Assembly (NCBI RefSeq): GCF_021568705.1
Contig: NZ_JAKGTH010000011.1
Span: 124,001 to 188,000, forward strand
Source of the DNA: Gillisia lutea
Lineage (GTDB): Bacteria; Bacteroidota; Bacteroidia; Flavobacteriales; Flavobacteriaceae
Length of the DNA: 64,000 nt
Direction of reading: 5' to 3'
The first letter of the stretch is position 1; each line of letters opens with the position of its first letter. This document shows positions 1 to 64,000 of the stretch, piece by piece. Under the pieces are notes generated by a model. It searched no databases. It saw nothing but the letters and a program-made list of their open reading frames with translations, and was not told the DNA's origin. Both the position numbers and the translations under genes were made by a program.

Positions 1-301
1 CGCCTTTTCTGCAAGGGGTACATTCAAAACAGTGTCCGCCATGCCAACCAACGCCTACACGTTGACCAACTTTCCATTTGGAGACATTCTTGCCTACTTC
101 TTCAACAATTCCAACAACTTCATGGCCCGGAACTCGTGGGTATTCGATTCCTGGAAAGAGTCCTTGTTTTAAAAGATCGTCGCTATGGCAAATTCCACAA
201 GCTTCAACTTTAATTAAAATTTCATTTTCTTTAGGAGAAGGTTTGTCCATATCTACTAGAACAAAATCTCCACCTTTTTCCTGTATTTGTGCAGCTTTCA
301 T
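1..301 (-). CDS. Zinc-dependent alcohol dehydrogenase, N-terminal part (cut by window edge)
   Basis: The first 100 residues of a medium-chain zinc alcohol dehydrogenase are read leftward from an ATG at 301; the rest lies outside the window. The GroES-like domain shows the catalytic zinc ligand region CGICHSDD near residue 35, then GHEVVG near residue 60. The start of the structural zinc cluster, GGHCFECTPC, sits just before the edge. Family members oxidise alcohols or reduce aldehydes with NAD(P)H in the cytoplasm. The catalytic Rossmann domain is not visible, so cofactor and substrate cannot be judged. A CPBP protease gene on the same strand ends 67 bp upstream of its start. Confidence 0.88.
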   Translation of the reverse strand, partial: MKAAQIQEKGGDFVLVDMDKPSPKENEILIKVEACGICHSDDLLKQGLFPGIEYPRVPGHEVVGIVEEVGKNVSKWKVGQRVGVGWHGGHCFECTPCRKG

Positions 302-367
302 AAATTATTTTTTTCAGCTTCAAATTACAAAGAATAGAAGGAACGTTTTATAAGGCTTTGTTAAAGC

Positions 368-1030
368 TTAAAGGAATCTTGGAATTAGAAAGATAACCAC
401 CGCTGCGTTGTTCATAGCATGCATTCCCATAGACCAGAGAAGATTGTTGTTCTCAATTTTAATTTTTCCGAAGAAATAGCCAGCAATAATCCTTGGAATA
501 ATAAGAAGAATGAGCATCGTGTTTATTTGAAAAGTATCTACATAATTAAATATGTGAACCAATCCAAATACTACCGAAGTGATTAACCAAACCGGCAGAT
601 AATGTTTGGTAAGGAATTGACATGTTTTTTTCTGGAAATTATCTGGCAGGAATTCCCTGAAAAATAGAAATAGTAGGAGTGAGATAAGTATTACAACTGT
701 GAGCTTTAATGGCCAGTAGACATCAGTTGGAATAAATTCACTTAGAAAGAAGACTATCCAACAGCATAGAAAGAAAGAAAGGTTATTTCTAGTGGGTTTA
801 ATAATGCTTCTAAACATTCCTTCCTCTAAGATGGGGGCAAATAGCACTGCCATAAAAACGAATTTCCACGGGTGCCCTTCTAAGAGGAGATCCATTTCCA
901 ACTGCTTATAGCGTTCAAAATCTAATTCGGGAAAGGCCGCAGATAACATTCCTAAAAGCATGAAGAAAATAAAATAAACCCCGAGCATCTTCCCATAGTT
1001 TCTAAGAAGATTTTTTATTTTATCGTTCAT
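368..1030 (-). CDS. CPBP family intramembrane glutamic endopeptidase
   Basis: A 220-residue, strongly hydrophobic protein with several membrane helices. It carries the three conserved elements of the CPBP (Abi/Rce1-like) family: EEGMFR at residues 69-74 (the EExxxR catalytic pair), FGLVH ending at His159, and HAMNN at 204-208. Rce1-type members cleave CaaX proteins, while bacterial members are often linked to bacteriocin self-immunity or envelope functions; the substrate here cannot be inferred. The ATG at 1030 is the only good start. It lies downstream of the serine dehydratase gene on the same strand, 50 bp away, so co-transcription is possible. Confidence 0.85.
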   Translation of the reverse strand: MNDKIKNLLRNYGKMLGVYFIFFMLLGMLSAAFPELDFERYKQLEMDLLLEGHPWKFVFMAVLFAPILEEGMFRSIIKPTRNNLSFFLCCWIVFFLSEFIPTDVYWPLKLTVVILISLLLFLFFREFLPDNFQKKTCQFLTKHYLPVWLITSVVFGLVHIFNYVDTFQINTMLILLIIPRIIAGYFFGKIKIENNNLLWSMGMHAMNNAAVVIFLIPRFL

Positions 1031-1080
1031 TTAATGATTTTCAATGTAAGATGAAGAAAAAGTAGACATTTAATTAAGAT

Positions 1081-2514
1081 TTAGCAATCGCTTAAGCTCA
1101 CTTTTACTGCTAATCCTCCTTCTGAGGTTTCCTTATATTTAGAATTCATATCCCGTGCTGTTTCCCACATAGTCTCAATTACTTTATCTAGTGGCACTTT
1201 TGCTTTTGTAGCATCGCTTTCTATAGCAATTTCAGCAGCATTTATGGCTTTTATAGCTCCCATAGCATTTCTTTCTATGCATGGTATTTGCACCAATCCG
1301 GCAATAGGATCACATGTTAGCCCAAGATGGTGTTCCATTGCAATCTCACTGGCCATGAGTACTTGTTCTGGGGTTCCTCCCATCACTTCTGTTAATGCTC
1401 CGGCAGCCATAGCAGAGGAGACTCCAATTTCAGCCTGACATCCCCCCATTGCAGCTGAGATAGTAGCACCTTTTTTGAAGAGACTTCCAATTTCTCCTGC
1501 CACCAGCATGAAACGTTTTACATCTTCAAAGGTAGCATCATGATTTTCTATAACCATATAATACATGAGTACAGCTGGGACAGTACCTGCGCTTCCATTG
1601 GTTGGGGCGGTAACAACTCGACCCAAAGAAGCATTCACTTCGTTTACACTAATAGCAAAGCAGCTAACCCATTTCAGAATTTGTCTGAACTTTACTTCTG
1701 TCTTTCTTATAGTTTCAAGCCATTCCTGAGGAGAATTATAGGTATTCTCACCGATTAATCGCTTATGCATGTCAAAAGCTCTTCTGTGTACATTTAAACC
1801 ACCCGGCAAGGTACCTTCAGTATGGCATCCGGTATACATAGATTCTAACATCACTTGCCAGACATGTTTTAACCCGGTATCAATTTCCTGGTCAGTTCTC
1901 AACGAGCGCTCATTTGCAAGTACGATCTCTGAGATCATTTTTCCTTCTTTATGACAATATGTAAGTAGCTCTGTAGCTTTTTCAATAGGAAAAGGAAATT
2001 CCTGAAAGTTCTTTATTTTTTTCGAAGCATTCTTTCTTTCTTCTTTCACTACAAAACCACCACCTATTGAATAAAAGGAAGAGGAAGATTTTTTGCCATT
2101 TCGCAAAGTTGCACGAAAGGTGATACCATTCGGATGAAAAGGAAGAAACTTCTTATTAAATTTTATATCCGTTTCAGGATCAAAATGAATGGCGTTCTCG
2201 CCATCTAAAAGGATGGATTTTGTGGCACGAATATTAAATATTTCAGGATCTATTTTTTCAATCTCCATCAATACAGGATCGAAGCCACATAAGCCAAGCA
2301 TTACGGCTATATCTGTTGCATGTCCTTTTCCGGTAAGGGAAAGTGAGCCATAAAGATCAATATGAATGCGTTCTACTTCATTGAATAGCTGTTTTTGTTG
2401 TAATTCTGCAATCCATCGTTGGGCAGCTCTCCAGGGACCTAAAGTATGGGAACTGGAAGGACCAACACCTACTTTAAGCATATCAAAAACACTGATACAT
2501 TCTATTTCTCGCAT
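1081..2514 (-). CDS. sdaA: L-serine ammonia-lyase (serine dehydratase), single-chain iron-sulfur type
   Basis: Deaminates L-serine to pyruvate and ammonia using a 4Fe-4S cluster. The N-terminal half has the [13 protein letters not shown]-like signature ([19 protein letters not shown], beta domain). The C-terminal half has the alpha-domain signatures [20 protein letters not shown] and [12 protein letters not shown], whose cysteines fit the cluster ligands. The size of 477 residues matches single-chain enzymes such as E. coli SdaA. I start at the ATG at 2514 ([10 protein letters not shown]); an in-frame TTG at 2538 would add eight residues with no family support. Divergent from dnaK. Confidence 0.94.
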
Positions 2515-2638
2515 TCTTTCATTCAATTTGATAGGCAAAAATAAGGATTTGTTATTTCAAGCCTATATATTTTCAAGCTTTGTTGCAAAGAATTAAATCC
2601 TAATGAAAAAAGAAGAATAAATACCGTTGAAAACTATT

Positions 2639-2680
2639 ATGACAACCTGTCATAATGTGTTGGCTGGCATAATGATTGAC
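2639..2680 (+). promoter_or_regulatory. dnaK upstream regulatory region: tandem CTGKCATAATG repeats and sigma-54-like site
   Basis: An 11-bp direct repeat, CTGTCATAATG at 2648-2658 and CTGGCATAATG at 2664-2674, recurs with a 16-bp period. The first copy overlaps a perfect inverted repeat ATGACA-acc-TGTCAT (2639-2653). The second copy forms TGGCA-N6-TTGA-like spacing (TGGCATAATGATTGAC, 2665-2680), close to the sigma-54 -24/-12 pattern TGGCACG-N4-TTGC, but with A where C is expected after TTG. No CIRCE element is present. The dnaK start codon is 51 bp downstream. Whether this is a sigma-54 promoter, a tandem operator or both is inference. Confidence 0.5.
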
Positions 2681-2730
2681 TATTTGAGGATGTTAAACAA
2701 GAACAATAATATAAATTAACGTATAAAGTT

Positions 2731-4647
2731 ATGAGCAAAATAATTGGAATTGACTTAGGTACTACCAACTCATGCGTTGCCGTAATGGAAGGTAACGAGC
2801 CAACGGTAATTCCTAATGCCGAAGGTAAAAGAACTACGCCATCTGTAATCGCATTTGTAGAAGGTGGTGAAATCAAGGTAGGTGACCCGGCTAAAAGACA
2901 AGCGGTAACTAACCCAACAAAAACCATTTCTTCTATTAAGCGTTTTATGGGGAATAAATATTCTGAATCTACTAAAGAAGCAGGAAGAGTTCCTTATACA
3001 GTTAAAAAAGGAGATAATGATACAGCACGAGTTGAAGTAGACGGAAGATTATATACTCCACAAGAATTATCTGCAATGATCTTGCAGAAAATGAAGAAAA
3101 CAGCTGAGGATTATTTAGGACATGATGTAAATGAAGCAGTAATTACTGTTCCTGCATATTTTAATGACTCTCAACGACAAGCTACTAAAGAAGCCGGTGA
3201 AATTGCAGGTTTAAAAGTTAGCAGAATTATCAACGAGCCTACTGCAGCAGCATTGGCTTACGGGATGGATAAAAAATCTACCGACCAAAAGATTGCGGTT
3301 TATGACCTTGGTGGTGGTACCTTTGATATCTCTATCCTTGAATTAGGAGATGGTGTTTTTGAAGTACTTTCTACAAATGGGGATACTCACCTTGGTGGGG
3401 ATGATTTCGATGAGGTAATTATCGATTTCCTTGCAGATACTTTCCAAAAAGCTGAAGACATCGATCTAAGAAAAGATCCTATGGCTTTGCAACGTTTGAA
3501 AGAAGCAGCTGAAAAAGCGAAGATTGAATTATCTTCTTCTTCTCAAACAGAAATCAACTTGCCATATGTTACAGCAACTGCAAGCGGACCAAAACACTTG
3601 GTGGAAACTTTAACAAGATCTAAATTCGAGCAGTTGGCAGACGAACTTGTAAAACGTTCTATGGCTCCTGTGAAAAAAGCTTTAGAAGATGCAGGTCTTT
3701 CTAAAAGTGATATAGATGAAGTAATCTTAGTAGGTGGTTCTACACGTATTCCTAAAATTCAGGAAGAAGTAGAAGCATTCTTTGGTAAGAAGCCTTCAAA
3801 AGGAGTGAACCCAGATGAGGTAGTTGCAATTGGAGCTGCTATTCAAGGGGGAGTTCTAACCGGAGATGTTAAAGATGTATTATTACTTGATGTTACTCCA
3901 CTTTCTTTAGGTATTGAAACTATGGGAGGAGTATTAACAAAGTTAATCGAGTCTAACACTACTATTCCAACTAAGAAATCTCAGGTGTTCTCTACTGCAG
4001 CAGATAACCAACCATCGGTTGAGATCCATGTATTGCAAGGAGAGCGTCCAATGGCAACAGATAATAAGACCATAGGTAGATTCCATTTAGATGGTATTCC
4101 ACCAGCACAAAGAGGAACACCTCAAATTGAAGTGACTTTTGATATTGATGCTAATGGTATTATTAAAGTAAGTGCTACTGATAAAGCAACCGGTAAATCT
4201 CAGGATATTAGAATTGAAGCTTCTTCAGGATTGACAGAAGAAGAAATTCAAAAAATGAAGCAGGAAGCTGAAGCGAATGCTGAAACTGATAAAAAAGCGA
4301 AAGAGAAAGTAGAAAAGCTTAACGAAGCTGATGCTATGATCTTCCAAACTGAGAAGCAATTGAAAGAATTTGGTGAAAAATTATCTGATGATAAGAAAAA
4401 ACCAATTGAAGATGCTTTAGAGGAATTGAAGAAAGCTTACGAAACTAAAGAGATCGACACAATTCAACCTGCTTTAGATAAAATCAACGAAGCATGGAAA
4501 GTTGCTTCTGAAGAGATGTATAAAGCGCAAGCAGAAGCTCAAGGTGGAGCAGCGGGAGCACAACCAGGTGCTAACGGTGAGCCCGGAGCTGGAGATGCTT
4601 CTCAAGGAGACGACGTTGAAGACGTAGATTTTGAAGAAGTGAAGTAA
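2731..4647 (+). CDS. dnaK: Chaperone DnaK (Hsp70)
   Basis: ATP-driven cytoplasmic chaperone that folds and refolds client proteins with DnaJ and GrpE. The 638-residue length is normal for the family. The ATPase domain opens with [12 protein letters not shown], followed by [25 protein letters not shown] and the VGGSTRIP signature. The substrate-binding domain starts near residue 390 with [11 protein letters not shown]. The C-terminal lid ends in a Gly/Ala-rich linker and the acidic tail [12 protein letters not shown], close to the canonical EEVD-like end. It is a single-gene unit: dnaJ and grpE are not adjacent. A strong terminator follows, and the upstream repeats suggest stress control. Confidence 0.98.
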
Positions 4648-4690
4648 GAAAAAAGTTAGTTTTTTCTAATTACATAGATTACATATAATG

Positions 4691-4721
4691 AAAAGGCACA
4701 ACTTAGGTTGTGCCTTTTTTT
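4691..4721 (+). terminator. Rho-independent terminator of dnaK
   Basis: Perfect 12-bp stem AAAAGGCACAAC / GTTGTGCCTTTT with a TTAG loop, running into a T tract; 44 bp after the dnaK stop. Confidence 0.92.
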
Positions 4722-4820
4722 ATATATCAAATGGTGAAAAGATTTAATAGCATCTATAATTAGAAGCTAACAAAGCTGAAATTACGCTAATTTTTAATCG
4801 GCATAAGTTATCTTATATCT

Positions 4821-5462
4821 CTATTTTAGAAGTTGCCCAATTAAAGATTTATTCACTTCATGCCCACCTTCAAAAGGAATAATTTGTAGATTTTCAGGAA
4901 ACAGCTTATGTAGTCTGATTTCCTCCACTTTGATAAGCCCATCTTTCAAATATTCGTCTTTCGTGCCGTAAATAAAAGTAAAAAGGGTAGCCTTCAAAAA
5001 TTCAAAGTCCTCGGGTAGTAATTCGGAGGGAATCCTGCCGGAATGTAATATAAGTTGGGAGCATTCAATTTTGTTTCTTGCTACCCATCTGGCGGCAACG
5101 CTTACTCCCTGAGAATACCCAAATATAATTAGGTTAGGAGCATCTTGTAGCTGTTCTTCCTCATAAACCTGTTCCAAATAATTAAGTACATTATCAATTT
5201 CAGCTTCTGTGTTTTCTTTAGTTAGCCAGGAAGCGCCAACATGTGTGTATTTTCCATTTAAATAGTATTTCGATTGTGCTTGTGGTGCAATAATGTAATT
5301 CTCATCTGGATCCAGTTCATTAAAATACTTCAGGAAATACCTACTTAGATACCCAATACCGTGGCACACTATCCAAACATTCTTGGTTTTTGATGTAAAA
5401 TCATTTAAGGTGCTATAAGTGTTCGATATTTTATAAGATACCTTTTTTTCTTTAGGGCTCAT
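4821..5462 (-). CDS. Alpha/beta hydrolase, carboxylesterase/phospholipase-like
   Basis: A 213-residue cytoplasmic alpha/beta hydrolase of the small esterase (dienelactone hydrolase/YpfH-like) type. Visible features are an early strand with WIVCHGIG (oxyanion region), the nucleophile elbow FGYSQGVS, an acid in YGTKDEYL and the catalytic histidine in FEGGHEV near residue 201. No signal peptide is present. It starts at an ATG at 5462, divergently from the menaquinone thioesterase gene with only 43 bp between starts, so both promoters must lie in that gap or overlap the genes. The substrate is unknown. A role in menaquinone synthesis (a MenH-like step) is conceivable from position, but MenH is a different hydrolase subfamily. 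Confidence 0.8.
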   Translation of the reverse strand: MSPKEKKVSYKISNTYSTLNDFTSKTKNVWIVCHGIGYLSRYFLKYFNELDPDENYIIAPQAQSKYYLNGKYTHVGASWLTKENTEAEIDNVLNYLEQVYEEEQLQDAPNLIIFGYSQGVSVAARWVARNKIECSQLILHSGRIPSELLPEDFEFLKATLFTFIYGTKDEYLKDGLIKVEEIRLHKLFPENLQIIPFEGGHEVNKSLIGQLLK

Positions 5463-5505
5463 CGTTATGGGTTTTGTATTTTTACAAAGTAAACAATCTT
5501 ATAGA

Positions 5506-5925
5506 ATGGATAAGGAACTAATTCTGGCAAAATGCAGAGAAATGTGTAAAAGCACATTAATGGAAACTTTGGATATTGAATTTATAGATGTTTCCGAAAA
5601 TTATTTAGTGGCTAAAATGCCTGTCACGCCCAGAGTGCATCAGCCCGATGGAGTTCTACATGGAGGAGCTACTGTTGCGCTAGCCGAAAGTGTGGGGAGT
5701 GCGGCCTCTTATATTTTTTTGAATACTTCTGAATTTTATATAAGAGGAATAGAGATCTCAGCCAATCATTTAAAAAGCATTAAAGAAGGCGACGTTTTTG
5801 CAAAAGCTACTTTTATTCATAAGGGCAGAACTACCCAGCTTTGGGAGATAAGAATCACCGATATTGAGGATAATTTAATTTCTCTTGTTAAACTTACCAC
5901 TATAGCGCTTCCCAAAACCAAGTAA
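5506..5925 (+). CDS. menI: Hotdog-fold thioesterase, probable DHNA-CoA thioesterase
   Basis: A 139-residue PaaI/YdiI-type hotdog thioesterase. The core HGGATVALAESVGSAAS matches the HGGAS-LAES-GS signature of E. coli YdiI (MenI), with the catalytic glutamate in LAES, and is followed by GIEISANHLKSIKEG and TTQLWEIRI as in that family. MenI hydrolyses 1,4-dihydroxy-2-naphthoyl-CoA in menaquinone synthesis. That fits its place directly before menF, whose ATG follows this gene's stop without a gap. I choose the ATG at 5506 (MDKELILAK); the frame is open upstream, but earlier starts would extend into the divergent gene's promoter. The exact acyl-CoA substrate is inferred from context. Confidence 0.8.
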   Translation: MDKELILAKCREMCKSTLMETLDIEFIDVSENYLVAKMPVTPRVHQPDGVLHGGATVALAESVGSAASYIFLNTSEFYIRGIEISANHLKSIKEGDVFAKATFIHKGRTTQLWEIRITDIEDNLISLVKLTTIALPKTK

Positions 5926-7095
5926 ATGATTATTTCTGACGATTTTTTTGATCAACTACATATTCAGTTGCAAAAGGGATTACCTTTTGTAGCATATCGT
6001 AAACCGGAATCTAAGCCCTCAAGACATCAGGCGGAACCTCGGGTTAAAGCATTTTTGCAAAGTGATTCTCAATTATATCAGGTTGATGATTATACCGAAA
6101 GCGGATTTGTCTTTGCTCCATTCGATCAAGAAGAGTCAGCCATTTTAATTCCTTTAGAGAAATCCACTTGTATAGAAACTGTTTTAAATAGTTCTTCAGA
6201 AAACAGCGATAGTTCTAAAGATATAGCAGTTGAAGCTGAAGCGGCAAAGAATTCTCATATTGAATTAGTAGAAAAAGGCATTGCCACCATTCGCTCCGGA
6301 AAACTTCAAAAAGTAGTGTTGTCACGCCAGGAAATTTTTGATTTTGCTGACTCTTTAGAAGATGCAGTTAAGTTGTTCCATAAATTATTAGCTACTTATA
6401 GTTCAGCCTTTGTGTATATCTGGTTTCATCCTGAAATAGGCTTATGGCTGGGCGCTACCCCAGAAGCGTTGTTGGAGGTTGAAAGGTCACGATTCAAGAC
6501 CATGGCACTGGCGGGGACTCAAAAATATCAGGGAACGGAAGATGTAACTTGGGGGGAGAAAGAAAAGGTAGAACAGCAACTTGTTACCGATTCTGTTTTA
6601 AATGATTTGGAGCAACTTCAAAGCATGGATAAAATAGAACATTCTGAACCTTATACTACTAGAGCAGGTAGTTTGCTTCATCTAAGAACAGATATTCAAG
6701 GTGTTTTAAAAGTGAATGTAGAAAATGCCTTAAAGAAGCTGATCTTTACCTTGCATCCAACTCCAGCCATATGCGGACTTCCGAAAGAGGCTGCTAAAGA
6801 CTTTATTTTAAAAAATGAAGCTTATCACAGATCTTATTATTCCGGGTTTCTGGGGGAATTGAATGTTCCTGTAACTCACCACCGTAGTAGCAACAGAAAT
6901 AATAGGGAAAATCAGGCATATGCTAGCATAGTTAAGACCACCCGATTATTTGTAAACTTACGTTGTATGCAGCTAGTTGGAAATAAAGCTGTTTTATATA
7001 TTGGGGGAGGGATTACAAAGGATTCAAATGCAGAGAAGGAGTGGGAGGAAACTCAAAATAAAGCTCAGACCATGAAAGCAGTTCTTGTTAAATAA
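5926..7095 (+). CDS. menF: Isochorismate synthase
   Basis: Converts chorismate to isochorismate, the entry step of menaquinone synthesis. The 389-residue protein has the chorismate-binding fold: KVVLSRQEIF near residue 125, FHPEIGLWLGATPEALL, MALAGTQ, HPTPAICGLPKEAA and the C-terminal LFVNLRCMQL / YIGGGITKDSNAEKEWEET block with metal-binding glutamates. A siderophore-type role (EntC) cannot be excluded from the protein alone, but menI upstream and menD 50 bp downstream make the menaquinone pathway the clear assignment. The ATG abuts the menI stop, indicating translational coupling. Confidence 0.93.
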   Translation: MIISDDFFDQLHIQLQKGLPFVAYRKPESKPSRHQAEPRVKAFLQSDSQLYQVDDYTESGFVFAPFDQEESAILIPLEKSTCIETVLNSSSENSDSSKDIAVEAEAAKNSHIELVEKGIATIRSGKLQKVVLSRQEIFDFADSLEDAVKLFHKLLATYSSAFVYIWFHPEIGLWLGATPEALLEVERSRFKTMALAGTQKYQGTEDVTWGEKEKVEQQLVTDSVLNDLEQLQSMDKIEHSEPYTTRAGSLLHLRTDIQGVLKVNVENALKKLIFTLHPTPAICGLPKEAAKDFILKNEAYHRSYYSGFLGELNVPVTHHRSSNRNNRENQAYASIVKTTRLFVNLRCMQLVGNKAVLYIGGGITKDSNAEKEWEETQNKAQTMKAVLVK

Positions 7096-7145
7096 GCTTA
7101 AATCCCATTACATAATTTCTTTTGAAATTGTAATTTTGAAGGTGT

Positions 7146-8879
7146 ATGAAATATTCTAAAATTCCTGTTGCCCAGTCTATTGTAGAACTTTGCGTAGCAA
7201 AAAATATAAAACAGGTGGTAATTTCCCCCGGTTCGAGAAATGCACCTTTAACCATTGGGTTCACTCATCATCCTAAAATAACTGCATATAGTATTGTAGA
7301 TGAGCGTAGTGCCGCTTTCTTTGCGTTGGGTATTGCCCAACAATTACAACAGCCTGTGGCTTTGGTATGTTCATCAGGCTCGGCATTATTAAATTATTAT
7401 CCGGCTATTGCTGAAGCTTTTTACAGCGACATACCTTTGGTAGTTATCTCTGCAGACAGGCCGATAGAGCGAATTGATATTGGTGACGGACAAACCATTC
7501 GTCAAAAGAATGTCTTTGAGAACCACATTTTATACTCAGCTAATCTGTATTCGGAAGTGGTGCTGGAAAAAGCTGTTACCGATAAAAAGCTCCAGCAAAA
7601 ACAATTTGAAGCTCAAAAGCACAATGAACGAGAGATCAATCTTGGCTTAAATAAGTCTTTAGAAGAAATGGGACCTGTACATATTAATGTTCCTTTTTAT
7701 GAACCATTATATGAAATGACGGAGGAACTTTCTGTGAAGCCATTGCAGATACTTCCCGAAATAAAAAATAGAATTTATACTGGGGAAGAACTTTCTCCAT
7801 TTGCGCATCTATGGAATAATGCAAAACAAAAAATGGTGATCGTGGGTGTGGCACAACCAAACTCTATAGAACAGCAATTCATAGAGCTTTTGGCGAAAGA
7901 CGAATCGGTGATTGTACTTACTGAAACTACCTCGAATCTCCATCATCCTGAATTCTTTACTAGAATAGATACTTTAATAGGACCTATTGAAAAAGCTGAG
8001 AATTCAGTAGAACAATTTGAAGCATTACAGCCTGAGATCCTCCTTACGTTTGGAGGAATGATCGTATCAAAAAAAATAAAGGCTTTTTTAAGGAATTATC
8101 AGCCGCAACAACACTGGCATATAGATTCTAAAAAGGCTTACAACACCTTTTTTTGTTTAAACAAACATTTTGAAACTTCGGTAAATTCATTTTTTAAATC
8201 ATTTTCACCCTTACTTCAAAATTGTAATAGTGAATACGGGCCATCCTGGAAAGAGGTTAAAAGATCGCGCCAAGCAAGACATGACGAATATGTTGCCGAA
8301 ATTCCTTATTCCGATTTTAAGGCGATCCAGTATCTTGTGCCGGCAATACCTGAAAATTATAATATTCAGTTAGGTAATAGCTCGACTGTGCGATATGCCC
8401 AATTATTTAAATGGAAGAGTACTCAAAAAATGTACTGTAATAGAGGAACCAGCGGTATCGATGGGAGTGTTTCTACGGCTGTAGGTAATGCGGTGATATC
8501 AGAAGATCCCACGATTTTAATATGTGGTGATCTAAGTTTCTTGTATGATAGTAATGGCTTATGGAATAACTATATTCCTTCTACTTTCAGAATAATCGTT
8601 ATAAATAATTCGGGAGGTGGAATTTTCAGGATCTTACCAGGAAATAAGAATTCAGAGAATTTTGACACTTATTTTGAAACTATCCATGATCACAATGCCA
8701 AGGCTCTTTGCGAGATGTATAAAATAAGTTATTCTTCTGCTAGTAATTCAGAAGAAATCAAGAGCCAATTAAATGATTTTTTCTCGTCTTCTAACCAGCC
8801 AAAACTTTTAGAAATTTTCACACCTCGTAAACTCAATGATGAAATCTTATTGGAATACTTCAATTTTATGAAATCTTAG
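7146..8879 (+). CDS. menD: 2-succinyl-5-enolpyruvyl-6-hydroxy-3-cyclohexene-1-carboxylate synthase
   Basis: ThDP-dependent enzyme joining isochorismate and 2-oxoglutarate in menaquinone synthesis. The 577 residues begin with the MenD-typical VVISPGSRNAPL, VDERSAAFFALG and CSSGSALLNYYPA blocks. The middle holds SADRP and GDGQTIRQ. The C-terminal ThDP domain has NRGTSGIDGSVSTAVG and the cofactor motif GDLSFLYDSNGLWNN, followed by INNSGGGIF. Third gene of a menI-menF-menD operon; no terminator is visible between menF and menD. Confidence 0.96.
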   Translation: MKYSKIPVAQSIVELCVAKNIKQVVISPGSRNAPLTIGFTHHPKITAYSIVDERSAAFFALGIAQQLQQPVALVCSSGSALLNYYPAIAEAFYSDIPLVVISADRPIERIDIGDGQTIRQKNVFENHILYSANLYSEVVLEKAVTDKKLQQKQFEAQKHNEREINLGLNKSLEEMGPVHINVPFYEPLYEMTEELSVKPLQILPEIKNRIYTGEELSPFAHLWNNAKQKMVIVGVAQPNSIEQQFIELLAKDESVIVLTETTSNLHHPEFFTRIDTLIGPIEKAENSVEQFEALQPEILLTFGGMIVSKKIKAFLRNYQPQQHWHIDSKKAYNTFFCLNKHFETSVNSFFKSFSPLLQNCNSEYGPSWKEVKRSRQARHDEYVAEIPYSDFKAIQYLVPAIPENYNIQLGNSSTVRYAQLFKWKSTQKMYCNRGTSGIDGSVSTAVGNAVISEDPTILICGDLSFLYDSNGLWNNYIPSTFRIIVINNSGGGIFRILPGNKNSENFDTYFETIHDHNAKALCEMYKISYSSASNSEEIKSQLNDFFSSSNQPKLLEIFTPRKLNDEILLEYFNFMKS

Positions 8880-8948
8880 AATTACTTGTTGCGTTTTTTG
8901 TTAAAAAAACCGTAAATTAATCCCAACAAAAACTTAAAAAACAAAGTG

Positions 8949-9290
8949 ATGAGTAAAACTGATGAAAAGGTTGAAAAGTACCTTAAAGACTTAAAGGATA
9001 AAGTTGGAGTAAGTGCCGATGTAGAGCTGTTGAGAAAAGTTACTAAAGCGTGTGGGCCAAGCATTTTTAATAAAGATGCTGAAACTGTTTCAGGTTCTAG
9101 TGAGAGTGAATTACTTACAGTTAGAAATAACTTCCTAATTAAAAAACTTGGTCTTGCTGATAATGCTAAACTTGATGAAGGCTTGAATTCAGTTATGGAA
9201 AAATATGGAAAATCTAATAGAAGTAAATACCGCGCAGTAGTATATTACTTGCTTACAAAGCATTTTAAGAAAGAAAGTGTATTTGCATAA
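8949..9290 (+). CDS. DUF2853 family protein
   Basis: A 113-residue, highly charged cytoplasmic protein starting at the ATG at 8949 (MSKTDEKVEKYL); a GTG lies one codon before it. It resembles the small helical DUF2853 family common in Bacteroidota and Proteobacteria: a KVEKYLKDL start, a central KLGLADNAKLDEGL segment and the YGKSNRSKYRAVVYYLL ending. The function of the family is not established. It sits 69 bp after menD on the same strand and ends in its own terminator, so it may be read through from the menaquinone operon. Confidence 0.75.
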   Translation: MSKTDEKVEKYLKDLKDKVGVSADVELLRKVTKACGPSIFNKDAETVSGSSESELLTVRNNFLIKKLGLADNAKLDEGLNSVMEKYGKSNRSKYRAVVYYLLTKHFKKESVFA

Positions 9291-9313
9291 ATATAAATTC
9301 ACATTTATAAAAG

Positions 9314-9346
9314 CCGTTTTCTAAACTAATTAGAAAACGGTTTTTT
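9314..9346 (+). terminator. Rho-independent terminator after the DUF2853 gene
   Basis: Perfect 11-bp stem CCGTTTTCTAA / TTAGAAAACGG, loop ACTAA, followed by six T residues. Confidence 0.92.
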
Positions 9347-9382
9347 GTTGTTTCACAAACCCGTTTATATAAAGTATCTTTG
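9344..9382 (+). promoter_or_regulatory. Bacteroidota-type promoter of the cvfB-like gene
   Basis: The -7 box TATCTTTG at 9375-9382 fits TAnnTTTG exactly. Candidate -33 boxes TTTG (9344-9347) and TTG (9348-9350) are at the long end of accepted spacing. The start codon lies 18 bp downstream. Confidence 0.65.
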
Positions 9383-9399
9383 CATTTTAAATTTGATAT

Positions 9400-10239
9400 A
9401 TGCTTAATCTTGGTGAATACCACACGTTAATAATTGATCGCGATACCGAACCCGGTTTGTTTCTAAGAAATGAAGAAGGAGATGAGGTATTGTTACCTAA
9501 TAAATATGTTCCGGCTAATTTTCAATTGGAAGATGAGATCGAGGTTTTTATCTATTTAGATCATTCCGAGCGTCCTGTGGCCACCACTTTAAAGCCATAT
9601 GTGAAATTAGATGAGTTCGCTTATTTAAAATGTGTGGAAGTATCAGAATATGGAGCATTTTTAGATTGGGGCTTAGAAAAGCATTTGTTCGTTCCTTTTA
9701 AGGAGATGGCAACTAAAATGCGTAAGAATAGCTGGTACCTTATTTTTTGTTATTTAGATGAAGCTACAAACAGGCTGGTAGGTTCAAGTAAAACCAATGC
9801 ATTTTTAGATAATACAGAATTAACGGTTGCGCCTTTTGAAGAGGTAGACCTAATTGTTGCGAATCCTACCGATCTTGGTGTGAATGTAATTGTTAATGAG
9901 CTACATCAGGGATTAATTTTTAAGGATGATATTTTTCAAGATATGCAGCCCGGTGATCGACTTAAGGGTTGGATCAAGAAAACGAGACCTGATGGAAAGT
10001 TGGATATCACTTTACAGCGTCCCGGGTATAGAAGTATAGAGCCTAACGCCCAGGATATTTTAAATGAAATTTCCCTTAAAGGTGGTTGTTTGAAACTAAC
10101 TGATAAATCTTCGCCTGAAGAAATTCAAAGGGTTTTACAAATGAGTAAGAAAAGTTTCAAGAAAGCTGTTGGAACCTTATATAAGCAGCGATTAATTGAA
10201 ATTAAAGAAGACGGAATCTACTTACAGAAAGAGAATTAA
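9400..10239 (+). CDS. CvfB-like S1 RNA-binding protein
   Basis: A 279-residue protein with the layout of the CvfB family: N-terminal S1-like barrels (LNLGEYHTLIIDRDTEPGLFL and the clearer S1 repeat LKCVEVSEYGAFLDWGLEKHLFVPF near residue 75), a third barrel (QPGDRLKGWIKKTRPDGKLDITL), and a C-terminal winged-helix segment (MSKKSFKKAVGTLYKQRLIEI). CvfB proteins bind RNA and influence virulence-factor expression in staphylococci; in this organism the target is unknown. It is preceded by its own promoter and a terminator, so it is a monocistronic unit. Its stop overlaps the convergent downstream gene by 4 bp. Confidence 0.85.
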   Translation: MLNLGEYHTLIIDRDTEPGLFLRNEEGDEVLLPNKYVPANFQLEDEIEVFIYLDHSERPVATTLKPYVKLDEFAYLKCVEVSEYGAFLDWGLEKHLFVPFKEMATKMRKNSWYLIFCYLDEATNRLVGSSKTNAFLDNTELTVAPFEEVDLIVANPTDLGVNVIVNELHQGLIFKDDIFQDMQPGDRLKGWIKKTRPDGKLDITLQRPGYRSIEPNAQDILNEISLKGGCLKLTDKSSPEEIQRVLQMSKKSFKKAVGTLYKQRLIEIKEDGIYLQKEN

Positions 10240-10718
10240 TAATACCGTCTATAAAATGGTGAATATCGGGTTAAATAACTCGAACCCGTACTCTCCGAAG
10301 CATCGCGATATACCGTATTTCTTGTTCCGCTAGAAGGGAGTTGTGGACTAAATGACTGATTAAAGAAATGTGGTTTAGCACTCCAGTTATCATTGCTACC
10401 AGTAATTGAAAAGGATTTTTTCTCTTCTATAACCATAACAGGGGGAGCTAATTCTACGGTTCTGGATTTCATTCTTTCATCTTGCTCCATCATTTCGGTA
10501 ATGTTGATTTCACGCAACTTATTATCGGTATCAAAGTTAACTTCTCGAATTCTGAATTTACCTGTAACTGGAATTTCAGGGCTTAAATTAGAAAGTGAAG
10601 GAGTTATGTCTAAGCGTTTAATGATAAAATCGGGAGATGAAGTTCTTGTAACAGGAAATTCCTGAGCAACCATTAAACAAGAGAAAAGAAAAAAAAGAAA
10701 AAAAAGTCCGGTTTTCAT
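10236..10718 (-). CDS. Small secreted protein of unknown function
   Basis: I do not recognise this 160-residue protein. It starts at the ATG at 10718, which gives a clean signal peptide (MKTGLFFLFFLFSCLMVAQ); in-frame upstream codons would bury that peptide. The mature part is polar, without cysteines, and has low-complexity stretches rich in Ser, Thr and Pro. It ends in an aromatic and basic tail, YSPFYRRYY. No catalytic motif is visible. It is convergent with the CvfB-like gene (4-bp overlap) and divergent from the DUF2059 gene. Export to periplasm or surface is the only supported statement. Confidence 0.6.
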   Translation of the reverse strand: MKTGLFFLFFLFSCLMVAQEFPVTRTSSPDFIIKRLDITPSLSNLSPEIPVTGKFRIREVNFDTDNKLREINITEMMEQDERMKSRTVELAPPVMVIEEKKSFSITGSNDNWSAKPHFFNQSFSPQLPSSGTRNTVYRDASESTGSSYLTRYSPFYRRYY

Positions 10719-10889
10719 TATCATCAATTTGCTCAAATATATCAAGAATTTTGCAATTTGCATCAATATCAAAAAGGTATCCCCGAAAAATCTAAACGAC
10801 CATCATATTACAGGTAATTATTTCAATTAAAAATGTTTTTTTCTGAAAATAGTTCTATTTTAGATTTAAACAATCATCAAAAAATTAAT

Positions 10890-11297
10890 ATGAAAAAAGT
10901 AATTTTTGCCGCTGCCTTTTTATTTATTGGATTCACCGGATTCTCTCAGGAAGCTTCTTCAGCTTATAAAGCTAAAACCATAGAGTTAATTGAACTTAAT
11001 TCTGGTCCTCAATTTGATGTTATGATCAAACCTATAGTAAATATGGTGCCAGAAGGAAATAGAGAGGCTTTTAAAGCAGAGGTTAAATCTAGCATGGGCG
11101 ATCTATATGAACAACTTGCAGCCGTATATATGGAAAGTTATACAGAGGAAGATGTAGATGCAATACTGGCATTTTACAACACTCCGGTAGGGAAGAAAAT
11201 GATCTCTGAGATTCCAACAATTTCTGAAAAATCTATGGCAATTGGACAAGCCTGGGGAATGAAATTACAACCTCTTATGGCCAAATACGCTCAATAG
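10890..11297 (+). CDS. DUF2059 domain secreted protein
   Basis: A 135-residue exported protein. The ATG at 10890 gives a signal peptide, MKKVIFAAAFLFIGFTGFSQ; an upstream in-frame start at 10833 would precede it and is unlikely. The mature region matches the DUF2059 pattern: an N-terminal helix with a Met- and Val-rich repeat, then YTEEDVDAILAFYNTPVGKKM, the family's hallmark TPxGKK segment. It is periplasmic and of unknown function. Monocistronic, with a terminator 30 bp downstream. Confidence 0.78.
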   Translation: MKKVIFAAAFLFIGFTGFSQEASSAYKAKTIELIELNSGPQFDVMIKPIVNMVPEGNREAFKAEVKSSMGDLYEQLAAVYMESYTEEDVDAILAFYNTPVGKKMISEIPTISEKSMAIGQAWGMKLQPLMAKYAQ

Positions 11298-11327
11298 ATA
11301 AAAATAGAATTCTACTAGATTACAATA

Positions 11328-11362
11328 AAAGGCCTGAGTAAATATATGCTCGGGCCTTTTTG
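11328..11362 (+). terminator. Terminator after the DUF2059 gene
   Basis: Stem AAAGGCCtGAG / CTCgGGCCTTTT with one mismatch position, an AT-rich loop of about 10 nt and a T run. Confidence 0.85.
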
Positions 11363-11393
11363 ATGTATGTTTTTAGAGAGTAGAATACATTTG
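11358..11393 (+). promoter_or_regulatory. Promoter of menB
   Basis: The -7 box TACATTTG (11386-11393) matches TAnnTTTG, and a TTTTG (ending at 11362) lies 23 bp upstream as the -33 box. The -33 box overlaps the T tract of the preceding terminator. Leader of about 40 nt to the menB ATG. Confidence 0.65.
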
Positions 11394-11436
11394 TGTAACG
11401 TGATTTTAAACAATATTTTTACGTAAAATAAAGCAT

Positions 11437-12276
11437 ATGAGTAAAATTGAATGGAAGACCGCAAAGGAATACGAAGATATTACCTATAAAAAAGCAAACG
11501 GTGTTGCCAGAATAGCCTTTAATAGGCCAGATGTTAGAAACGCATTTCGACCCAAAACCACCAGTGAATTATATGATGCATTTTATGATGCTCAGGAAGA
11601 TACATCTATTGGAGTTGTTCTATTATCGGCAGAAGGACCTTCTTCTAAGGATGGAGTTTATTCTTTTTGTAGTGGTGGCGACCAAAAGGCGAGAGGCCAT
11701 CAGGGTTATGTAGGAGATGATGGAATGCACCGATTAAATATTCTTGAAGTGCAACGTCTTATTCGATTTATGCCTAAAGTTGTAATTGCTGTAGTTCCTG
11801 GATGGGCAGTAGGAGGAGGGCATAGTCTTCATGTAGTTTGTGATATGACATTAGCCAGTAAAGAGCATGCTATTTTCAAACAAACTGATGCCGATGTGAC
11901 CAGTTTTGATGGAGGATATGGCTCGGCATATTTAGCAAAGATGGTTGGCCAGAAAAAAGCGAGAGAGATCTTTTTCTTAGGAAGGAATTATTCAGCTCAG
12001 GAGGCTTTTGAAATGGGAATGGTGAATGCGGTAGTGCCACATGCCGAACTGGAAGATACAGCTTATGAATGGGCTCAGGAAGTGTTAGGTAAATCTCCAA
12101 TGTCTATTAGAATGCTGAAATTTGCAATGAATCTTACCGATGATGGAATGGTGGGACAACAGGTTTTTGCAGGTGAAGCTACTAGATTAGCGTATATGAC
12201 TGAGGAAGCGCAAGAAGGAAGAAATGCTTTCTTAGAAAAACGCAAACCTAATTTTGAGAAAAAATGGATTCCATAG
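11437..12276 (+). CDS. menB: 1,4-dihydroxy-2-naphthoyl-CoA synthase
   Basis: Crotonase-fold enzyme that closes the naphthoquinone ring from o-succinylbenzoyl-CoA. The 279 residues include ARIAFNRPDVRNAFRP, the MenB-specific FCSGGDQKARG loop, VVIAVVPGWAVGGGHSLHVVCDMTLAS (oxyanion hole) and the DVTSFDGGYGSAYLAKMVG block that separates MenB from general enoyl-CoA hydratases. The C-terminal EKRKPNFEKKWIP tail is also typical. It is separated from menI-menF-menD by four other genes and has its own promoter and terminator. menA, menC and menE are not in the window. Confidence 0.97.
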   Translation: MSKIEWKTAKEYEDITYKKANGVARIAFNRPDVRNAFRPKTTSELYDAFYDAQEDTSIGVVLLSAEGPSSKDGVYSFCSGGDQKARGHQGYVGDDGMHRLNILEVQRLIRFMPKVVIAVVPGWAVGGGHSLHVVCDMTLASKEHAIFKQTDADVTSFDGGYGSAYLAKMVGQKKAREIFFLGRNYSAQEAFEMGMVNAVVPHAELEDTAYEWAQEVLGKSPMSIRMLKFAMNLTDDGMVGQQVFAGEATRLAYMTEEAQEGRNAFLEKRKPNFEKKWIP

Positions 12277-12300
12277 TCTGAATCTATTTTTAAGATAATA

Positions 12301-12339
12301 AATAAAGAAAGCCCGCATGTAATGAGGGCTTTCTTTATT
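12301..12339. terminator. Bidirectional terminator between menB and the E1 gene
   Basis: Perfect 14-bp inverted repeat, AATAAAGAAAGCCC / GGGCTTTCTTTATT, with an 11-nt loop. It has T-rich sequence on either strand and can serve the two convergent genes. Confidence 0.9.
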
Positions 12340-12357
12340 TAATGTTCTATGAAAAAT

Positions 12358-14769
12358 CTATTTAAAACTTGGAAACTTTGATGGATTTGATTCATTCATA
12401 ATACTATAAATCTTTTCAAAGATATCTTCTGTTGAAGGTTTAGAGAAATAATCTCCGTCAGTTCCGTAAGCAGGTCGGTGTGCCTTGGCGGTTAACGTCT
12501 GAGGTTTGCTATCAAGATATACATATGCATTCTGTTCCTCTACTATTTGTTGTAAGATATAGGCTGAGGCACCTCCCGGTACATCTTCATCTATCACTAA
12601 CAGTCTATTTGTTTTAGCAACGCTTTTTACAATATCATGGTTAATATCGAAAGGTAGTAAAGATTGTACATCAATCACTTCGGCACTTATTCCCACTTCC
12701 TGTAACTCATCTGCCGCTTCTTCTACCAATCGTAAGGTAGAACCATAAGACACCAAGGTAATATCTGTTCCTTCTCTTAGGGTTTCAACAACCCCGATTT
12801 CGGTTTTAAATTCCCCAAGGTTATTAGGTAATTTTTCTTTCAATCTATATCCGTTAAGACATTCTACTACCAACGCAGGCTCATCAGACTCTAATAATAA
12901 ATTATAGAACCCTGCGGCTTTGGTCATATTTCTTGGTACTAAAATATGTATCCCTCTAAGCAGATGTACTAAAGCACCCATTGGAGATCCGCTGTGCCAG
13001 ATTCCTTCCAAACGGTGACCTCTTGTTCTAATTATAAGTGGAGCTTTTTGCTTTCCTTTTGAACGATATTGCAGGGTTGCAAGATCATCACTCATTATTT
13101 GAAGAGCATAAAGAACATAATCTAAATATTGTATTTCGGCTATTGGTCTCAACCCTCTCATTGCCATTCCCAGACCTTGTCCTAAGATAGTAGCTTCTCT
13201 AATTCCAACATCGGCTACTCTTAATTCACCATATTTTTGCTGAAGTCCTTCCAGCCCTTGATTTACATCGCCAATCTCTCCACTATCTTCACCAAATATC
13301 AAGGTTTCAGGACGTGTTTCAAAAATCTTATCGAAGTTATCTCTAAGAATAATTCTTGCATCTACCTCCGGGGCGTCATCAGCATAGGTAGGAGCAATTC
13401 CCTCTACTAATAAAGCGCTTTCTGAAGATTCACTATACAAGTGGCTGCTATACTCCGGTTGAGATTTATCTGTATAATCATTTATCCAATCAATTAGATT
13501 GGCTTTGGCAGCACTCTCATTACCAATGAGATAGCGAAGGGATTTTCTAGCGGCTACCAGAAGATCTTTCTTCAACGGATCTTTTAACTCAAGTAATTCT
13601 TTCTTGAATTTTAGAATGTTAGCTTTATTATTGCTATCGTTAGCTGCAGCTTCTAAGAGCGGAGAAAGTTCTTTTAATTTAGCTTTCATTGGGTTCGCAT
13701 ACGCTGCCCAAGCCTCTTTCTTACCGTCTCTTACTTGTTTTTTTATATCCTTGTCTAATTCATCTAACTCCTTAGAGGTAGCAAAATTGTTCTCGATGAT
13801 CCACTCTCTGAATTTCACATTACAATCATGTGCTCTTTCCCAAGTAAGTCTGTCTTCATCTTTATAACGTTCATGCGAACCTGAGGTAGAGTGACCTTGA
13901 GGTTGCGTAAGTTCTTTAACATGTATAAGAACAGGGGAATGTGTTTTACGTGCTATTTTCGATGCTTTTTCGTAAGCTTCAACAAGTGCGACGTAATCCC
14001 AGCCATTCACGCGAATAATTTCGTAACCTTTGGTATCTTCATTTCTTTGAAATCCTTTTAAGATCTCCGAGATATTTTCTTTGGTAGTTTGGTGTTTTGC
14101 ATGTACAGAAATTCCATATTCATCATCCCATACGCTCATTACCATGGGTACTTGCAATACTCCGGCTGCATTTATGGTTTCCCAAAAATGACCTTCACTC
14201 GTACTGGCATTTCCAATAGTTCCCCAGGCAATTTCATTTCCGTTATCAGAGAATTTTTCGGCATCAATGCCGTCGACATTTCTATATATTTTGGACGCCT
14301 GGGCTAAACCTAATAATCGTGGCATTTGCCCTGCAGTAGGGGAAATATCGGCACTGGAATTCTTTTGTTGCATTAAGTTCTTCCAGCTTCCATCTTCATT
14401 TAAACTATGGGTTGCAAAATGCCCTCCCATTTGTCTCCCGGCCGACATAGGTTCGTTTTCAATAGAGGTATCTGCATACAATCCTGCGAAGAACTGTTGA
14501 ATATTCAAAGCTCCAATAGCCATCATGAAGGTTTGATCACGATAGTAACCCGACCTGAAGTCGCCATTCTTGAAAACCTTAGCCATTGCTAATTGTGGAA
14601 TCTCTTTCCCGTCACCAAAAATTCCGAATTTAGCTTTTCCGGTAAGAACCTCTCTTCTTCCCAGTAAACTACATTCACGGCTGGTAACCGCTATCTTGTA
14701 GTCTTCTAAAACCTGAATTTTAAAATCGTCAAAAGAAATCGCTTTTTTAGATAATGTCTCGCTTTGCAT
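12358..14769 (-). CDS. 2-oxoacid dehydrogenase E1, fused alpha and beta subunits (probably branched-chain type)
   Basis: An 803-residue natural fusion of the two E1 subunits of a 2-oxoacid dehydrogenase complex, which decarboxylates 2-oxoacids with ThDP and passes the acyl group to E2. The alpha half (about residues 1-400) holds the ThDP motif region GTIGNASTSEGHFWETIN and the phosphorylation-loop-like SGSHERYKDEDRL. The beta half (from about residue 470) has FGEDSGEIGDVNQG, GLRPIAEIQYLDY and IRTRGHR. The start is the ATG at 14769 (MQSETLSKKA); the open frame upstream crosses the promoter. Fused E1 proteins of this kind are usual in Bacteroidota. Branched-chain substrates are likely, but pyruvate cannot be excluded. 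E2 and E3 are not adjacent. Confidence 0.9.
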   Translation of the reverse strand: MQSETLSKKAISFDDFKIQVLEDYKIAVTSRECSLLGRREVLTGKAKFGIFGDGKEIPQLAMAKVFKNGDFRSGYYRDQTFMMAIGALNIQQFFAGLYADTSIENEPMSAGRQMGGHFATHSLNEDGSWKNLMQQKNSSADISPTAGQMPRLLGLAQASKIYRNVDGIDAEKFSDNGNEIAWGTIGNASTSEGHFWETINAAGVLQVPMVMSVWDDEYGISVHAKHQTTKENISEILKGFQRNEDTKGYEIIRVNGWDYVALVEAYEKASKIARKTHSPVLIHVKELTQPQGHSTSGSHERYKDEDRLTWERAHDCNVKFREWIIENNFATSKELDELDKDIKKQVRDGKKEAWAAYANPMKAKLKELSPLLEAAANDSNNKANILKFKKELLELKDPLKKDLLVAARKSLRYLIGNESAAKANLIDWINDYTDKSQPEYSSHLYSESSESALLVEGIAPTYADDAPEVDARIILRDNFDKIFETRPETLIFGEDSGEIGDVNQGLEGLQQKYGELRVADVGIREATILGQGLGMAMRGLRPIAEIQYLDYVLYALQIMSDDLATLQYRSKGKQKAPLIIRTRGHRLEGIWHSGSPMGALVHLLRGIHILVPRNMTKAAGFYNLLLESDEPALVVECLNGYRLKEKLPNNLGEFKTEIGVVETLREGTDITLVSYGSTLRLVEEAADELQEVGISAEVIDVQSLLPFDINHDIVKSVAKTNRLLVIDEDVPGGASAYILQQIVEEQNAYVYLDSKPQTLTAKAHRPAYGTDGDYFSKPSTEDIFEKIYSIMNESNPSKFPSFK

Positions 14770-14789
14770 GAAATTATTTTTGAATGTTA

Positions 14790-14820
14790 CAAATATAGAG
14801 AAAACTAAGGTTAAATACAA
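14790..14820 (-). promoter_or_regulatory. Promoter of the E1 fusion gene
   Basis: On the minus strand, the -7 box TATATTTG (14790-14797) and a -33 TTG (14818-14820) are separated by 20 bp; the start codon is 20 bp downstream of the -7 box. A very AT-rich tract continues to 14982, with no other feature seen. Confidence 0.7.
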
Positions 14821-14982
14821 TTCAAAAATTAGCAGTATAAATTTTAATATTACTATTAAAAAGAGGTTTAATTAAAATATTATTAATAAATATTAAATAT
14901 AGGAATATATATTGCGAATTATGCAAATACTTTTTACGAAGATATTATTTGATAAACAGGGATTTAATATATCTTAAGCTGC

Positions 14983-17799
14983 TTAATACCATTCTCTGGT
15001 AAATAGTTTAATTAGTGTATTAATATCTAGGGTTACTATGAATCTTATTTTCTGATCGTAATCTGGCTGGGCTATCTCCCAACCTAAATTAGAGTAGACC
15101 GGAAGATAAATTTCAAAATAATCGGCTACCATATTAACTCTTATTCCCGAGTCGAATACAATTTTAGCATCACTATGCTTGTTCTTCACCAAACCTGCAT
15201 CACCATAGGCGAAGATCCATTTCCAAATATTCGTGCTTCCGTTAATGGTGGTCATCCACTGGTTTGCAAATGCCGGTTCTAACTTCGATTTAAAACCTCC
15301 TTCTGCCAGGATAATTTGCTGACTAAACAATCCGCTGTTCTGACTTCTACCGTAGTAATTATAATCAAAAAGGTAATCTGTAGGCCTGTCTAAAGCAAAG
15401 CTGAAATAGTCGTTATCTGTTTCATCATTATAAAGGAAGGTACCCGCGAAAAATCGAAGATTTAACTGACGGTTATTTCTGAAAAGCTTTCGATATTCCA
15501 GATTCACCGCAATTTTGCTGAAATTTTTTGCAAGTTGATAATCTATACCTCCAGAAAAATAATCTACCAAATTCGTATCTCGATATCGGTATCCCACGTT
15601 AAACACATTGTAGTCGGGTTGGTCTATTGGGTTTAAAGGATCGATATCTCTTCCTACGTTCACATTTCTTAGTAGCAAACTTTGGCGTTCATTATCTCGC
15701 AAATAAGAATTTCTAAAGTAGAAGCCCAGATAAGGAGTATATTTCTCATAAAAGAGGTTGTAACCGTATGAAAATCTGGTTCCGCTAATTCCATATCTAA
15801 TGGCGAAGAGATTTTGATCTTCATAATAGTGAGTATTAGATAGAGATGCAGAACCTACAAGGGTTTTACTGGTAAACCCGAATTTAGGAGAGATCTTAAA
15901 ATCGAAGTTTCTATTAAGGAAGGTTTTATTGTACAATTTAGGACCAATCGAAATACCATCATATAGGTTATACTCAAATTCGGGCATAAAGAATAGCTGA
16001 TTGTACTTAGGGTCTTCTATATCTTGCAATAACCTGAATTGAATTGGTTTATTAAAAAGAGTAGTAACAGCTTTATAATTATTTCGCTGATTGATCTCCG
16101 GAATCTTGGCTTCATAATTTAAAGCTAAGCGCTCAATACTGTCTTTTGGGATACTAATCTTCTTAGTCTTAGTAATATCTAAAACCCAAGTCTTATAAAC
16201 CACTTTACCATCATTAAGGCCATAAAGTGAAACCGGCATATTATTGTGTCGCTTATTTCTAATTGTTACTTCAAGCGAATCTTTATTTTTGTGAACTGAA
16301 GAAATGGTAAAGTCAATTTTCTCGTTGCTGCCTACGTAATCCTCAAAGAACCAATTGAGATCTTTGCTCGAATTCTTCTGAAGGATCTTTCTAAAATTAT
16401 TGGCATTGGTTGGCTTCAGGACATTAGCCTGATAAAATTCGGAGATGGATTTTTTTACACTGTTATCACCTAAATAATCTTCTATATACTTAATTCCGGT
16501 TCCGGCCTTGTAAGCATTCGCTATGTTCTTATTGAATTTGACAAGAGAATCTTGCGCAGTAGTTAGTGGCTGGTCCATGTTCATTCTAGCCATATGCAGA
16601 AAAAGAAAGGGATACTGCTGGTTAAATTCCATATCGGCAGCATGAAACCATTTAATACCAAAGACATCGCTCAAATTTCCTAACAATTTCATTTTTGGAT
16701 AGTAGGTATCTACATAATCCATCATTATGGAAATTTGAATAGCATCGTATAACCACTGTTCTTCTCTGGGGTTAATTAGTATGGTATTCTTTAGGTAATC
16801 GCCTGTAATAGTTTTCAATTGCTTGATATCATACTGAAATCCATCAGGAAAAGGTCTAATAAAATGAGGCAATTGATTTAAGCCATACACCGGATTATTC
16901 AAATAATCGTCTCGGGTGATCATGATTTTATCATGCGGGTAACTTCCCAATCTATTTTGAAGGAATTTAAGAATCCTGTCTAAAATGATTTCTTTCATTT
17001 TACTATTTAGTCCGTCATCTTCAATGTTTGTAATTATATCTGTTGAATTAACCAGATGAGATTCAAAAGGGATGATTTTATTAAGATATAATTGAGATGA
17101 AACCCTGTCTTTTCCAGAAAGATAGGTGGTTTTATAAGCTTCCTCGGTAGTTAATTTATCGATACTTAAGGCTGAAGCCACATGAAAATATGGTCTGGTA
17201 GACAATTTGATATTTACTGAAATAGGGGGAGTGTATTGATTACCAAGGTTCTTATCGCTGTAAATATGCCATTGCCCGTCGAAGACAGCAGGAGTGATAT
17301 ACCAGTATTTCAATTTATAGTTGCCATCATCGTCGTAGCCATATCTGGTAAATTTATCAGAAGGAATTTTAACGGTGTACAGGAAGTTGATGGTAATCTT
17401 TGCGCCAGGTGCAAGAGGTTTTTTTAATTCAACACGAACAATATCGGGGTTAGCTGCTGGTCTATCCCAAGAGTAGGCTTGGGCATTCTCATTATTTATG
17501 CTGTAAATTTTCGTGTATCCACGTTCGCTGGATTTGGCAAAATGAAAACGCCTTAGGTAATCTTCTGCAAATCTTTCGGCAAGGGGAGTAGTCTTATCTT
17601 TAAAGCTATTCGCCCAATCGTTAAAGTATATTTCAGAAAGGCTAACATCACCTGTATTTTGATATGTTATTTCCTGCTGGATATTAACTGTATGAAGCGA
17701 ATCATTTAAAACGGCACTTATATTGGTATGGGATTGCCCAAAACAAAGCGAGCTTCCCAAATATCCCATAATAATGATAAAAACTAGTTTAACGTTCAC
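14983..17799 (-). CDS. M1-peptidase-like protein without HExxH, fused to an outer-membrane barrel
   Basis: A 938-residue exported protein starting at a GTG (17799), which alone gives a full signal peptide (MNVKLVFIIIMGYLGSSLCFGQ). Residues about 25-250 resemble the N-terminal domain of M1 aminopeptidases. Residues 280-490 keep the helical framework, including REEQWLYDA at 345-353, where M1 enzymes have their glutamate-containing WLNEG block. The zinc motif HExxH is absent: the equivalent region reads ITGDYLKNT (331-339), and no HExxH occurs elsewhere. Residues about 600-938 form alternating amphipathic strands ending in an aromatic (FTREWY), as in outer-membrane barrels. I infer a surface-anchored, probably non-catalytic protein; similar flavobacterial proteins are usually named metalloprotease or aminopeptidase. 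Confidence 0.7.
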   Translation of the reverse strand: MNVKLVFIIIMGYLGSSLCFGQSHTNISAVLNDSLHTVNIQQEITYQNTGDVSLSEIYFNDWANSFKDKTTPLAERFAEDYLRRFHFAKSSERGYTKIYSINNENAQAYSWDRPAANPDIVRVELKKPLAPGAKITINFLYTVKIPSDKFTRYGYDDDGNYKLKYWYITPAVFDGQWHIYSDKNLGNQYTPPISVNIKLSTRPYFHVASALSIDKLTTEEAYKTTYLSGKDRVSSQLYLNKIIPFESHLVNSTDIITNIEDDGLNSKMKEIILDRILKFLQNRLGSYPHDKIMITRDDYLNNPVYGLNQLPHFIRPFPDGFQYDIKQLKTITGDYLKNTILINPREEQWLYDAIQISIMMDYVDTYYPKMKLLGNLSDVFGIKWFHAADMEFNQQYPFLFLHMARMNMDQPLTTAQDSLVKFNKNIANAYKAGTGIKYIEDYLGDNSVKKSISEFYQANVLKPTNANNFRKILQKNSSKDLNWFFEDYVGSNEKIDFTISSVHKNKDSLEVTIRNKRHNNMPVSLYGLNDGKVVYKTWVLDITKTKKISIPKDSIERLALNYEAKIPEINQRNNYKAVTTLFNKPIQFRLLQDIEDPKYNQLFFMPEFEYNLYDGISIGPKLYNKTFLNRNFDFKISPKFGFTSKTLVGSASLSNTHYYEDQNLFAIRYGISGTRFSYGYNLFYEKYTPYLGFYFRNSYLRDNERQSLLLRNVNVGRDIDPLNPIDQPDYNVFNVGYRYRDTNLVDYFSGGIDYQLAKNFSKIAVNLEYRKLFRNNRQLNLRFFAGTFLYNDETDNDYFSFALDRPTDYLFDYNYYGRSQNSGLFSQQIILAEGGFKSKLEPAFANQWMTTINGSTNIWKWIFAYGDAGLVKNKHSDAKIVFDSGIRVNMVADYFEIYLPVYSNLGWEIAQPDYDQKIRFIVTLDINTLIKLFTREWY

Positions 17800-17884
17800 T
17801 CTTGGGTACAGGTTATTGAATTAATAATTCGAGAAAAAGGAATATTAAATACTGAAAGAACTACACTTATAATTAGCCTAATTC

Positions 17885-18574
17885 TTAGAAATTAGGACTA
17901 AGATTATATTCATCATAGAATTGGTCTAATATTTCAATAACTTCATCTTCTGTGTCTACTAAATGAAGTAAATCCATATCTCCGGCACTAATGTTTTGAA
18001 AGCTATCCAGAAGTGTGCTCTTTACCCAATCAAACAATCCACCCCAGAAATCGGTTCCCACTAAGATAATTGGGAATTTATCGATTTTGTTGGTTTGTAT
18101 AAGGGTGATCGCCTCAAAAAGTTCGTCTAAAGTTCCAAAACCTCCGGGCATCACTACAAAACCCTGTGAATATTTAACGAACATTACCTTTCTTACAAAG
18201 AAATAATCGAAGTCTACGCTCTTATTATTATCGATATAAGGATTGTCATGTTGCTCGAATGGCAGGTCGATGTTTAATCCAACTGAAGTTCCTCCTGCTA
18301 AGTGCGCTCCTTTATTACCTGCTTCCATAATTCCTGGTCCACCACCGGTTATTACTCCGTAGCCGTGATCTACAATTTTCTGCGCTATTTTCTCTGTAAG
18401 CTTATAATATTTTTGATCTGGTTTAGTTCTGGCCGATCCAAAAATAGAAACACATGGGCCTATTTGACTAAGTTTTTCATAGCCTTTTACAAATTCGCCC
18501 ATTATTTTAAATATTGCCCAAGAATCATTTGTCTTTATCTCATTCCAGGCTTTGTTTCCTTGTTTTGCTCTCAT
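17885..18574 (-). CDS. LOG family protein (TIGR00730, nucleotide 5'-monophosphate phosphoribohydrolase-like)
   Basis: A 229-residue Rossmann-fold protein with the family's nucleotide-binding signature GGGPGIMEAGNKGA and the catalytic PGGFGTLDELFE. The LOG family releases free bases from nucleoside monophosphates such as cytokinin ribotides or purine nucleotides; many are misnamed lysine decarboxylases. It is cytoplasmic, and the substrate here is not determined. Its ATG at 18574 lies 22 bp after the uvrA stop on the same strand, so it is probably the second gene of a uvrA transcript. Confidence 0.88.
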   Translation of the reverse strand: MRAKQGNKAWNEIKTNDSWAIFKIMGEFVKGYEKLSQIGPCVSIFGSARTKPDQKYYKLTEKIAQKIVDHGYGVITGGGPGIMEAGNKGAHLAGGTSVGLNIDLPFEQHDNPYIDNNKSVDFDYFFVRKVMFVKYSQGFVVMPGGFGTLDELFEAITLIQTNKIDKFPIILVGTDFWGGLFDWVKSTLLDSFQNISAGDMDLLHLVDTEDEVIEILDQFYDEYNLSPNF

Positions 18575-18596
18575 TATATTATTTTCAAACTCTTAA

Positions 18597-21431
18597 TTAA
18601 TTCAATTCTTTCTTTAGAAATTTGGCGGTGTAGCTTTTCTTATGCTTAGCCACCTGTTCGGGGGTACCGCATACAATAACCTCTCCGCCGCCTTTTCCAC
18701 CTTCATAACCTATATCGATTATATGGTCTGCCATTTTAATTACATCCAAATTATGCTCGATAATTAGAACTGTATTTCCCTTATTTGCCAATTTATTCAA
18801 GACGTCCATTAATACTCTAATATCTTCAAAATGAAGACCTGTGGTTGGTTCATCTAATATATAAAAAGTATTTCCGGTGTCTCTTTTTGATAATTCTGTG
18901 GCAAGTTTAATACGTTGTGCTTCGCCTCCGGAAAGGGTTGTGCTTTGCTGGCCCAAGGTAATATATCCAAGGCCAACATCCTTAATAGTTTTTACTTTTC
19001 TGTATATTTTTGGAATTAGCTCAAAAAATTCGGCTGCCTCATTAATGGTCATTTCCAAAACATCTGAGATAGATTTGCCTTTATAACGTATTTCCAGAGT
19101 CTCTCTGTTAAAACGTTTTCCTTGGCAGGTTTCGCATTCCACGTAAACATCTGGCAGGAAGTTCATTTCTATTACTCGTAATCCGCCACCTTTACAGGTT
19201 TCACATCTTCCACCTTTTACGTTAAAGCTAAATCTTCCAGGTTTGTATCCTCTTATTAAAGCTTCCGGAGTCTTAGCAAAAAGGGAACGTATTTCTGAAA
19301 ACACACCAGAATAGGTTGCAGGATTGGATCTTGGAGTTCTACCAATAGGAGTTTGATTGATATCGATTACCTTATCAATATGTTCTAAACCTTTAATGCT
19401 CTTATAAGGTTTTGGTTCTTTTACCCCGTTGAAATAGTGAGCGTTCATAATAGGGTAAAGGGTCTCATTGATAAGAGTAGATTTACCACTTCCCGAAACT
19501 CCTGTTACAGCAATCATTTTCCCTAATGGAAATGTTACCGACACATCTTTAAGATTATTACCAGAAGCACCTTTTAGTATTATTTTCTTACCATTACCTT
19601 TTCGTCTTTTTTCAGGAACCTCAATTTCCATAGTTCCATTTAAATAAGAAGCGGTAATGGTTTTATGTTTTTTTATTTGAGCGGGTGTACCTTCACTTAT
19701 AATTTCTCCTCCGTGTTTCCCGGCGAGCGGACCGATATCGATAACGTGGTCGGCGCGCTCTATCATATCCTTATCATGTTCCACCACAATAACCGAATTT
19801 CCCAGATCGCGTAATGCAATAAGAGAATTAATCAATTTTTCGTTATCACGCTGGTGAAGTCCTATACTAGGTTCATCCAAAATATAAAGAACTCCTACCA
19901 GTTGCGACCCAATTTGTGTGGCAAGTCGTATTCGTTGCGCTTCCCCACCGGAAAGAGATTTAGAACTTCTGTTAAGAGATAAATATGTTAAACCAACGTC
20001 TACTAAAAACTGTAGCCGCGTCCTTATTTCCTTTATAATCTCTGAAGCTATTAAGAGCTGTTTTTGAGATAGGTTTTCACTTAGAGTGGAGAACCAATCA
20101 GCCAGATCGGTAATATCTTTATTGGCAAGTTGAGCTATATTTTCACCGTTAACCCTGAAATATAAAGATTCTTTACGTAAACGCGCTCCCTCACAGGTAG
20201 GACACACCACTTCATCCATATATTCTTTAGCCCATCTTCTAAGAGATGTAGAATCGTTGTTGTTGAAGGTAGTTTCTATAAAAGTTGCCACTCCTTCAAA
20301 ATCTATTTTGAAATCGCGGGTAATGCCTAGTGCTTTAGAAGGTTTAGAGAATTTTTCTTTTCCTCCGTGCAAGATCATATCTAAAGCTTCCTGAGGAATT
20401 TTCTCAACGGGATCACTTAATTTAAAATCAAAACGTTCAGCAATAAGTTCCAACTGAGAAAACACCCAGTTCTTTTTCTGAGGACCGTGAGGAATTATTG
20501 CTCCACTTTTTATGGATTTCGATCTATCCGGAATAAGCTTATCGTTATTCACCTGATAAAGAGTTCCAATGCCATTGCAAGTAGGACATGCACCTTTTGG
20601 AGAATTAAAAGAGAAATTATTGGGCTCAGGATTAGGGTATGAAACTCCGGAAGAAGGACACATAAGATTACGACTAAAATACCTTACCTCTCCGCTATCT
20701 TGTTCTAGTACCATTAAAACATCATCTCCATGATACATGGCAGTTTTAATGCTCTCTTCAAGACGTTTGTTATTCGCCTCAATATCTTCTTCTATCTTTA
20801 ATCGGTCTACTACAATTTCTATATCGTGCATTTTGTAGCGATCCAACTTCATGCCTTTCACCAAATCTCTTACCTCACCGTCGGTTCGCACTTTTAAAAA
20901 GCCTTGTTTAGCAGTTTGCTCAAAAAGTTCTCTATAATGCCCTTTTCTAGACCGTACTATAGGAGCTAGAATATTAATTCTTTTCCCTTTAAAATTTTCA
21001 ATAATAAGCTCTTTTATTTGCTCATCACTATAGCTTACCATTTTATCTCCAGTCTCATAGCTATAAGCATCGGCAGATCTTGCGTAGAGCAATCGTAAGA
21101 AATCATATATTTCGGTGATAGTACCAACCGTACTTCTGGGGTTCTTACTGGTTGTTTTCTGTTCTATAGCAATCACAGGGGAAAGCCCTTCAATTTTATC
21201 TACATCTGGCCGCTCTAAACCTCCTAAAAACTGACGCGCGTAGGCAGAGAAAGTTTCAATATATCGGCGTTGCCCCTCAGCATAAATAGTATCAAAAGCA
21301 AGCGAAGATTTCCCTGAACCGGAAAGTCCAGTAATTACAACTAATTTTTCACGAGGAATAGTTACATCTATGTTCTTTAAATTATGGACGCGAGCCCCTA
21401 ATACCTCTATGTTTTCTTCTGATTTTGCCAT
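18597..21431 (-). CDS. uvrA: Excinuclease ABC subunit A
   Basis: Damage-recognition ATPase of nucleotide excision repair. The 944 residues start at the ATG at 21431 ([10 protein letters not shown]); a TTG four codons upstream is less likely. Two ABC modules are visible: Walker [14 protein letters not shown] near residue 33 and [13 protein letters not shown] near 640, with [12 protein letters not shown] and [12 protein letters not shown] signatures. Zinc-binding cysteine pairs are in [14 protein letters not shown]...CPTC and CETCKGGG...CETCQG. Walker B is [16 protein letters not shown]. The length is normal. Probably co-transcribed with the LOG-family gene downstream. Confidence 0.97.
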
Positions 21432-21945
21432 ATTTTTAATCAAGGTGGCAAAGGTACTTAAACTGTTGCTAACTAAAAAGTAAGGTGAAATTGCAGTGTG
21501 TTAATAATAGGATAAAGTTATATGGCTTTCATATAAAGTATCTTAAAAATGAGTGAAGTTAGAATGACGTTTTCCAAGATGAATAAAATAGAAAACGGGA
21601 GAATGTTTCTATTTTATGCATCTTTGAACACTTAATCTACTGAAAATGAGTGATTGTATTTGGAAAATGATCATTTATGTAAGGAAAATATTACCTGTTT
21701 TTTTTTGAGGTATGGGTATTTTCCCTTAATTTCAATGTTTAATATTCCCCATGAATATTAACAAGATCACTTCCCTTCAAATTCAAAGTGATATTTTTCC
21801 CCAATAGCATCGTATATTTTTAGTTTGTTTATCGCTATCCCTACATTTTTATTCTTCCCCGTGCCCTGCATTTTATTGGCCCCTTTACCTACATGTTTTA
21901 GTTGATTTAATATTAATATGCTTGTTTAATTTTAAGGTTAAAGGG
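21432..21945. other. 514-bp intergenic gap between uvrA and the LuxR-type regulator
   Basis: No coding frame of credible length is found. The gap holds the uvrA -7 box, a near-perfect 12-bp inverted repeat TAAAATAGAAA(A)C / GTTTCTATTTTA (21584-21616, 8-nt loop gggagaat), and pyrimidine-rich stretches with repeated CCC blocks at 21720-21900. No RNA family is recognised. Confidence 0.5.
21449..21456 (-). promoter_or_regulatory. Possible -7 box of the uvrA promoter
   Basis: Minus-strand TACCTTTG fits TAnnTTTG and lies 17 bp upstream of the uvrA ATG; no convincing -33 TTG is seen at the right distance. Confidence 0.45.
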
Positions 21946-22959
21946 ATGAATCTAGATAAGAAACAATTATTAGTTATAAGTAAATGCTCAGATTTTATTG
22001 GTTTTCTTTCGGAAAGGCTGAGTTTAAAGTTTGATATTGCAATAGCACCTTCACTTCACACGGGATATATGAATGCAATGCACTTACTCCCCGATGTAAT
22101 TCTAATTGATGAGATTTCTCTTGAAATAAAGGATCTTAAAAATTTATCCAATTTTAAATCTACACATTTCTTAAATAAAAGCTGGCTTATTATGTATACA
22201 ACCGCTAGTAAGAAAGTACAGCAGGATTCTTTACTGAAGGTTGTGGATGAAGTTGTTTATTCTACTTCATCTGTTTCAAAATTATGCGCGAGGATTGTTG
22301 ATCACGCTGGTACAGCCTTCTCCTTTTCCAATTATTGGAAAGAAGCGTTTTTAGGTTTGTTCAACCTATTGTCAAACCCTGTGGTGTTACTTGAAAAGGA
22401 GACAATTGTATCTATGAATGATGCTTTTAGAGAAACCTTTAAAATAAATAAACAGGAGGAAGGTAAGCTTATAGACTTTGTGAACTGTGAGAATAAGACG
22501 AAAGTAAAGGCCAGTTTGTTAAATTTTGCAAGAGGAAAACATATGAAAGCGGTGGCAAAGACCGCGTTTTGCCTAAAAGATGATAAAATTAGGAATGCAA
22601 CCATTAGTTTATCTAAACTGGATAAAATGACGGACGGCCAATTTATTATGATGATTAATTTTAGTGATGATGAACATATATTAAAGGAGGAGATTGGTAC
22701 TAATTCTACTTTAATGGAGAATTGTTTTAAAGAGAATAGCAAACTTGCAGAATTTCATTTCACCAGACGGGAAAAGGAAATTATTCAACTGCTTTGCAAG
22801 GGCTATAAGACCAAGGAGATTTCTGAAGCTTTATTTATTTCAACTAAAACTATAGAAAAGCACCGAGCAAATATTATTAAACGTACCCATTCCGAAACAA
22901 TAATTGAAAGTATTATTTATGCCATAAATCATCAACTTGTCGATGTGAGTTATGCTTGA
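21946..22959 (+). CDS. LuxR-type transcriptional regulator with receiver-like and PAS-like regions
   Basis: A 337-residue regulator starting at the ATG at 21946 (MNLDKKQLLVIS); a TTG at 21922 is possible but weaker. The C-terminal 65 residues are a GerE/LuxR helix-turn-helix: FTRREKEIIQLLCKGYKTKEISEALFISTKTIEKHRANI. The N-terminal about 120 residues look like a degenerate receiver domain (LLPDVILIDE, WLIMYTT) without a convincing phospho-acceptor set. The middle (residues 135-240, NPVVLLEKETIVSMNDAFRETF) resembles a PAS sensor. No kinase is adjacent. The signal and targets are unknown; the long flanking gaps suggest autoregulation or an RNA neighbour. Confidence 0.75.
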   Translation: MNLDKKQLLVISKCSDFIGFLSERLSLKFDIAIAPSLHTGYMNAMHLLPDVILIDEISLEIKDLKNLSNFKSTHFLNKSWLIMYTTASKKVQQDSLLKVVDEVVYSTSSVSKLCARIVDHAGTAFSFSNYWKEAFLGLFNLLSNPVVLLEKETIVSMNDAFRETFKINKQEEGKLIDFVNCENKTKVKASLLNFARGKHMKAVAKTAFCLKDDKIRNATISLSKLDKMTDGQFIMMINFSDDEHILKEEIGTNSTLMENCFKENSKLAEFHFTRREKEIIQLLCKGYKTKEISEALFISTKTIEKHRANIIKRTHSETIIESIIYAINHQLVDVSYA

Positions 22960-23280
22960 TGTGTATTGAACTATAGTTAAATATACTTGAATTCCCCCAT
23001 AGGTATAAAGCAATTATGAATATAAATTTACATAGGTGAAATTTCGAAACCAAGTTTTCGAAGTAAGCTCAAGCTTGAATAACTCTTTTAAAGTATAAAT
23101 GAATTAAAAGGTTTAAAGTTAACTTACAGGGCATATTAACCGGGGGGATAATTGCCTTGCTGAGTTAGTTTTATTAATGATCTCTATTTAGTAAATATTT
23201 AGAGGTGTTAATAGAAGAGGCTGTCTAGAGCTTTTCTGGACAGCTTTTTCTTTTTTGCTGGCTATATCTAAATTCTGAAC
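22960..23280. other. 321-bp non-coding gap with two hairpins and a terminator
   Basis: No protein-coding frame is seen. It contains the interrupted repeat TTCGAAAC-caa-GTTTTCGAA (23043-23062), a perfect palindrome TCAAGCTTGA (23069-23078) and, about 140 bp further, a strong plus-strand terminator. This is compatible with a long 3' UTR of the LuxR-type gene or a separate small RNA. Confidence 0.4.
23220..23256 (+). terminator. Rho-independent terminator, 260 bp downstream of the LuxR-type gene
   Basis: Stem GCTGTCTAG / CTGGACAGC (one G-U pair), loop AGCTTTT, then TTTTTCTTTTTT. It points with the plus strand. Confidence 0.85.
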
Positions 23281-24987
23281 TTAGAAACCTATGGCTGTAT
23301 CGTCCCCACGTTTATCGGCACCACCTTCTAGTTTTCCATTTGGCAGTTTTAAAATTGCATCTACCTTCCCAATTATTTGAGAATCTCTTTCATTTATATG
23401 ATATCCCTTATCTTGAAGTTCATTTAGAATATGTGTACTAAAGGCATTAGGCTCGAACATGATTTCATCTGGCAGCCATTGATGATGAAATCTCGCAGCA
23501 TTCACAGCTTCCTGCATACCCATATCAAATTCGGCTACATTTAATATGGTTTGTAGTACGGAGGTGATAATGGTAGAACCGCCGGGAGTTCCCACGGTCA
23601 TCCAAAACTCTCCGTTCTTTTCAATTATTGTTGGAGTCATAGAGCTCAGCATCCGCTTTCCCGGTTCAATGGAATTAGCTTCAGCGCCAATTAATCCGAA
23701 CATGTTCGGAACTCCTGGTTTAGAGCTAAAATCGTCCATTTCATTATTTAGAAAAAAACCTAATTCTTCTACATAGAGTTTAGAACCATAGGCGCCATTT
23801 AAGGTAGAGGTAACGGCAATAGCATTCCCAAACGAATCAACTATAGAATAATGTGTAGTTTCATTGCTCTCATATCCTGGAATTTGCCCATGCTTTAAAG
23901 TAGAAGAAGCAGTAGCCTTTTCAAAACTGAAATTTTCCATTCTATTTAAAAGATAGTCTTTACTGGTAAGAATATCGGTAGGAACGTCATAAAAATCGGG
24001 ATCACCCAAATAGTAACTCCTATCAGCATAAGCCCGTCTTTCAGCCTCGGTAATTACCTGTATGGTCTTTAGCTGGTTATGCCCATATTCTTTAAGAGAA
24101 TAATCTTCTATCATCTTCATAATTTGAGATAAGGCAACCCCACCGCTAGAGGGAGGTGCCATAGATATTACCTTTAGATTCTTATAATAAAATGTGACAG
24201 GATCTCTCCATACGGTTTGATATGCTTTAAGATCGTCTAAAGTGATAATTCCGTTATTGTCCTGAATAAATTTCACTAGCTTTTGCCCAGTCTCACCACC
24301 ATAATACTCTTCTCGACCATTGGTAGCCAGTTTTTTTAAAGTATTTGCAAGCGCTATGTTCTTAACAGTGTCTCCAGCGCTAAATGTTTTTGCATACAAG
24401 ATTTGAGATTTATTGACTTCATTGAAAGTAGAGCGATAATGATTATAGCTGGCTGCCTGTTTTTCAGTTACCACGTATCCGTTTCGGGCTAATGCAATTA
24501 CCGGTGCCAAAATAGTTGCCATTGGAAGACTTCCAAATTTTTCGTGAGCAGAAAATATTCCCGCCACCGTGCCTGGAACTCCAATTGCTAAACCTCCAAC
24601 CTGGCTCTTATCAGGCATAGTATCTCCCTCTTCATTCAGGTACATGTTTTTAGTGGCAGCAAGCGGTGCTTTTTCTCTGAAATCTAAACTTCCTGTCTCC
24701 CCATTCGCTTTCCTATAAACCATAAAACCACCTCCCCCTAAACTTCCTGCAAAAGGGTAAGTAACTGCCAGCGCCATTTCTGTGGCCACCATAGCATCAA
24801 AGGCATTCCCCCCCTGTTTCATTATATCGGCTGCTATTTTTGAAGCTTCTGCTCTTGCAGAAACTACCATGGCTTTTTCGGTAATAAGCCCTGTTTCTTT
24901 TTTGCTGGGAGGAGATGTTTTAGTATCAGGAGTCGTTTTACAGGAATAGGATAAAATAAGTAATGATAGAAATAAGATCTTTTTCAT
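23281..24987 (-). CDS. ggt: Gamma-glutamyltransferase (glutathione hydrolase), lipoprotein
   Basis: Transfers or hydrolyses the gamma-glutamyl group of glutathione and related peptides in the periplasm. The 568-residue precursor self-cleaves before a threonine; here the site is NETTHYSIVD (Thr377), matching the E. coli TTHYSVVD context. Other family blocks are AMVVSARAEASKIAADIMKQGGNAFDAMVA, GSLGGGGFMV, LDFREKAP and TPTIIEKNGEFWMTVGTPGGS. A lipobox (LILSYSC, Cys16) indicates membrane anchoring. The ATG is at 24987, 12 bp after the acpH stop on the same strand, so the two form an operon. Confidence 0.96.
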   Translation of the reverse strand: MKKILFLSLLILSYSCKTTPDTKTSPPSKKETGLITEKAMVVSARAEASKIAADIMKQGGNAFDAMVATEMALAVTYPFAGSLGGGGFMVYRKANGETGSLDFREKAPLAATKNMYLNEEGDTMPDKSQVGGLAIGVPGTVAGIFSAHEKFGSLPMATILAPVIALARNGYVVTEKQAASYNHYRSTFNEVNKSQILYAKTFSAGDTVKNIALANTLKKLATNGREEYYGGETGQKLVKFIQDNNGIITLDDLKAYQTVWRDPVTFYYKNLKVISMAPPSSGGVALSQIMKMIEDYSLKEYGHNQLKTIQVITEAERRAYADRSYYLGDPDFYDVPTDILTSKDYLLNRMENFSFEKATASSTLKHGQIPGYESNETTHYSIVDSFGNAIAVTSTLNGAYGSKLYVEELGFFLNNEMDDFSSKPGVPNMFGLIGAEANSIEPGKRMLSSMTPTIIEKNGEFWMTVGTPGGSTIITSVLQTILNVAEFDMGMQEAVNAARFHHQWLPDEIMFEPNAFSTHILNELQDKGYHINERDSQIIGKVDAILKLPNGKLEGGADKRGDDTAIGF

Positions 24988-24999
24988 GGGTGGTGAAAA

Positions 25000-25584
25000 T
25001 TATAATTGAGTAATTTTTTTATTAGTATAGGTTTCCAACTCTTCAAAGAACATAGTAAATTCTCTTTTGAAATCGGAATAATAAAGTTCCAGTTCGTGTA
25101 CGGCAAGATGCATTTGCGACCTGTTCTTGGTTCGCTGATTCATTTGAAATAAAATCTTTTCAATTCCTTCAATAGTTTTATAGCTCAACAACCAATTTTT
25201 GTCAATCATAATGGGCAAGAATTGTTGCACTCTTTTTGGAAGATGCTGAAAGTTATCCTTTAATAATTGGTAGAAAGCAGATGTATATTGGGGTAAAGGG
25301 ATTTTTGAATATTCATGCCAATTAGCCGCCAGAAAATGATCGTATAAAATATCGACAATTACAGTGCTATAATGACCGTAAATGGGAAATAGCCTGTGCA
25401 CACTTTTTTTTACGGTGTCATGAGAATCGGTAAAACTATCTATGGATCGGTGTAGAATAATACCCTTTTGAATTTTTTCAGGGTAGTTGAGATATTTTTT
25501 CCCTTTTACAGAATCGGCTATAAAATTCCCAATCTTCAATTGTTCGTCTTCAGCCGAGAGATAAATGTGTGCTAGATAGTTCAT
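25000..25584 (-). CDS. acpH: Acyl carrier protein phosphodiesterase (AcpH/DUF479 family)
   Basis: A 194-residue protein matching the AcpH family, which removes the 4'-phosphopantetheine arm from holo-ACP. Diagnostic blocks are the N-terminal MNYLAHIYLS, KIGNFIADSVKG, GIILHRSIDSFTDSH and the HD-domain-like YGHYSTVIVDILYDHFLAANW. Length and order of motifs are those of the E. coli enzyme. Cytoplasmic. First gene of an acpH-ggt pair; its start faces the glmM promoter, and the intergenic region is 143 bp. Confidence 0.9.
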   Translation of the reverse strand: MNYLAHIYLSAEDEQLKIGNFIADSVKGKKYLNYPEKIQKGIILHRSIDSFTDSHDTVKKSVHRLFPIYGHYSTVIVDILYDHFLAANWHEYSKIPLPQYTSAFYQLLKDNFQHLPKRVQQFLPIMIDKNWLLSYKTIEGIEKILFQMNQRTKNRSQMHLAVHELELYYSDFKREFTMFFEELETYTNKKITQL

Positions 25585-25632
25585 CAGGACAAGTTAGTAA
25601 TTTACTGCACTTTTTGTATAAATTATGTTAAG

Positions 25633-25674
25633 TTTTGGGGCGTAGCTATCGAGGCTTGTATATTTGCCAAGCCT
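25633..25674 (+). promoter_or_regulatory. glmM promoter with the -7 box inside an inverted repeat
   Basis: The -33 box TTTTG (25633-25637) and -7 box TATATTTG (25659-25666), 21 bp apart, form one of the clearest Bacteroidota promoters in the window. The -7 box lies in the loop of a perfect 7-bp inverted repeat AGGCTTG (25652-25658) / CAAGCCT (25668-25674), which looks like an operator. Confidence 0.7.
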
Positions 25675-25727
25675 AAATAGGGTAGAGCTCTAAATTAGGT
25701 TTGGAAAAAAATATAAAATATAACAAT

Positions 25728-27116
25728 ATGAGTTTAATAAAATCTATTTCAGGAATACGCGGTACTATAGGAGGGAAGCCGGCAGAGAATTTAACCCCCA
25801 TTGATGCTGTTAAATTTGCGGCTGCTTATGGAACCTGGCTGAAAGATGAATATGGAGATCAAAAACTTAAAGTTGTTATAGGTCGAGATGCACGAATTTC
25901 AGGGGAAATGATTCAACAATTGGTGATGAACACTTTGGTTGGTCTTGGAATAGATGTAATAGATGTAGGTCTGTCTACAACCCCAACGGTAGAAATTGCA
26001 GTTCCCTTGGAAAAAGCAAATGGAGGTATCATTTTAACCGCCAGCCATAATCCTAAACAATGGAATGCTCTTAAATTATTGAATAAGAAAGGGGAATTTC
26101 TAAATGGTGCAGATGGTGTTAAGATCTTGGAGCATGCAGAAAATGAAAATTTTGATTTTGCTGATGTGGACGAGTTGGGCACGGTTACAGTCATAACCGA
26201 TTATATAGACAGGCATATAGAGGAAGTGCTTAAGCTGAAATTGGTAGATGCCGATGCAGTAGCGAAGGCAAATTTCAAAGTAGTGGTAGATGCTGTTAAC
26301 TCTACCGGAGGAATTGCCATTCCGGCACTTTTAAAAAGAATGGGGGTTGAGGTGGTAGAACTGTATTGTGAACCGAATGGTCATTTTCCGCATAATCCCG
26401 AGCCATTGAAAGAACATTTGGGAGATATATGTAAACTGGTAGTAGAAGAAAAAGCCGATCTTGGAGTGGTAGTAGATCCCGATGTAGACAGATTGGCAAT
26501 TATTGATGAGAAAGGACAGATGTTTGGGGAAGAGTATACCTTGGTAGCCTGTGCCGATTATGTGTTAGGGAAGACTCCCGGAAGTACGGTAAGTAATCTC
26601 TCTTCCTCTCGAGCATTAAGAGACCTTACGAATGGTTATAAGCAAGAATATAAAGCAAGTGCTGTTGGGGAAGTAAATGTGGTAGAATTAATGAAAGCTT
26701 CTAATGCTGTAATAGGTGGAGAAGGAAATGGAGGAATTATCTATCCTGAAAGTCATTACGGGCGTGATAGTTTAGTGGGTGTAGCTTTATTTTTAACATA
26801 TCTTGCCGAGAAGAAACAAACTGTTTCTGCAATAAAAGAGAGTTATCCGCAGTATTTTATGAGCAAGAATAAAATTGAATTAACCCCCGATCTTGATGTG
26901 GATGCTATTCTTGTAGCTGTTCAGGAAAATCATAAGAAAGAAGAAATATCTACTATCGATGGTGTTAAGATAGATTTCCCAGAGAATTGGGTGCATCTAA
27001 GAAAATCTAATACAGAGCCTATTATCAGAATTTATACCGAAGCTAAATCTCAACAGGAAGCAGAGGAGCTGGCTCAAAAAATGATTAAGGAAATCAAAGC
27101 CATAGTGGCTTCTTAA
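25728..27116 (+). CDS. glmM: Phosphoglucosamine mutase
   Basis: Interconverts glucosamine-6-phosphate and glucosamine-1-phosphate on the way to UDP-GlcNAc, which supplies the cell wall and the sugar locus further right. The 462 residues start at the ATG at 25728 (MSLIKSISGIRGT); an upstream TTG adds nine residues without family support. The phosphoserine loop is TASHNPKQWNALK (Ser106), the metal-binding loop DPDVDRLA, the sugar-binding GEGNGG and the phosphate-binding RKSNTEPIIRIYTEA. Some Bacteroidota homologues are only called phosphohexomutases, so glucosamine specificity is likely but not proven. The stop overlaps the convergent acyltransferase gene by 4 bp. Confidence 0.92.
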   Translation: MSLIKSISGIRGTIGGKPAENLTPIDAVKFAAAYGTWLKDEYGDQKLKVVIGRDARISGEMIQQLVMNTLVGLGIDVIDVGLSTTPTVEIAVPLEKANGGIILTASHNPKQWNALKLLNKKGEFLNGADGVKILEHAENENFDFADVDELGTVTVITDYIDRHIEEVLKLKLVDADAVAKANFKVVVDAVNSTGGIAIPALLKRMGVEVVELYCEPNGHFPHNPEPLKEHLGDICKLVVEEKADLGVVVDPDVDRLAIIDEKGQMFGEEYTLVACADYVLGKTPGSTVSNLSSSRALRDLTNGYKQEYKASAVGEVNVVELMKASNAVIGGEGNGGIIYPESHYGRDSLVGVALFLTYLAEKKQTVSAIKESYPQYFMSKNKIELTPDLDVDAILVAVQENHKKEEISTIDGVKIDFPENWVHLRKSNTEPIIRIYTEAKSQQEAEELAQKMIKEIKAIVAS

Positions 27117-28027
27117 AAATTTTTAGAAATTATTGTAGCATCCGCTGGAAGTATAGCATCTTTATGCTTCCAGCGCTTATGTGTCCATAAATAGTATTCT
27201 GGATCTTTCTTTATTTGTGTTTCAAGCAAATCAAGATAGGTTCGGGTTATTTTAAATGTGGGTTCTTCCTTTGGGGAATCAGAGATAGGGAAGAAAGTTG
27301 CGCTATAGTATCCTCGTTTAATTTTTTCGACATGCAAATAAACCACAGCCATATCGAGGTTCTTTGCAAGTTTTTCAGAGCCGAAAAATACAGGCACATT
27401 AGCTCCCAGAAAATTACTCCAATACTTCGATCGACTTAATTTAGGAGATTGATCGGCTATCATGGCATAGACTCCTCGTTTGCCTTCACTTTCATTATGA
27501 GTGATAGTTAGTGTGGCTTTGGATGAAGAAATAAGCTCCCCATCAAATCGTCCCCGAATGTCCCTAGCCATCTTATCGAAATACTTATTCTTCACTTTTT
27601 TGTAGATGCCATAACCTTTATAATCCAGGCCATAAAGTTGCAAGGCATTTAACCATTCATAGCTGGCGTAGTGGCCACACATCAAAATAATGCTCTTATC
27701 CAGTTTTCTAATTCTTACAATCTCATCTAAATTAGTAAAAGTGAAACGCTCTTTTAATTGATCATTGCTAATAGAAAGACTTTTTACCATTTCTAAGAAC
27801 ATATCACACATATGCTGATAAAACTTCCTGCGTATGCTTTTAATTTCTTCAGAAGATTTTTCGGGGAAAACAAGAGTTAAGTTCTCGGTAACTGTTTTCT
27901 TCCGGTAACCTATAATACGATATACTATAAAATATACCACATCAGATATTTTGTAAAAAAGCCAAAAAGGGAGTTTTGAAATTAGCCACACAAGTGGATA
28001 AATCAACCAGAAAACTAATAGTTGCAT
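27113..28027 (-). CDS. Lipid A biosynthesis (lyso) acyltransferase, LpxL/HtrB family
   Basis: A 304-residue membrane-anchored acyltransferase starting at the ATG at 28027 (MQLLVFWLIYPLVW), with an N-terminal membrane helix. The catalytic HX4E motif is CGHYASYE; other family blocks are GYGIYKKVKN, the YAMIADQSPKLSRSKYWSNFLG region and the C-terminal YYLWTHKRWKHK. LpxL-type enzymes add secondary acyl chains to lipid A at the inner membrane; in Bacteroidota they may also act on ornithine or other lipids. It overlaps glmM convergently by 4 bp and is transcribed from a promoter back-to-back with the rhomboid gene. Confidence 0.92.
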   Translation of the reverse strand: MQLLVFWLIYPLVWLISKLPFWLFYKISDVVYFIVYRIIGYRKKTVTENLTLVFPEKSSEEIKSIRRKFYQHMCDMFLEMVKSLSISNDQLKERFTFTNLDEIVRIRKLDKSIILMCGHYASYEWLNALQLYGLDYKGYGIYKKVKNKYFDKMARDIRGRFDGELISSSKATLTITHNESEGKRGVYAMIADQSPKLSRSKYWSNFLGANVPVFFGSEKLAKNLDMAVVYLHVEKIKRGYYSATFFPISDSPKEEPTFKITRTYLDLLETQIKKDPEYYLWTHKRWKHKDAILPADATIISKNF

Positions 28028-28043
28028 CAACAAAAAATTTCAA

Positions 28044-28062
28044 CAAATATATGGTATATTTG
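28044..28062. promoter_or_regulatory. Divergent promoters: two -7 boxes forming one palindrome
   Basis: CAAATATA (28044-28051, minus-strand TATATTTG) and TATATTTG (28055-28062) are separated by TGG and form a perfect inverted repeat. Each is correctly placed for one of the divergent genes (start codons at 28027 and 28082). No good -33 boxes are seen for either direction. Confidence 0.6.
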
Positions 28063-28081
28063 GCACTAAACGTAAGTATCT

Positions 28082-28729
28082 ATGGGAGATTTAAGCTTGA
28101 TAACCATCATCATTATTGCCGCAAATGTTATAATTTCATTTAAAGGATTTAATGATGTAAGTTTTTTTGAAAAGTATAAATTCAATGTTGCCGATATTAA
28201 AAGAGGGTCGAAATTTCAATTTTTCACCTCAGGATTTCTTCATGTAGACACATCCCATCTTCTAGTGAATATGCTTACACTTTACTTTTTTGCGAATGTG
28301 GTAATTTATGACCTCGGCTCTTTCGGGTTTGTAATAGTGTACTTGGCAAGTTTGATTCTTGGAAATGTATTAAGTTATTATTTTCATAAAGACGAATATA
28401 GTTATAGTGCAGTAGGGGCCAGTGGTGCTGTGATGGGAATTCTATATTCAGCAATCTTACTTCGCCCAGATATGATGCTTGGCTTATTTTTCATAATTCC
28501 AATTCCCGCGTATGTATTTGGAATAGGATATTTATTGTATACCATATACGGGATGAAAAAGCGTTTAGGAAACATTGGGCATGACGCACATTTTGGTGGA
28601 GCAGTTGGTGGTTATATACTAACACTACTACTTGCTCCCTGGATCTTTCAACAACATTTACTCATGGTTATTTTGTTGGCCATTCCAATTGTAATTCTAT
28701 TTGTATTGCAAAAACAAGGAAAATTATAA
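28082..28729 (+). CDS. Rhomboid family intramembrane serine protease
   Basis: A 215-residue protein with about six membrane helices. It carries the rhomboid catalytic serine in GASGAVMG (Ser114) and the histidine in GHDAHFGGAVGG (His170). The supporting HxxxxHxxxN motif in helix 2 is HVDTSHLLVNM (residues 54-64). Rhomboids cleave membrane proteins within or near transmembrane segments; the substrate is unknown. Divergent from the acyltransferase gene, with 54 bp between starts, and followed 50 bp later by the SIMPL-domain gene. Confidence 0.93.
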   Translation: MGDLSLITIIIIAANVIISFKGFNDVSFFEKYKFNVADIKRGSKFQFFTSGFLHVDTSHLLVNMLTLYFFANVVIYDLGSFGFVIVYLASLILGNVLSYYFHKDEYSYSAVGASGAVMGILYSAILLRPDMMLGLFFIIPIPAYVFGIGYLLYTIYGMKKRLGNIGHDAHFGGAVGGYILTLLLAPWIFQQHLLMVILLAIPIVILFVLQKQGKL

Positions 28730-28779
28730 GCTTGGTATCTTATTTGTATAAGTTGATTGAATCAATTAAAAAATAACTT

Positions 28780-29466
28780 ATGAAATCAATTTTATTATTA
28801 TTTGCAGCTTTAGGGACTTTTGCTGTACAAGCACAACAAATACCTACACCTCCACCAACTGTAAATGTTACAGGAGAGGGAATTGTAAAGGTAGCGCCAG
28901 ATCAGGTCACAATTAAATCTAGAATTGAACATGAGGGAAAAGATGTGCAGGAAGTTAAACGCAAGAATGACAATACTGTTAACTCAATTATTAAATATCT
29001 GAAATCTCAGGGTATAGCTGAGAAGAACATTCAAACAGATTATTTGAATTTGAATAAAAATTACAACTATAATGATAAGACCTATAGTTATGTAGCAAAC
29101 CAGGCTATTTCTATTAAATTGGAAGATCTTAAGAACTATGAAAAGATCATGAGCGGATTATTAGAAGCAGGTCTTAATAGAATTGATGGTATTCAGTTCA
29201 AATCTTCTGAAATGGAGAAGCATAAAACCGAAGCACGAAGAAAAGCAGTGCTAAATGCCAAACGTAAAGCTTTAGAATATGTTAATCCGCTTGGGCAGAA
29301 TATAGGAAAAGCGGTAAGTATCAGTGAAATTGAAACAAGCAATTATCAGCCTGTTTATAGAATGGAAATGATGAAAGCCAGCGATGCCGGTGGAAGTCAG
29401 GAAACCATTGCTCCAGGAGAACTGGAAGTGAGTGTTAAAGTAAATATTGGTTTCCTTTTGGAATAA
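28780..29466 (+). CDS. SIMPL domain (DUF541) periplasmic protein
   Basis: A 228-residue exported protein with the signal peptide MKSILLLFAALGTFAVQAQ. The mature chain fits the SIMPL/DUF541 family (related to E. coli YggE): VNVTGEGIVKVAPDQVTIKSRIEHEG at the start, a central GIAEKNIQTDYLNLNKNYNY, and a C-terminal ARRKAVLNAKRKALEYVNPLGQNIGKAVSI. YggE is linked to oxidative-stress tolerance; for this protein only an envelope location is supported. A 13-bp palindrome TTGATT-g-AATCAA (28753-28765) lies just upstream and may be an operator. It ends at a strong bidirectional terminator. Confidence 0.88.
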   Translation: MKSILLLFAALGTFAVQAQQIPTPPPTVNVTGEGIVKVAPDQVTIKSRIEHEGKDVQEVKRKNDNTVNSIIKYLKSQGIAEKNIQTDYLNLNKNYNYNDKTYSYVANQAISIKLEDLKNYEKIMSGLLEAGLNRIDGIQFKSSEMEKHKTEARRKAVLNAKRKALEYVNPLGQNIGKAVSISEIETSNYQPVYRMEMMKASDAGGSQETIAPGELEVSVKVNIGFLLE

Positions 29467-29490
29467 ACCCAGTTTACTCATAAAATACAA

Positions 29491-29523
29491 AAGCCTCGAA
29501 ATTAATCTATTTCGAGGCTTTTT
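29491..29523. terminator. Bidirectional terminator between the SIMPL and TlpA-like genes
   Basis: Perfect 12-bp stem AAGCCTCGAAAT / ATTTCGAGGCTT with a 6-nt loop, T run on the plus side and A run on the other. Confidence 0.92.
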
Positions 29524-29539
29524 GCTTATTTAATAAAAA

Positions 29540-30655
29540 CTACTGTTCTAGCAGTTCCTTGATCTTTGCATCTAAATCGTCTCCTCTTAAGTTCTTGGCT
29601 ACAATTACCCCATTCTCATCAAGAATAAATTGTGCAGGAATCGCTTGTACTCCATATAATTGCGCTACAGGCTCTTGCCAGAATTTAAGGTTAGAAACCT
29701 GAGTCCAGGTTAAGTTATCATCAGCAATAGCTTGTAGCCATTTGTCTTTCTGATTTTCCTTATCTAAAGACACCCCAATAATATTGAAACCTTTATCATG
29801 GTACTTATTGTAAGTAGCCACTACATTTGGATTTTCCATTCTACACGGTTTACACCAGGCAGCCCAAAAATCTATTAATGTAACTTTTCCCATAGCATCT
29901 TTCAAGGCAACCGGTTTTCCTTCAGTATCTGGTGCGGTAAAGTTTGGTGCAACACTTCCTATTTCCACCGCAGTTCTTTTATCCAAGTTTTCTTTTAAAG
30001 AAACGGCTAAAGGAGCTTGTTTTAGCTTTTCATCTAAGGTTTCAAAAAGCGTTTTTATCTCATTTGCAGGAGTTCCCATATTTATCATATCTGTAAGAAC
30101 AAGTACAGAGGTGAAAGCTTTCGGGTTTTCTTTGATTATCTTTTTCTTAAAAGTGATATCGTTATCTTTCAATTCAGATTCTGTTTTTTGTAAAGAGGCT
30201 ATCTCAGCAGAGTCGCGGGAAGTAGTCATCACTTTACGCATATCTGTTCTTACCCCCATAACTTTTTTGTTGACATCTTTTAAATGATGCAAATAGGTAT
30301 AGAAGGTTTTATTTTCCTTTCCTCCTTTAACATCAGATGTTGGGAGACTGTCTTTATAAATTTCAAATTCAATAGGTTCGTTCTCAGAAATAAAAACAAT
30401 ACTTCCATTCACGCCTTCAACAGCAAGGAAGTTCAGGTTAGATTGTGTAACTTCAGGTAAATCCAATGAGAATTTTTCATCTTTTACTACTGTCGAATCA
30501 ATCTTTGTGGGTTGAAGGTTCTTATCTAATTCAGATAGATACACCATTTTTCCATTTTCAATACCTTTCAGCTCTCCTGAAATTGAATAACCATCAGATG
30601 ATTTGTTACATCCAATAAGGCTTAATATAAAAATTGCAGCTATAAACTGTTTCAT
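29540..30655 (-). CDS. DUF4369/TlpA-like thiol-disulfide oxidoreductase lipoprotein
   Basis: A 371-residue lipoprotein: the ATG at 30655 gives a signal peptide ending in the lipobox SLIGC. Residues about 20-120 resemble the DUF4369 domain common in Bacteroidota. Residues about 235-371 are a thioredoxin-fold AhpC/TSA-TlpA domain with the redox motif WAAWCKPCRMENP and the cis-proline region QAIPAQFILD. Such proteins keep periplasmic thiols reduced, for example for cytochrome c maturation or protein folding; the partner is not identifiable here. Convergent with the SIMPL gene, with a shared terminator. Confidence 0.88.
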   Translation of the reverse strand: MKQFIAAIFILSLIGCNKSSDGYSISGELKGIENGKMVYLSELDKNLQPTKIDSTVVKDEKFSLDLPEVTQSNLNFLAVEGVNGSIVFISENEPIEFEIYKDSLPTSDVKGGKENKTFYTYLHHLKDVNKKVMGVRTDMRKVMTTSRDSAEIASLQKTESELKDNDITFKKKIIKENPKAFTSVLVLTDMINMGTPANEIKTLFETLDEKLKQAPLAVSLKENLDKRTAVEIGSVAPNFTAPDTEGKPVALKDAMGKVTLIDFWAAWCKPCRMENPNVVATYNKYHDKGFNIIGVSLDKENQKDKWLQAIADDNLTWTQVSNLKFWQEPVAQLYGVQAIPAQFILDENGVIVAKNLRGDDLDAKIKELLEQ

Positions 30656-30789
30656 AAATAAATAATTTTGCGGCAAAAATACATAACTGGAAATTGAATA
30701 GGAGATTAAGTTTATAAAAAATTGTTAATTTCAATGAGTTGTGAGCAACGGCTTTAAAGAAACGCTAATTTTATGCTATATTTCAAAAT

Positions 30790-33162
30790 ATGAAAAATCA
30801 GCTACAGGACTTTCCTTTACATATAAAAATTAGTTTCCATAAAATTATAGAGCAGTATAAGCAGCAGGTTGAAAAAGAACAGAGCAGCATTGCTAAAAAC
30901 TATCTTCAGGAAGTATTAAAATATGTGACTTCCTTTCCTAAATTGGAGGAGGGGATAGAAGATCCAGATGATCTTTATAAATATAAAGATGCAATTCGCA
31001 TTTTATTGGATGATCTTTTTCCGAGTATTTTAAGTAATAACGAGATAAAGGCCGCCACAGTCCCTTTTCATAGTATAATTTTTAATTCTTCTAATAGATT
31101 TAGGAAGATCCTTGCCAATGCCGGAGACGATTTTGAGCTGATAATAAGGAACATAGACGAGGATATGTTCTATATCTATGGCTGTATTCTTATTTTGAAT
31201 CAACATTATGGTTATGATATAGATTTTTCAAGGCCTTTATATTATGATATTCCAGATGAAAATGGCATCTTAAAACATTATAGAATTGCTTTAAATGCAG
31301 ATTTTATTGAGATTGAACCGGGTGAGAACGCCATTGATATTACCGAAGAGGATGTAGACCTTCTTATTCAGAATATTGAAGATGCAGAACTTTGGAAAAA
31401 GAAATTCCCACCACATAGCTGGAATTTTAAAGGTTTTACAATTGTTAATTTAATAGATGTAACTATAGATGACGCCATCTCCGAACTAAAAACCACTCTG
31501 CTACATAAAGAGACGTCAAATCAGGATGAACTTTTAAAGTTTCAGGAGATATTTCAGTCAATTTTCAGGATCCCCGATATAAGAGTTGGTTTTACTGTGT
31601 TCAATAAAAGGGATATGGTATTTGAGAGAATGGATAATAAGGCGGCCAACAGCTTTATACTGAATAAGGAATTGGTAAATGACTGTAAAACGGGAATTTG
31701 TGAAGCTTCTTTTCGTAAGCTTATAGAAGAACAAAATTATTTTAGTATTGCCAATATTGATGAATATGCAAAAAAAACCTCTAATAACCTCCTTTCGCAA
31801 AACCTTATTAAAAATGGAGTGAAGAGTTGTATTTTGGCCCCAATTGCCAATGATACCAGCTTGCTTGGGGTTTTAGAGATAGTTTCTCCCAGAAAGAATG
31901 AACTTAATAGTATTAATGCTATTAAATTAGATGACATCCTTCCATATATTGTTACCTCTGTAGAAAGAAATAGAAGTGAGTTTGAAAATAGGGTGAAGGC
32001 TGTAATTCAAAGTGAGTGTACTTCTATACATCCTAGTGTATTATGGATCTTTGAAAAAGAAGCAAAGCGCTTTATCAAGGATTTAGATGAAGATGGGCTG
32101 GCTTCTTTTAAAGATATCGCCTTTAAGGACATCTACCCGCTTTACGGGCAAATTGATATCGTGGGGTCATCGGAAGCACGGAACTGTGCCATTCAAAAGG
32201 ATCTTATGCATCAGTTAGACCTTATTGAAACTATTATAGACAAGGCATATCAAATAGAGGAATTGCCAATATATGATCAGGTAAGATTTAGAATTACTGA
32301 ATTCAAAGAAGATCTGGACGATAATTTAAACGCCTCGAGTGAGCAGAAGGTTTTCAACTTGTTGCAGCGCGAAGTGAATCCGTTGATGGATCATTTAAGT
32401 AACCAGTCGGGAGAGCTGCATGAACTGGTGGTGGAATATCAAAAACAACTCAATCCTGAAACCGGAGTAGTATATAATCACAGAAAGCATTATGATGAGA
32501 CTGTACAGCGCATAAACCGTACGATGGCTCGTTTTCTGGATAAAAAACAAGTAGCTGCTCAAAAGATCTATCCTCATTATTTTGAAAGGTATAAAACCGA
32601 TGGGGTAGACCATAATATGTATATAGGTGCTTCGCTTACCAATAATAAACCTTTTAATAGTGTTTACCTTTATAATTTAAGATTGTGGCAATTGGGTACC
32701 ATGTGTGAGATGGAAAATAAATTCTATCAGCTTCAAAGGTCAACGCCAATCCAGTTAGATGCAGCTTCATTGATCCTGGTTTTCAACAGTACTTTATCTA
32801 TAAGATATAGAATGGATGAGAAAAAGTTTGATGTGGATGGCACTTATAATGCTCGTTATGAGATTATTAAGAAGAGAATAGATAAAGCTTTTATAAAAAA
32901 TACCGAAGAGCGTATTACTCAAAAAGGGAAAATAGCTATAATTTACTCTCAAAGCAGCGATGAAAGAGAGTATTTACGTTATATAAAGTATCTGCAAACC
33001 AAGAAATATTTAGGGGAAGAGGTAGAATTATTAGAATTGGAAGATGTGCAGGGAGTAATTGGGTTAAGAGCTATCCGGGTAAATATTTTATATCACCCGG
33101 ATGAAAACTCTACTGATAAAACTATAACCTATGATGGTTTAGTAGATTATTTAACCAAGTAA
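30790..33162 (+). CDS. Large cytoplasmic protein with a central GAF domain
   Basis: A 790-residue protein with no signal peptide or membrane helix. Residues about 250-400 look like a GAF sensor domain (SIFRIPDIRVGFTVFNKRD, CILAPIANDTSLLGVLEIVSP, ending in ILPYIVTSVERNR). The first 230 residues and the last 390 match nothing I can name; the C-terminal part is helical and charged, with segments such as QRINRTMARFLDKKQVAAQKIYPHYFERYKTDG. There is no kinase, cyclase, EAL or HTH output domain. It ends 16 bp inside the convergent HD-PycTM gene. GAF domains often bind cyclic nucleotides, so a link to that neighbour is possible but only inferred. Confidence 0.65.
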   Translation: MKNQLQDFPLHIKISFHKIIEQYKQQVEKEQSSIAKNYLQEVLKYVTSFPKLEEGIEDPDDLYKYKDAIRILLDDLFPSILSNNEIKAATVPFHSIIFNSSNRFRKILANAGDDFELIIRNIDEDMFYIYGCILILNQHYGYDIDFSRPLYYDIPDENGILKHYRIALNADFIEIEPGENAIDITEEDVDLLIQNIEDAELWKKKFPPHSWNFKGFTIVNLIDVTIDDAISELKTTLLHKETSNQDELLKFQEIFQSIFRIPDIRVGFTVFNKRDMVFERMDNKAANSFILNKELVNDCKTGICEASFRKLIEEQNYFSIANIDEYAKKTSNNLLSQNLIKNGVKSCILAPIANDTSLLGVLEIVSPRKNELNSINAIKLDDILPYIVTSVERNRSEFENRVKAVIQSECTSIHPSVLWIFEKEAKRFIKDLDEDGLASFKDIAFKDIYPLYGQIDIVGSSEARNCAIQKDLMHQLDLIETIIDKAYQIEELPIYDQVRFRITEFKEDLDDNLNASSEQKVFNLLQREVNPLMDHLSNQSGELHELVVEYQKQLNPETGVVYNHRKHYDETVQRINRTMARFLDKKQVAAQKIYPHYFERYKTDGVDHNMYIGASLTNNKPFNSVYLYNLRLWQLGTMCEMENKFYQLQRSTPIQLDAASLILVFNSTLSIRYRMDEKKFDVDGTYNARYEIIKKRIDKAFIKNTEERITQKGKIAIIYSQSSDEREYLRYIKYLQTKKYLGEEVELLELEDVQGVIGLRAIRVNILYHPDENSTDKTITYDGLVDYLTK

Positions 33163-34334
33163 AAAGCTAATACAAAACTTATTACCGATATGATAATACC
33201 TACCATAAATACTGTGTAGGTTAATCTCAGCAATTTATATTTTCGGTTAAGCACCTGGCCCAACAAATGCAGGTCGAGCATTAGCGATTCGTAAACCCGA
33301 TCTTTATCCTTAATAATCTCATTCATACCCCATTTAAACTGCTCGAAAGGCATCTTATGAAAATTACCGAAGAATAAAAGGTTAACCTCTCTGTTTTCCA
33401 CCTGTTCCTTTGTGAATTCGCCTGCAGTTACATTAGGCCTTGTAGACATTATGGAAAGTATAATCGATGCAACGCTAAATACTACCAAAATTAGGGTTGG
33501 TATTAAAAGATGTTTATTAGAAGCGGCATCAAGTTTTGGGATTATATTGGCCAGCGCTAACGATATGATGATGGCATTAACAGAAAGCAGGATGTTTGCC
33601 TTAGCATCGGCAATATCACTAAGCTTGATGTGATTTCTTAGGGTAACCCTAAATAACGTTTGAATACTTCTTTCCGGGTTATTGTTTTTATATTCTGCTT
33701 TTAGTTTCGCTTTAACTTCTTCTTTCTTTAATTTTTTAACCTCTTTATTTTGTTTTTCCAATAAATTGGATAGGTTCTGGTCTTTTAAAGGTTTCCAGTT
33801 TTTTAAAGCATAATCGGTATAATAATTATGTCTATCGGTAAACATTTTAATATTTTCATCTATCCATTCTGCCGAAGTATAATTACGAATGTTTAGCAGC
33901 TGCAATTCCTGTCTTAAGAATTCGCTTGTTTCATCAAAATAATCTTTAGCGAAATGTGAACTATCGGCATCGCGAATAATCTCCTCTAATTTGCCGTTTG
34001 GAGTAGAATCAAATTTTGTTGCAAGAATACATTTTTCTACCTCGCTTATTATCTCCGGATTCACATTATTTTCTGTTAAAAACTTCTTAGCAATCTTAGC
34101 ACTTTCATGCTCGTGATCTACAAATTTCACAGTGTATCCCGTGTCATGAAGCCAGGCAGAGAGCAGCAAGATCTGTTCTTCTTTAACATTAATTTCGGAA
34201 TTCTCAATTAATTCTTTAGTACTTTTAACCACACGCTGAGTGTGATTATAGTTATGGTAGATGTAGGTATTTGGTAATTTTTCCTTGAATAAATCAAGTA
34301 CGAAAGCATCCGTTTTACTAATCAATTCAGTCAT
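33147..34334 (-). CDS. HD-domain phosphohydrolase fused to a Pycsar-type transmembrane effector domain
   Basis: A 395-residue protein starting at the ATG at 34334 (MTELISKTDAFVLD). Residues about 10-180 form an HD domain: His in HNYNHTQ (about 31), HD at 63-64 (WLHDTGY), DHEHESAK, and a later Asp in IRDADSSHF. A charged coiled linker (about 190-220) leads to a C-terminal region matching the Pycsar effector/DUF5706 (PycTM) pattern: LRNHIKLSDIADAKANILLSVN, with membrane helices at about 247-266, 276-296 and 369-393. In Pycsar defence, PycTM proteins respond to cCMP or cUMP and breach the membrane. No pyrimidine cyclase is adjacent, so this may be a stand-alone signalling protein. Confidence 0.8.
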   Translation of the reverse strand: MTELISKTDAFVLDLFKEKLPNTYIYHNYNHTQRVVKSTKELIENSEINVKEEQILLLSAWLHDTGYTVKFVDHEHESAKIAKKFLTENNVNPEIISEVEKCILATKFDSTPNGKLEEIIRDADSSHFAKDYFDETSEFLRQELQLLNIRNYTSAEWIDENIKMFTDRHNYYTDYALKNWKPLKDQNLSNLLEKQNKEVKKLKKEEVKAKLKAEYKNNNPERSIQTLFRVTLRNHIKLSDIADAKANILLSVNAIIISLALANIIPKLDAASNKHLLIPTLILVVFSVASIILSIMSTRPNVTAGEFTKEQVENREVNLLFFGNFHKMPFEQFKWGMNEIIKDKDRVYESLMLDLHLLGQVLNRKYKLLRLTYTVFMVGIIISVISFVLAFYLVK

Positions 34335-34391
34335 TAAAATGTAGATTAAATATAATGCCAAATTACAAAAAAAAAGCTCCAGCAAAATTCT

Positions 34392-37300
34392 ATGAAAAAA
34401 AATAACATATTTTTATCTTTTCTTATTTCAGTACTCCTTTTTGGATGTTCTACCTACGATGCGAAATATAGAGATAAAGACCTGCCTAAAGATTTTGGCT
34501 ACCCTACCAATAAAAAAATTGAAAAATCTTTTTACCTGCTTGGAGATGGTGGATACTCTCCTACGGGTGGAATTTCAGAGGGCCTGATAGCTTTTAAAGA
34601 TTTTATAGATTCAGTTAAAGTTACTAATAATTATACCCTGTTTTTAGGAGATAATGTATACCCTGTAGGCTTGCCTCCTAAGGATAGTCCGGAAAGAGAA
34701 ACTGCTGAATATAGACTGGATGCTCAGTTGGATGCCATTGAAAAATATGAAGGTAACGTTATTGTTATTCCTGGAAATCATGATTGGTATAATGAAGGTA
34801 TAGCCGGGTTGGAGCGAGAGGAAAGTTATTTAAAGGAGCAGTTTGGTGAGAAACTCAAGTTTTCCCCAAAATCTGGTTGTGGTCTTGATATTGTTGAAAT
34901 ATCTGACAATATTCAGATGATAATTATTGATTCACAATGGTATCTTGAAGATTGGGATAAACACCCAACAATTAATGATAACTGCCCGAACATAAAAACC
35001 AGAGAAGCTTTATTCCTGGAACTGGAATCGGAGCTGGGTAAGAATCAAAATAAAACTATTATTGTAGCATTACACCATCCACTTTATACAAATGGAGTAC
35101 ATGGTGGGCAATACAATTTCACCAGACATATTTATCCTTCGCAAAAGAAAATTCCAATTCCTGTGTTAGGCTCCCTAGCAGCACTTATTAGAACCAGTGG
35201 AGGAGTTTCTATTCAAGACGCGCAAAATGAGCGTTATAAGTCGCTGGTAGATAGATTGGAAACGATTGCTCAGGATTCTGATAGGCTGATATTCGTTTCT
35301 GGGCATGAGCATTCTTTACAATATATTGAACATGGTAAAATCAAGCAAATTGTGTCGGGTTCAGGTTCGAAAGGCTCTTATGCAGTATTGAGCAATGATG
35401 GCCTTTTTGCATATCCAGATCAGGGGTTTGCAGTTTATGATGTTTTTGAAGATGGATCTTCATGGGCAAGTTTTTATGGTAATGAGAATAATAAGGCCAA
35501 ACTTTTATTTAGACATGAGGTGTTTGCTGCACCCCAGGAATATGACACTTCGAAATTGCCGAAAAAATTCCCTTCTAAGATCTCAGCTTCGGTTTATAAT
35601 AAAGAGGAAACCGAGAAAAGTGCGTTGTATGAAAGTGTTTGGGGGCAGCGGTACAGAGAGCTATATGGGAAAGAAGTAGAGGTAAAGGTAGCAGATCTTG
35701 ACACTTTATACGGAGGGCTTACCCCGGTATTAAAGGGAGGTGGGCATCAAACACTTTCTGTTAGATTAAAAGATACTACCGGAAGAGAATATAACATGCG
35801 TAGAATTAAGAAAAGCGCAGTTCAATTCTTACAAACTGTTGCTTTTAAAAATGTCCCAATTCAGGAACAATTGGAAAATACTATTGCCGAAAATGTGCTA
35901 AACGATTTTTATACAGCTGCACATCCATACGCTTTTCTAACGATACCCACACTGTCTAATGCAGCAGGAATTTATCATACAAATCCGCAATTATACTATG
36001 TTCCTAAGCAAAAAGCATTGGGAAAATACAATGCCGAATATGGTGATGAGCTTTATATGATTGTTGAAAGGCCTGAAGATGGTTGGTTAGGGCTGAACTC
36101 ATTTGGAGAGCCAAATCATGATATACAGAGTACTTCAGGAATGTTTGAGCGATTAAGGAGAGATGAAAAATATCATTTAGATGAAAAGGCCTATATAAGA
36201 GCTCGTATATTTGATATGCTAATAGGAGATTGGGACAGGCACCAAGACCAATGGAGATGGGCTGAATTTGAAGATGCAGACGGGAATTTTCAATTTGAAC
36301 CTATTCCAAGAGATAGGGACCAGGCTTTTGCTAATTTTGATGGAGCTTTTCTAGGAACACTGCGGGGGCTCGCAGGTTTTGCTAATCAGTTTGCGGTATA
36401 TAGTGATGATATAAAAGATGTTAAATGGTTTAATACTGCTGCTACAGGATTGGATAGAACACTCTTGCAAAATCTTGGCAAAGAAGCCTGGGTTGAACAG
36501 GCTAAACATATTCAGGAACATCTTACTGATGAGATTATAGAACAAGCCTTTCTCAAACTTCCGGAGGCTACTCGTGGAGAAAGTACCGACTATCTTATAA
36601 AAAGCTTAAAAGGTAGAAGAGATAATATAGTTGATATCGCCCAAAGATATTATGGGTATGTAAGTAAACTTGCAATTGTTACTGGAACCGATAAGGATGA
36701 TTATATTGAAATAACTAGACTTGAAAATAACCAAACCAGAGTAAAAATCTCAAGAATCAAAGATGGAGAGAAAGCCGAAGTTATTAGTGAGAAAATTTAT
36801 AAGAAGTCAGAAACAAAAGAAATATGGGTTTACGGTCTTGATGATGATGATGTTTTTGAAGTTTCAGGAAAGCCTACTAAAGACCTTATTTTTGTACGAG
36901 TAATAGGAGGGCAAAATAACGATGTTTATAAAGTTGCCGAAGATAGCGGTAAGAAGATTAAAATATACGATCACAAATCTAAACCTAATACGGTTGAATC
37001 TATAGGTAAGGCAAAACTCAGATTTCGAGATAATTATGAGATAAATACCTTTGATAAGGATAAGAAAACCTTTAAATCGAATTCTATTTTACCAGGTTTG
37101 GGATATAATCCGGATGATGGCTTTAAGTTAGGGGTTCAAAGCATTCTTACCATTAATGGATTCAAGAGGAATCCTTTTACTGCAAGACATACTTTTTCTG
37201 CAGGGTATTATTTTGGAACCAATGGTTTCAATATCGATTATCAAGGTGAGTTTGCCAGTATTATTAAGAAATTTAATTTGGCAATAGGAGGATATTACGA

Positions 37301-38120
37301 GAGCCCTAATTCTACCAATAATTTCTTTGGCTTTGGAAATGAAACTCCAAATTTTGACGATGAAGTGGATTTTGATTATAACCGCGCTAAAATTGAGAAA
37401 CTTGGAGTTGAATTCGGATTTGTAAGAAAATCACCCTTCGGAAGTTATTTTGGTTATATGGCCTCCATAGAAGGTATTAAGGTAGATGAAACTGCAAACC
37501 GTTTTATTACTGAAGATTTTACAAGTGATGATACCGATCTATTCAAAAGGAAATATTTTGCAGGATTGGATGCTACCTATAGATATGAGAGCTACGATAA
37601 TAATTTAAACCCAACTCGAGGTATGAAATTCGAAATGAATCTTGGAGGTAAATTAGATGTAACCGATACGGATAGTCATTTTGGATACTTCAAACCTTAT
37701 TTAGGTTTTTATAATGCTTTAATTCCAAATAGAAAACTGGTGCTTAAGTCGAATGTCCAAGCTCAGTTTAATATGGAAGATGATTATGAATTCTATCAGG
37801 CAGCTACCCTAGGAGGAGATAATGGATTAAGAGGATATAGATTAGACAGATTTGCAGGGAAGACTTCATTTGCCGCAGGAGCTGATCTTAGATATAGTTT
37901 CAACCAGTTTAAAACTTCTTTTCTACCCTTTCAAATTGGAATTTTTGGAGGATACGATGTAGGTAGAGTTTGGGAACAATCGGACAATAGTAAAATTTGG
38001 CATGACAGTTATGGTGGAGGAGTTTGGATAAATAGTGCTGAAGCGATTAATGGGACCTTCAGTATTTTTGGTGGGGGAGAAGGCACACGATTTACCTTCG
38101 GCTTCGGTTTCAAATTTTAA
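34392..38120 (+). CDS. Lipoprotein fusion: metallophosphatase, kinase-like middle domain, Omp85-type barrel
   Basis: A 1242-residue outer-membrane lipoprotein (lipobox LLFGC, Cys19). Residues 45-350 are a calcineurin-like phosphatase with all metal blocks: GDGGY, GDNVYP, GNHDW (128-132), HHPLYTNG and GHEH (304-307). Residues about 440-760 hold a segment resembling atypical kinases of the HipA/FAM20/CotH group: a glycine-rich strand (KGGGHQTL), a basic RRIKK, a hinge-like LYMIVERPEDG, GDWDRHQDQW (612-621) and PRDRDQAF (639-646). Residues about 890-1242 form a D15/Omp85 barrel with DNGLRGYRLDRFAG and a terminal FGFKF. Phosphatase-Omp85 fusions are known in Bacteroidota; the kinase-like reading is my inference. 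Confidence 0.85.
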   Translation: MKKNNIFLSFLISVLLFGCSTYDAKYRDKDLPKDFGYPTNKKIEKSFYLLGDGGYSPTGGISEGLIAFKDFIDSVKVTNNYTLFLGDNVYPVGLPPKDSPERETAEYRLDAQLDAIEKYEGNVIVIPGNHDWYNEGIAGLEREESYLKEQFGEKLKFSPKSGCGLDIVEISDNIQMIIIDSQWYLEDWDKHPTINDNCPNIKTREALFLELESELGKNQNKTIIVALHHPLYTNGVHGGQYNFTRHIYPSQKKIPIPVLGSLAALIRTSGGVSIQDAQNERYKSLVDRLETIAQDSDRLIFVSGHEHSLQYIEHGKIKQIVSGSGSKGSYAVLSNDGLFAYPDQGFAVYDVFEDGSSWASFYGNENNKAKLLFRHEVFAAPQEYDTSKLPKKFPSKISASVYNKEETEKSALYESVWGQRYRELYGKEVEVKVADLDTLYGGLTPVLKGGGHQTLSVRLKDTTGREYNMRRIKKSAVQFLQTVAFKNVPIQEQLENTIAENVLNDFYTAAHPYAFLTIPTLSNAAGIYHTNPQLYYVPKQKALGKYNAEYGDELYMIVERPEDGWLGLNSFGEPNHDIQSTSGMFERLRRDEKYHLDEKAYIRARIFDMLIGDWDRHQDQWRWAEFEDADGNFQFEPIPRDRDQAFANFDGAFLGTLRGLAGFANQFAVYSDDIKDVKWFNTAATGLDRTLLQNLGKEAWVEQAKHIQEHLTDEIIEQAFLKLPEATRGESTDYLIKSLKGRRDNIVDIAQRYYGYVSKLAIVTGTDKDDYIEITRLENNQTRVKISRIKDGEKAEVISEKIYKKSETKEIWVYGLDDDDVFEVSGKPTKDLIFVRVIGGQNNDVYKVAEDSGKKIKIYDHKSKPNTVESIGKAKLRFRDNYEINTFDKDKKTFKSNSILPGLGYNPDDGFKLGVQSILTINGFKRNPFTARHTFSAGYYFGTNGFNIDYQGEFASIIKKFNLAIGGYYESPNSTNNFFGFGNETPNFDDEVDFDYNRAKIEKLGVEFGFVRKSPFGSYFGYMASIEGIKVDETANRFITEDFTSDDTDLFKRKYFAGLDATYRYESYDNNLNPTRGMKFEMNLGGKLDVTDTDSHFGYFKPYLGFYNALIPNRKLVLKSNVQAQFNMEDDYEFYQAATLGGDNGLRGYRLDRFAGKTSFAAGADLRYSFNQFKTSFLPFQIGIFGGYDVGRVWEQSDNSKIWHDSYGGGVWINSAEAINGTFSIFGGGEGTRFTFGFGFKF

Positions 38121-38142
38121 ACTTGCTTATAACAGATTAAGA

Positions 38143-38168
38143 GATCCACTACTGTGGATCTTTTTTTT
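38143..38168 (+). terminator. Terminator after the phosphatase-Omp85 gene
   Basis: 7-bp perfect stem GATCCAC / GTGGATC with a TACT loop, followed by eight T residues. Confidence 0.88.
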
Positions 38169-38288
38169 ATAAACAAGTGAAATTTCTAATCTCATACATG
38201 ATGTTAATTTTTTCTTAAATAAAATCAACTATTTCTATAGTTATAGCATTATTTCGGTTCTTAGTGGCTTAAGAAAATCTAAATTCAT

Positions 38289-41066
38289 ATGTTTAACCGT
38301 TTCTTCCTATCAGTTGTTTTTACAGCAATTTCCTTTTTTAGTTATTCTCAAGAGTTTTCTATTTCGGGTAGATTAATAGATTTTAACAGTAAAGCTCCAG
38401 TGGAGGCTGCCACCGTTTTTGTGGAAACCTTAAAGGATAGTTCTTTAATAACCTATACAATTACCGATAAAGGCGGGAATTTTAACTTGAAAGGTCAGAC
38501 TCAATCTCCTTCAGTAAACCTACTAATTTCCTTCGTGGGATATCAGCCAGTAGAGAGGAAGATCAGTTTTTCTGAAAATCGGGATATGGTTTTACCGGAA
38601 ATTACTTTGGAAGAACAGATAGAATCTCTAGGCGATGTTGTAGTTCAAGCTAGACGTCCCCCAATCACTATTAAAAAGGATACCCTAGAATTTAATGTAG
38701 ATTCTTTTAAGACGAAAAAAGATGCAAATGTTGAAGATCTATTGAAGGAGCTACCGGGAGTAGAGGTAGATGAGCAAGGGAATATTACCGTAAATGGAAA
38801 ATCTGTGAATAAAATATTGGTTAATGGAAAACCTTTTTTTGGAAACGATCCAACAATTGCCACTAGAAATCTTACCAAAGAGATCGTTGAAAAAATACAG
38901 GTTACCGATACCAAATCGGATTCTGAGGCATTTAATGGAGAGGCTGGAGACGACCAGAATAAAACTATTAATATTACCATCGATGAAGAGAAGAACAAAG
39001 GGATTTTTGGAAGGGTAGCTGCAGGTGGAGGAACCGATGAACGCTTTGAATATGCTGGTTTAATAAACTATTTCGATAATGACTTGAGAATTAGTGTGCT
39101 GGCAGGGGGGAATAACATCAACTCTCCCGGGTTTAGTTTTGGAGAAATTCAGAAGATGTTTGGTTCAGCCAGATATATAAGCATTAATAATGGGACTTTG
39201 AACTTTGGAGGGAAAGTATTTGGAGGCGGACAGGGAATTACGAATTCCAGAACTGCAGGTGCTAATTATGCCGATAATTTAGGGAAAAAGACAGAGTTGA
39301 GTTCCGACTATTTTTATTCAGCTTCCAATTCATATGAAGATAGGATAAGAAGCAGAGAGAATATTTTACCGGATGGCCGTTATTTTTCAAATTCTACATC
39401 CAACACGGTGAGTAGCAGTGATAATCATGCTGTTAATTTAAATTTTAAAACTAAGATTGATACTACCTTTTTGATAGAAGCAAGACCAAAATTCAATTAC
39501 AGCAAATCTGATTCCAAGTACTCTAATCTCGAAGAAACTTTAAATGAAGATCGGGTACTTACCAATTCTTCTAATAATGATAATAGTAATTTTAGGGAAG
39601 GAAGAGATTTTAGTAATGACCTAAGTGTGAATAAGAAATATGGATCTAATGGCGGATTTGTACGTCTCAGCATGGAAAATAAGATTAATGATACCGATTC
39701 TGATAGTTATTTAAATTCGGAAACCCTCATATTTGGTGAGGATCCTGAGCAAATATTAAGAAATCAGTATACCGATGGAAATCAGAAAACAAATGATCTG
39801 GAACTTAGTACTAATTGGAGGGTCCCTCTTTATTCAAACAAGATGTTTATGGAGGCAGAATATAGATTCAGCAATAGTAAAAAAGATGATCGACAATTAG
39901 TGTATGATTTTAACGAGGAAAGTGACTCATATTCTTTATTTAACTTAGAACAAAGTACAGATTTTACAAATAGGGACCGAAGTTCCAGACCCGAGTTAGG
40001 TTTGATATATGATGTAGATAAATTTAGAATTAGGTTCACCACCGCTTATGTATTTCGAACACTGGAAAGTGAAGATGCTTTAAGAGACATCAACTTTGAA
40101 AATGATTTTAATGCATTTGAATTTGGCGGGAATTTAAGATATAAATTTAGTCAGAAGACAAGTTTATATGGCGGCTATAATTATTATAATAGTGTTCCTG
40201 ATATTAGAGAATTATCTCCGTACGTAGATGTTTCTAATCCTTTACATACCATTCAAGGTAATCCCGATTTAAAACCTGCAAAAACTCATAGATTATATCT
40301 CAATTTCAATAATTACGATTTTCAATCCAGAACAGGTATTTATAGCTATGTTAATTTAAATTTTGCTGATGATAGAGTAGTTCAGAAGTCGTTTATAGAT
40401 CCTTCATTTGTTAGAACAACTACTTATGAGAATGTGAATGGCTATTATCAGCTTTATGCAAATATCAACTACAGTAAAAAGATAGAATTAGATAGTATTA
40501 GATCTCTTAATTATGAGATAGGAACAAGTGTAAATGCAAACAGAAATATTAATTTCAATAATAACATCAAATATGCCAGCAAAACTTTTACATACAGCCC
40601 TAATTTAGGGCTTCGTTTTATTTGGAAAGATCTTTTTGAAATTAGACCGAGCTATGAACTGAATATTACTAAAAACACCTTCGATTTAGATGCTTTCGAA
40701 GATCAGAATTTTTTGAGACATGAGCTAAGGTTGAGAACTACAACATCGTATCCTGAAAAATTGGAGTGGAGTAATGATATAAGGTATGTTCATAATCCTA
40801 ATGTACAATCAGGGTTTGAGCAAAATTCAGTGTTTTGGAATAGTTCATTAGCTTATTCCATTTTAAAAGACAAGGGTACGCTAAGCTTTAAAGTGTATGA
40901 TTTACTTAATCAAAACACCAACACCAGGAGAACCGCGAGTGAAGATTATATAGAGGACGTTGAGAGTACTGTATTACAACAATACTTCATGCTAAGCTTC
41001 AGCTATAAATTCAATACCTTAGGAAAAAAAGGGGAGACAAGAAATAGCTCTTTTTGGTTCGATTAA
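38289..41066 (+). CDS. Outer-membrane beta-barrel protein with CarboxypepD_reg-like domain (TonB-receptor-like)
   Basis: A 925-residue outer-membrane protein with signal peptide MFNRFFLSVVFTAISFFSYSQ. Residues 22-110 form a carboxypeptidase-regulatory-like domain (FSISGRLIDFNSKAPVEAATVF). A plug-like domain follows (about 125-230: DVVVQARRPPITIKKDTLEFNVD, LLKELPGVEVDEQGNITVNGKSV). The rest is a barrel of the OMP_b-brl_3 type, without a recognisable TonB box. It ends in SFWFD. Such proteins import or export large ligands; without a SusD partner beside it there is no glycan-uptake assignment. Monocistronic between two terminators. Confidence 0.85.
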   Translation: MFNRFFLSVVFTAISFFSYSQEFSISGRLIDFNSKAPVEAATVFVETLKDSSLITYTITDKGGNFNLKGQTQSPSVNLLISFVGYQPVERKISFSENRDMVLPEITLEEQIESLGDVVVQARRPPITIKKDTLEFNVDSFKTKKDANVEDLLKELPGVEVDEQGNITVNGKSVNKILVNGKPFFGNDPTIATRNLTKEIVEKIQVTDTKSDSEAFNGEAGDDQNKTINITIDEEKNKGIFGRVAAGGGTDERFEYAGLINYFDNDLRISVLAGGNNINSPGFSFGEIQKMFGSARYISINNGTLNFGGKVFGGGQGITNSRTAGANYADNLGKKTELSSDYFYSASNSYEDRIRSRENILPDGRYFSNSTSNTVSSSDNHAVNLNFKTKIDTTFLIEARPKFNYSKSDSKYSNLEETLNEDRVLTNSSNNDNSNFREGRDFSNDLSVNKKYGSNGGFVRLSMENKINDTDSDSYLNSETLIFGEDPEQILRNQYTDGNQKTNDLELSTNWRVPLYSNKMFMEAEYRFSNSKKDDRQLVYDFNEESDSYSLFNLEQSTDFTNRDRSSRPELGLIYDVDKFRIRFTTAYVFRTLESEDALRDINFENDFNAFEFGGNLRYKFSQKTSLYGGYNYYNSVPDIRELSPYVDVSNPLHTIQGNPDLKPAKTHRLYLNFNNYDFQSRTGIYSYVNLNFADDRVVQKSFIDPSFVRTTTYENVNGYYQLYANINYSKKIELDSIRSLNYEIGTSVNANRNINFNNNIKYASKTFTYSPNLGLRFIWKDLFEIRPSYELNITKNTFDLDAFEDQNFLRHELRLRTTTSYPEKLEWSNDIRYVHNPNVQSGFEQNSVFWNSSLAYSILKDKGTLSFKVYDLLNQNTNTRRTASEDYIEDVESTVLQQYFMLSFSYKFNTLGKKGETRNSSFWFD

Positions 41067-41088
41067 TTTTGAATTTATGGAATGAAAA

Positions 41089-41124
41089 AAGCCTCCAGAG
41101 TTGGTTAACAACGTGGAGGCTTTG
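41089..41124. terminator. Bidirectional terminator between the barrel protein and mscS
   Basis: 9-bp perfect stem AAGCCTCCA / TGGAGGCTT with a 16-nt loop; A run on the left and T run on the right. Confidence 0.85.
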
Positions 41125-41142
41125 TGTTTTAAATAATAGATT

Positions 41143-42048
41143 TTAATCTTGTTTGCTAGGATTATTTATTGATAATTGATTTGTAAAATCGATCGTTCTA
41201 ATTGGGAACGGAATATTGATGTTGTTCTTATCAAATGCTTTTTTAACTGCTATTATAGCCTTATTGTTTGCTATTAAAATATCTCTATTTTTAGAAACAT
41301 CTGTCCAGAAACGGGCGACAAAGTTAATGGAGCTATCCCCAAATTCGGTATACATAAATTCCACTTCTTCATTTCCTCTAGGCGGGAATAATTCAGATAG
41401 CGTATCTATGGTAAGCTTTTGAACAAACTCAAGATCACTGCTATAACCAACTCCGCAATTAAGCATAACCCTAGAGCGTTTGGTAGAAGTAAAGTTTTTG
41501 AAAGGTTCATCTACAATTTTGGAATTAGGTATCACTACGTAATTATTGTCAGACCCTCTAATGACGATATTTCTTAAAGTAATTTCAGTGACCTCTCCAC
41601 TATAACCATTGGTTTCCACCCAATCTCCAATTTGTATTTCAGGTAAGAAACTAAGTATAACTCCAGAAAAGGTGTTGTTTAATGTGCCTTGTAGTGCTAA
41701 ACCAATGGCCAAACCTACTACTCCGGCACCGGCTAAAATGGATGTTAATACCTTATCTAAATTCAGGAGGCCTAAGGCGAAGAAGAAGCCTATCAAAATC
41801 ACTACAACTTTTACAACCTTAGTAGTGATTTGCCTGATGGAATCTTGGGATCCTTTTTTACGAAGGATGCGATCAATAATTTTAGCAGTGTATTTGGCAA
41901 CTACTATAAATAGTACAAATACCAAAGCAGCCAAAACAAAGTTTGGTAAATTAAGAATAAGGGCATCGAGCCAACCCAAGAGTTTGCTCCATATGCCCTT
42001 TATAGATTCATTTAAATTAAAACCCTTCAAAAAGTACAGTGAGATCAT
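41143..42048 (-). CDS. Small-conductance mechanosensitive channel (MscS family)
   Basis: A 301-residue inner-membrane channel that releases solutes on hypo-osmotic shock. It has two N-terminal helices (IIDRILRKKG after the second), a pore helix rich in Gly and Ala (VLTSILAGAGVVGLAIGLALQGTLNN), and the MscS beta domain (IQIGDWVETNGYSGEVTEITLRNIVIRGSDNNYVVIPNSKI). The length is that of E. coli MscS. Its ATG overlaps the dps stop by 4 bp (ATGA), so it is translationally coupled to dps. Confidence 0.93.
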   Translation of the reverse strand: MISLYFLKGFNLNESIKGIWSKLLGWLDALILNLPNFVLAALVFVLFIVVAKYTAKIIDRILRKKGSQDSIRQITTKVVKVVVILIGFFFALGLLNLDKVLTSILAGAGVVGLAIGLALQGTLNNTFSGVILSFLPEIQIGDWVETNGYSGEVTEITLRNIVIRGSDNNYVVIPNSKIVDEPFKNFTSTKRSRVMLNCGVGYSSDLEFVQKLTIDTLSELFPPRGNEEVEFMYTEFGDSSINFVARFWTDVSKNRDILIANNKAIIAVKKAFDKNNINIPFPIRTIDFTNQLSINNPSKQD

Positions 42049-42536
42049 ACAGTCTTATGATTTTCACTCGTCTTCATTTTCCATGCATCTAGCATCCAGC
42101 TTGTTTTCTCTAATTCTCTAATATAAGCCCCAATAAGATCAATAGTACCTTCATCACCGCCTTTTTCAGCGATCTCTACTACTTTTCGCATCTGACTTAG
42201 AATAATGCCGTGGTCATTAAGCAGAGTAGATATCATTTTTGAGTCGGATATATCTGAAGGAGATTCTTTTAAGTTAGAAGCCTTTAAGTACTCACTCATA
42301 TTACTAGTGGGTTGAAATCTTAGAGTTAATATCCGCTCTGCAATTTCATCTACTTTTAACTTAGCATCATCATATAATTCTTCAAATTTTTCATGAAGAT
42401 CAAAAAAGTTCTTTCCAATAACATTCCAGTGGAAGTTTCTCAATTTTTGATAGTACATATGATAATCTGCAAGCAACACATTAAGTTCCTCAACGGTTTT
42501 AGCAGTTTTTTTCTCGTCTAATCCTAAATAGTTCAT
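42045..42536 (-). CDS. dps: Dps-family ferritin-like DNA-protection protein
   Basis: A 163-residue four-helix ferritin-like protein that oxidises and stores iron and protects DNA in stress. The intersubunit ferroxidase ligands are visible in LRNFHWNV (His) and FFDLHEKFEELYDDAKLKVDEIAER (His, Asp/Glu). The C-terminal helix LEKTSWMLDAWKMK is typical. It lies upstream of mscS in a two-gene unit with an ATGA overlap, joining oxidative and osmotic stress functions. No Bacteroidota -7 box was found immediately upstream. Confidence 0.93.
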   Translation of the reverse strand: MNYLGLDEKKTAKTVEELNVLLADYHMYYQKLRNFHWNVIGKNFFDLHEKFEELYDDAKLKVDEIAERILTLRFQPTSNMSEYLKASNLKESPSDISDSKMISTLLNDHGIILSQMRKVVEIAEKGGDEGTIDLIGAYIRELEKTSWMLDAWKMKTSENHKTV

Positions 42537-42624
42537 AGATTTAATTTATTAGTTTTTTAAATTCGATATAAATTTACAATAGCGCACAGGTTCTTGCAAT
42601 TTTCACGTTTAGTTTAGTACAATT

Positions 42625-42951
42625 TTAACGGTCTGAAATAGGTCGATCCTCTTTCAGATCAAGTTTATCTAACATGGCTTTAGAAATCTGCCCACTTGAG
42701 ATACCATAACCATCTACTAAAACTCCTTTCTTGCCATTATTAGTGGTTACAGCATAAAGAATGGCATTATCATCCGGATTACTCATTCCTTCAAATCGAA
42801 GTACTTTATCCACTTCAAATTCGTCATGATGGAAGAATTCTTTTTCTGACTTTAATTCTATTTTTTCATCTAGAAGATTGAAATCATATTCGTATCCTTC
42901 CTCTAATTTCAGTTTATTTATTGCTTGTGACAATGTTCCGTAATCTTTCAT
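42625..42951 (-). CDS. Small conserved Bacteroidota protein (often misnamed phosphoribosylpyrophosphate synthetase)
   Basis: A 108-residue cytoplasmic protein starting at the ATG at 42951 (MKDYGTLSQAINKL); a TTG two codons earlier is not needed. The pattern is YDFNLLDEKIEL, DEFEVDKVLRFEGMSNPDDNAILYAV and GKKGVLVDGYG. It resembles a family annotated in many Bacteroidota genomes as phosphoribosylpyrophosphate synthetase, but it is far too short and lacks the PRPP loop, so that name is not supported. The true function is unknown. Next to dps and mscS on the same strand, 88 bp upstream of dps. Confidence 0.72.
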   Translation of the reverse strand: MKDYGTLSQAINKLKLEEGYEYDFNLLDEKIELKSEKEFFHHDEFEVDKVLRFEGMSNPDDNAILYAVTTNNGKKGVLVDGYGISSGQISKAMLDKLDLKEDRPISDR

Positions 42952-43252
42952 AATCAATTTTTTTGGTTGAATTCACATAAAATTACTCTGCTATTCGGGC
43001 AAATACAAATTCGGAAGAGTGTTTAGTATAAGTTTAACTTGAATATTGAAAGTTATAGGGGAAAGATTTCAAACCTTTTTTAAAGAAGATGTTTGTTGCT
43101 ATTAGATTAGTCTAAACTTAGATTTAATATATTTGACTTTCCATTCAAATACGGAGATCTTATACTCGATTTAAAAGAATAGTTCTTAATTTGAATTAAG
43201 TCTAGGTGTAGTAGAATAAAATGGATTCCATAAGAGAAAAGGTAAATCAATC
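42952..43252 (+). promoter_or_regulatory. 301-bp leader of the polysaccharide locus with a -7 box
   Basis: The -7 box TATATTTG (43128-43135) fits TAnnTTTG, leaving a leader of about 110 nt before rfbB; no matching -33 TTG is clear. No coding frame, antiterminator-type leader or riboswitch was recognised in this gap. It is the likely start of the long plus-strand sugar operon. Confidence 0.5.
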
Positions 43253-44293
43253 ATGAAAAAAGTTCTAATTACAGGAGGTGCCGGTTTCATAGGGTCTCAT
43301 GTAGTGCGTCTATTCGTTAATAAATATCCAGAGTATCAAATTTATAATTTAGATGCTCTCACCTACGCCGGAAACTTAGAAAGTTTGAAGGATATTGAAA
43401 AGGCTGCTAATTATACTTTTTTAAAGGCCGATATCAATAATTCCCAAGCGATAGAAGATCTCTTCATGGAATTTGCATTTGATAATATAATTCATTTAGC
43501 AGCAGAATCTCATGTAGACCGGTCTATAAATGACCCTATGATTTTTGTAAAGACGAATGTTATTGGAACAGTTAATTTGTTAAATGCTGTAAGGAAATTC
43601 TGGGGACCTAATTTTGATAATAATAAAAGGTTCTATCATATTAGTACAGATGAAGTTTATGGGAGTTTAGGAACAGAAGGTTTATTTACAGAAAAAACAC
43701 CCTATTCTCCCAATTCCCCTTATGCAGCATCAAAAGCAAGTTCAGATCATTTTGTGAGATCCTATGGGGAAACCTACAATTTACCTTATGTTATAAGTAA
43801 TTGCTCTAATAATTACGGGCCAAACCAATTTCCCGAAAAACTGATACCGCTTTTTATATCTAATATTATAGAGAATAAATCTTTACCTCTGTATGGGGAT
43901 GGTAATTACACCCGAGACTGGTTATTCGTAATAGACCATGCAAAGGCTATAGATTTAATCTTTCATAAAGGTCTAAATAAGTCTACTTATAATATTGGGG
44001 GTTTCAATGAATGGAAAAATTTAGATTTGGTTAAGGTGTTGTGTGAAATAATGGATGTAAAATTAAATAGGCAGAAAGGGGCTTCAGCTAAATTAATAAC
44101 GCATATTGAGGATCGCCCTGGACATGATAAGAGGTATGCTATAGATGCCACAAAGATAAATAAGGAACTAGGGTGGGAGCCATCAGTTACATTTCGAGAA
44201 GGTTTAGAGAAAACTGTAGACTGGTATCTTGAAAATTCAGAGTGGATGCAGAATATAGTATCCGGAAAATATCAGAAGTATCATATGGATTAA
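43253..44293 (+). CDS. rfbB: dTDP-glucose 4,6-dehydratase
   Basis: Converts dTDP-glucose to dTDP-4-keto-6-deoxyglucose. The 346-residue short-chain dehydrogenase has [10 protein letters not shown] for [12 protein letters not shown], the STDEVYG active-site block, the YxxxK pair in YAASKASSD, and the sugar-nucleotide region [17 protein letters not shown]. Length is normal. First gene of the sugar locus. rfbA follows 20 bp later, but rfbC and rfbD, needed for rhamnose, are not in the window. Confidence 0.95.
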
Positions 44294-44313
44294 GCTCCAA
44301 TTTAATAAATTAT

Positions 44314-45210
44314 ATGAAGGGAATAATATTAGCAGGTGGAACCGGAACGAGGCTTTATCCAATTACAAGAGGAATATCAAAACAATTATTGGCAATCTAT
44401 GACAAGCCAATGATATATTATCCTTTATCCGTTTTAATGTTATCGGGAATAAAAGAAATTTTAATCATTTCTACTCCAGAAGATCTTCCAAATTTCAGAA
44501 AGTTGTTGGGGACAGGAGAGGAATTAGGATTACGTTTTTATTATGAAGAGCAGGCTTCTCCTGATGGTTTAGCCCAAGCTTTTATTATAGGGGAAGAATT
44601 TATAGGGAAAGACGATGTCTGTCTGATATTAGGAGATAATATTTTTTACGGCCAAGGTTTAACAGGGCTCTTGTCTGAAGCTGTTAATAATGTTAGTAAG
44701 AACGGGAGGGCAACTATATTTGGATATTACGTGAAGGATCCTGAAAGATATGGTGTGGTAGAATTTGATAGTAAAGGAAAAGCTTTAAGTATTGAAGAAA
44801 AACCAAATACACCAAAAAGCAATTATGCTGTAACCGGGCTTTATTTTTATCCGAATTCAGTAATAGAAATGGCTAAAAAATGCAAACCCAGTTCAAGAGG
44901 GGAATTAGAAATAACGACTATAAATCAAGACTTCCTTGGGCAAAATTTATTAGATGTTCAATTAATGGGGCGAGGCTTTGCATGGTTAGACACGGGAACT
45001 CATGAATCTCTACTCGAAGCTTCAAACTTTATTCATACAATCGAAAAACGTCAAGGTCTTAAAATAGCATGTTTAGAGGAAATTGCATTCGATAAAAAAT
45101 ATATCTCTAAGGAACAACTTTTGAAACTAGCTGAGCTCTTAGGTAAAAATGAATATAGTGAGTATCTGTTAAGAATATCAGTAAAGGTAAGAAGCACTAG
45201 TCACAACTAG
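44314..45210 (+). CDS. rfbA: Glucose-1-phosphate thymidylyltransferase
   Basis: Makes dTDP-glucose from dTTP and glucose-1-phosphate. I start at the ATG at 44314 ([14 protein letters not shown]), which gives the family's 298 residues; the frame is open upstream but that part overlaps rfbB. Key blocks are [41 protein letters not shown] and [15 protein letters not shown]. The last dozen residues after EYLLRI ([10 protein letters not shown]) do not look like the family's usual end. The stop codon sits inside a hairpin (45202-45217), which suggests a junction or an altered 3' end. Confidence 0.95.
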
Positions 45211-45223
45211 GGTTGTGCCTTTT
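45202..45223 (+). terminator. Weak terminator-like hairpin over the rfbA stop
   Basis: Stem CACAAC / GTTGTG with a TAGG loop, followed by CC and only four T residues. The stop codon is in the loop. It may attenuate transcription into the next gene, which has its own -7 box. Confidence 0.4.
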
Positions 45224-45304
45224 GGCGGACAGTATTGACAGCTATTCATGAATTGTTTTACATTTCTTTAAGATATACAAACGCATGGCTTAAATTAGAA
45301 ATAC

Positions 45305-45312
45305 TATCTTTG
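45305..45312 (+). promoter_or_regulatory. Internal promoter -7 box before the WbpP-like gene
   Basis: TATCTTTG fits TAnnTTTG exactly, 31 bp upstream of the start codon; the -33 box is weak. It would start a second transcript of the sugar locus. Confidence 0.5.
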
Positions 45313-45343
45313 CAAATTCTAAAATTAATTTAAATAGTTATAA

Positions 45344-46339
45344 ATGAATAAGGAGCAGTTTTCTTCATTAAATAATTCAAAGGTTCTGGTAACAGGGGGT
45401 GCCGGTTTTATTGGTTCTAATCTCTGTGAAAAGCTTTTGGAGTTAGGTGCTCAAGTTATTTGTTTGGATAATTTTGCAACGGGAAAACGGGAAAACTTAA
45501 GTGTATTTTTTGATAATCCTAATTTCACACTTATAGAAGGGGATATTCGTAATCTAGAAACTTGTCAGAAAGCGGCGAATGGGGTTGATTTTGTCCTACA
45601 TGAAGCCGCGTTAGGGTCTGTTCCACGTTCTTTAAAAGATCCAATTACCAGTAATGAAGTAAATGTTTCTGGATTCTTGAATATGTTGGTTGCAGCCAGA
45701 GATGCTAAGGTTAGAAGATTTGTGTATGCTGCAAGTTCTTCTACATATGGAGATTCTCAGAATCTTCCTAAAGTAGAAGATGTTATAGGTAAACCGCTTT
45801 CTCCCTATGCTATTACGAAATATGTTAATGAATTATATGCAGATATTTTTAAAAACGCATATGATCTTGACACCATAGGCTTGCGATATTTTAACGTATT
45901 TGGTAGAAAACAGGATCCAAATGGCGCTTATGCGGCAGTAATTCCAAAATTTGTTATTCAGCTAATGAATCATGAATCTCCAGTAATAAATGGGGATGGT
46001 ACCTATTCCCGTGATTTTACATATATAGATAATGTTGTTCAAATGAATTTATTGGCCTTAACAACAGATAATAAAGAAGCTTTGAATCAGGTATATAATA
46101 CCGCTTTTGGAGATCGAACCAATTTACTTGAGTTAACTACACTGTTGAAGGAATATCTTTCTGAGTATGATTCTAAAATAGGAGATATTGAAATTAAGCA
46201 TGGTCCAGAAAGAGCAGGAGATATTCCCCATTCTTTAGCTTCCATAGATAAAGCGAAAACAATATTAAATTATGATCCAAAGTATAATATACAGTCTGGT
46301 CTTAAAGAGGCTGTTAAATGGTACTGGGAAAATTTATAA
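45344..46339 (+). CDS. UDP-N-acetylglucosamine/galactosamine 4-epimerase, WbpP-like
   Basis: A 331-residue SDR epimerase. It has [10 protein letters not shown] for NAD, HEAALGSVPRS, the serine/tyrosine pair in AASSSTYGD and YAITKYVNE, and the GRKQDPNGAYAAVIPKF segment that is characteristic of the WbpP/WbgU group acting on N-acetylated UDP-hexosamines or their uronic acids. It is followed by a WbpO-like dehydrogenase, which repeats the P. aeruginosa O6 pairing that makes UDP-GalNAcA. An exact substrate cannot be read from sequence alone. Confidence 0.87.
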   Translation: MNKEQFSSLNNSKVLVTGGAGFIGSNLCEKLLELGAQVICLDNFATGKRENLSVFFDNPNFTLIEGDIRNLETCQKAANGVDFVLHEAALGSVPRSLKDPITSNEVNVSGFLNMLVAARDAKVRRFVYAASSSTYGDSQNLPKVEDVIGKPLSPYAITKYVNELYADIFKNAYDLDTIGLRYFNVFGRKQDPNGAYAAVIPKFVIQLMNHESPVINGDGTYSRDFTYIDNVVQMNLLALTTDNKEALNQVYNTAFGDRTNLLELTTLLKEYLSEYDSKIGDIEIKHGPERAGDIPHSLASIDKAKTILNYDPKYNIQSGLKEAVKWYWENL

Positions 46340-46405
46340 TAAACAAACACTTTGGTTCTCATCTCAGATTTGATTATGTGAGAATTTATAAATAATAAAA
46401 AAAAA

Positions 46406-47689
46406 ATGAACAACGATACAAAAATAGCAGTCATTGGTCTAGGATATGTAGGATTGCCTTTAGCAAGATTGTTTGCGTCCAAGTACCCTGTAATTGGTTT
46501 TGATATTAATCAGGACCGAGTTAATGAGTTAATGGGAGGGCATGATAGTACTTTAGAGGTTGAAGATGAACTGTTGGCATCTGCATTGGTAGAATTTCCT
46601 TCAGAAAAAAATGGTTTATACTGTTCGACCAATTTAGATGATATTACAAACTGTAACTATTATATAATCACGGTTCCTACCCCTGTAGACAAGAATAACA
46701 GGCCTGATCTAACACCATTATATAAAAGTAGCGAAAGTGTCGGGAAGGTTTTGAAAAAAGGAGATATCGTTATTTATGAATCTACTGTATACCCGGGAGT
46801 TACAGAAGATGAATGTGTGCCAGTACTTGAAAAAATAAGTGGACTTAGATTTAATGAAGACTTTTATGCTGGATATTCTCCAGAAAGAATTAATCCTGGC
46901 GATAAAGAGCACACTGTAGAGAAAATATTAAAGGTTACAGCGGGTTCTACTCCAGAAGTTGGGAAGAGGGTAAATGAACTCTATTCTAACGTAATTACTG
47001 CCGGAACGCATTTGGCGCCAACCATTAAAGTTGCTGAGGCCGCCAAAGTAATTGAAAATTCCCAAAGAGATATTAATATTGCTTTTGTTAATGAGCTCGC
47101 AAAGATTTTCAACATGATGGGTATTGATACACAAGATGTATTGGAAGCAGCAGGAACAAAATGGAACTTCTTGCCTTTTAAACCGGGTCTAGTTGGCGGG
47201 CACTGTATTGGGGTAGATCCATATTATTTAGCTCAGAAGGCTCAGGAGTTAGGTTACCATCCAGAAATTATATTGGCGGGTAGAAGAATGAATGACTCTA
47301 TGGGGCAGTATGTTGCTTCTGAAGTTGTTAAATTAATGCTTCAGAATGATCTTAAGGTAAAAGGTGCAAATGTTCTAGTTCTAGGTATTACTTTTAAAGA
47401 AAATTGTCCTGATGTGAGAAATACGAAAGTGGTTGATGTTATTCGCAATATGAAGGAATATGGAATGAATGTTATTATTTTTGATCCTTTGGCTAATCCG
47501 GAGGAAGTGGCGCATGAATATTCATTACCAACTACTAGAACTTTACCAAACGAAAAATTTGATACAATTGTTTTAGCAGTTTCACATAAGGAATTTTTGG
47601 ACATGGATTTGAATGGTCTAAAAAAAGCTAATGCTGTAGTTTACGATGTTAAAGGAGTTTTAGGGAATAAATGTGATAAAAAATTATAG
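46406..47689 (+). CDS. Nucleotide-sugar 6-dehydrogenase, WbpO/TviB-like
   Basis: A 427-residue UDP-sugar dehydrogenase that oxidises C6 of an N-acetylhexosamine nucleotide to the uronic acid. Visible are the NAD fold [36 protein letters not shown], the lysine/asparagine block [17 protein letters not shown], the catalytic cysteine in [12 protein letters not shown], and the C-terminal [16 protein letters not shown]. The SPERINPGD and [11 protein letters not shown] forms point to the WbpO/TviB group rather than to UDP-glucose dehydrogenase. It is followed, one base after its stop, by a true UDP-glucose dehydrogenase, so the locus makes two kinds of uronic acid. Confidence 0.9.
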
Positions 47690-47690
47690 A

Positions 47691-49085
47691 ATGAAGATTG
47701 AAAATATATGTTGTATTGGGGCTGGATATGTAGGCGGACCTACTATGGCAATAATTGCGCAAAAATGTCCACATATTAATGTGACAGTGGTAGATATTAA
47801 TGAAAAAAGGATCGCTGCTTGGAATGATGAAGATGTAAATAATATTCCAATCTATGAGCCTGGATTATCGGATATAGTAAAAGAGGCAAGAGGAAGGAAT
47901 TTGTTCTTTTCTACTGAAGTTGATAATGCAATAGACAAGGCTGACATGATCTTTATTTCCGTTAATACTCCAACCAAAACCTACGGGATGGGTAAGGGTA
48001 TGGCTGCAGATCTTAAATTTATCGAATTATGTGCTAGACAAATCGCGCGTGTCTCAACATCGGATAAAATTGTAGTGGAAAAATCGACATTACCTGTTCG
48101 AACAGCAGAAGCCTTAAAAAATATATTGGAGAACACTGGAAATGGTGTGAAATTTCAAATTCTTTCCAATCCAGAATTCTTAGCAGAAGGAACTGCGGTT
48201 GATGATTTATTAACTCCAGATAGGGTTTTGATAGGTGGAGATATTGATTCAGAAAAAGGTAAAGAAGCTGTGAACGCTTTGGTAGATGTTTACGCAAACT
48301 GGGTATCAAAAGAACATATTTTAACTACAAATGTATGGTCTTCAGAATTGTCTAAGTTAACAGCAAATGCATTTTTGGCTCAAAGGGTTTCAAGTATTAA
48401 TGCAATGAGCGAATTGTGTGAAAAAACTGGTGCAGATGTAAATGAAGTTGCCAAAGCGGTTGGAATGGATTCTAGAATAGGTTCCAGGTTTTTGCAATCT
48501 TCCGTTGGATTTGGAGGGTCATGTTTTCAAAAGGATATTTTAAATCTTGTTTATATAGCTAAATCTTATGGATTAGGAGAAGTTGCAGATTATTGGGAGC
48601 AAGTTATTATACTTAATGATCATCAAAAAAGACGGTTTGCGGAAAAAATAGTAAAGACTTTATTCAATACTGTTTCTGGAAAAAAAATAGCAATTTTAGG
48701 TTGGGCTTTTAAAAAAGACACGAATGATACAAGAGAATCTGCCGCTATTTATGTTGCAGATTATTTAATGAATGAGCAAGCGGAAATTATAGTCTATGAT
48801 CCTAAAGTGACTGAAGAGCAAATATATGCAGATTTAGATTATCTAGGTACAAGAAGTGAAAATGAAAATAGATCTTTATTAAAGGTTGTTAATACAGCGA
48901 AAGATGCATGTAGAGATTCGCATGCAGTTGCTGTATTAACTGAATGGGATGAATATAAAAAATTAGATTGGAAAGAAATTTACTCTAACATGTTGAAGCC
49001 AGCGTTTTTATTCGATGGAAGAAGATTATTAGAGCGTAAAGCAATGGAAGATATAGGTTTCGAGTTTTATGCAATCGGTAATTAG
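47691..49085 (+). CDS. ugd: UDP-glucose 6-dehydrogenase, long (animal/plant-like) subtype
   Basis: Makes UDP-glucuronic acid from UDP-glucose. The 464-residue protein starts at the ATG at 47691, one base after the previous stop. Blocks are [75 protein letters not shown], the catalytic [10 protein letters not shown], and the [14 protein letters not shown] domain. The GYVGGPT start and length resemble the eukaryotic-type enzymes more than the short bacterial Ugd. Coupled to the WbpO-like gene by position. Confidence 0.93.
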
Positions 49086-49098
49086 TTGATTTTGATTT

Positions 49099-50535
49099 AT
49101 GCTATTTAATTCTCTAGATTTTGCAATATTTTTACCTATTGTATTTATATTGTATTGGTTTGTATTTAATAACAACTTAAAATGGCAAAATGCTCTTATT
49201 GCTGTATCTAGTTATATATTTTATGGTTGGTGGGATTGGAGATTTTTAAGTCTAATATTATTTAGCACGATAATCGATTATTTAATAGGTATTGCGTTAT
49301 CAAAAGAATATTCTTTGTCAAAAAAGAAAATTTTATTGTGGGTCAGTATTTCGATAAACTTGGGTTTTTTAGGGTTTTTTAAGTACTATAATTTTTTCTT
49401 AGACAATTTCAAGTCTGCATTTAGCTTTTTTGGTAATGAAATAAATTCTAATTCTTTAGATATTATATTACCAGTAGGCATAAGTTTTTATACTTTTCAA
49501 ACACTAAGTTATACAATAGACATCTATAGAGGGAAATTAAAACCCACTACAAATTTTATTTCATTCGCAGCTTTCGTTAGTTTTTTTCCTCAATTAGTAG
49601 CTGGACCTATCGAAAGGGCAACGAACCTATTACCTCAGTTTTATAGAAAGAGAAAATTTGAATATTCCCAAGCTGTGGATGGATTAAGGCAAATTTTATG
49701 GGGGCTATTTAAAAAGATAGTTATTGCAGATAATTGTGCAGAGTATGCAAATATGATATTCAATCATTCTGATGACTATTCAGGGAGTACCCTTTTTATT
49801 GGAGCCATATTTTTCGCATTTCAAATTTATGGGGATTTTTCTGGTTATTCAGATATTGCTATTGGAACATCTCGTTTATTTGGTTTTAATCTTATGAGAA
49901 ATTTTGCATTTCCCTACTTCTCCAGAGATATTGCTGAGTTTTGGAGACGATGGCATATTTCGCTTTCTACTTGGTTTAGGGATTATTTATATATTCCACT
50001 TGGTGGTAGCAGGGGAGGAACGTGGATGAAGGTTAGAAATACATTTATAATTTTTATAGTAAGTGGTTTTTGGCATGGAGCCAATTGGACTTTTCTAATT
50101 TGGGGTTTCCTAAATGCACTTTATTTTCTTCCAGTGCTTTTAGCAAAAAGAAATAGAATGAATTTAGAGGTGGTTGCATATAATTCGAGTCTTCCAAGTT
50201 TAAAAGAGTTTTTTAATATAGTTTTAACTTTCGCGCTGACCACCTTTGCATGGATATTTTTTAGGGCAGAAAATGTTGGGCATGCATTTAATATTCTAAA
50301 AGAAATATTTTCTAATTCTTTTTTAAAGATTCCGACCGTGCTTCCATTTATGATTATTCTATTAACGATTTTCTTCATAATTGTTGAGTGGTTAGGAAGG
50401 AGAGATGAATACGCTATCGAGAAATTAGGGTTTAAAACTTCACGATATGCTAGATGGGGCTTCTATATGTTCATTGCAACATTGATCTTTCTTTTTGATG
50501 GAAAGGAACAGGCATTTATTTATTTCCAATTTTAA
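49099..50535 (+). CDS. MBOAT family membrane O-acyltransferase (copy 1)
   Basis: A 478-residue polytopic inner-membrane protein of the MBOAT group (AlgI/DltB/PatA type) that moves acetyl groups across the membrane for glycan O-acetylation. Motifs are LPVGISFYTFQTLSY, FFPQLVAGPIERA, FGDFSGYSD-like YGDFSGYSDIAIG, FWRRWHISLSTWF (His286) and the catalytic-type histidine in FWHGANWTF (His326). It is followed directly by an SGNH partner. A second, very similar MBOAT lies at 51544-52998, with the sequence aligned end to end and the central FPYFSRDIAEFWRRWHIS region identical. Confidence 0.93.
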   Translation: MLFNSLDFAIFLPIVFILYWFVFNNNLKWQNALIAVSSYIFYGWWDWRFLSLILFSTIIDYLIGIALSKEYSLSKKKILLWVSISINLGFLGFFKYYNFFLDNFKSAFSFFGNEINSNSLDIILPVGISFYTFQTLSYTIDIYRGKLKPTTNFISFAAFVSFFPQLVAGPIERATNLLPQFYRKRKFEYSQAVDGLRQILWGLFKKIVIADNCAEYANMIFNHSDDYSGSTLFIGAIFFAFQIYGDFSGYSDIAIGTSRLFGFNLMRNFAFPYFSRDIAEFWRRWHISLSTWFRDYLYIPLGGSRGGTWMKVRNTFIIFIVSGFWHGANWTFLIWGFLNALYFLPVLLAKRNRMNLEVVAYNSSLPSLKEFFNIVLTFALTTFAWIFFRAENVGHAFNILKEIFSNSFLKIPTVLPFMIILLTIFFIIVEWLGRRDEYAIEKLGFKTSRYARWGFYMFIATLIFLFDGKEQAFIYFQF

Positions 50536-50536
50536 T

Positions 50537-51460
50537 ATGAAAAGTTTTTTAATTAAAATATCGATGTTTTTGATGTTTCTAAGCTTAATAGCTATAGGAA
50601 TATTTCTATTAGCTGATGGGAATTCTGATTCATACTATACAAACTTCACCTCTTCTAAACAGAGTTCGCTTATATTAGGTACTTCAAAGGCTGCTCAAGG
50701 ACTCCAACCAGCGGTAATAAATGGAGTTCTAAATAGATCAGATGTGAATAATTTTGCATTTACCGTAGCCCACAGTCCTTATGGTCCAGTTTATTTGAAG
50801 GCAATTAAGAAGAAAATTGACACAAATACTAAGGATGGAATTTTTATCGTTACAGTAGACCCTTATAGTGTTTCTGGTAGACATAAAGATGCCAATGATG
50901 TAGGATTATTCAGAGAAAATGATAAATTTTTAGCAACGGTTAGCAGTGTTACATCTAATCCTAATTTTGAATATCTATATCAAGAATATTCTTATCCGTA
51001 CATTTATATACTTACTAAAAAGTGTGATTATATAGATGATGATTTTCTACATCCTGATGGTTGGAATGAGGTTAATATATCTATGAAACAAAAGGATTTT
51101 GAGGTAAGAAACAAATCAAAAATAAAATCTTACAAAAAACTATTAAAAGTTTACAAATTTTCAGACAAACGTTATGAATATTTTGAAAAAACAATTTCCT
51201 TTTTAAAAGATTACGGTGATGTTTATATAGTTCGTCTTCCTGTTTCAACTCCTTTTTTAGAAATGGAAAATAGTGTCTATAAGGAATTTGATAATAAAAT
51301 TACCTCTACTTCTTCTAAGTTTAATGTTCCATACTTGGATATGACTAAAGATGATAAAGAGTATGAATATACTGATGGTAATCACTTGTATAAAACATCA
51401 GGAGTCGAAGTTAGTACCCTAATTGCAAAATGGATTTTTAATCATAAAAATTTTAAATAA
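50537..51460 (+). CDS. SGNH-type acyltransferase partner (AlgJ/AlgX/DltD-like), pair 1
   Basis: A 307-residue protein with one N-terminal membrane anchor (FLIKISMFLMFLSLIAIGIFLL) and a periplasmic SGNH-like domain. Block I is LILGTSKAAQG (nucleophile candidate Ser50) and the catalytic Asp-His pair is in YTDGNHLYKTSG near the C-terminus. I start at the ATG at 50537, one base after the MBOAT stop; the frame extends upstream over the MBOAT end. It would receive the acetyl group from the MBOAT and place it on the glycan. Low similarity to the other SGNH protein at 53003. Confidence 0.8.
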   Translation: MKSFLIKISMFLMFLSLIAIGIFLLADGNSDSYYTNFTSSKQSSLILGTSKAAQGLQPAVINGVLNRSDVNNFAFTVAHSPYGPVYLKAIKKKIDTNTKDGIFIVTVDPYSVSGRHKDANDVGLFRENDKFLATVSSVTSNPNFEYLYQEYSYPYIYILTKKCDYIDDDFLHPDGWNEVNISMKQKDFEVRNKSKIKSYKKLLKVYKFSDKRYEYFEKTISFLKDYGDVYIVRLPVSTPFLEMENSVYKEFDNKITSTSSKFNVPYLDMTKDDKEYEYTDGNHLYKTSGVEVSTLIAKWIFNHKNFK

Positions 51461-51543
51461 GAGATTTTCATTATGTTCTAATTGATGGCTTATGCTAATA
51501 TTCGATCATAAAGAAGATTTTATCACTTTTACTCTCATAATAA

Positions 51544-52998
51544 ATGTTATTTAATTCTCTAGATTTTGCTATATTTTTGCCAGTGGTGTTTATTCTTTAT
51601 TGGTTTGTTTTTAATAGAAATTTAAAGCATCAGAACTTATTAGTAGCTGTTTCTAGTTATGTATTTTATGGTTGGTGGGATTATAGGTTTCTATCGTTAA
51701 TTATATTTAGTACGATATTAGACTACTGGATTGGTAGAGGAATTGTTCATACATCTCTCCCAAAACAGAAGAAAATATTACTCTGGATTAGTATAATAAT
51801 TAATCTTGGTTTTCTTGGAATTTTTAAATATTATAATTTTTTTATAGATAATTTCAGAAGTGCCTTTTCTTTTCTTGGGTATGAAATAAATACCAATTCA
51901 CTCAATATTATATTACCGGTTGGAATTAGTTTTTACACTTTTCAAACTTTAAGTTACAGTATTGATGTATATAAAGGTAACCTGAAGCCCACTAATGATT
52001 TTATTAAGTTTGCTGCTTTTGTAAGCTTCTTTCCTCAATTAGTCGCCGGGCCTATTGAAAGAGCAACTAATCTACTGCCCCAATTTTATAAGAGACGAAG
52101 ATTTTCTTATGAAAATTCAGTCAATGGTCTTAGACAAATTTTATGGGGCTTGTTTAAAAAGGTAGTAATAGCAGATAATTGTGCGGTGTATGCTAATTAT
52201 ATTTTTGAGAATTCTTTAGAATTACCTGGAAGCACACTTTTTATTGGGGCACTTCTTTTTACAATACAGATATATTGTGATTTTAGTGGATACTCTGATA
52301 TAGCAATTGGTACCTCTAGATTATTTGGATTTAATCTTATGAAGAATTTCGCGTTCCCCTATTTTTCTAGGGATATCGCTGAATTCTGGAGGAGATGGCA
52401 TATTTCACTATCTACATGGTTTAGAGATTACCTTTATATCCCCTTAGGAGGAAGTAAAGGTGGTGTACTAATAAAAATAAGAAATACTTTTATAATTTTT
52501 ATTGTTAGTGGTTTTTGGCATGGTGCAAATTGGACCTTTATTGTTTGGGGAACCTTAAACGCTATTTACTTTCTCCCTCTACTGCTGTCTAATAAAAATC
52601 GAAATAATCTTGGTATAGTTGCTGAAAATAACAACATGCCAAGTTTAAAGGAATTATTTCAAATGCTAGGGACATTCCTTTTGACAATTTTTGCTTGGAT
52701 CTTTTTTCGAGCTGAGAGTTTAAATCATGCAATAAGTTATATTGGTGAAATTTTATCTTGGTCTTTGTTTAATCCCCCATCTTCTTTAGACGTTATAGGG
52801 TTGAAAAAGATTTTAATATTTTTAATTGTACTATTTTTTATGATAGAATGGTTTGGAAGAAAAGGAGATTATGCGTTGGATAATATAATTTTCTTAAAAT
52901 CAAAATTGGTGAGATGGGGCTTTTATAGTTTTATTGTTTTTTTGATAGGTATGTTTATGTATACAGAAAAAACCAATTTTATATATTTTCAATTTTAA
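51544..52998 (+). CDS. MBOAT family membrane O-acyltransferase (copy 2)
   Basis: A 484-residue MBOAT aligned nearly gap-free to the copy at 49099-50535. It starts with the same MLFNSLDFAIFLPVVFILYW pattern and keeps the AGPIERATNLLPQFY, FWRRWHISLSTWF and FWHGANWTF blocks with both histidines. It differs most in the loop before the last helices and at the C-terminal membrane segment. The MBOAT-SGNH gene order is the same as in copy 1, so the pair was probably duplicated as a unit, with faster divergence of the SGNH partner. Confidence 0.93.
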   Translation: MLFNSLDFAIFLPVVFILYWFVFNRNLKHQNLLVAVSSYVFYGWWDYRFLSLIIFSTILDYWIGRGIVHTSLPKQKKILLWISIIINLGFLGIFKYYNFFIDNFRSAFSFLGYEINTNSLNIILPVGISFYTFQTLSYSIDVYKGNLKPTNDFIKFAAFVSFFPQLVAGPIERATNLLPQFYKRRRFSYENSVNGLRQILWGLFKKVVIADNCAVYANYIFENSLELPGSTLFIGALLFTIQIYCDFSGYSDIAIGTSRLFGFNLMKNFAFPYFSRDIAEFWRRWHISLSTWFRDYLYIPLGGSKGGVLIKIRNTFIIFIVSGFWHGANWTFIVWGTLNAIYFLPLLLSNKNRNNLGIVAENNNMPSLKELFQMLGTFLLTIFAWIFFRAESLNHAISYIGEILSWSLFNPPSSLDVIGLKKILIFLIVLFFMIEWFGRKGDYALDNIIFLKSKLVRWGFYSFIVFLIGMFMYTEKTNFIYFQF

Positions 52999-53002
52999 TA
53001 TT

Positions 53003-53914
53003 ATGAGGTCTTTTCTATTAAATTTATTACTATTTATTGTCTTCGTTGTCATAACCTATTTCATAGGTATATTAATGGTAGGCGATATTTTGATGAGAAG
53101 AACTAATGCAAATATTATGTACGAGCCAGAGAGTGGTTTTAATGCTATTAGATTTTCTGAAGCAAATGAAATTGAAGAATTAGACGTGCTCTTTATAGGT
53201 TCTTCTCATTCTTATCGAAGTTTTGATCCAAGAATTTTAAATCAGTACAAACTTAGAACTTTTAATTTAGGAACTAGCTCTCAAACTCATGTTCAGACCA
53301 ATTATATTTTAAATGAATATCTAAATGAGTTAAACCCTAAATTAATAGTTTACGAAGTATATCCTAATACTTTCATGAGCGACGGAGTGGAGTCCACTCT
53401 GAATTTGTTATCTTCGCACGATATGGATTTTTCTCTAGCTAAGATGTCAATAGCTACTGGTGACCTTACAGTATATAATTCATTTATCAATATTATTTCT
53501 TATAAAATAACTGGCAGAAAAGTAAAAGAAAATTATCCTACAGAAGAAAAATATATTAATGGAGGTTATGTAGAAACCGTGGGCATTACCAATTTCAGTA
53601 AAGTTAAAGATAAGTATTGGAAGCCTAGGCAAGAACAATTAAATGCTTTCGAAGAGAATTTGGAGCTTATTAAGGCTAGAAATATTCCTTATATTTTAGT
53701 AGAAGCACCTTACACTTATAATTATCTTAATCGAGATGAAATAGATAAATATTTAAATGATAAGGGTGAGTTTTATAATTATAATAAATTAATAAAATTG
53801 GATGAAAATATATATTTTAAAGATTATCATCATTTAAACCATGCTGGAGCAGCTATCTTAACAACTACTATTGCGCCGGTTTTGGTGAAAAAAATGACAC
53901 AGACAAATTATTAA
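53003..53914 (+). CDS. SGNH/DltD-like acyltransferase partner, pair 2
   Basis: A 303-residue protein starting 4 bp after the second MBOAT. One N-terminal membrane helix (LLNLLLFIVFVVITYFIGILMVG) is followed by a periplasmic SGNH domain with DVLFIGSSHSYRSFDP (block I, GSSHS at 66-70) and a C-terminal KDYHHLNHAG (Asp-His pair). The GSSHSYRSFDPRIL form resembles DltD-like and other uncharacterised SGNH proteins paired with MBOAT enzymes. It lacks close similarity to the 50537 protein, suggesting a different acceptor sugar or acyl site. Confidence 0.8.
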   Translation: MRSFLLNLLLFIVFVVITYFIGILMVGDILMRRTNANIMYEPESGFNAIRFSEANEIEELDVLFIGSSHSYRSFDPRILNQYKLRTFNLGTSSQTHVQTNYILNEYLNELNPKLIVYEVYPNTFMSDGVESTLNLLSSHDMDFSLAKMSIATGDLTVYNSFINIISYKITGRKVKENYPTEEKYINGGYVETVGITNFSKVKDKYWKPRQEQLNAFEENLELIKARNIPYILVEAPYTYNYLNRDEIDKYLNDKGEFYNYNKLIKLDENIYFKDYHHLNHAGAAILTTTIAPVLVKKMTQTNY

Positions 53915-53956
53915 TTTTTAATTAATAATTACTTGTATAATATTTGAGGTCGAACT

Positions 53957-53977
53957 AGAGTTTTATTATAACTCTAA
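53957..53977 (+). repeat. Perfect inverted repeat in the 117-bp gap before the amide ligase gene
   Basis: TAGAGTT / AACTCTA with a 7-nt loop (TTATTAT) and no T tract after it. It could be a weak terminator, attenuator or binding site; no promoter is clear. Confidence 0.35.
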
Positions 53978-54031
53978 TCATTATTTATATTTTGATTAGG
54001 AATATCTGTATTACAAATTAAAATTGTTATA

Positions 54032-55759
54032 ATGTATATCATCAAAATATCAAATAAAAAAAAAGACTTTTGTTTTCCAGAACTGGAGAATGAAAAAATC
54101 ATCTACTTTGAAAACTTTATAATAAATATTAATTATGATGATTTTTTAAATAATTATAAAGAAAGTACGACTGAAGTAAGTTTTGTAGAAACTCCAACTG
54201 GGAAATCTTCCCTAAGAGCACAAGACAATTCTGAATTGGATTTTGTAAAGATGTTATTGAATAAGGTTACAGGAAACTTAGAGATTGAAAAGAAAATATT
54301 ATCTGGAAGAAAAGTTTATTATCATTACTCGGAAAATCAAATCATTTTTTCCAGTCATATCAATTTGTTAAGAAAAGCTGGAGTGGAACTTATTGAAAAT
54401 TCGGAAATCTTACCAGAGTTTTTTGTACATCGGTTTGTTACGGCACCTAATACATTTTATAAAAATATTTATCAGTTAAAACCAAGTGAAACAATAGTTA
54501 TTAAATTTTCAAACCGTACACTTGATTTAGTGAAGGATGTAGATTATTCACCTTTTAAAAAAAGCAGCAACAAGGAATTGGTTTATTCTCATGGTGATAA
54601 CTATCAAGAGAAAATTAAAAAATTATTAGAAAAGAGTTTAACTAATTTAAGTCCTGTAAAAGATAGAGTGACGAGTATGTTAAGTGGAGGTTTAGATTCT
54701 TCTATACTTTATAAAATATTATATCACAAATTTAATATTTCTACATCTTTTTCTACATGCTATCCATTTGACAATAAAAAAATTGGCGAAGCTCAGTATG
54801 CTAAAACTGCTGCAGATTATTTTAAAGCAGATCACCAACACAAAGACTTCTCCAATAACGACTATGTTCGGGGAGTTATAGAATCTATATATTTGGCAGA
54901 AGAACCGCTGTTCCATTTACAAACCGTAATGTTCAATCTACTGTTTAAAAATATGCCAAATAATAAAATTGTTATTTCTGGACAGGGGGCCGATGGATTT
55001 TTCGGCTCACCTAGTCACAACCGTTTATATAATTCAAACAAATTAAAATATAGATTATTATCTTTTTCTCCATTGCCCAAAATAATATGGAAATTTGGTA
55101 ACTATAATCTTTCAAAAGAGTTAAATATTGCTAAACGTTACAGGAATACCAGATATCTTCCTTTGAAGGACAAGAACCATTTTATTTGGTCTATAGGAAA
55201 TCAAGGGGATAAGAAATGGGTTGCTAAATATTTCAAAGTATCAGAGGAGGAGATTAATTCTAATAGACTTCAACTCGTTGAAAGTCTATCGGATAAATCT
55301 ATGTATGAAATAATGACAAGTTTAGATTTTATAGGCGATAAATCGGCAACAGAGGGTATTTGGTCAAAAATTGCTGAAGCACATAAAAATATTATATATT
55401 ATCCTTTTAATAATGAAGAGTTGATAAAATACAATATGTCTCTTCCGTGGAACTTGAAATTAAAAACTATGAAAGGGTTATTACATTACGTTGCAAGACA
55501 AAATGATGTGCCAGATTTCATAATTAATAGAAAAAAGAAAGGTTTTTTTGTTTCACCAACAGATTGGCTTAGTCATGGTATAATGAACTCTCTAATACCA
55601 TTAGCTGGAAAAGTAATAGATATTGAGGTTTTAAAAGAATTACAAGAGACTTCTAAAGGTTTTTTATTTTGGAATTTTTTGAATTATGCTATTTGGAAAA
55701 GGCTATTTATCAACAATGAATCTGTTGACAGTCTTATAAATGAATTAGATTTGAAATAA
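54032..55759 (+). CDS. Asparagine-synthase-like amide ligase with a degenerate glutaminase half
   Basis: A 575-residue protein of the asparagine synthase family. The synthetase half is intact: the PP-loop SMLSGGLDSSIL (SGG at 218-220), YAKTAADYFKADHQH, SGQGADGFFG, and a C-terminal LPWNLKLKTMKGLLHYVARQNDVPDFIINRKKKGF. The N-terminal class-II glutaminase half is degenerate: the chain starts MYIIKISN and lacks the required N-terminal cysteine. I infer an ATP-dependent ligase that amidates a uronic acid (or another carboxyl sugar) with ammonia or an amine, as WbpS-type proteins do in the P. aeruginosa O6 locus. Not an amino-acid housekeeping enzyme by position. Confidence 0.82.
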   Translation: MYIIKISNKKKDFCFPELENEKIIYFENFIININYDDFLNNYKESTTEVSFVETPTGKSSLRAQDNSELDFVKMLLNKVTGNLEIEKKILSGRKVYYHYSENQIIFSSHINLLRKAGVELIENSEILPEFFVHRFVTAPNTFYKNIYQLKPSETIVIKFSNRTLDLVKDVDYSPFKKSSNKELVYSHGDNYQEKIKKLLEKSLTNLSPVKDRVTSMLSGGLDSSILYKILYHKFNISTSFSTCYPFDNKKIGEAQYAKTAADYFKADHQHKDFSNNDYVRGVIESIYLAEEPLFHLQTVMFNLLFKNMPNNKIVISGQGADGFFGSPSHNRLYNSNKLKYRLLSFSPLPKIIWKFGNYNLSKELNIAKRYRNTRYLPLKDKNHFIWSIGNQGDKKWVAKYFKVSEEEINSNRLQLVESLSDKSMYEIMTSLDFIGDKSATEGIWSKIAEAHKNIIYYPFNNEELIKYNMSLPWNLKLKTMKGLLHYVARQNDVPDFIINRKKKGFFVSPTDWLSHGIMNSLIPLAGKVIDIEVLKELQETSKGFLFWNFLNYAIWKRLFINNESVDSLINELDLK

Positions 55760-55807
55760 TTAGATATCAATGTAATTATTTCTAATGAAACTAAAGAAAA
55801 ATGAGAA

Positions 55808-57100
55808 ATGAATATTAAACAGGCAAGTATAACTGGGGGTCAAATTCCTACAGGACAGGTTAGAGTAAGTGGAGCAAAAAATTCAGCAACTAAGTTGTTA
55901 GCTGCTTCTTTAATTTGTGATAAGGAAGTGATATTAAATAACTTCCCTACAGAATTAGTAGATGCTAATTATAAATTTGAATATATTCAAGACATAGGTG
56001 GTATTCTGCAGATTGATAGAGATAAAGATCAGGTTTGTATAGACTCTTCTAAATTATCAAGTGAAAATCTAACTCATTTTAATTATGCTTTTAGAACAAC
56101 TTATTTGCTAGTACCTGGTTTAATTAAAAAGGATGGAAAAGCTAAAATACCTTATCCTGGGGGGTGTAAAATAGGTCAGCGAGGTTATGATCTGCACATG
56201 ATGGTATGGGAGAAATTAGGAGCTAGTGTAAAAGAATATGAAGATCATATTGAGGTGATTTCTGAAAACGGATTTGTAGGAACAGAAATTAATTTTCCAA
56301 TTTCTACTATTGGTGGTACAGAATCTGCACTTATTTGCGGTGCTATAGCTAAAGGCAAAACCACAATTAGAAATGCCTACATTTCTCCAGAAGTTGAAGA
56401 TCTAATAATTTTTTTAAGAGCCTCAGGAGTGAATATCAAAGTTGTAGGAAATAGCTTTATTGAAATAGAAGGTCAGGAGTACATTCAAGGCTCAATTTAT
56501 TCTATTATGCCAGATAGAATAGAAGCGTTAACCTGGATTGTTTACGGAATTCTTTCAAAAGGAGATATTACTATTTTAGATGTTCCTTTCAACACAATGG
56601 ATATACCTTTAAAACATTTAGAGGAAGCTGGTATAGATTTTTACCATAATAGTAAAAATATAAGGATTTCTAATGATTGTTTAGTCAATGGTATTATTCA
56701 ACCATTTGAACTCGCAACAGGGACACATCCTGGAATTATTTCTGATATGCAGCCATTTTACACTTTGTTGGGTTTACATGCGGATGGATTTAGTAGGATA
56801 TTCGATTATAGATATCCAGAAAGAATAAAATATTGTGAAGAACTTTCAAAATTCTATGCTGGAAGATTGATTTTTGAAAGTGGAAAGATCACAACGGAAG
56901 GAAATAATAATCTTGTCCCATCTGCAGCAGAGGTAACTTCTACTGATCTAAGAGGAAGTATGGCTTTAGTTATTGCTGCATTAATTGGGGATGGCGTATC
57001 TATAATTAATAATGTAGACATGGCTTTGAGAGGATATAATAACCTTCAGAAAAAGCTTTCTGAATTAGGGGTAGAAATTGAAATTAGTGACCAAAAATGA
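55808..57100 (+). CDS. MurA-type UDP-N-acetylglucosamine 1-carboxyvinyltransferase paralogue
   Basis: A 430-residue EPSP-synthase-fold enzyme that transfers enolpyruvate from PEP to the 3-OH of UDP-GlcNAc. Catalytic parts are present: SGAKNSATKLL (Lys24, Asn25), PGGCKIGQRGYDLH (Cys120, the fosfomycin-target position) and ISDMQPF (Asp313). It lies inside the sugar locus and overlaps the next gene, murB-like, by 4 bp (ATGA). From memory, the housekeeping MurA of flavobacteria starts with a different pattern, so this looks like an acquired, dedicated paralogue that feeds a lactyl-ether sugar into the surface glycan. It may act on a UDP-GalNAc-type sugar instead. Confidence 0.85.
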   Translation: MNIKQASITGGQIPTGQVRVSGAKNSATKLLAASLICDKEVILNNFPTELVDANYKFEYIQDIGGILQIDRDKDQVCIDSSKLSSENLTHFNYAFRTTYLLVPGLIKKDGKAKIPYPGGCKIGQRGYDLHMMVWEKLGASVKEYEDHIEVISENGFVGTEINFPISTIGGTESALICGAIAKGKTTIRNAYISPEVEDLIIFLRASGVNIKVVGNSFIEIEGQEYIQGSIYSIMPDRIEALTWIVYGILSKGDITILDVPFNTMDIPLKHLEEAGIDFYHNSKNIRISNDCLVNGIIQPFELATGTHPGIISDMQPFYTLLGLHADGFSRIFDYRYPERIKYCEELSKFYAGRLIFESGKITTEGNNNLVPSAAEVTSTDLRGSMALVIAALIGDGVSIINNVDMALRGYNNLQKKLSELGVEIEISDQK

Positions 57101-57954
57101 TATTAAAATTAAACCAAGATCTAACGCTTTATAATAATTATAGAGTGAAATCTGTATGTAAGAGAGCATTTTTTCCCCAAAATGAAGAGGATTTTATTGA
57201 TTTGTACAAAGAAAATATAAATACCAAAAAAATAATTTTAGGTGGTGGTTATAATGTTATTCTCTCTAAACAAACATACAATGAAGATTTCTTACTCATA
57301 GGAGAAACTTTTTCTAAATACAATGTTGTTGATAATATTATTGAAGCTCAAGCAGGAATAGAAATGAAAAAAATGAGTGAAATAGCTTTAGCTCATAATC
57401 TTTCTGGTTTAGAGGTTTTTTACGACATTCCAAGCTCACTGGGTGGTGCTATTGTTATGAATGCAGGGGCTAGCGGTTCCGAGATCAAAGATCATTTTTT
57501 AAAAGCCAGATACTTAGATCTAGATGATTTAAAAATTAAGGAAATATCTAAAGAGGAAGCTAGTTTTGAATATAGAAATTCTTTTTTTCAAAAAAACACG
57601 AACAAAATTGTATTAAAAGTATGGTTAAAATTAGCTGCTGGTGATCCTGTTTTAATTAAAAGTAAAATGGATGAAATAAAAACTTCAAGATGGGCTAAAC
57701 AACCAAAAGATTATCCAAATGCAGGAAGTGTTTTTAAACGCCCTGATGGGTTTTATGTAGGGACTATGATTGAAGAATTAGGTTTAAAGGGTTTTTCTGT
57801 AGGAGGAGCACAGGTCTCTAGAAAGCATGCAGGTTTCATTATTAACTATAATAATGCTACAGGAGACGATATTTTAAATCTTATTGAAGAGATACAGAAT
57901 AGAGTTTATAAGGCATATAATGTTAACCTAGAAGTTGAACAGCGTATTATATAG
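57097..57954 (+). CDS. MurB-type UDP-N-acetylenolpyruvoylglucosamine reductase paralogue
   Basis: A 285-residue FAD enzyme that reduces the enolpyruvyl ether to a lactyl ether using NADPH. The FAD block is ILGGGYNVIL (Tyr where Ser is usual). Then come IPSSLGGAIVMNAGASGSEI, FEYRNSFF (Arg160), NAGSVFKRP (Ser211, proton donor) and a C-terminal glutamate in LEVEQRII (Glu281). All catalytic positions of the short (type II) MurB are thus kept. The ATGA overlap with the MurA-like gene shows that the two act in sequence, giving a UDP-MurNAc-type product. The role in the surface glycan is inferred from position. Confidence 0.85.
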   Translation: MILKLNQDLTLYNNYRVKSVCKRAFFPQNEEDFIDLYKENINTKKIILGGGYNVILSKQTYNEDFLLIGETFSKYNVVDNIIEAQAGIEMKKMSEIALAHNLSGLEVFYDIPSSLGGAIVMNAGASGSEIKDHFLKARYLDLDDLKIKEISKEEASFEYRNSFFQKNTNKIVLKVWLKLAAGDPVLIKSKMDEIKTSRWAKQPKDYPNAGSVFKRPDGFYVGTMIEELGLKGFSVGGAQVSRKHAGFIINYNNATGDDILNLIEEIQNRVYKAYNVNLEVEQRII

Positions 57955-57962
57955 TATAAAAA

Positions 57963-59081
57963 ATGACCATATTTTATATAATAGCGAATCTAAAAAAACG
58001 TAATACGGGTAAGGGAGGGAGTTTTCATAGTGCTGCGACTATTGCCAAAGCAATGTCTAATAAACATGAGGTTTTTTTCTTTGTAATTGGTGATTTTGAC
58101 TCTGAAGCGGTAGCTCATATTTTAAATAACAATTATATTTACTTAGACACTTCAGGATTTTTAGGAAAAATCGAAGCTTTATACTTATATATTAAGTATT
58201 TATTTAAATACAAACCTTCTATAACCCATGTCTTTGGAAACAATGTACTCTTTCTTACTTATTTAGCACAGGTAATAACAAAAAGTAGAACTATTTTTAC
58301 GAAATGCGGAAAAGGGAACTCAGGTTTTAGTGCAAATCACTTTCATAATATAATAACGATATCTTATGAGAATTTTGATTATTTAGATCAGAATAAATCA
58401 AAGTTTTCCTATCCTATTAAGAACTTAGGATATTTTCCCAACCGAATCTTGCCTTTCGATCAAGATAAATATTTAATTCACTCATTGAAGACTTTAATAA
58501 ATTATCATCCGAATGACTTTATTATTTTAAGAATTGGCCGGCTTAACTCCTATTATCAAGAAGGTATTATCGCTAGCATTAATTTTTTTAAAAATAATTA
58601 TGACAATAATAGCAATGTTAAATTATTGCTCGTGGGCCACAGAGATGAAAGTTTAGATTTAACTAAATACGAAGGCATCAAAAATGTTTTTATTATAGAC
58701 ACACCAGAGTTTACTAAAAATCCTAAAACTATTTTATCAATTGCTGATATTAAAATAACCAATGGAAGAACTACCATGGAGGCTTGTTACACTGGAGGTA
58801 ATATTGCTATACCTACAAAGAAACACGGCTTGGTACGATTGTCTAAAGATAACTGGCAGGAGATGCTTCACTATAACTTCTCAGAAAGAGTAGAATTGTC
58901 TGAAAAATTATTAATTTCAGAAGTGTATGATGAAAATTTCCCTATGGAAATATTTCATGACAACTTCAACGCAAATTCAATTGTAGACGGAGTTACTATG
59001 TTTTACCAAAATAGTTCTTATGACAAAATGAGCATTAAAAATTGGATAATTTGGGGACGAATTTTCTTTAATAAATTTTAG
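57963..59081 (+). CDS. GT-B-type glycosyltransferase
   Basis: A 372-residue protein with a GT4-like layout. The N-terminal part has IIANLKKRNTGKGGSFHSAATIAKAM, a glycine-rich acceptor loop. The C-terminal Rossmann half begins near residue 180 with DFIILRIGRLNSYYQEGI and VKLLLVGHRDES, and has a donor-binding NGRTTMEACYTGG (Glu in the EX7E-like position). No membrane helix. It probably adds one sugar to the lipid-linked repeat unit in the cytoplasm. The donor is unknown. It begins 8 bp after the murB-like stop. Confidence 0.75.
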   Translation: MTIFYIIANLKKRNTGKGGSFHSAATIAKAMSNKHEVFFFVIGDFDSEAVAHILNNNYIYLDTSGFLGKIEALYLYIKYLFKYKPSITHVFGNNVLFLTYLAQVITKSRTIFTKCGKGNSGFSANHFHNIITISYENFDYLDQNKSKFSYPIKNLGYFPNRILPFDQDKYLIHSLKTLINYHPNDFIILRIGRLNSYYQEGIIASINFFKNNYDNNSNVKLLLVGHRDESLDLTKYEGIKNVFIIDTPEFTKNPKTILSIADIKITNGRTTMEACYTGGNIAIPTKKHGLVRLSKDNWQEMLHYNFSERVELSEKLLISEVYDENFPMEIFHDNFNANSIVDGVTMFYQNSSYDKMSIKNWIIWGRIFFNKF

Positions 59082-59084
59082 AGT

Positions 59085-60875
59085 TTGAAAAAAATAATTG
59101 AAAAATATTTTGAGAGTCTTGTTTATTTTTATAGAGCTCTAAAATATAAGGTCTTTATAATACTATTACTAAGTGTTTTAATTGGTTTTCTTGATGGATT
59201 AGGTTTAACTATGTTTTTACCGTTGTTAACCATGGTTAGTGATACAGGAAGTGGACAAAATGGCGACACAGAAAATCTAAATTTTTTGTTGAAGTTTATA
59301 ACCGATTTAAACATAGATCTTACTCTAATTAGAATACTTATTCTAATGGCATGTTTTTTTATAGCTAAGAGTATTGTAGTTTATTTATATGAGGTATATA
59401 AAGTTAATGTGCAACAGCAATTTATAACTAAAATAAGATTTAAGAATCTTAACAGGTTAAATAATCTAGCTTTTAAATACTTTATAAGCTCAGACCCGGG
59501 TAGAATTCAGAATACAATGACTGGGGAAGTAGATCGTGTGGCACGAGCATTTTTGACTTATTTTACGGCTTTTCAAGCTGGAATTATGGTTGTAGTCTAT
59601 ATGTATTTTGCTTTTACTATAGATACTAAATTTGCAATATTAGTTTCTATTGGAGGCGTTATAACAAATTTTATATATAAAAAGATTTACAAAAACACAA
59701 AGGGAGCATCAAGGAAATTGACTGGTGAAAATAATATATTTCAAAGCTTGGTTATTCAGCATGTTTCCAACTTTAAATACTTAAAAGCCACTGGAAGTAT
59801 TTCCAAATATTCTAATAAATTAAAAAGTTCTATTGATAAGATTGAGATAAGCAATGTTAAAATAGGAAAATTGGCAGCGTTCTTAACAGCGTCGAGGGAA
59901 CCTATAGTAGTGTTAGTTGTAGTCTCAGTAATTTATATTCAAACTTCTCTTTTAGGATCTTCCTTAGGCCCTATTTTGATAAGTCTGTTGTTTTTTTATA
60001 GAGCATTGAATTTTTTAATGCAAATGCAAAATCAATGGAATAAGTTTCTAGCAGTTTCTGGCTCTATGGAAAATATGACTCGTTTTAGTGATGAATTGAA
60101 ACTTAATAAAGAAGAGAATGGATCAGTAGCAATCAAAGATAGAGTAACCAAAATAGAATTAAATGAAGTATACTTTAATTACGGCTCCAATGTAATTATT
60201 AATGGGGTCAGCTTAGATATTCCTCGTCATAAAACAATTGCCTTTGTTGGAGAGAGTGGTAGTGGAAAGACAACATTAGTAAATCTTATAGCAGGACTTT
60301 TGCCTATAGACCGAGGAGAATTATTAATAAATAACAATAATATAGCCGATATAAATTTAAATACATATCAATCTAAAATTGGGTATATTACTCAGGACCC
60401 TGTAATATTTAACGACACTATTTTTAATAATATTACATTTTGGGATGAAAAGTCTGATTCTAATATCAAAAAATTTAACTCTGCAATTCAGAAAGCGGCT
60501 ATTTTTGATTTTGTTCTTGAGCAATCCGAGCGTGAAGATACGTTGTTGGGAAGTTTTGGAAGTAATTTGAGTGGAGGCCAAAAACAGAGAATTTCTATTG
60601 CAAGAGAATTATATAAGGATGTTGAAATACTTATACTTGATGAAGCTACTAGTGCATTAGATTCTGAAACAGAGAAAGAGATACAGAAGAACATGGATAG
60701 TCTTCAAGGGGATTATACGATATTAATTGTTGCTCATCGTATTTCTACAATTAAAAATGCCGATAAAATTGTCATAATGAATAAAGGAAAAATTGAAGAT
60801 GACGGAAGTTTTCAAAAGCTTTATGAGAATTCACCATATTTTAAGAAACTTGTATCACTACAGGAGCTTTCATAA
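59085..60875 (+). CDS. ABC transporter, fused permease-ATPase (MsbA/PglK-like flippase)
   Basis: A 596-residue ABC exporter half-transporter. The first 310 residues hold about six membrane helices (VFIILLLSVLIGFLDGLGL first). The ATPase has Walker A GESGSGKTTL, the LSGGQKQR signature, Walker B ILILDEATSALD and the H-loop VAHRIST. The start is a TTG at 59085, 4 bp after the previous stop; the next ATG would remove the first helix. No Wzx/Wzy is seen so far in the locus, so this could flip the lipid-linked repeat unit, as PglK does. Lipid A export (MsbA proper) is the alternative. Confidence 0.85.
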   Translation: MKKIIEKYFESLVYFYRALKYKVFIILLLSVLIGFLDGLGLTMFLPLLTMVSDTGSGQNGDTENLNFLLKFITDLNIDLTLIRILILMACFFIAKSIVVYLYEVYKVNVQQQFITKIRFKNLNRLNNLAFKYFISSDPGRIQNTMTGEVDRVARAFLTYFTAFQAGIMVVVYMYFAFTIDTKFAILVSIGGVITNFIYKKIYKNTKGASRKLTGENNIFQSLVIQHVSNFKYLKATGSISKYSNKLKSSIDKIEISNVKIGKLAAFLTASREPIVVLVVVSVIYIQTSLLGSSLGPILISLLFFYRALNFLMQMQNQWNKFLAVSGSMENMTRFSDELKLNKEENGSVAIKDRVTKIELNEVYFNYGSNVIINGVSLDIPRHKTIAFVGESGSGKTTLVNLIAGLLPIDRGELLINNNNIADINLNTYQSKIGYITQDPVIFNDTIFNNITFWDEKSDSNIKKFNSAIQKAAIFDFVLEQSEREDTLLGSFGSNLSGGQKQRISIARELYKDVEILILDEATSALDSETEKEIQKNMDSLQGDYTILIVAHRISTIKNADKIVIMNKGKIEDDGSFQKLYENSPYFKKLVSLQELS

Positions 60876-60914
60876 ATATTTTAAAGTTTATCTTTTTTAC
60901 TAATTATAATATAT

Positions 60915-61784
60915 ATGTCTAAAATTTCCATTACTATACCTACACACAATAGAGCTCATTTAATATCGCGTGCTATAAATAGTGTGAAAAAGCAGACATT
61001 TGAAAATTGGCAGTTAATAATTGTAGATGATGGATCGACAGATAATACTGAGGATGTAATTTTACCATTTTTAGAAGATGAACGGATTAATTATCTTAAA
61101 AAGGAAAATTCTGGTGCAGCCCATTCACGCAATGTTGGAGTGGAATATTCAACAGGAGATTTCATTACATTTCTAGATAGTGATGATGAAGCTAAACCGG
61201 ATTGGTTAGATAAAATTTATAATGAAATAACTTCAAAAATGGCATCCGTTATTTGTTGTGGTTGTGAAACTATTGACGAGAATGGAGATCTAATTAAAAT
61301 AAATCTACCTTCCAAAACAAAAATTTTTCCTGATACTATCTATAAGATGACTAATGGTGGTGTTTTTACACTTACCAAAACCATTTTCAATGAAATAGGT
61401 GGATTTGATAATTGTTTGAAATCTGGACAACATACTGAATTATCTTTTAGGTTAATTCCATACTTGAAAGAGAATAAAATTGAAATTCATAATCTACAAG
61501 AATCGCTTATAAAGATACATATTCATAAGGGGGAGAGAATTAGAGGTAATCCGGAAATGAAGTTTCAGGGAACCACTTATTGTTTAAAAAAGCACTCATC
61601 TTTTTTTGAAAACAGAAATCTATTAAGAGCAGATTATGAAGGAACAGTTGGGATGAATGCTTATTTAACCAACAGGAAGCTAGAATCGATTAAATATTTC
61701 ACTAAATCATTCCTAAGTAAGCCTTCTATAAAGAGGTTAGTCCGAATTCCTGTGTACTTCCTTAAAAATATAATAAAAAATTAA
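60915..61784 (+). CDS. Glycosyltransferase family 2
   Basis: A 289-residue GT-A enzyme. The N-terminal core shows ISITIPTHNRAHLISRAINSVKKQTFENW, the nucleotide-binding IIVDDGSTDNTED, the AAHSRNVGVEYSTGDFITFLDSDDEA block with the DxD-like DSDD, and a later GGFDNCLKSGQHTELSFRL. One hydrophobic stretch near the C-terminus (LVRIPVYFLKNIIKN) may touch the membrane. Transfers one sugar from a nucleotide donor; specificity cannot be read. Confidence 0.92.
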   Translation: MSKISITIPTHNRAHLISRAINSVKKQTFENWQLIIVDDGSTDNTEDVILPFLEDERINYLKKENSGAAHSRNVGVEYSTGDFITFLDSDDEAKPDWLDKIYNEITSKMASVICCGCETIDENGDLIKINLPSKTKIFPDTIYKMTNGGVFTLTKTIFNEIGGFDNCLKSGQHTELSFRLIPYLKENKIEIHNLQESLIKIHIHKGERIRGNPEMKFQGTTYCLKKHSSFFENRNLLRADYEGTVGMNAYLTNRKLESIKYFTKSFLSKPSIKRLVRIPVYFLKNIIKN

Positions 61785-61791
61785 ATATTTA

Positions 61792-62664
61792 ATGAAGGAT
61801 CTTTTTTACAATTTATTAATACCTTTTTCTAATAGAGTAGCTGCTTTTTCTTCTTCTAAGTTAAGAGTTTTAGCTTATCACACGATAGATGATCCATATT
61901 TATTTGAAAAGCAACTAAAATATTTAAAATCTTCATATAAGGTAATAGGAATTTTTGAATTGGAACAGTTTCTATTTGATGGGGCAGATCTACCTAAGAA
62001 TGCTGTATTAATAACTTTCGACGATGGGGATCTTTCGGTATTAGATTTTGGTTTGCCTCTACTAAAAAAATATAATATGCCTTCTGTAATGTTCGTAATT
62101 ACTGGTTTGATAGATTCTAAGAAAACCTTTTGGTGCAGGTGGGTTGAATTAGCAATACAGAATCAGGGAAAATCTTACGCTGAAGCAAGAGTAGTTGTTA
62201 ATAGATTGAAAAAAATGGACAATGAAGAGCGTGTTGCCTATTTAAATAAATTGGAACCTATAGTTTCTAAACAACTTACTAGAAATGATATTTTAAAAAT
62301 GCACTCTGAAAAGATGTTTGTAGGTAATCATACTCATACGCATCCAATGGTAGACAAATGCACAAGTGAAGAATTGCAGGGTGAACTTAAAACTTCAAAA
62401 GACTCTTTTAAAAATTGGGGTCTTCCAGGTTATCAAATTTTTGCTTATCCCAATGGAAATTGGGATGCTAAATCTGAAAAAATTCTTATTGATAATGAAA
62501 TAAAAATGGCATTTTTGTTTGACCATCAATTAAATAAAAAAGATGTTAACCCTATGAGGATTTCAAGAATTAGAGTGAATTCTGATACTAAATTACATGA
62601 ATTTAAAGTAAAAGTTTCCGGTTTACATTCTAAGTTAATGAAATTCAAAGAAAATATTACATGA
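61792..62664 (+). CDS. Polysaccharide deacetylase family (NodB-like)
   Basis: A 290-residue NodB-fold deacetylase. The catalytic base/metal block is ITFDDGD (75-80) and the metal histidines are in GNHTHTHP (180-184). An early RVLAYHTID and a later FAYPNGNWD complete the family pattern. It probably removes an N- or O-acetyl group from a sugar of the glycan; no signal peptide is seen, so a cytoplasmic lipid-linked or nucleotide-sugar substrate is likely. It overlaps the next gene by 4 bp (ATGA). Confidence 0.88.
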   Translation: MKDLFYNLLIPFSNRVAAFSSSKLRVLAYHTIDDPYLFEKQLKYLKSSYKVIGIFELEQFLFDGADLPKNAVLITFDDGDLSVLDFGLPLLKKYNMPSVMFVITGLIDSKKTFWCRWVELAIQNQGKSYAEARVVVNRLKKMDNEERVAYLNKLEPIVSKQLTRNDILKMHSEKMFVGNHTHTHPMVDKCTSEELQGELKTSKDSFKNWGLPGYQIFAYPNGNWDAKSEKILIDNEIKMAFLFDHQLNKKDVNPMRISRIRVNSDTKLHEFKVKVSGLHSKLMKFKENIT

Positions 62665-63536
62665 TCCTAATTAGAGAAATAGATTATGCAGAAGATGTTT
62701 CCGAGATCATTGATTTAATTCATTTGGGTCTTAGTGAAAAAAACACAGAAGCTTCGTTTTTATGGAAACACTTTGAGAATCCCTTTGGGAAATCTTTGGG
62801 GCTATTGGCATGTGATAAAACAAAAATAGTTGGTGTTAGAATGTTTATGTTTTGGGAATTCAAAAAAGGAGATAAAGTTGTTAAAGCAGTTCGTCCTGTA
62901 GATACCATCATACACCCGGATTATAGGGGCCAAGGTTTATTTAAGGATCTTACTTTGGCAGGATTAAAAAAGTTTATCTCTAAGTATAGTTTGGTCTTCA
63001 ATACTCCTAACAATAATAGCTTACCTGGTTACATTAAAATGGGGTGGCAACATTATTCTAAAGAACTATATTTTAACTTAGGAATCGTATTGCCTTCATT
63101 AAATAGAAATATTTCTATTCGGAAAATTGAAAATAATTCTTTCAATTTAAGAGATGTAAATTTAGAATATGACTCTTTTAGAACTCATATTTCTAAAGAC
63201 TTTTTGAACTGGCGTTATAGAGATTCAAATTATAAGATAGTATTGATTAATATTAATGAGATATCAGTTATAGTTATCTATAGAATTGAACTGCTAAAAG
63301 GTTTAAAGACTTTAATTTTAATTGATTATATAGGAGACAATAGCGTAATTACTCCTTCTCTTAGAAAATTGGCTAAAATGGAGAAAGTGTTTTTGTTTCA
63401 TTATTTAGATAATCAAAATATAAAGTTAATGCTTTTTAAACGGAGAGGAAAATCTGTTGTAGTTTATCGTGATGATAATTTTAAAATAATGGAAGATATA
63501 CAATTTTCTTCCGGTGACCTAGAAGGTCGCCTTTAA
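62661..63536 (+). CDS. GNAT-family N-acyltransferase
   Basis: A 291-residue protein with a GNAT domain in the first 150 residues: IVGVRMFMFWEF, VRPVDTIIHPDYRGQGLFKDLTLAGL (acyl-CoA loop RGQGLF) and FNTPNNNSLPGYIKMGW. The second half is an unassigned beta-rich region with DFLNWRYRDSNYKIVLI. It is coupled to the deacetylase by an ATGA overlap. A deacetylase followed by an acyltransferase suggests replacing an acetyl with another acyl group on an amino sugar; this is inference from order. Confidence 0.8.
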   Translation: MILIREIDYAEDVSEIIDLIHLGLSEKNTEASFLWKHFENPFGKSLGLLACDKTKIVGVRMFMFWEFKKGDKVVKAVRPVDTIIHPDYRGQGLFKDLTLAGLKKFISKYSLVFNTPNNNSLPGYIKMGWQHYSKELYFNLGIVLPSLNRNISIRKIENNSFNLRDVNLEYDSFRTHISKDFLNWRYRDSNYKIVLININEISVIVIYRIELLKGLKTLILIDYIGDNSVITPSLRKLAKMEKVFLFHYLDNQNIKLMLFKRRGKSVVVYRDDNFKIMEDIQFSSGDLEGRL

Positions 63537-63553
63537 TTTTTTCCCAAGTACTT

Positions 63554-64000
63554 ATGAAAATAATTATCTTAATAAATTCTCTTGGAGCTGGTGGAGCTGA
63601 ACGTTCTATGGTGGAATTTGCAAAATTTTTATATTTAAGGAATGATGTTAAGTTAAATATCGTTTGTTTAAAACATAAAAAAATAGGACTTGAAGAAGAA
63701 GTTGAGAATTTTGGAATAAACACTATTTACTATGAAGGAAGTAGTAATTTAAAATCCAAAATAAATTTCGTTGTAGATATAATCAAAAAAGAAAAACCGG
63801 ATATTATACATTCTGTTTTAGCTGAATCTAATCTTGTTTTAAGATTATCAAGATTATTAACTCACCATGGTAAGGTCATCCAAAGTTTAGTAAACACTCC
63901 TTATTCATTAGAAAGGAAAAAAGATAGTCAATTATCTTGGCAAAAATTTCAACTTGCCAAAAAGATTGATCAATGGTCTGCAAGATTAACTTCGAATATT
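63554..64000 (+). CDS. Glycosyltransferase (GT4-like), N-terminal part, cut by window edge
   Basis: The first 149 residues from the ATG at 63554 (MKIIILINSLGAGGAERS) are read to the right edge. The INSLGAGGAERSMVEFAKFL opening is the hallmark of GT4 glycosyltransferases, followed by KKEKPDIIHSVLAESNLVLRL. The donor-binding C-terminal domain is outside the window. The locus clearly continues. Confidence 0.85.
   Translation, partial: MKIIILINSLGAGGAERSMVEFAKFLYLRNDVKLNIVCLKHKKIGLEEEVENFGINTIYYEGSSNLKSKINFVVDIIKKEKPDIIHSVLAESNLVLRLSRLLTHHGKVIQSLVNTPYSLERKKDSQLSWQKFQLAKKIDQWSARLTSNI

Follow-up and report, generated by a model that had tools for sequence, protein, structure and literature searches.

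The window analysed here, the whole stretch of 64,000 nucleotides from Gillisia lutea, carries a murA-like and a murB-like gene embedded in a surface-polysaccharide locus. Coordinates refer to the window, and the features of the locus within it are as follows.

43253 to 49085, forward strand: nucleotide-sugar genes, namely dTDP-glucose 4,6-dehydratase, an RmlA-like gene (by eye), a TviC-like epimerase, a TviB-like UDP-GlcNAc 6-dehydrogenase and a UDP-glucose 6-dehydrogenase-like gene
49099 to 53914, forward strand: two MBOAT acyltransferases, each with a probable partner (321 and 303 aa); the first is DltB-like and the second clusters with the first
54032 to 55759, forward strand: asparagine-synthetase-like amide ligase with an Asn_synthase domain
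55808 to 57100, forward strand: surface-polysaccharide MurA, UDP-sugar enolpyruvyl transferase (430 aa, Cys120 type, signature Thr98/Tyr127/Arg335)
57097 to 57954, forward strand: surface-polysaccharide MurB, enolpyruvyl-sugar reductase (285 aa, short form)
57963 to 59081, forward strand: GT4-type (GT-B fold) glycosyltransferase, assigned from the Pfam matches of family members, a structure model and a profile
59085 to 60875, forward strand: ABC transporter (membrane domain and ATPase), likely a flippase
60915 to 64000, forward strand: GT2 glycosyltransferase, polysaccharide deacetylase, GNAT-like acyltransferase and a further glycosyltransferase-like gene (by eye), the last running past the window

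The original prediction described an intact MurA and MurB that overlap by ATGA between an amide ligase and a glycosyltransferase, and this was borne out in each respect. Both ORFs are complete and share four bases, ATGA, in the ORF list; MurA carries Lys24, Cys120 and Asp313, and MurB keeps Tyr159-Arg160, Ser211 and the C-terminal Glu281. The flanks were supported by the Asn_synthase domain upstream and, downstream, by a GT-B model and Glycos_transf_1 matches in family members. MurA scored 335.7 bits against the NCBIfam subfamily model NF006873 (cut-off 297) and 325.9 bits against the TIGR01072 murA equivalog, below the cut-off of 392.7 and therefore indicative of a divergent MurA, though its fold and family profile are those of the MurA/EPSP group. 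MurB scored 199.3 bits against TIGR00179 (cut-off 144.5) and has FAD_binding_4 and MurB_C domains together with the catalytic Arg, Ser and Glu. In alignments, Lys24, Cys120 and Asp313 were invariant in 31/31 locus MurAs, the catalytic residues Lys22, Asn23, Cys/Asp115, Arg120, Asp305 and Arg397 (1UAE numbers) were kept in the same 31 rows, and Arg160, Ser211 and Glu281 were invariant in 31/31 locus MurBs.

We assessed the distribution of the pair by a contig scan, which recovered 29 related loci that by record titles belong to Bacteroidota (16), Pseudomonadota (9), Verrucomicrobiota (3) and Cyanobacteriota (1); a MurB lay in the same locus in 28, the exception being L006. With the window, G005, G629, a second G083 pair, G1027, G1230 and four plasmid loci (four of eight matched plasmid records, H4-H7 being left out) the set comprised 39 loci, genome G469 being that of L019 and counted once, and murA and murB occurred together in 38 of these. 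Where loci with the pair were annotated, glycosyltransferases, flippases or other polysaccharide genes stood alongside, in unrelated phyla. Among 60 genomes, the window's own and its relatives, 59 had a MurA match, but the locus type was found only in the own genome and in G005 (91% identical), which makes two out of the 16 genomes from the genus; all other matches reached at most 31–36% identity. At a threshold of 1e-90, and among the best four candidates per genome, locus-type MurA occurred in 2/395 genomes of the phylum and 3/397 of the family (own genome counted); at the same threshold it occurred in 2/196 genomes of the genus of V. furnissii and 2/394 of the order of G1027 (query genome counted). 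This threshold picks the MurA type of the window and can miss second-type MurAs, as the Rhizobium plasmid copies show with values of 1e-75 to 1e-84. A search of an E. coli collection gave no locus-type match and left E. coli's own murA unmatched too, so that it excludes close copies only. The pair occurs rarely and patchily, as a module of surface-polysaccharide loci, across four phyla. One Rhodospirillales MAG (G083) holds two surface-type MurA-MurB pairs, one per subtype (L111, on contig C37, and a second on C31), and on a plasmid of Qingshengfaniella alkalisoli (L122:5956-9193) metabolic genes surround an apparent minimal cluster of murA, murB and a single GT2 gene.

Separate copies of both genes, complete and on other contigs, were found in the same genome, where the original prediction had proposed to look for them. 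The second murA (C8:343290-344591, 437 aa) encodes a protein with 30% identity to the window MurA and with GGD at the active-site loop where the window MurA has GGC, and the second murB, on contig C10, encodes a longer form (337 aa) than the window MurB. These copies rule out that the window pair is the housekeeping set. A recent duplication of the genome's own copies is ruled out by the identity of only ~30% between the pair and those copies, by the other MurB form and by the trees. The window pair is neither the sole nor the orthologous copy in its genome, and it has the make-up of capsule paralogues, a pair in a capsule/EPS locus with housekeeping copies elsewhere. All 29 genomes that supplied the related loci had a further MurA, which passed the cut-off in 28, and at least two MurB matches occurred in 27 of the 29, the exceptions being G060, with only a housekeeping-type copy, and G069, with only a locus-type copy. 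Housekeeping murA and murB lay within 10 kb of each other in 3/28 genomes that have both (G062, G072 and G078), a count made by eye in which contig breaks may hide some.

Phylogenies were built with nine repeat loci left out (L001, L003, L005, L098, L100, L101, L103-L105). The comparison with housekeeping copies placed 31 locus MurAs on one side of a 100/99 branch with a long stem and 40 housekeeping MurAs on the other, so that surface MurAs form a separate branch. The MurAs of L075 and L110 formed a second, sister type in a quick tree that carried long-branch warnings. Locus MurBs fell in three places of the MurB tree: the first group held most of the Bacteroidota, the second most of the Pseudomonadota with two Verrucomicrobiota and two Bacteroidota, and the third Cerasicoccus and Nodosilinea. 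Three label changes are needed, also by starred branches alone, in a tree with long-branch warnings in which gain and loss are not distinguishable. In the G629 locus, a second-type MurA is paired with a MurB close to that of the window (~60% identity). Because the MurBs lie in three places and the G629 pair is mixed, the pairing appears to have been kept without being one frozen operon. A single MurA branch accompanied by several MurB lineages fits selection for the two-step chemistry, or for its reductase step.

We found that Thr98, Tyr127 and Arg335 (window numbers) occur in 39/39 surface MurAs and 0/40 housekeeping MurAs in the alignment, and Pro337 in 39/39 and 2/40, respectively. Eight of the 39 rows (L075, L110, L118, L120-L124) lay outside the 31 from which the signature columns were derived, and all rows were chosen by similarity to surface MurAs, such that the signature describes the branch and is not an independent test. 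The fosfomycin position also differed, with Cys in 39/39 surface MurAs (Cys120 in the window) and Asp in 26/27 housekeeping MurA rows of the phylum, the exception being L058, a long-branch MAG row with Cys. Natural Cys-to-Asp forms of MurA are fosfomycin-resistant in Mycobacteria and Chlamydia, according to a passage of PMC6801904. Given this split between surface Cys and housekeeping Asp, fosfomycin is a possible selective probe of surface-glycan synthesis in the phylum.

In our interpretation, the pair forms a two-step pathway to a lactyl ether, dedicated to a locus of the capsule/EPS type and most likely acting on UDP-GlcNAc; we put the probability of this at about three in four. MurA would move enolpyruvate from PEP onto a UDP-N-acetylhexosamine, probably UDP-GlcNAc, at its 3-OH, and MurB would reduce the enol ether to a lactyl ether, so that UDP-MurNAc or a close analogue results. 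From there, a glycosyltransferase encoded in the locus, with 57963-59081 as the candidate, would add the lactyl sugar to a lipid-linked repeat unit that would be flipped and polymerised. The interpretation builds on the completeness and family membership of both genes, on the housekeeping copies found elsewhere, on the polysaccharide genes around the pair and on the conserved pairing; the acceptor sugar, the transferase and the presence of the sugar in the glycan are inferred. The original prediction of a muramic-type sugar as a glycan building block is probably right, and is the best reading because the extra copies are tied to a surface-polysaccharide locus; the trees, the pairing and the chemical precedent of Vibrio vulnificus also support it. 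The L006 locus, without a MurB nearby, is a counterpoint.

The simplest choice of acceptor, and the most likely one, would be UDP-GlcNAc, with UDP-MurNAc or a near relative as the product, yet the altered sugar site of MurA could mean another acceptor. We compared 28 residues that docking tables in PMC10816260 and PMC8587927, taken together, list for the 1UAE site, a docking list and not a contact map; with the long-branch rows L058 and L074 left out, three of these were fixed differences between surface and Cys-type housekeeping MurAs, and 12 between surface and Asp-type MurAs. One listed residue, 1UAE position 327 (window Arg335), is Val, Ile or Met in housekeeping MurAs and Arg in 39/39 surface MurAs, and Glu188 is replaced by Ser, Thr or Arg in the surface rows checked. 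The Arg at this site, the strict division of the three signature residues, the TviB/TviC-like genes of the window locus and one nucleotide-sugar dehydrogenase cluster with members in 9/30 loci would all suit the same two-step chemistry on a different acceptor, be it UDP-GalNAc, a uronic acid (UDP-GlcNAcA, for example) or some other NDP-sugar, with a correspondingly different lactyl-ether sugar as the product. We regard this as unlikely. No nucleotide-sugar enzyme cluster occurred in more than 11/30 loci, covering up to ~10 kb on each side, so that the acceptor should be a common nucleotide sugar; the recruitment of MurBs from separate places in the tree suggests a substrate near MurB's normal one; and the three differences from the Cys type match in number those by which the two housekeeping groups differ from each other.

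The AlphaFold model of the window MurA had a mean pLDDT of 91, with the active-site loop (118-127) under 50, and its best fold match by E-value was MurA with UDP-GlcNAc (3kqj, TM-score 0.86 on the model's length). TM-scores ranged from 0.84 to 0.90 for the MurAs listed and from 0.74 to 0.79 for AroA, and were 0.85–0.86 for NikO, the nikkomycin enolpyruvyl transferase, which acts on UMP as stated in a section of PMC6801904. NikO resembles the window protein as a MurA-like enolpyruvyl transferase outside peptidoglycan, but differs in its UMP substrate and in its identity to the window MurA (21–22%, vs ~30% for MurAs). The predicted fold is that of a MurA-like enzyme and, with NikO nearly as close, does not identify the acceptor.

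The genes might instead be extra peptidoglycan enzymes, a backup or stress supply of UDP-MurNAc whose place in the locus is incidental, since the MurA keeps the peptidoglycan-type catalytic set and second MurAs serving peptidoglycan are known in Firmicutes. The company of glycosyltransferases, flippases and polysaccharide genes in unrelated phyla, the rare and patchy occurrence of the pair and the position of its MurAs apart from the 40 sampled housekeeping MurAs make this very improbable. That housekeeping copies simply moved into the locus can be given practically no credit, since the genome carries another, complete murA and murB elsewhere.

If the pair supplies a lactyl sugar, the adjacent glycosyltransferase is the candidate to transfer it in those loci that have its family, as its linkage to surface MurAs suggests. 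The 57963-59081 product itself had no Pfam or NCBIfam match; Glycos_transf_1 matched 5/9 scanned members of its family, and its predicted structure is of the GT-B type, close to BshA and further GT4 enzymes. A nine-member profile matched 14/39 surface-MurA loci, below which the scores dropped from 153 to 36 bits. The count includes the nine loci supplying profile rows as well as near-copies (window/G005; L015/L022), and since nine loci of the set span less than 15 kb (L120 just 4.3 kb), the gene could lie outside them. The family was matched in the own genome and in 0/295 other genomes of the phylum (296 sampled, best six candidates per genome), and a control profile from another GT4 group of the same loci matched 188/188 genomes. 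It was not found in 14/14 further surface-MurA genomes, a comparison that included no positive genome as a control. Loci without the family must use other enzymes for the transfer. In Adhaeribacter (L018:13461-15806), the family occurs as part of a longer protein of 782 aa.

The amide ligase ahead of the pair showed no glutaminase domain in the Pfam scan. Its product starts MYIIKIS, with no Cys at residue 2, as in the G005 counterpart (MYLIKIS), and therefore lacks a glutaminase nucleophile there; the enzyme may couple a sugar acid of the glycan to an amine or amino acid. In Nodosilinea, too, the pair is directly preceded by an Asn_synthase protein (L030:7235-8980). The window MBOAT acyltransferases cluster with ones in L012 and L024, and their tandem arrangement is conserved in G005. 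A member of the ABC transporter cluster (59085-60875) lay within 5 kb of MurA in 10/30 compared loci.

The locus starting at 43253 extends to ~93 kb in the contig (window coordinates) and comprises sugar-nucleotide genes, MBOAT pairs, glycosyltransferases, two ABC transporters, a NeuB-like synthase and two similar Wzy-like proteins (by eye), with Wzc-type, initiating glycosylphosphotransferase and Wza-like (by eye) genes further along the contig. All 24 genes from 43253 to 71305 have same-order counterparts in G005, which has one extra gene there, and the genes from 84125 to 95998 have G005 counterparts as well. The 11 genes from 72775 to 84052 had no counterpart in the G005 stretch at 1e-8. 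This interval (contig C11; L114, L115) includes the NeuB-like synthase and the second ABC transporter, its flanking genes are directly adjacent in G005, and it is a second glycan module that was gained or lost. The first 43 kb have a G+C content of 35.7%, against 30–32% from 43 to 85 kb, a drop that would be compatible with horizontal transfer.

An extra murA/murB in a capsule locus and a muramic-acid capsule are already known from V. vulnificus, a precedent that the original prediction leaves unmentioned. Work by Nakhamchik et al. in 2010 reportedly placed paralogues, murA_CPS and murB_CPS, in the capsule locus of strain ATCC 27562; both genes are said to be functional in E. coli, and mutants reportedly still made capsule, which implies that housekeeping enzymes could supply the sugar. 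That locus is like the window in its extra murA/murB, a likeness of gene content, but belongs to another phylum and has a pair that was reportedly dispensable for the capsule. A Vibrio genome in our set, G1027, has consecutive wecA-like (by eye), murA, murB and flippase-like genes, which resembles the reported murA_CPS/murB_CPS locus; the Vibrio copies compared were those of G1027 and V. furnissii. The peptidoglycan enzymes MurA (EC 2.5.1.7) and MurB (EC 1.3.1.98) have families, fold and catalytic residues in common with the window pair, but the genome's own copies share only ~30% identity with it, and the branch, the signature residues, the locus and, in 26/27 housekeeping MurA rows of the phylum, Asp in place of Cys120 set them apart. 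As given in part of a review, N-acetylmuramic acid and an amide-linked serine occur in the capsule of ATCC 27562 (PMC7247339), and its locus is conserved in Shewanella putrefaciens 200 (PMC7247339, citing Nakhamchik et al. 2010). A terminal alpha-D-MurNAc is described for the lipooligosaccharide of Psychrobacter arcticus 273-4 in a portion of PMC4515632, a further likeness as MurNAc on a surface glycan, which may draw on housekeeping UDP-MurNAc. In NMR spectra, ether-linked lactyl groups give signals near 1.4 ppm (CH3) and 4.4 ppm (CH) (PMC9912281). We found no publication on the surface-MurA branch as a whole in the open-access literature, which is weak evidence of absence. New here are the breadth across phyla, the MurA signature and the linked transferase family.

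More broadly, the Thr98/Tyr127/Arg335 branch might be a neofunctionalised MurA line whose product is a lactyl-ether nucleotide sugar different from UDP-MurNAc, or else UDP-MurNAc made without feedback control, partly with its own transferase family, as a mobile acidic-lactyl-sugar module across phyla, a possibility that we hold only tentatively. The three-residue mark separates surface-glycan MurAs, which bear cell-wall names in the annotated records examined, from housekeeping MurAs. The dedicated lactyl-ether pathway predicts muramic-type sugars in the capsules or EPS of further bacteria, and muramic acid in environmental samples need not stem from peptidoglycan.
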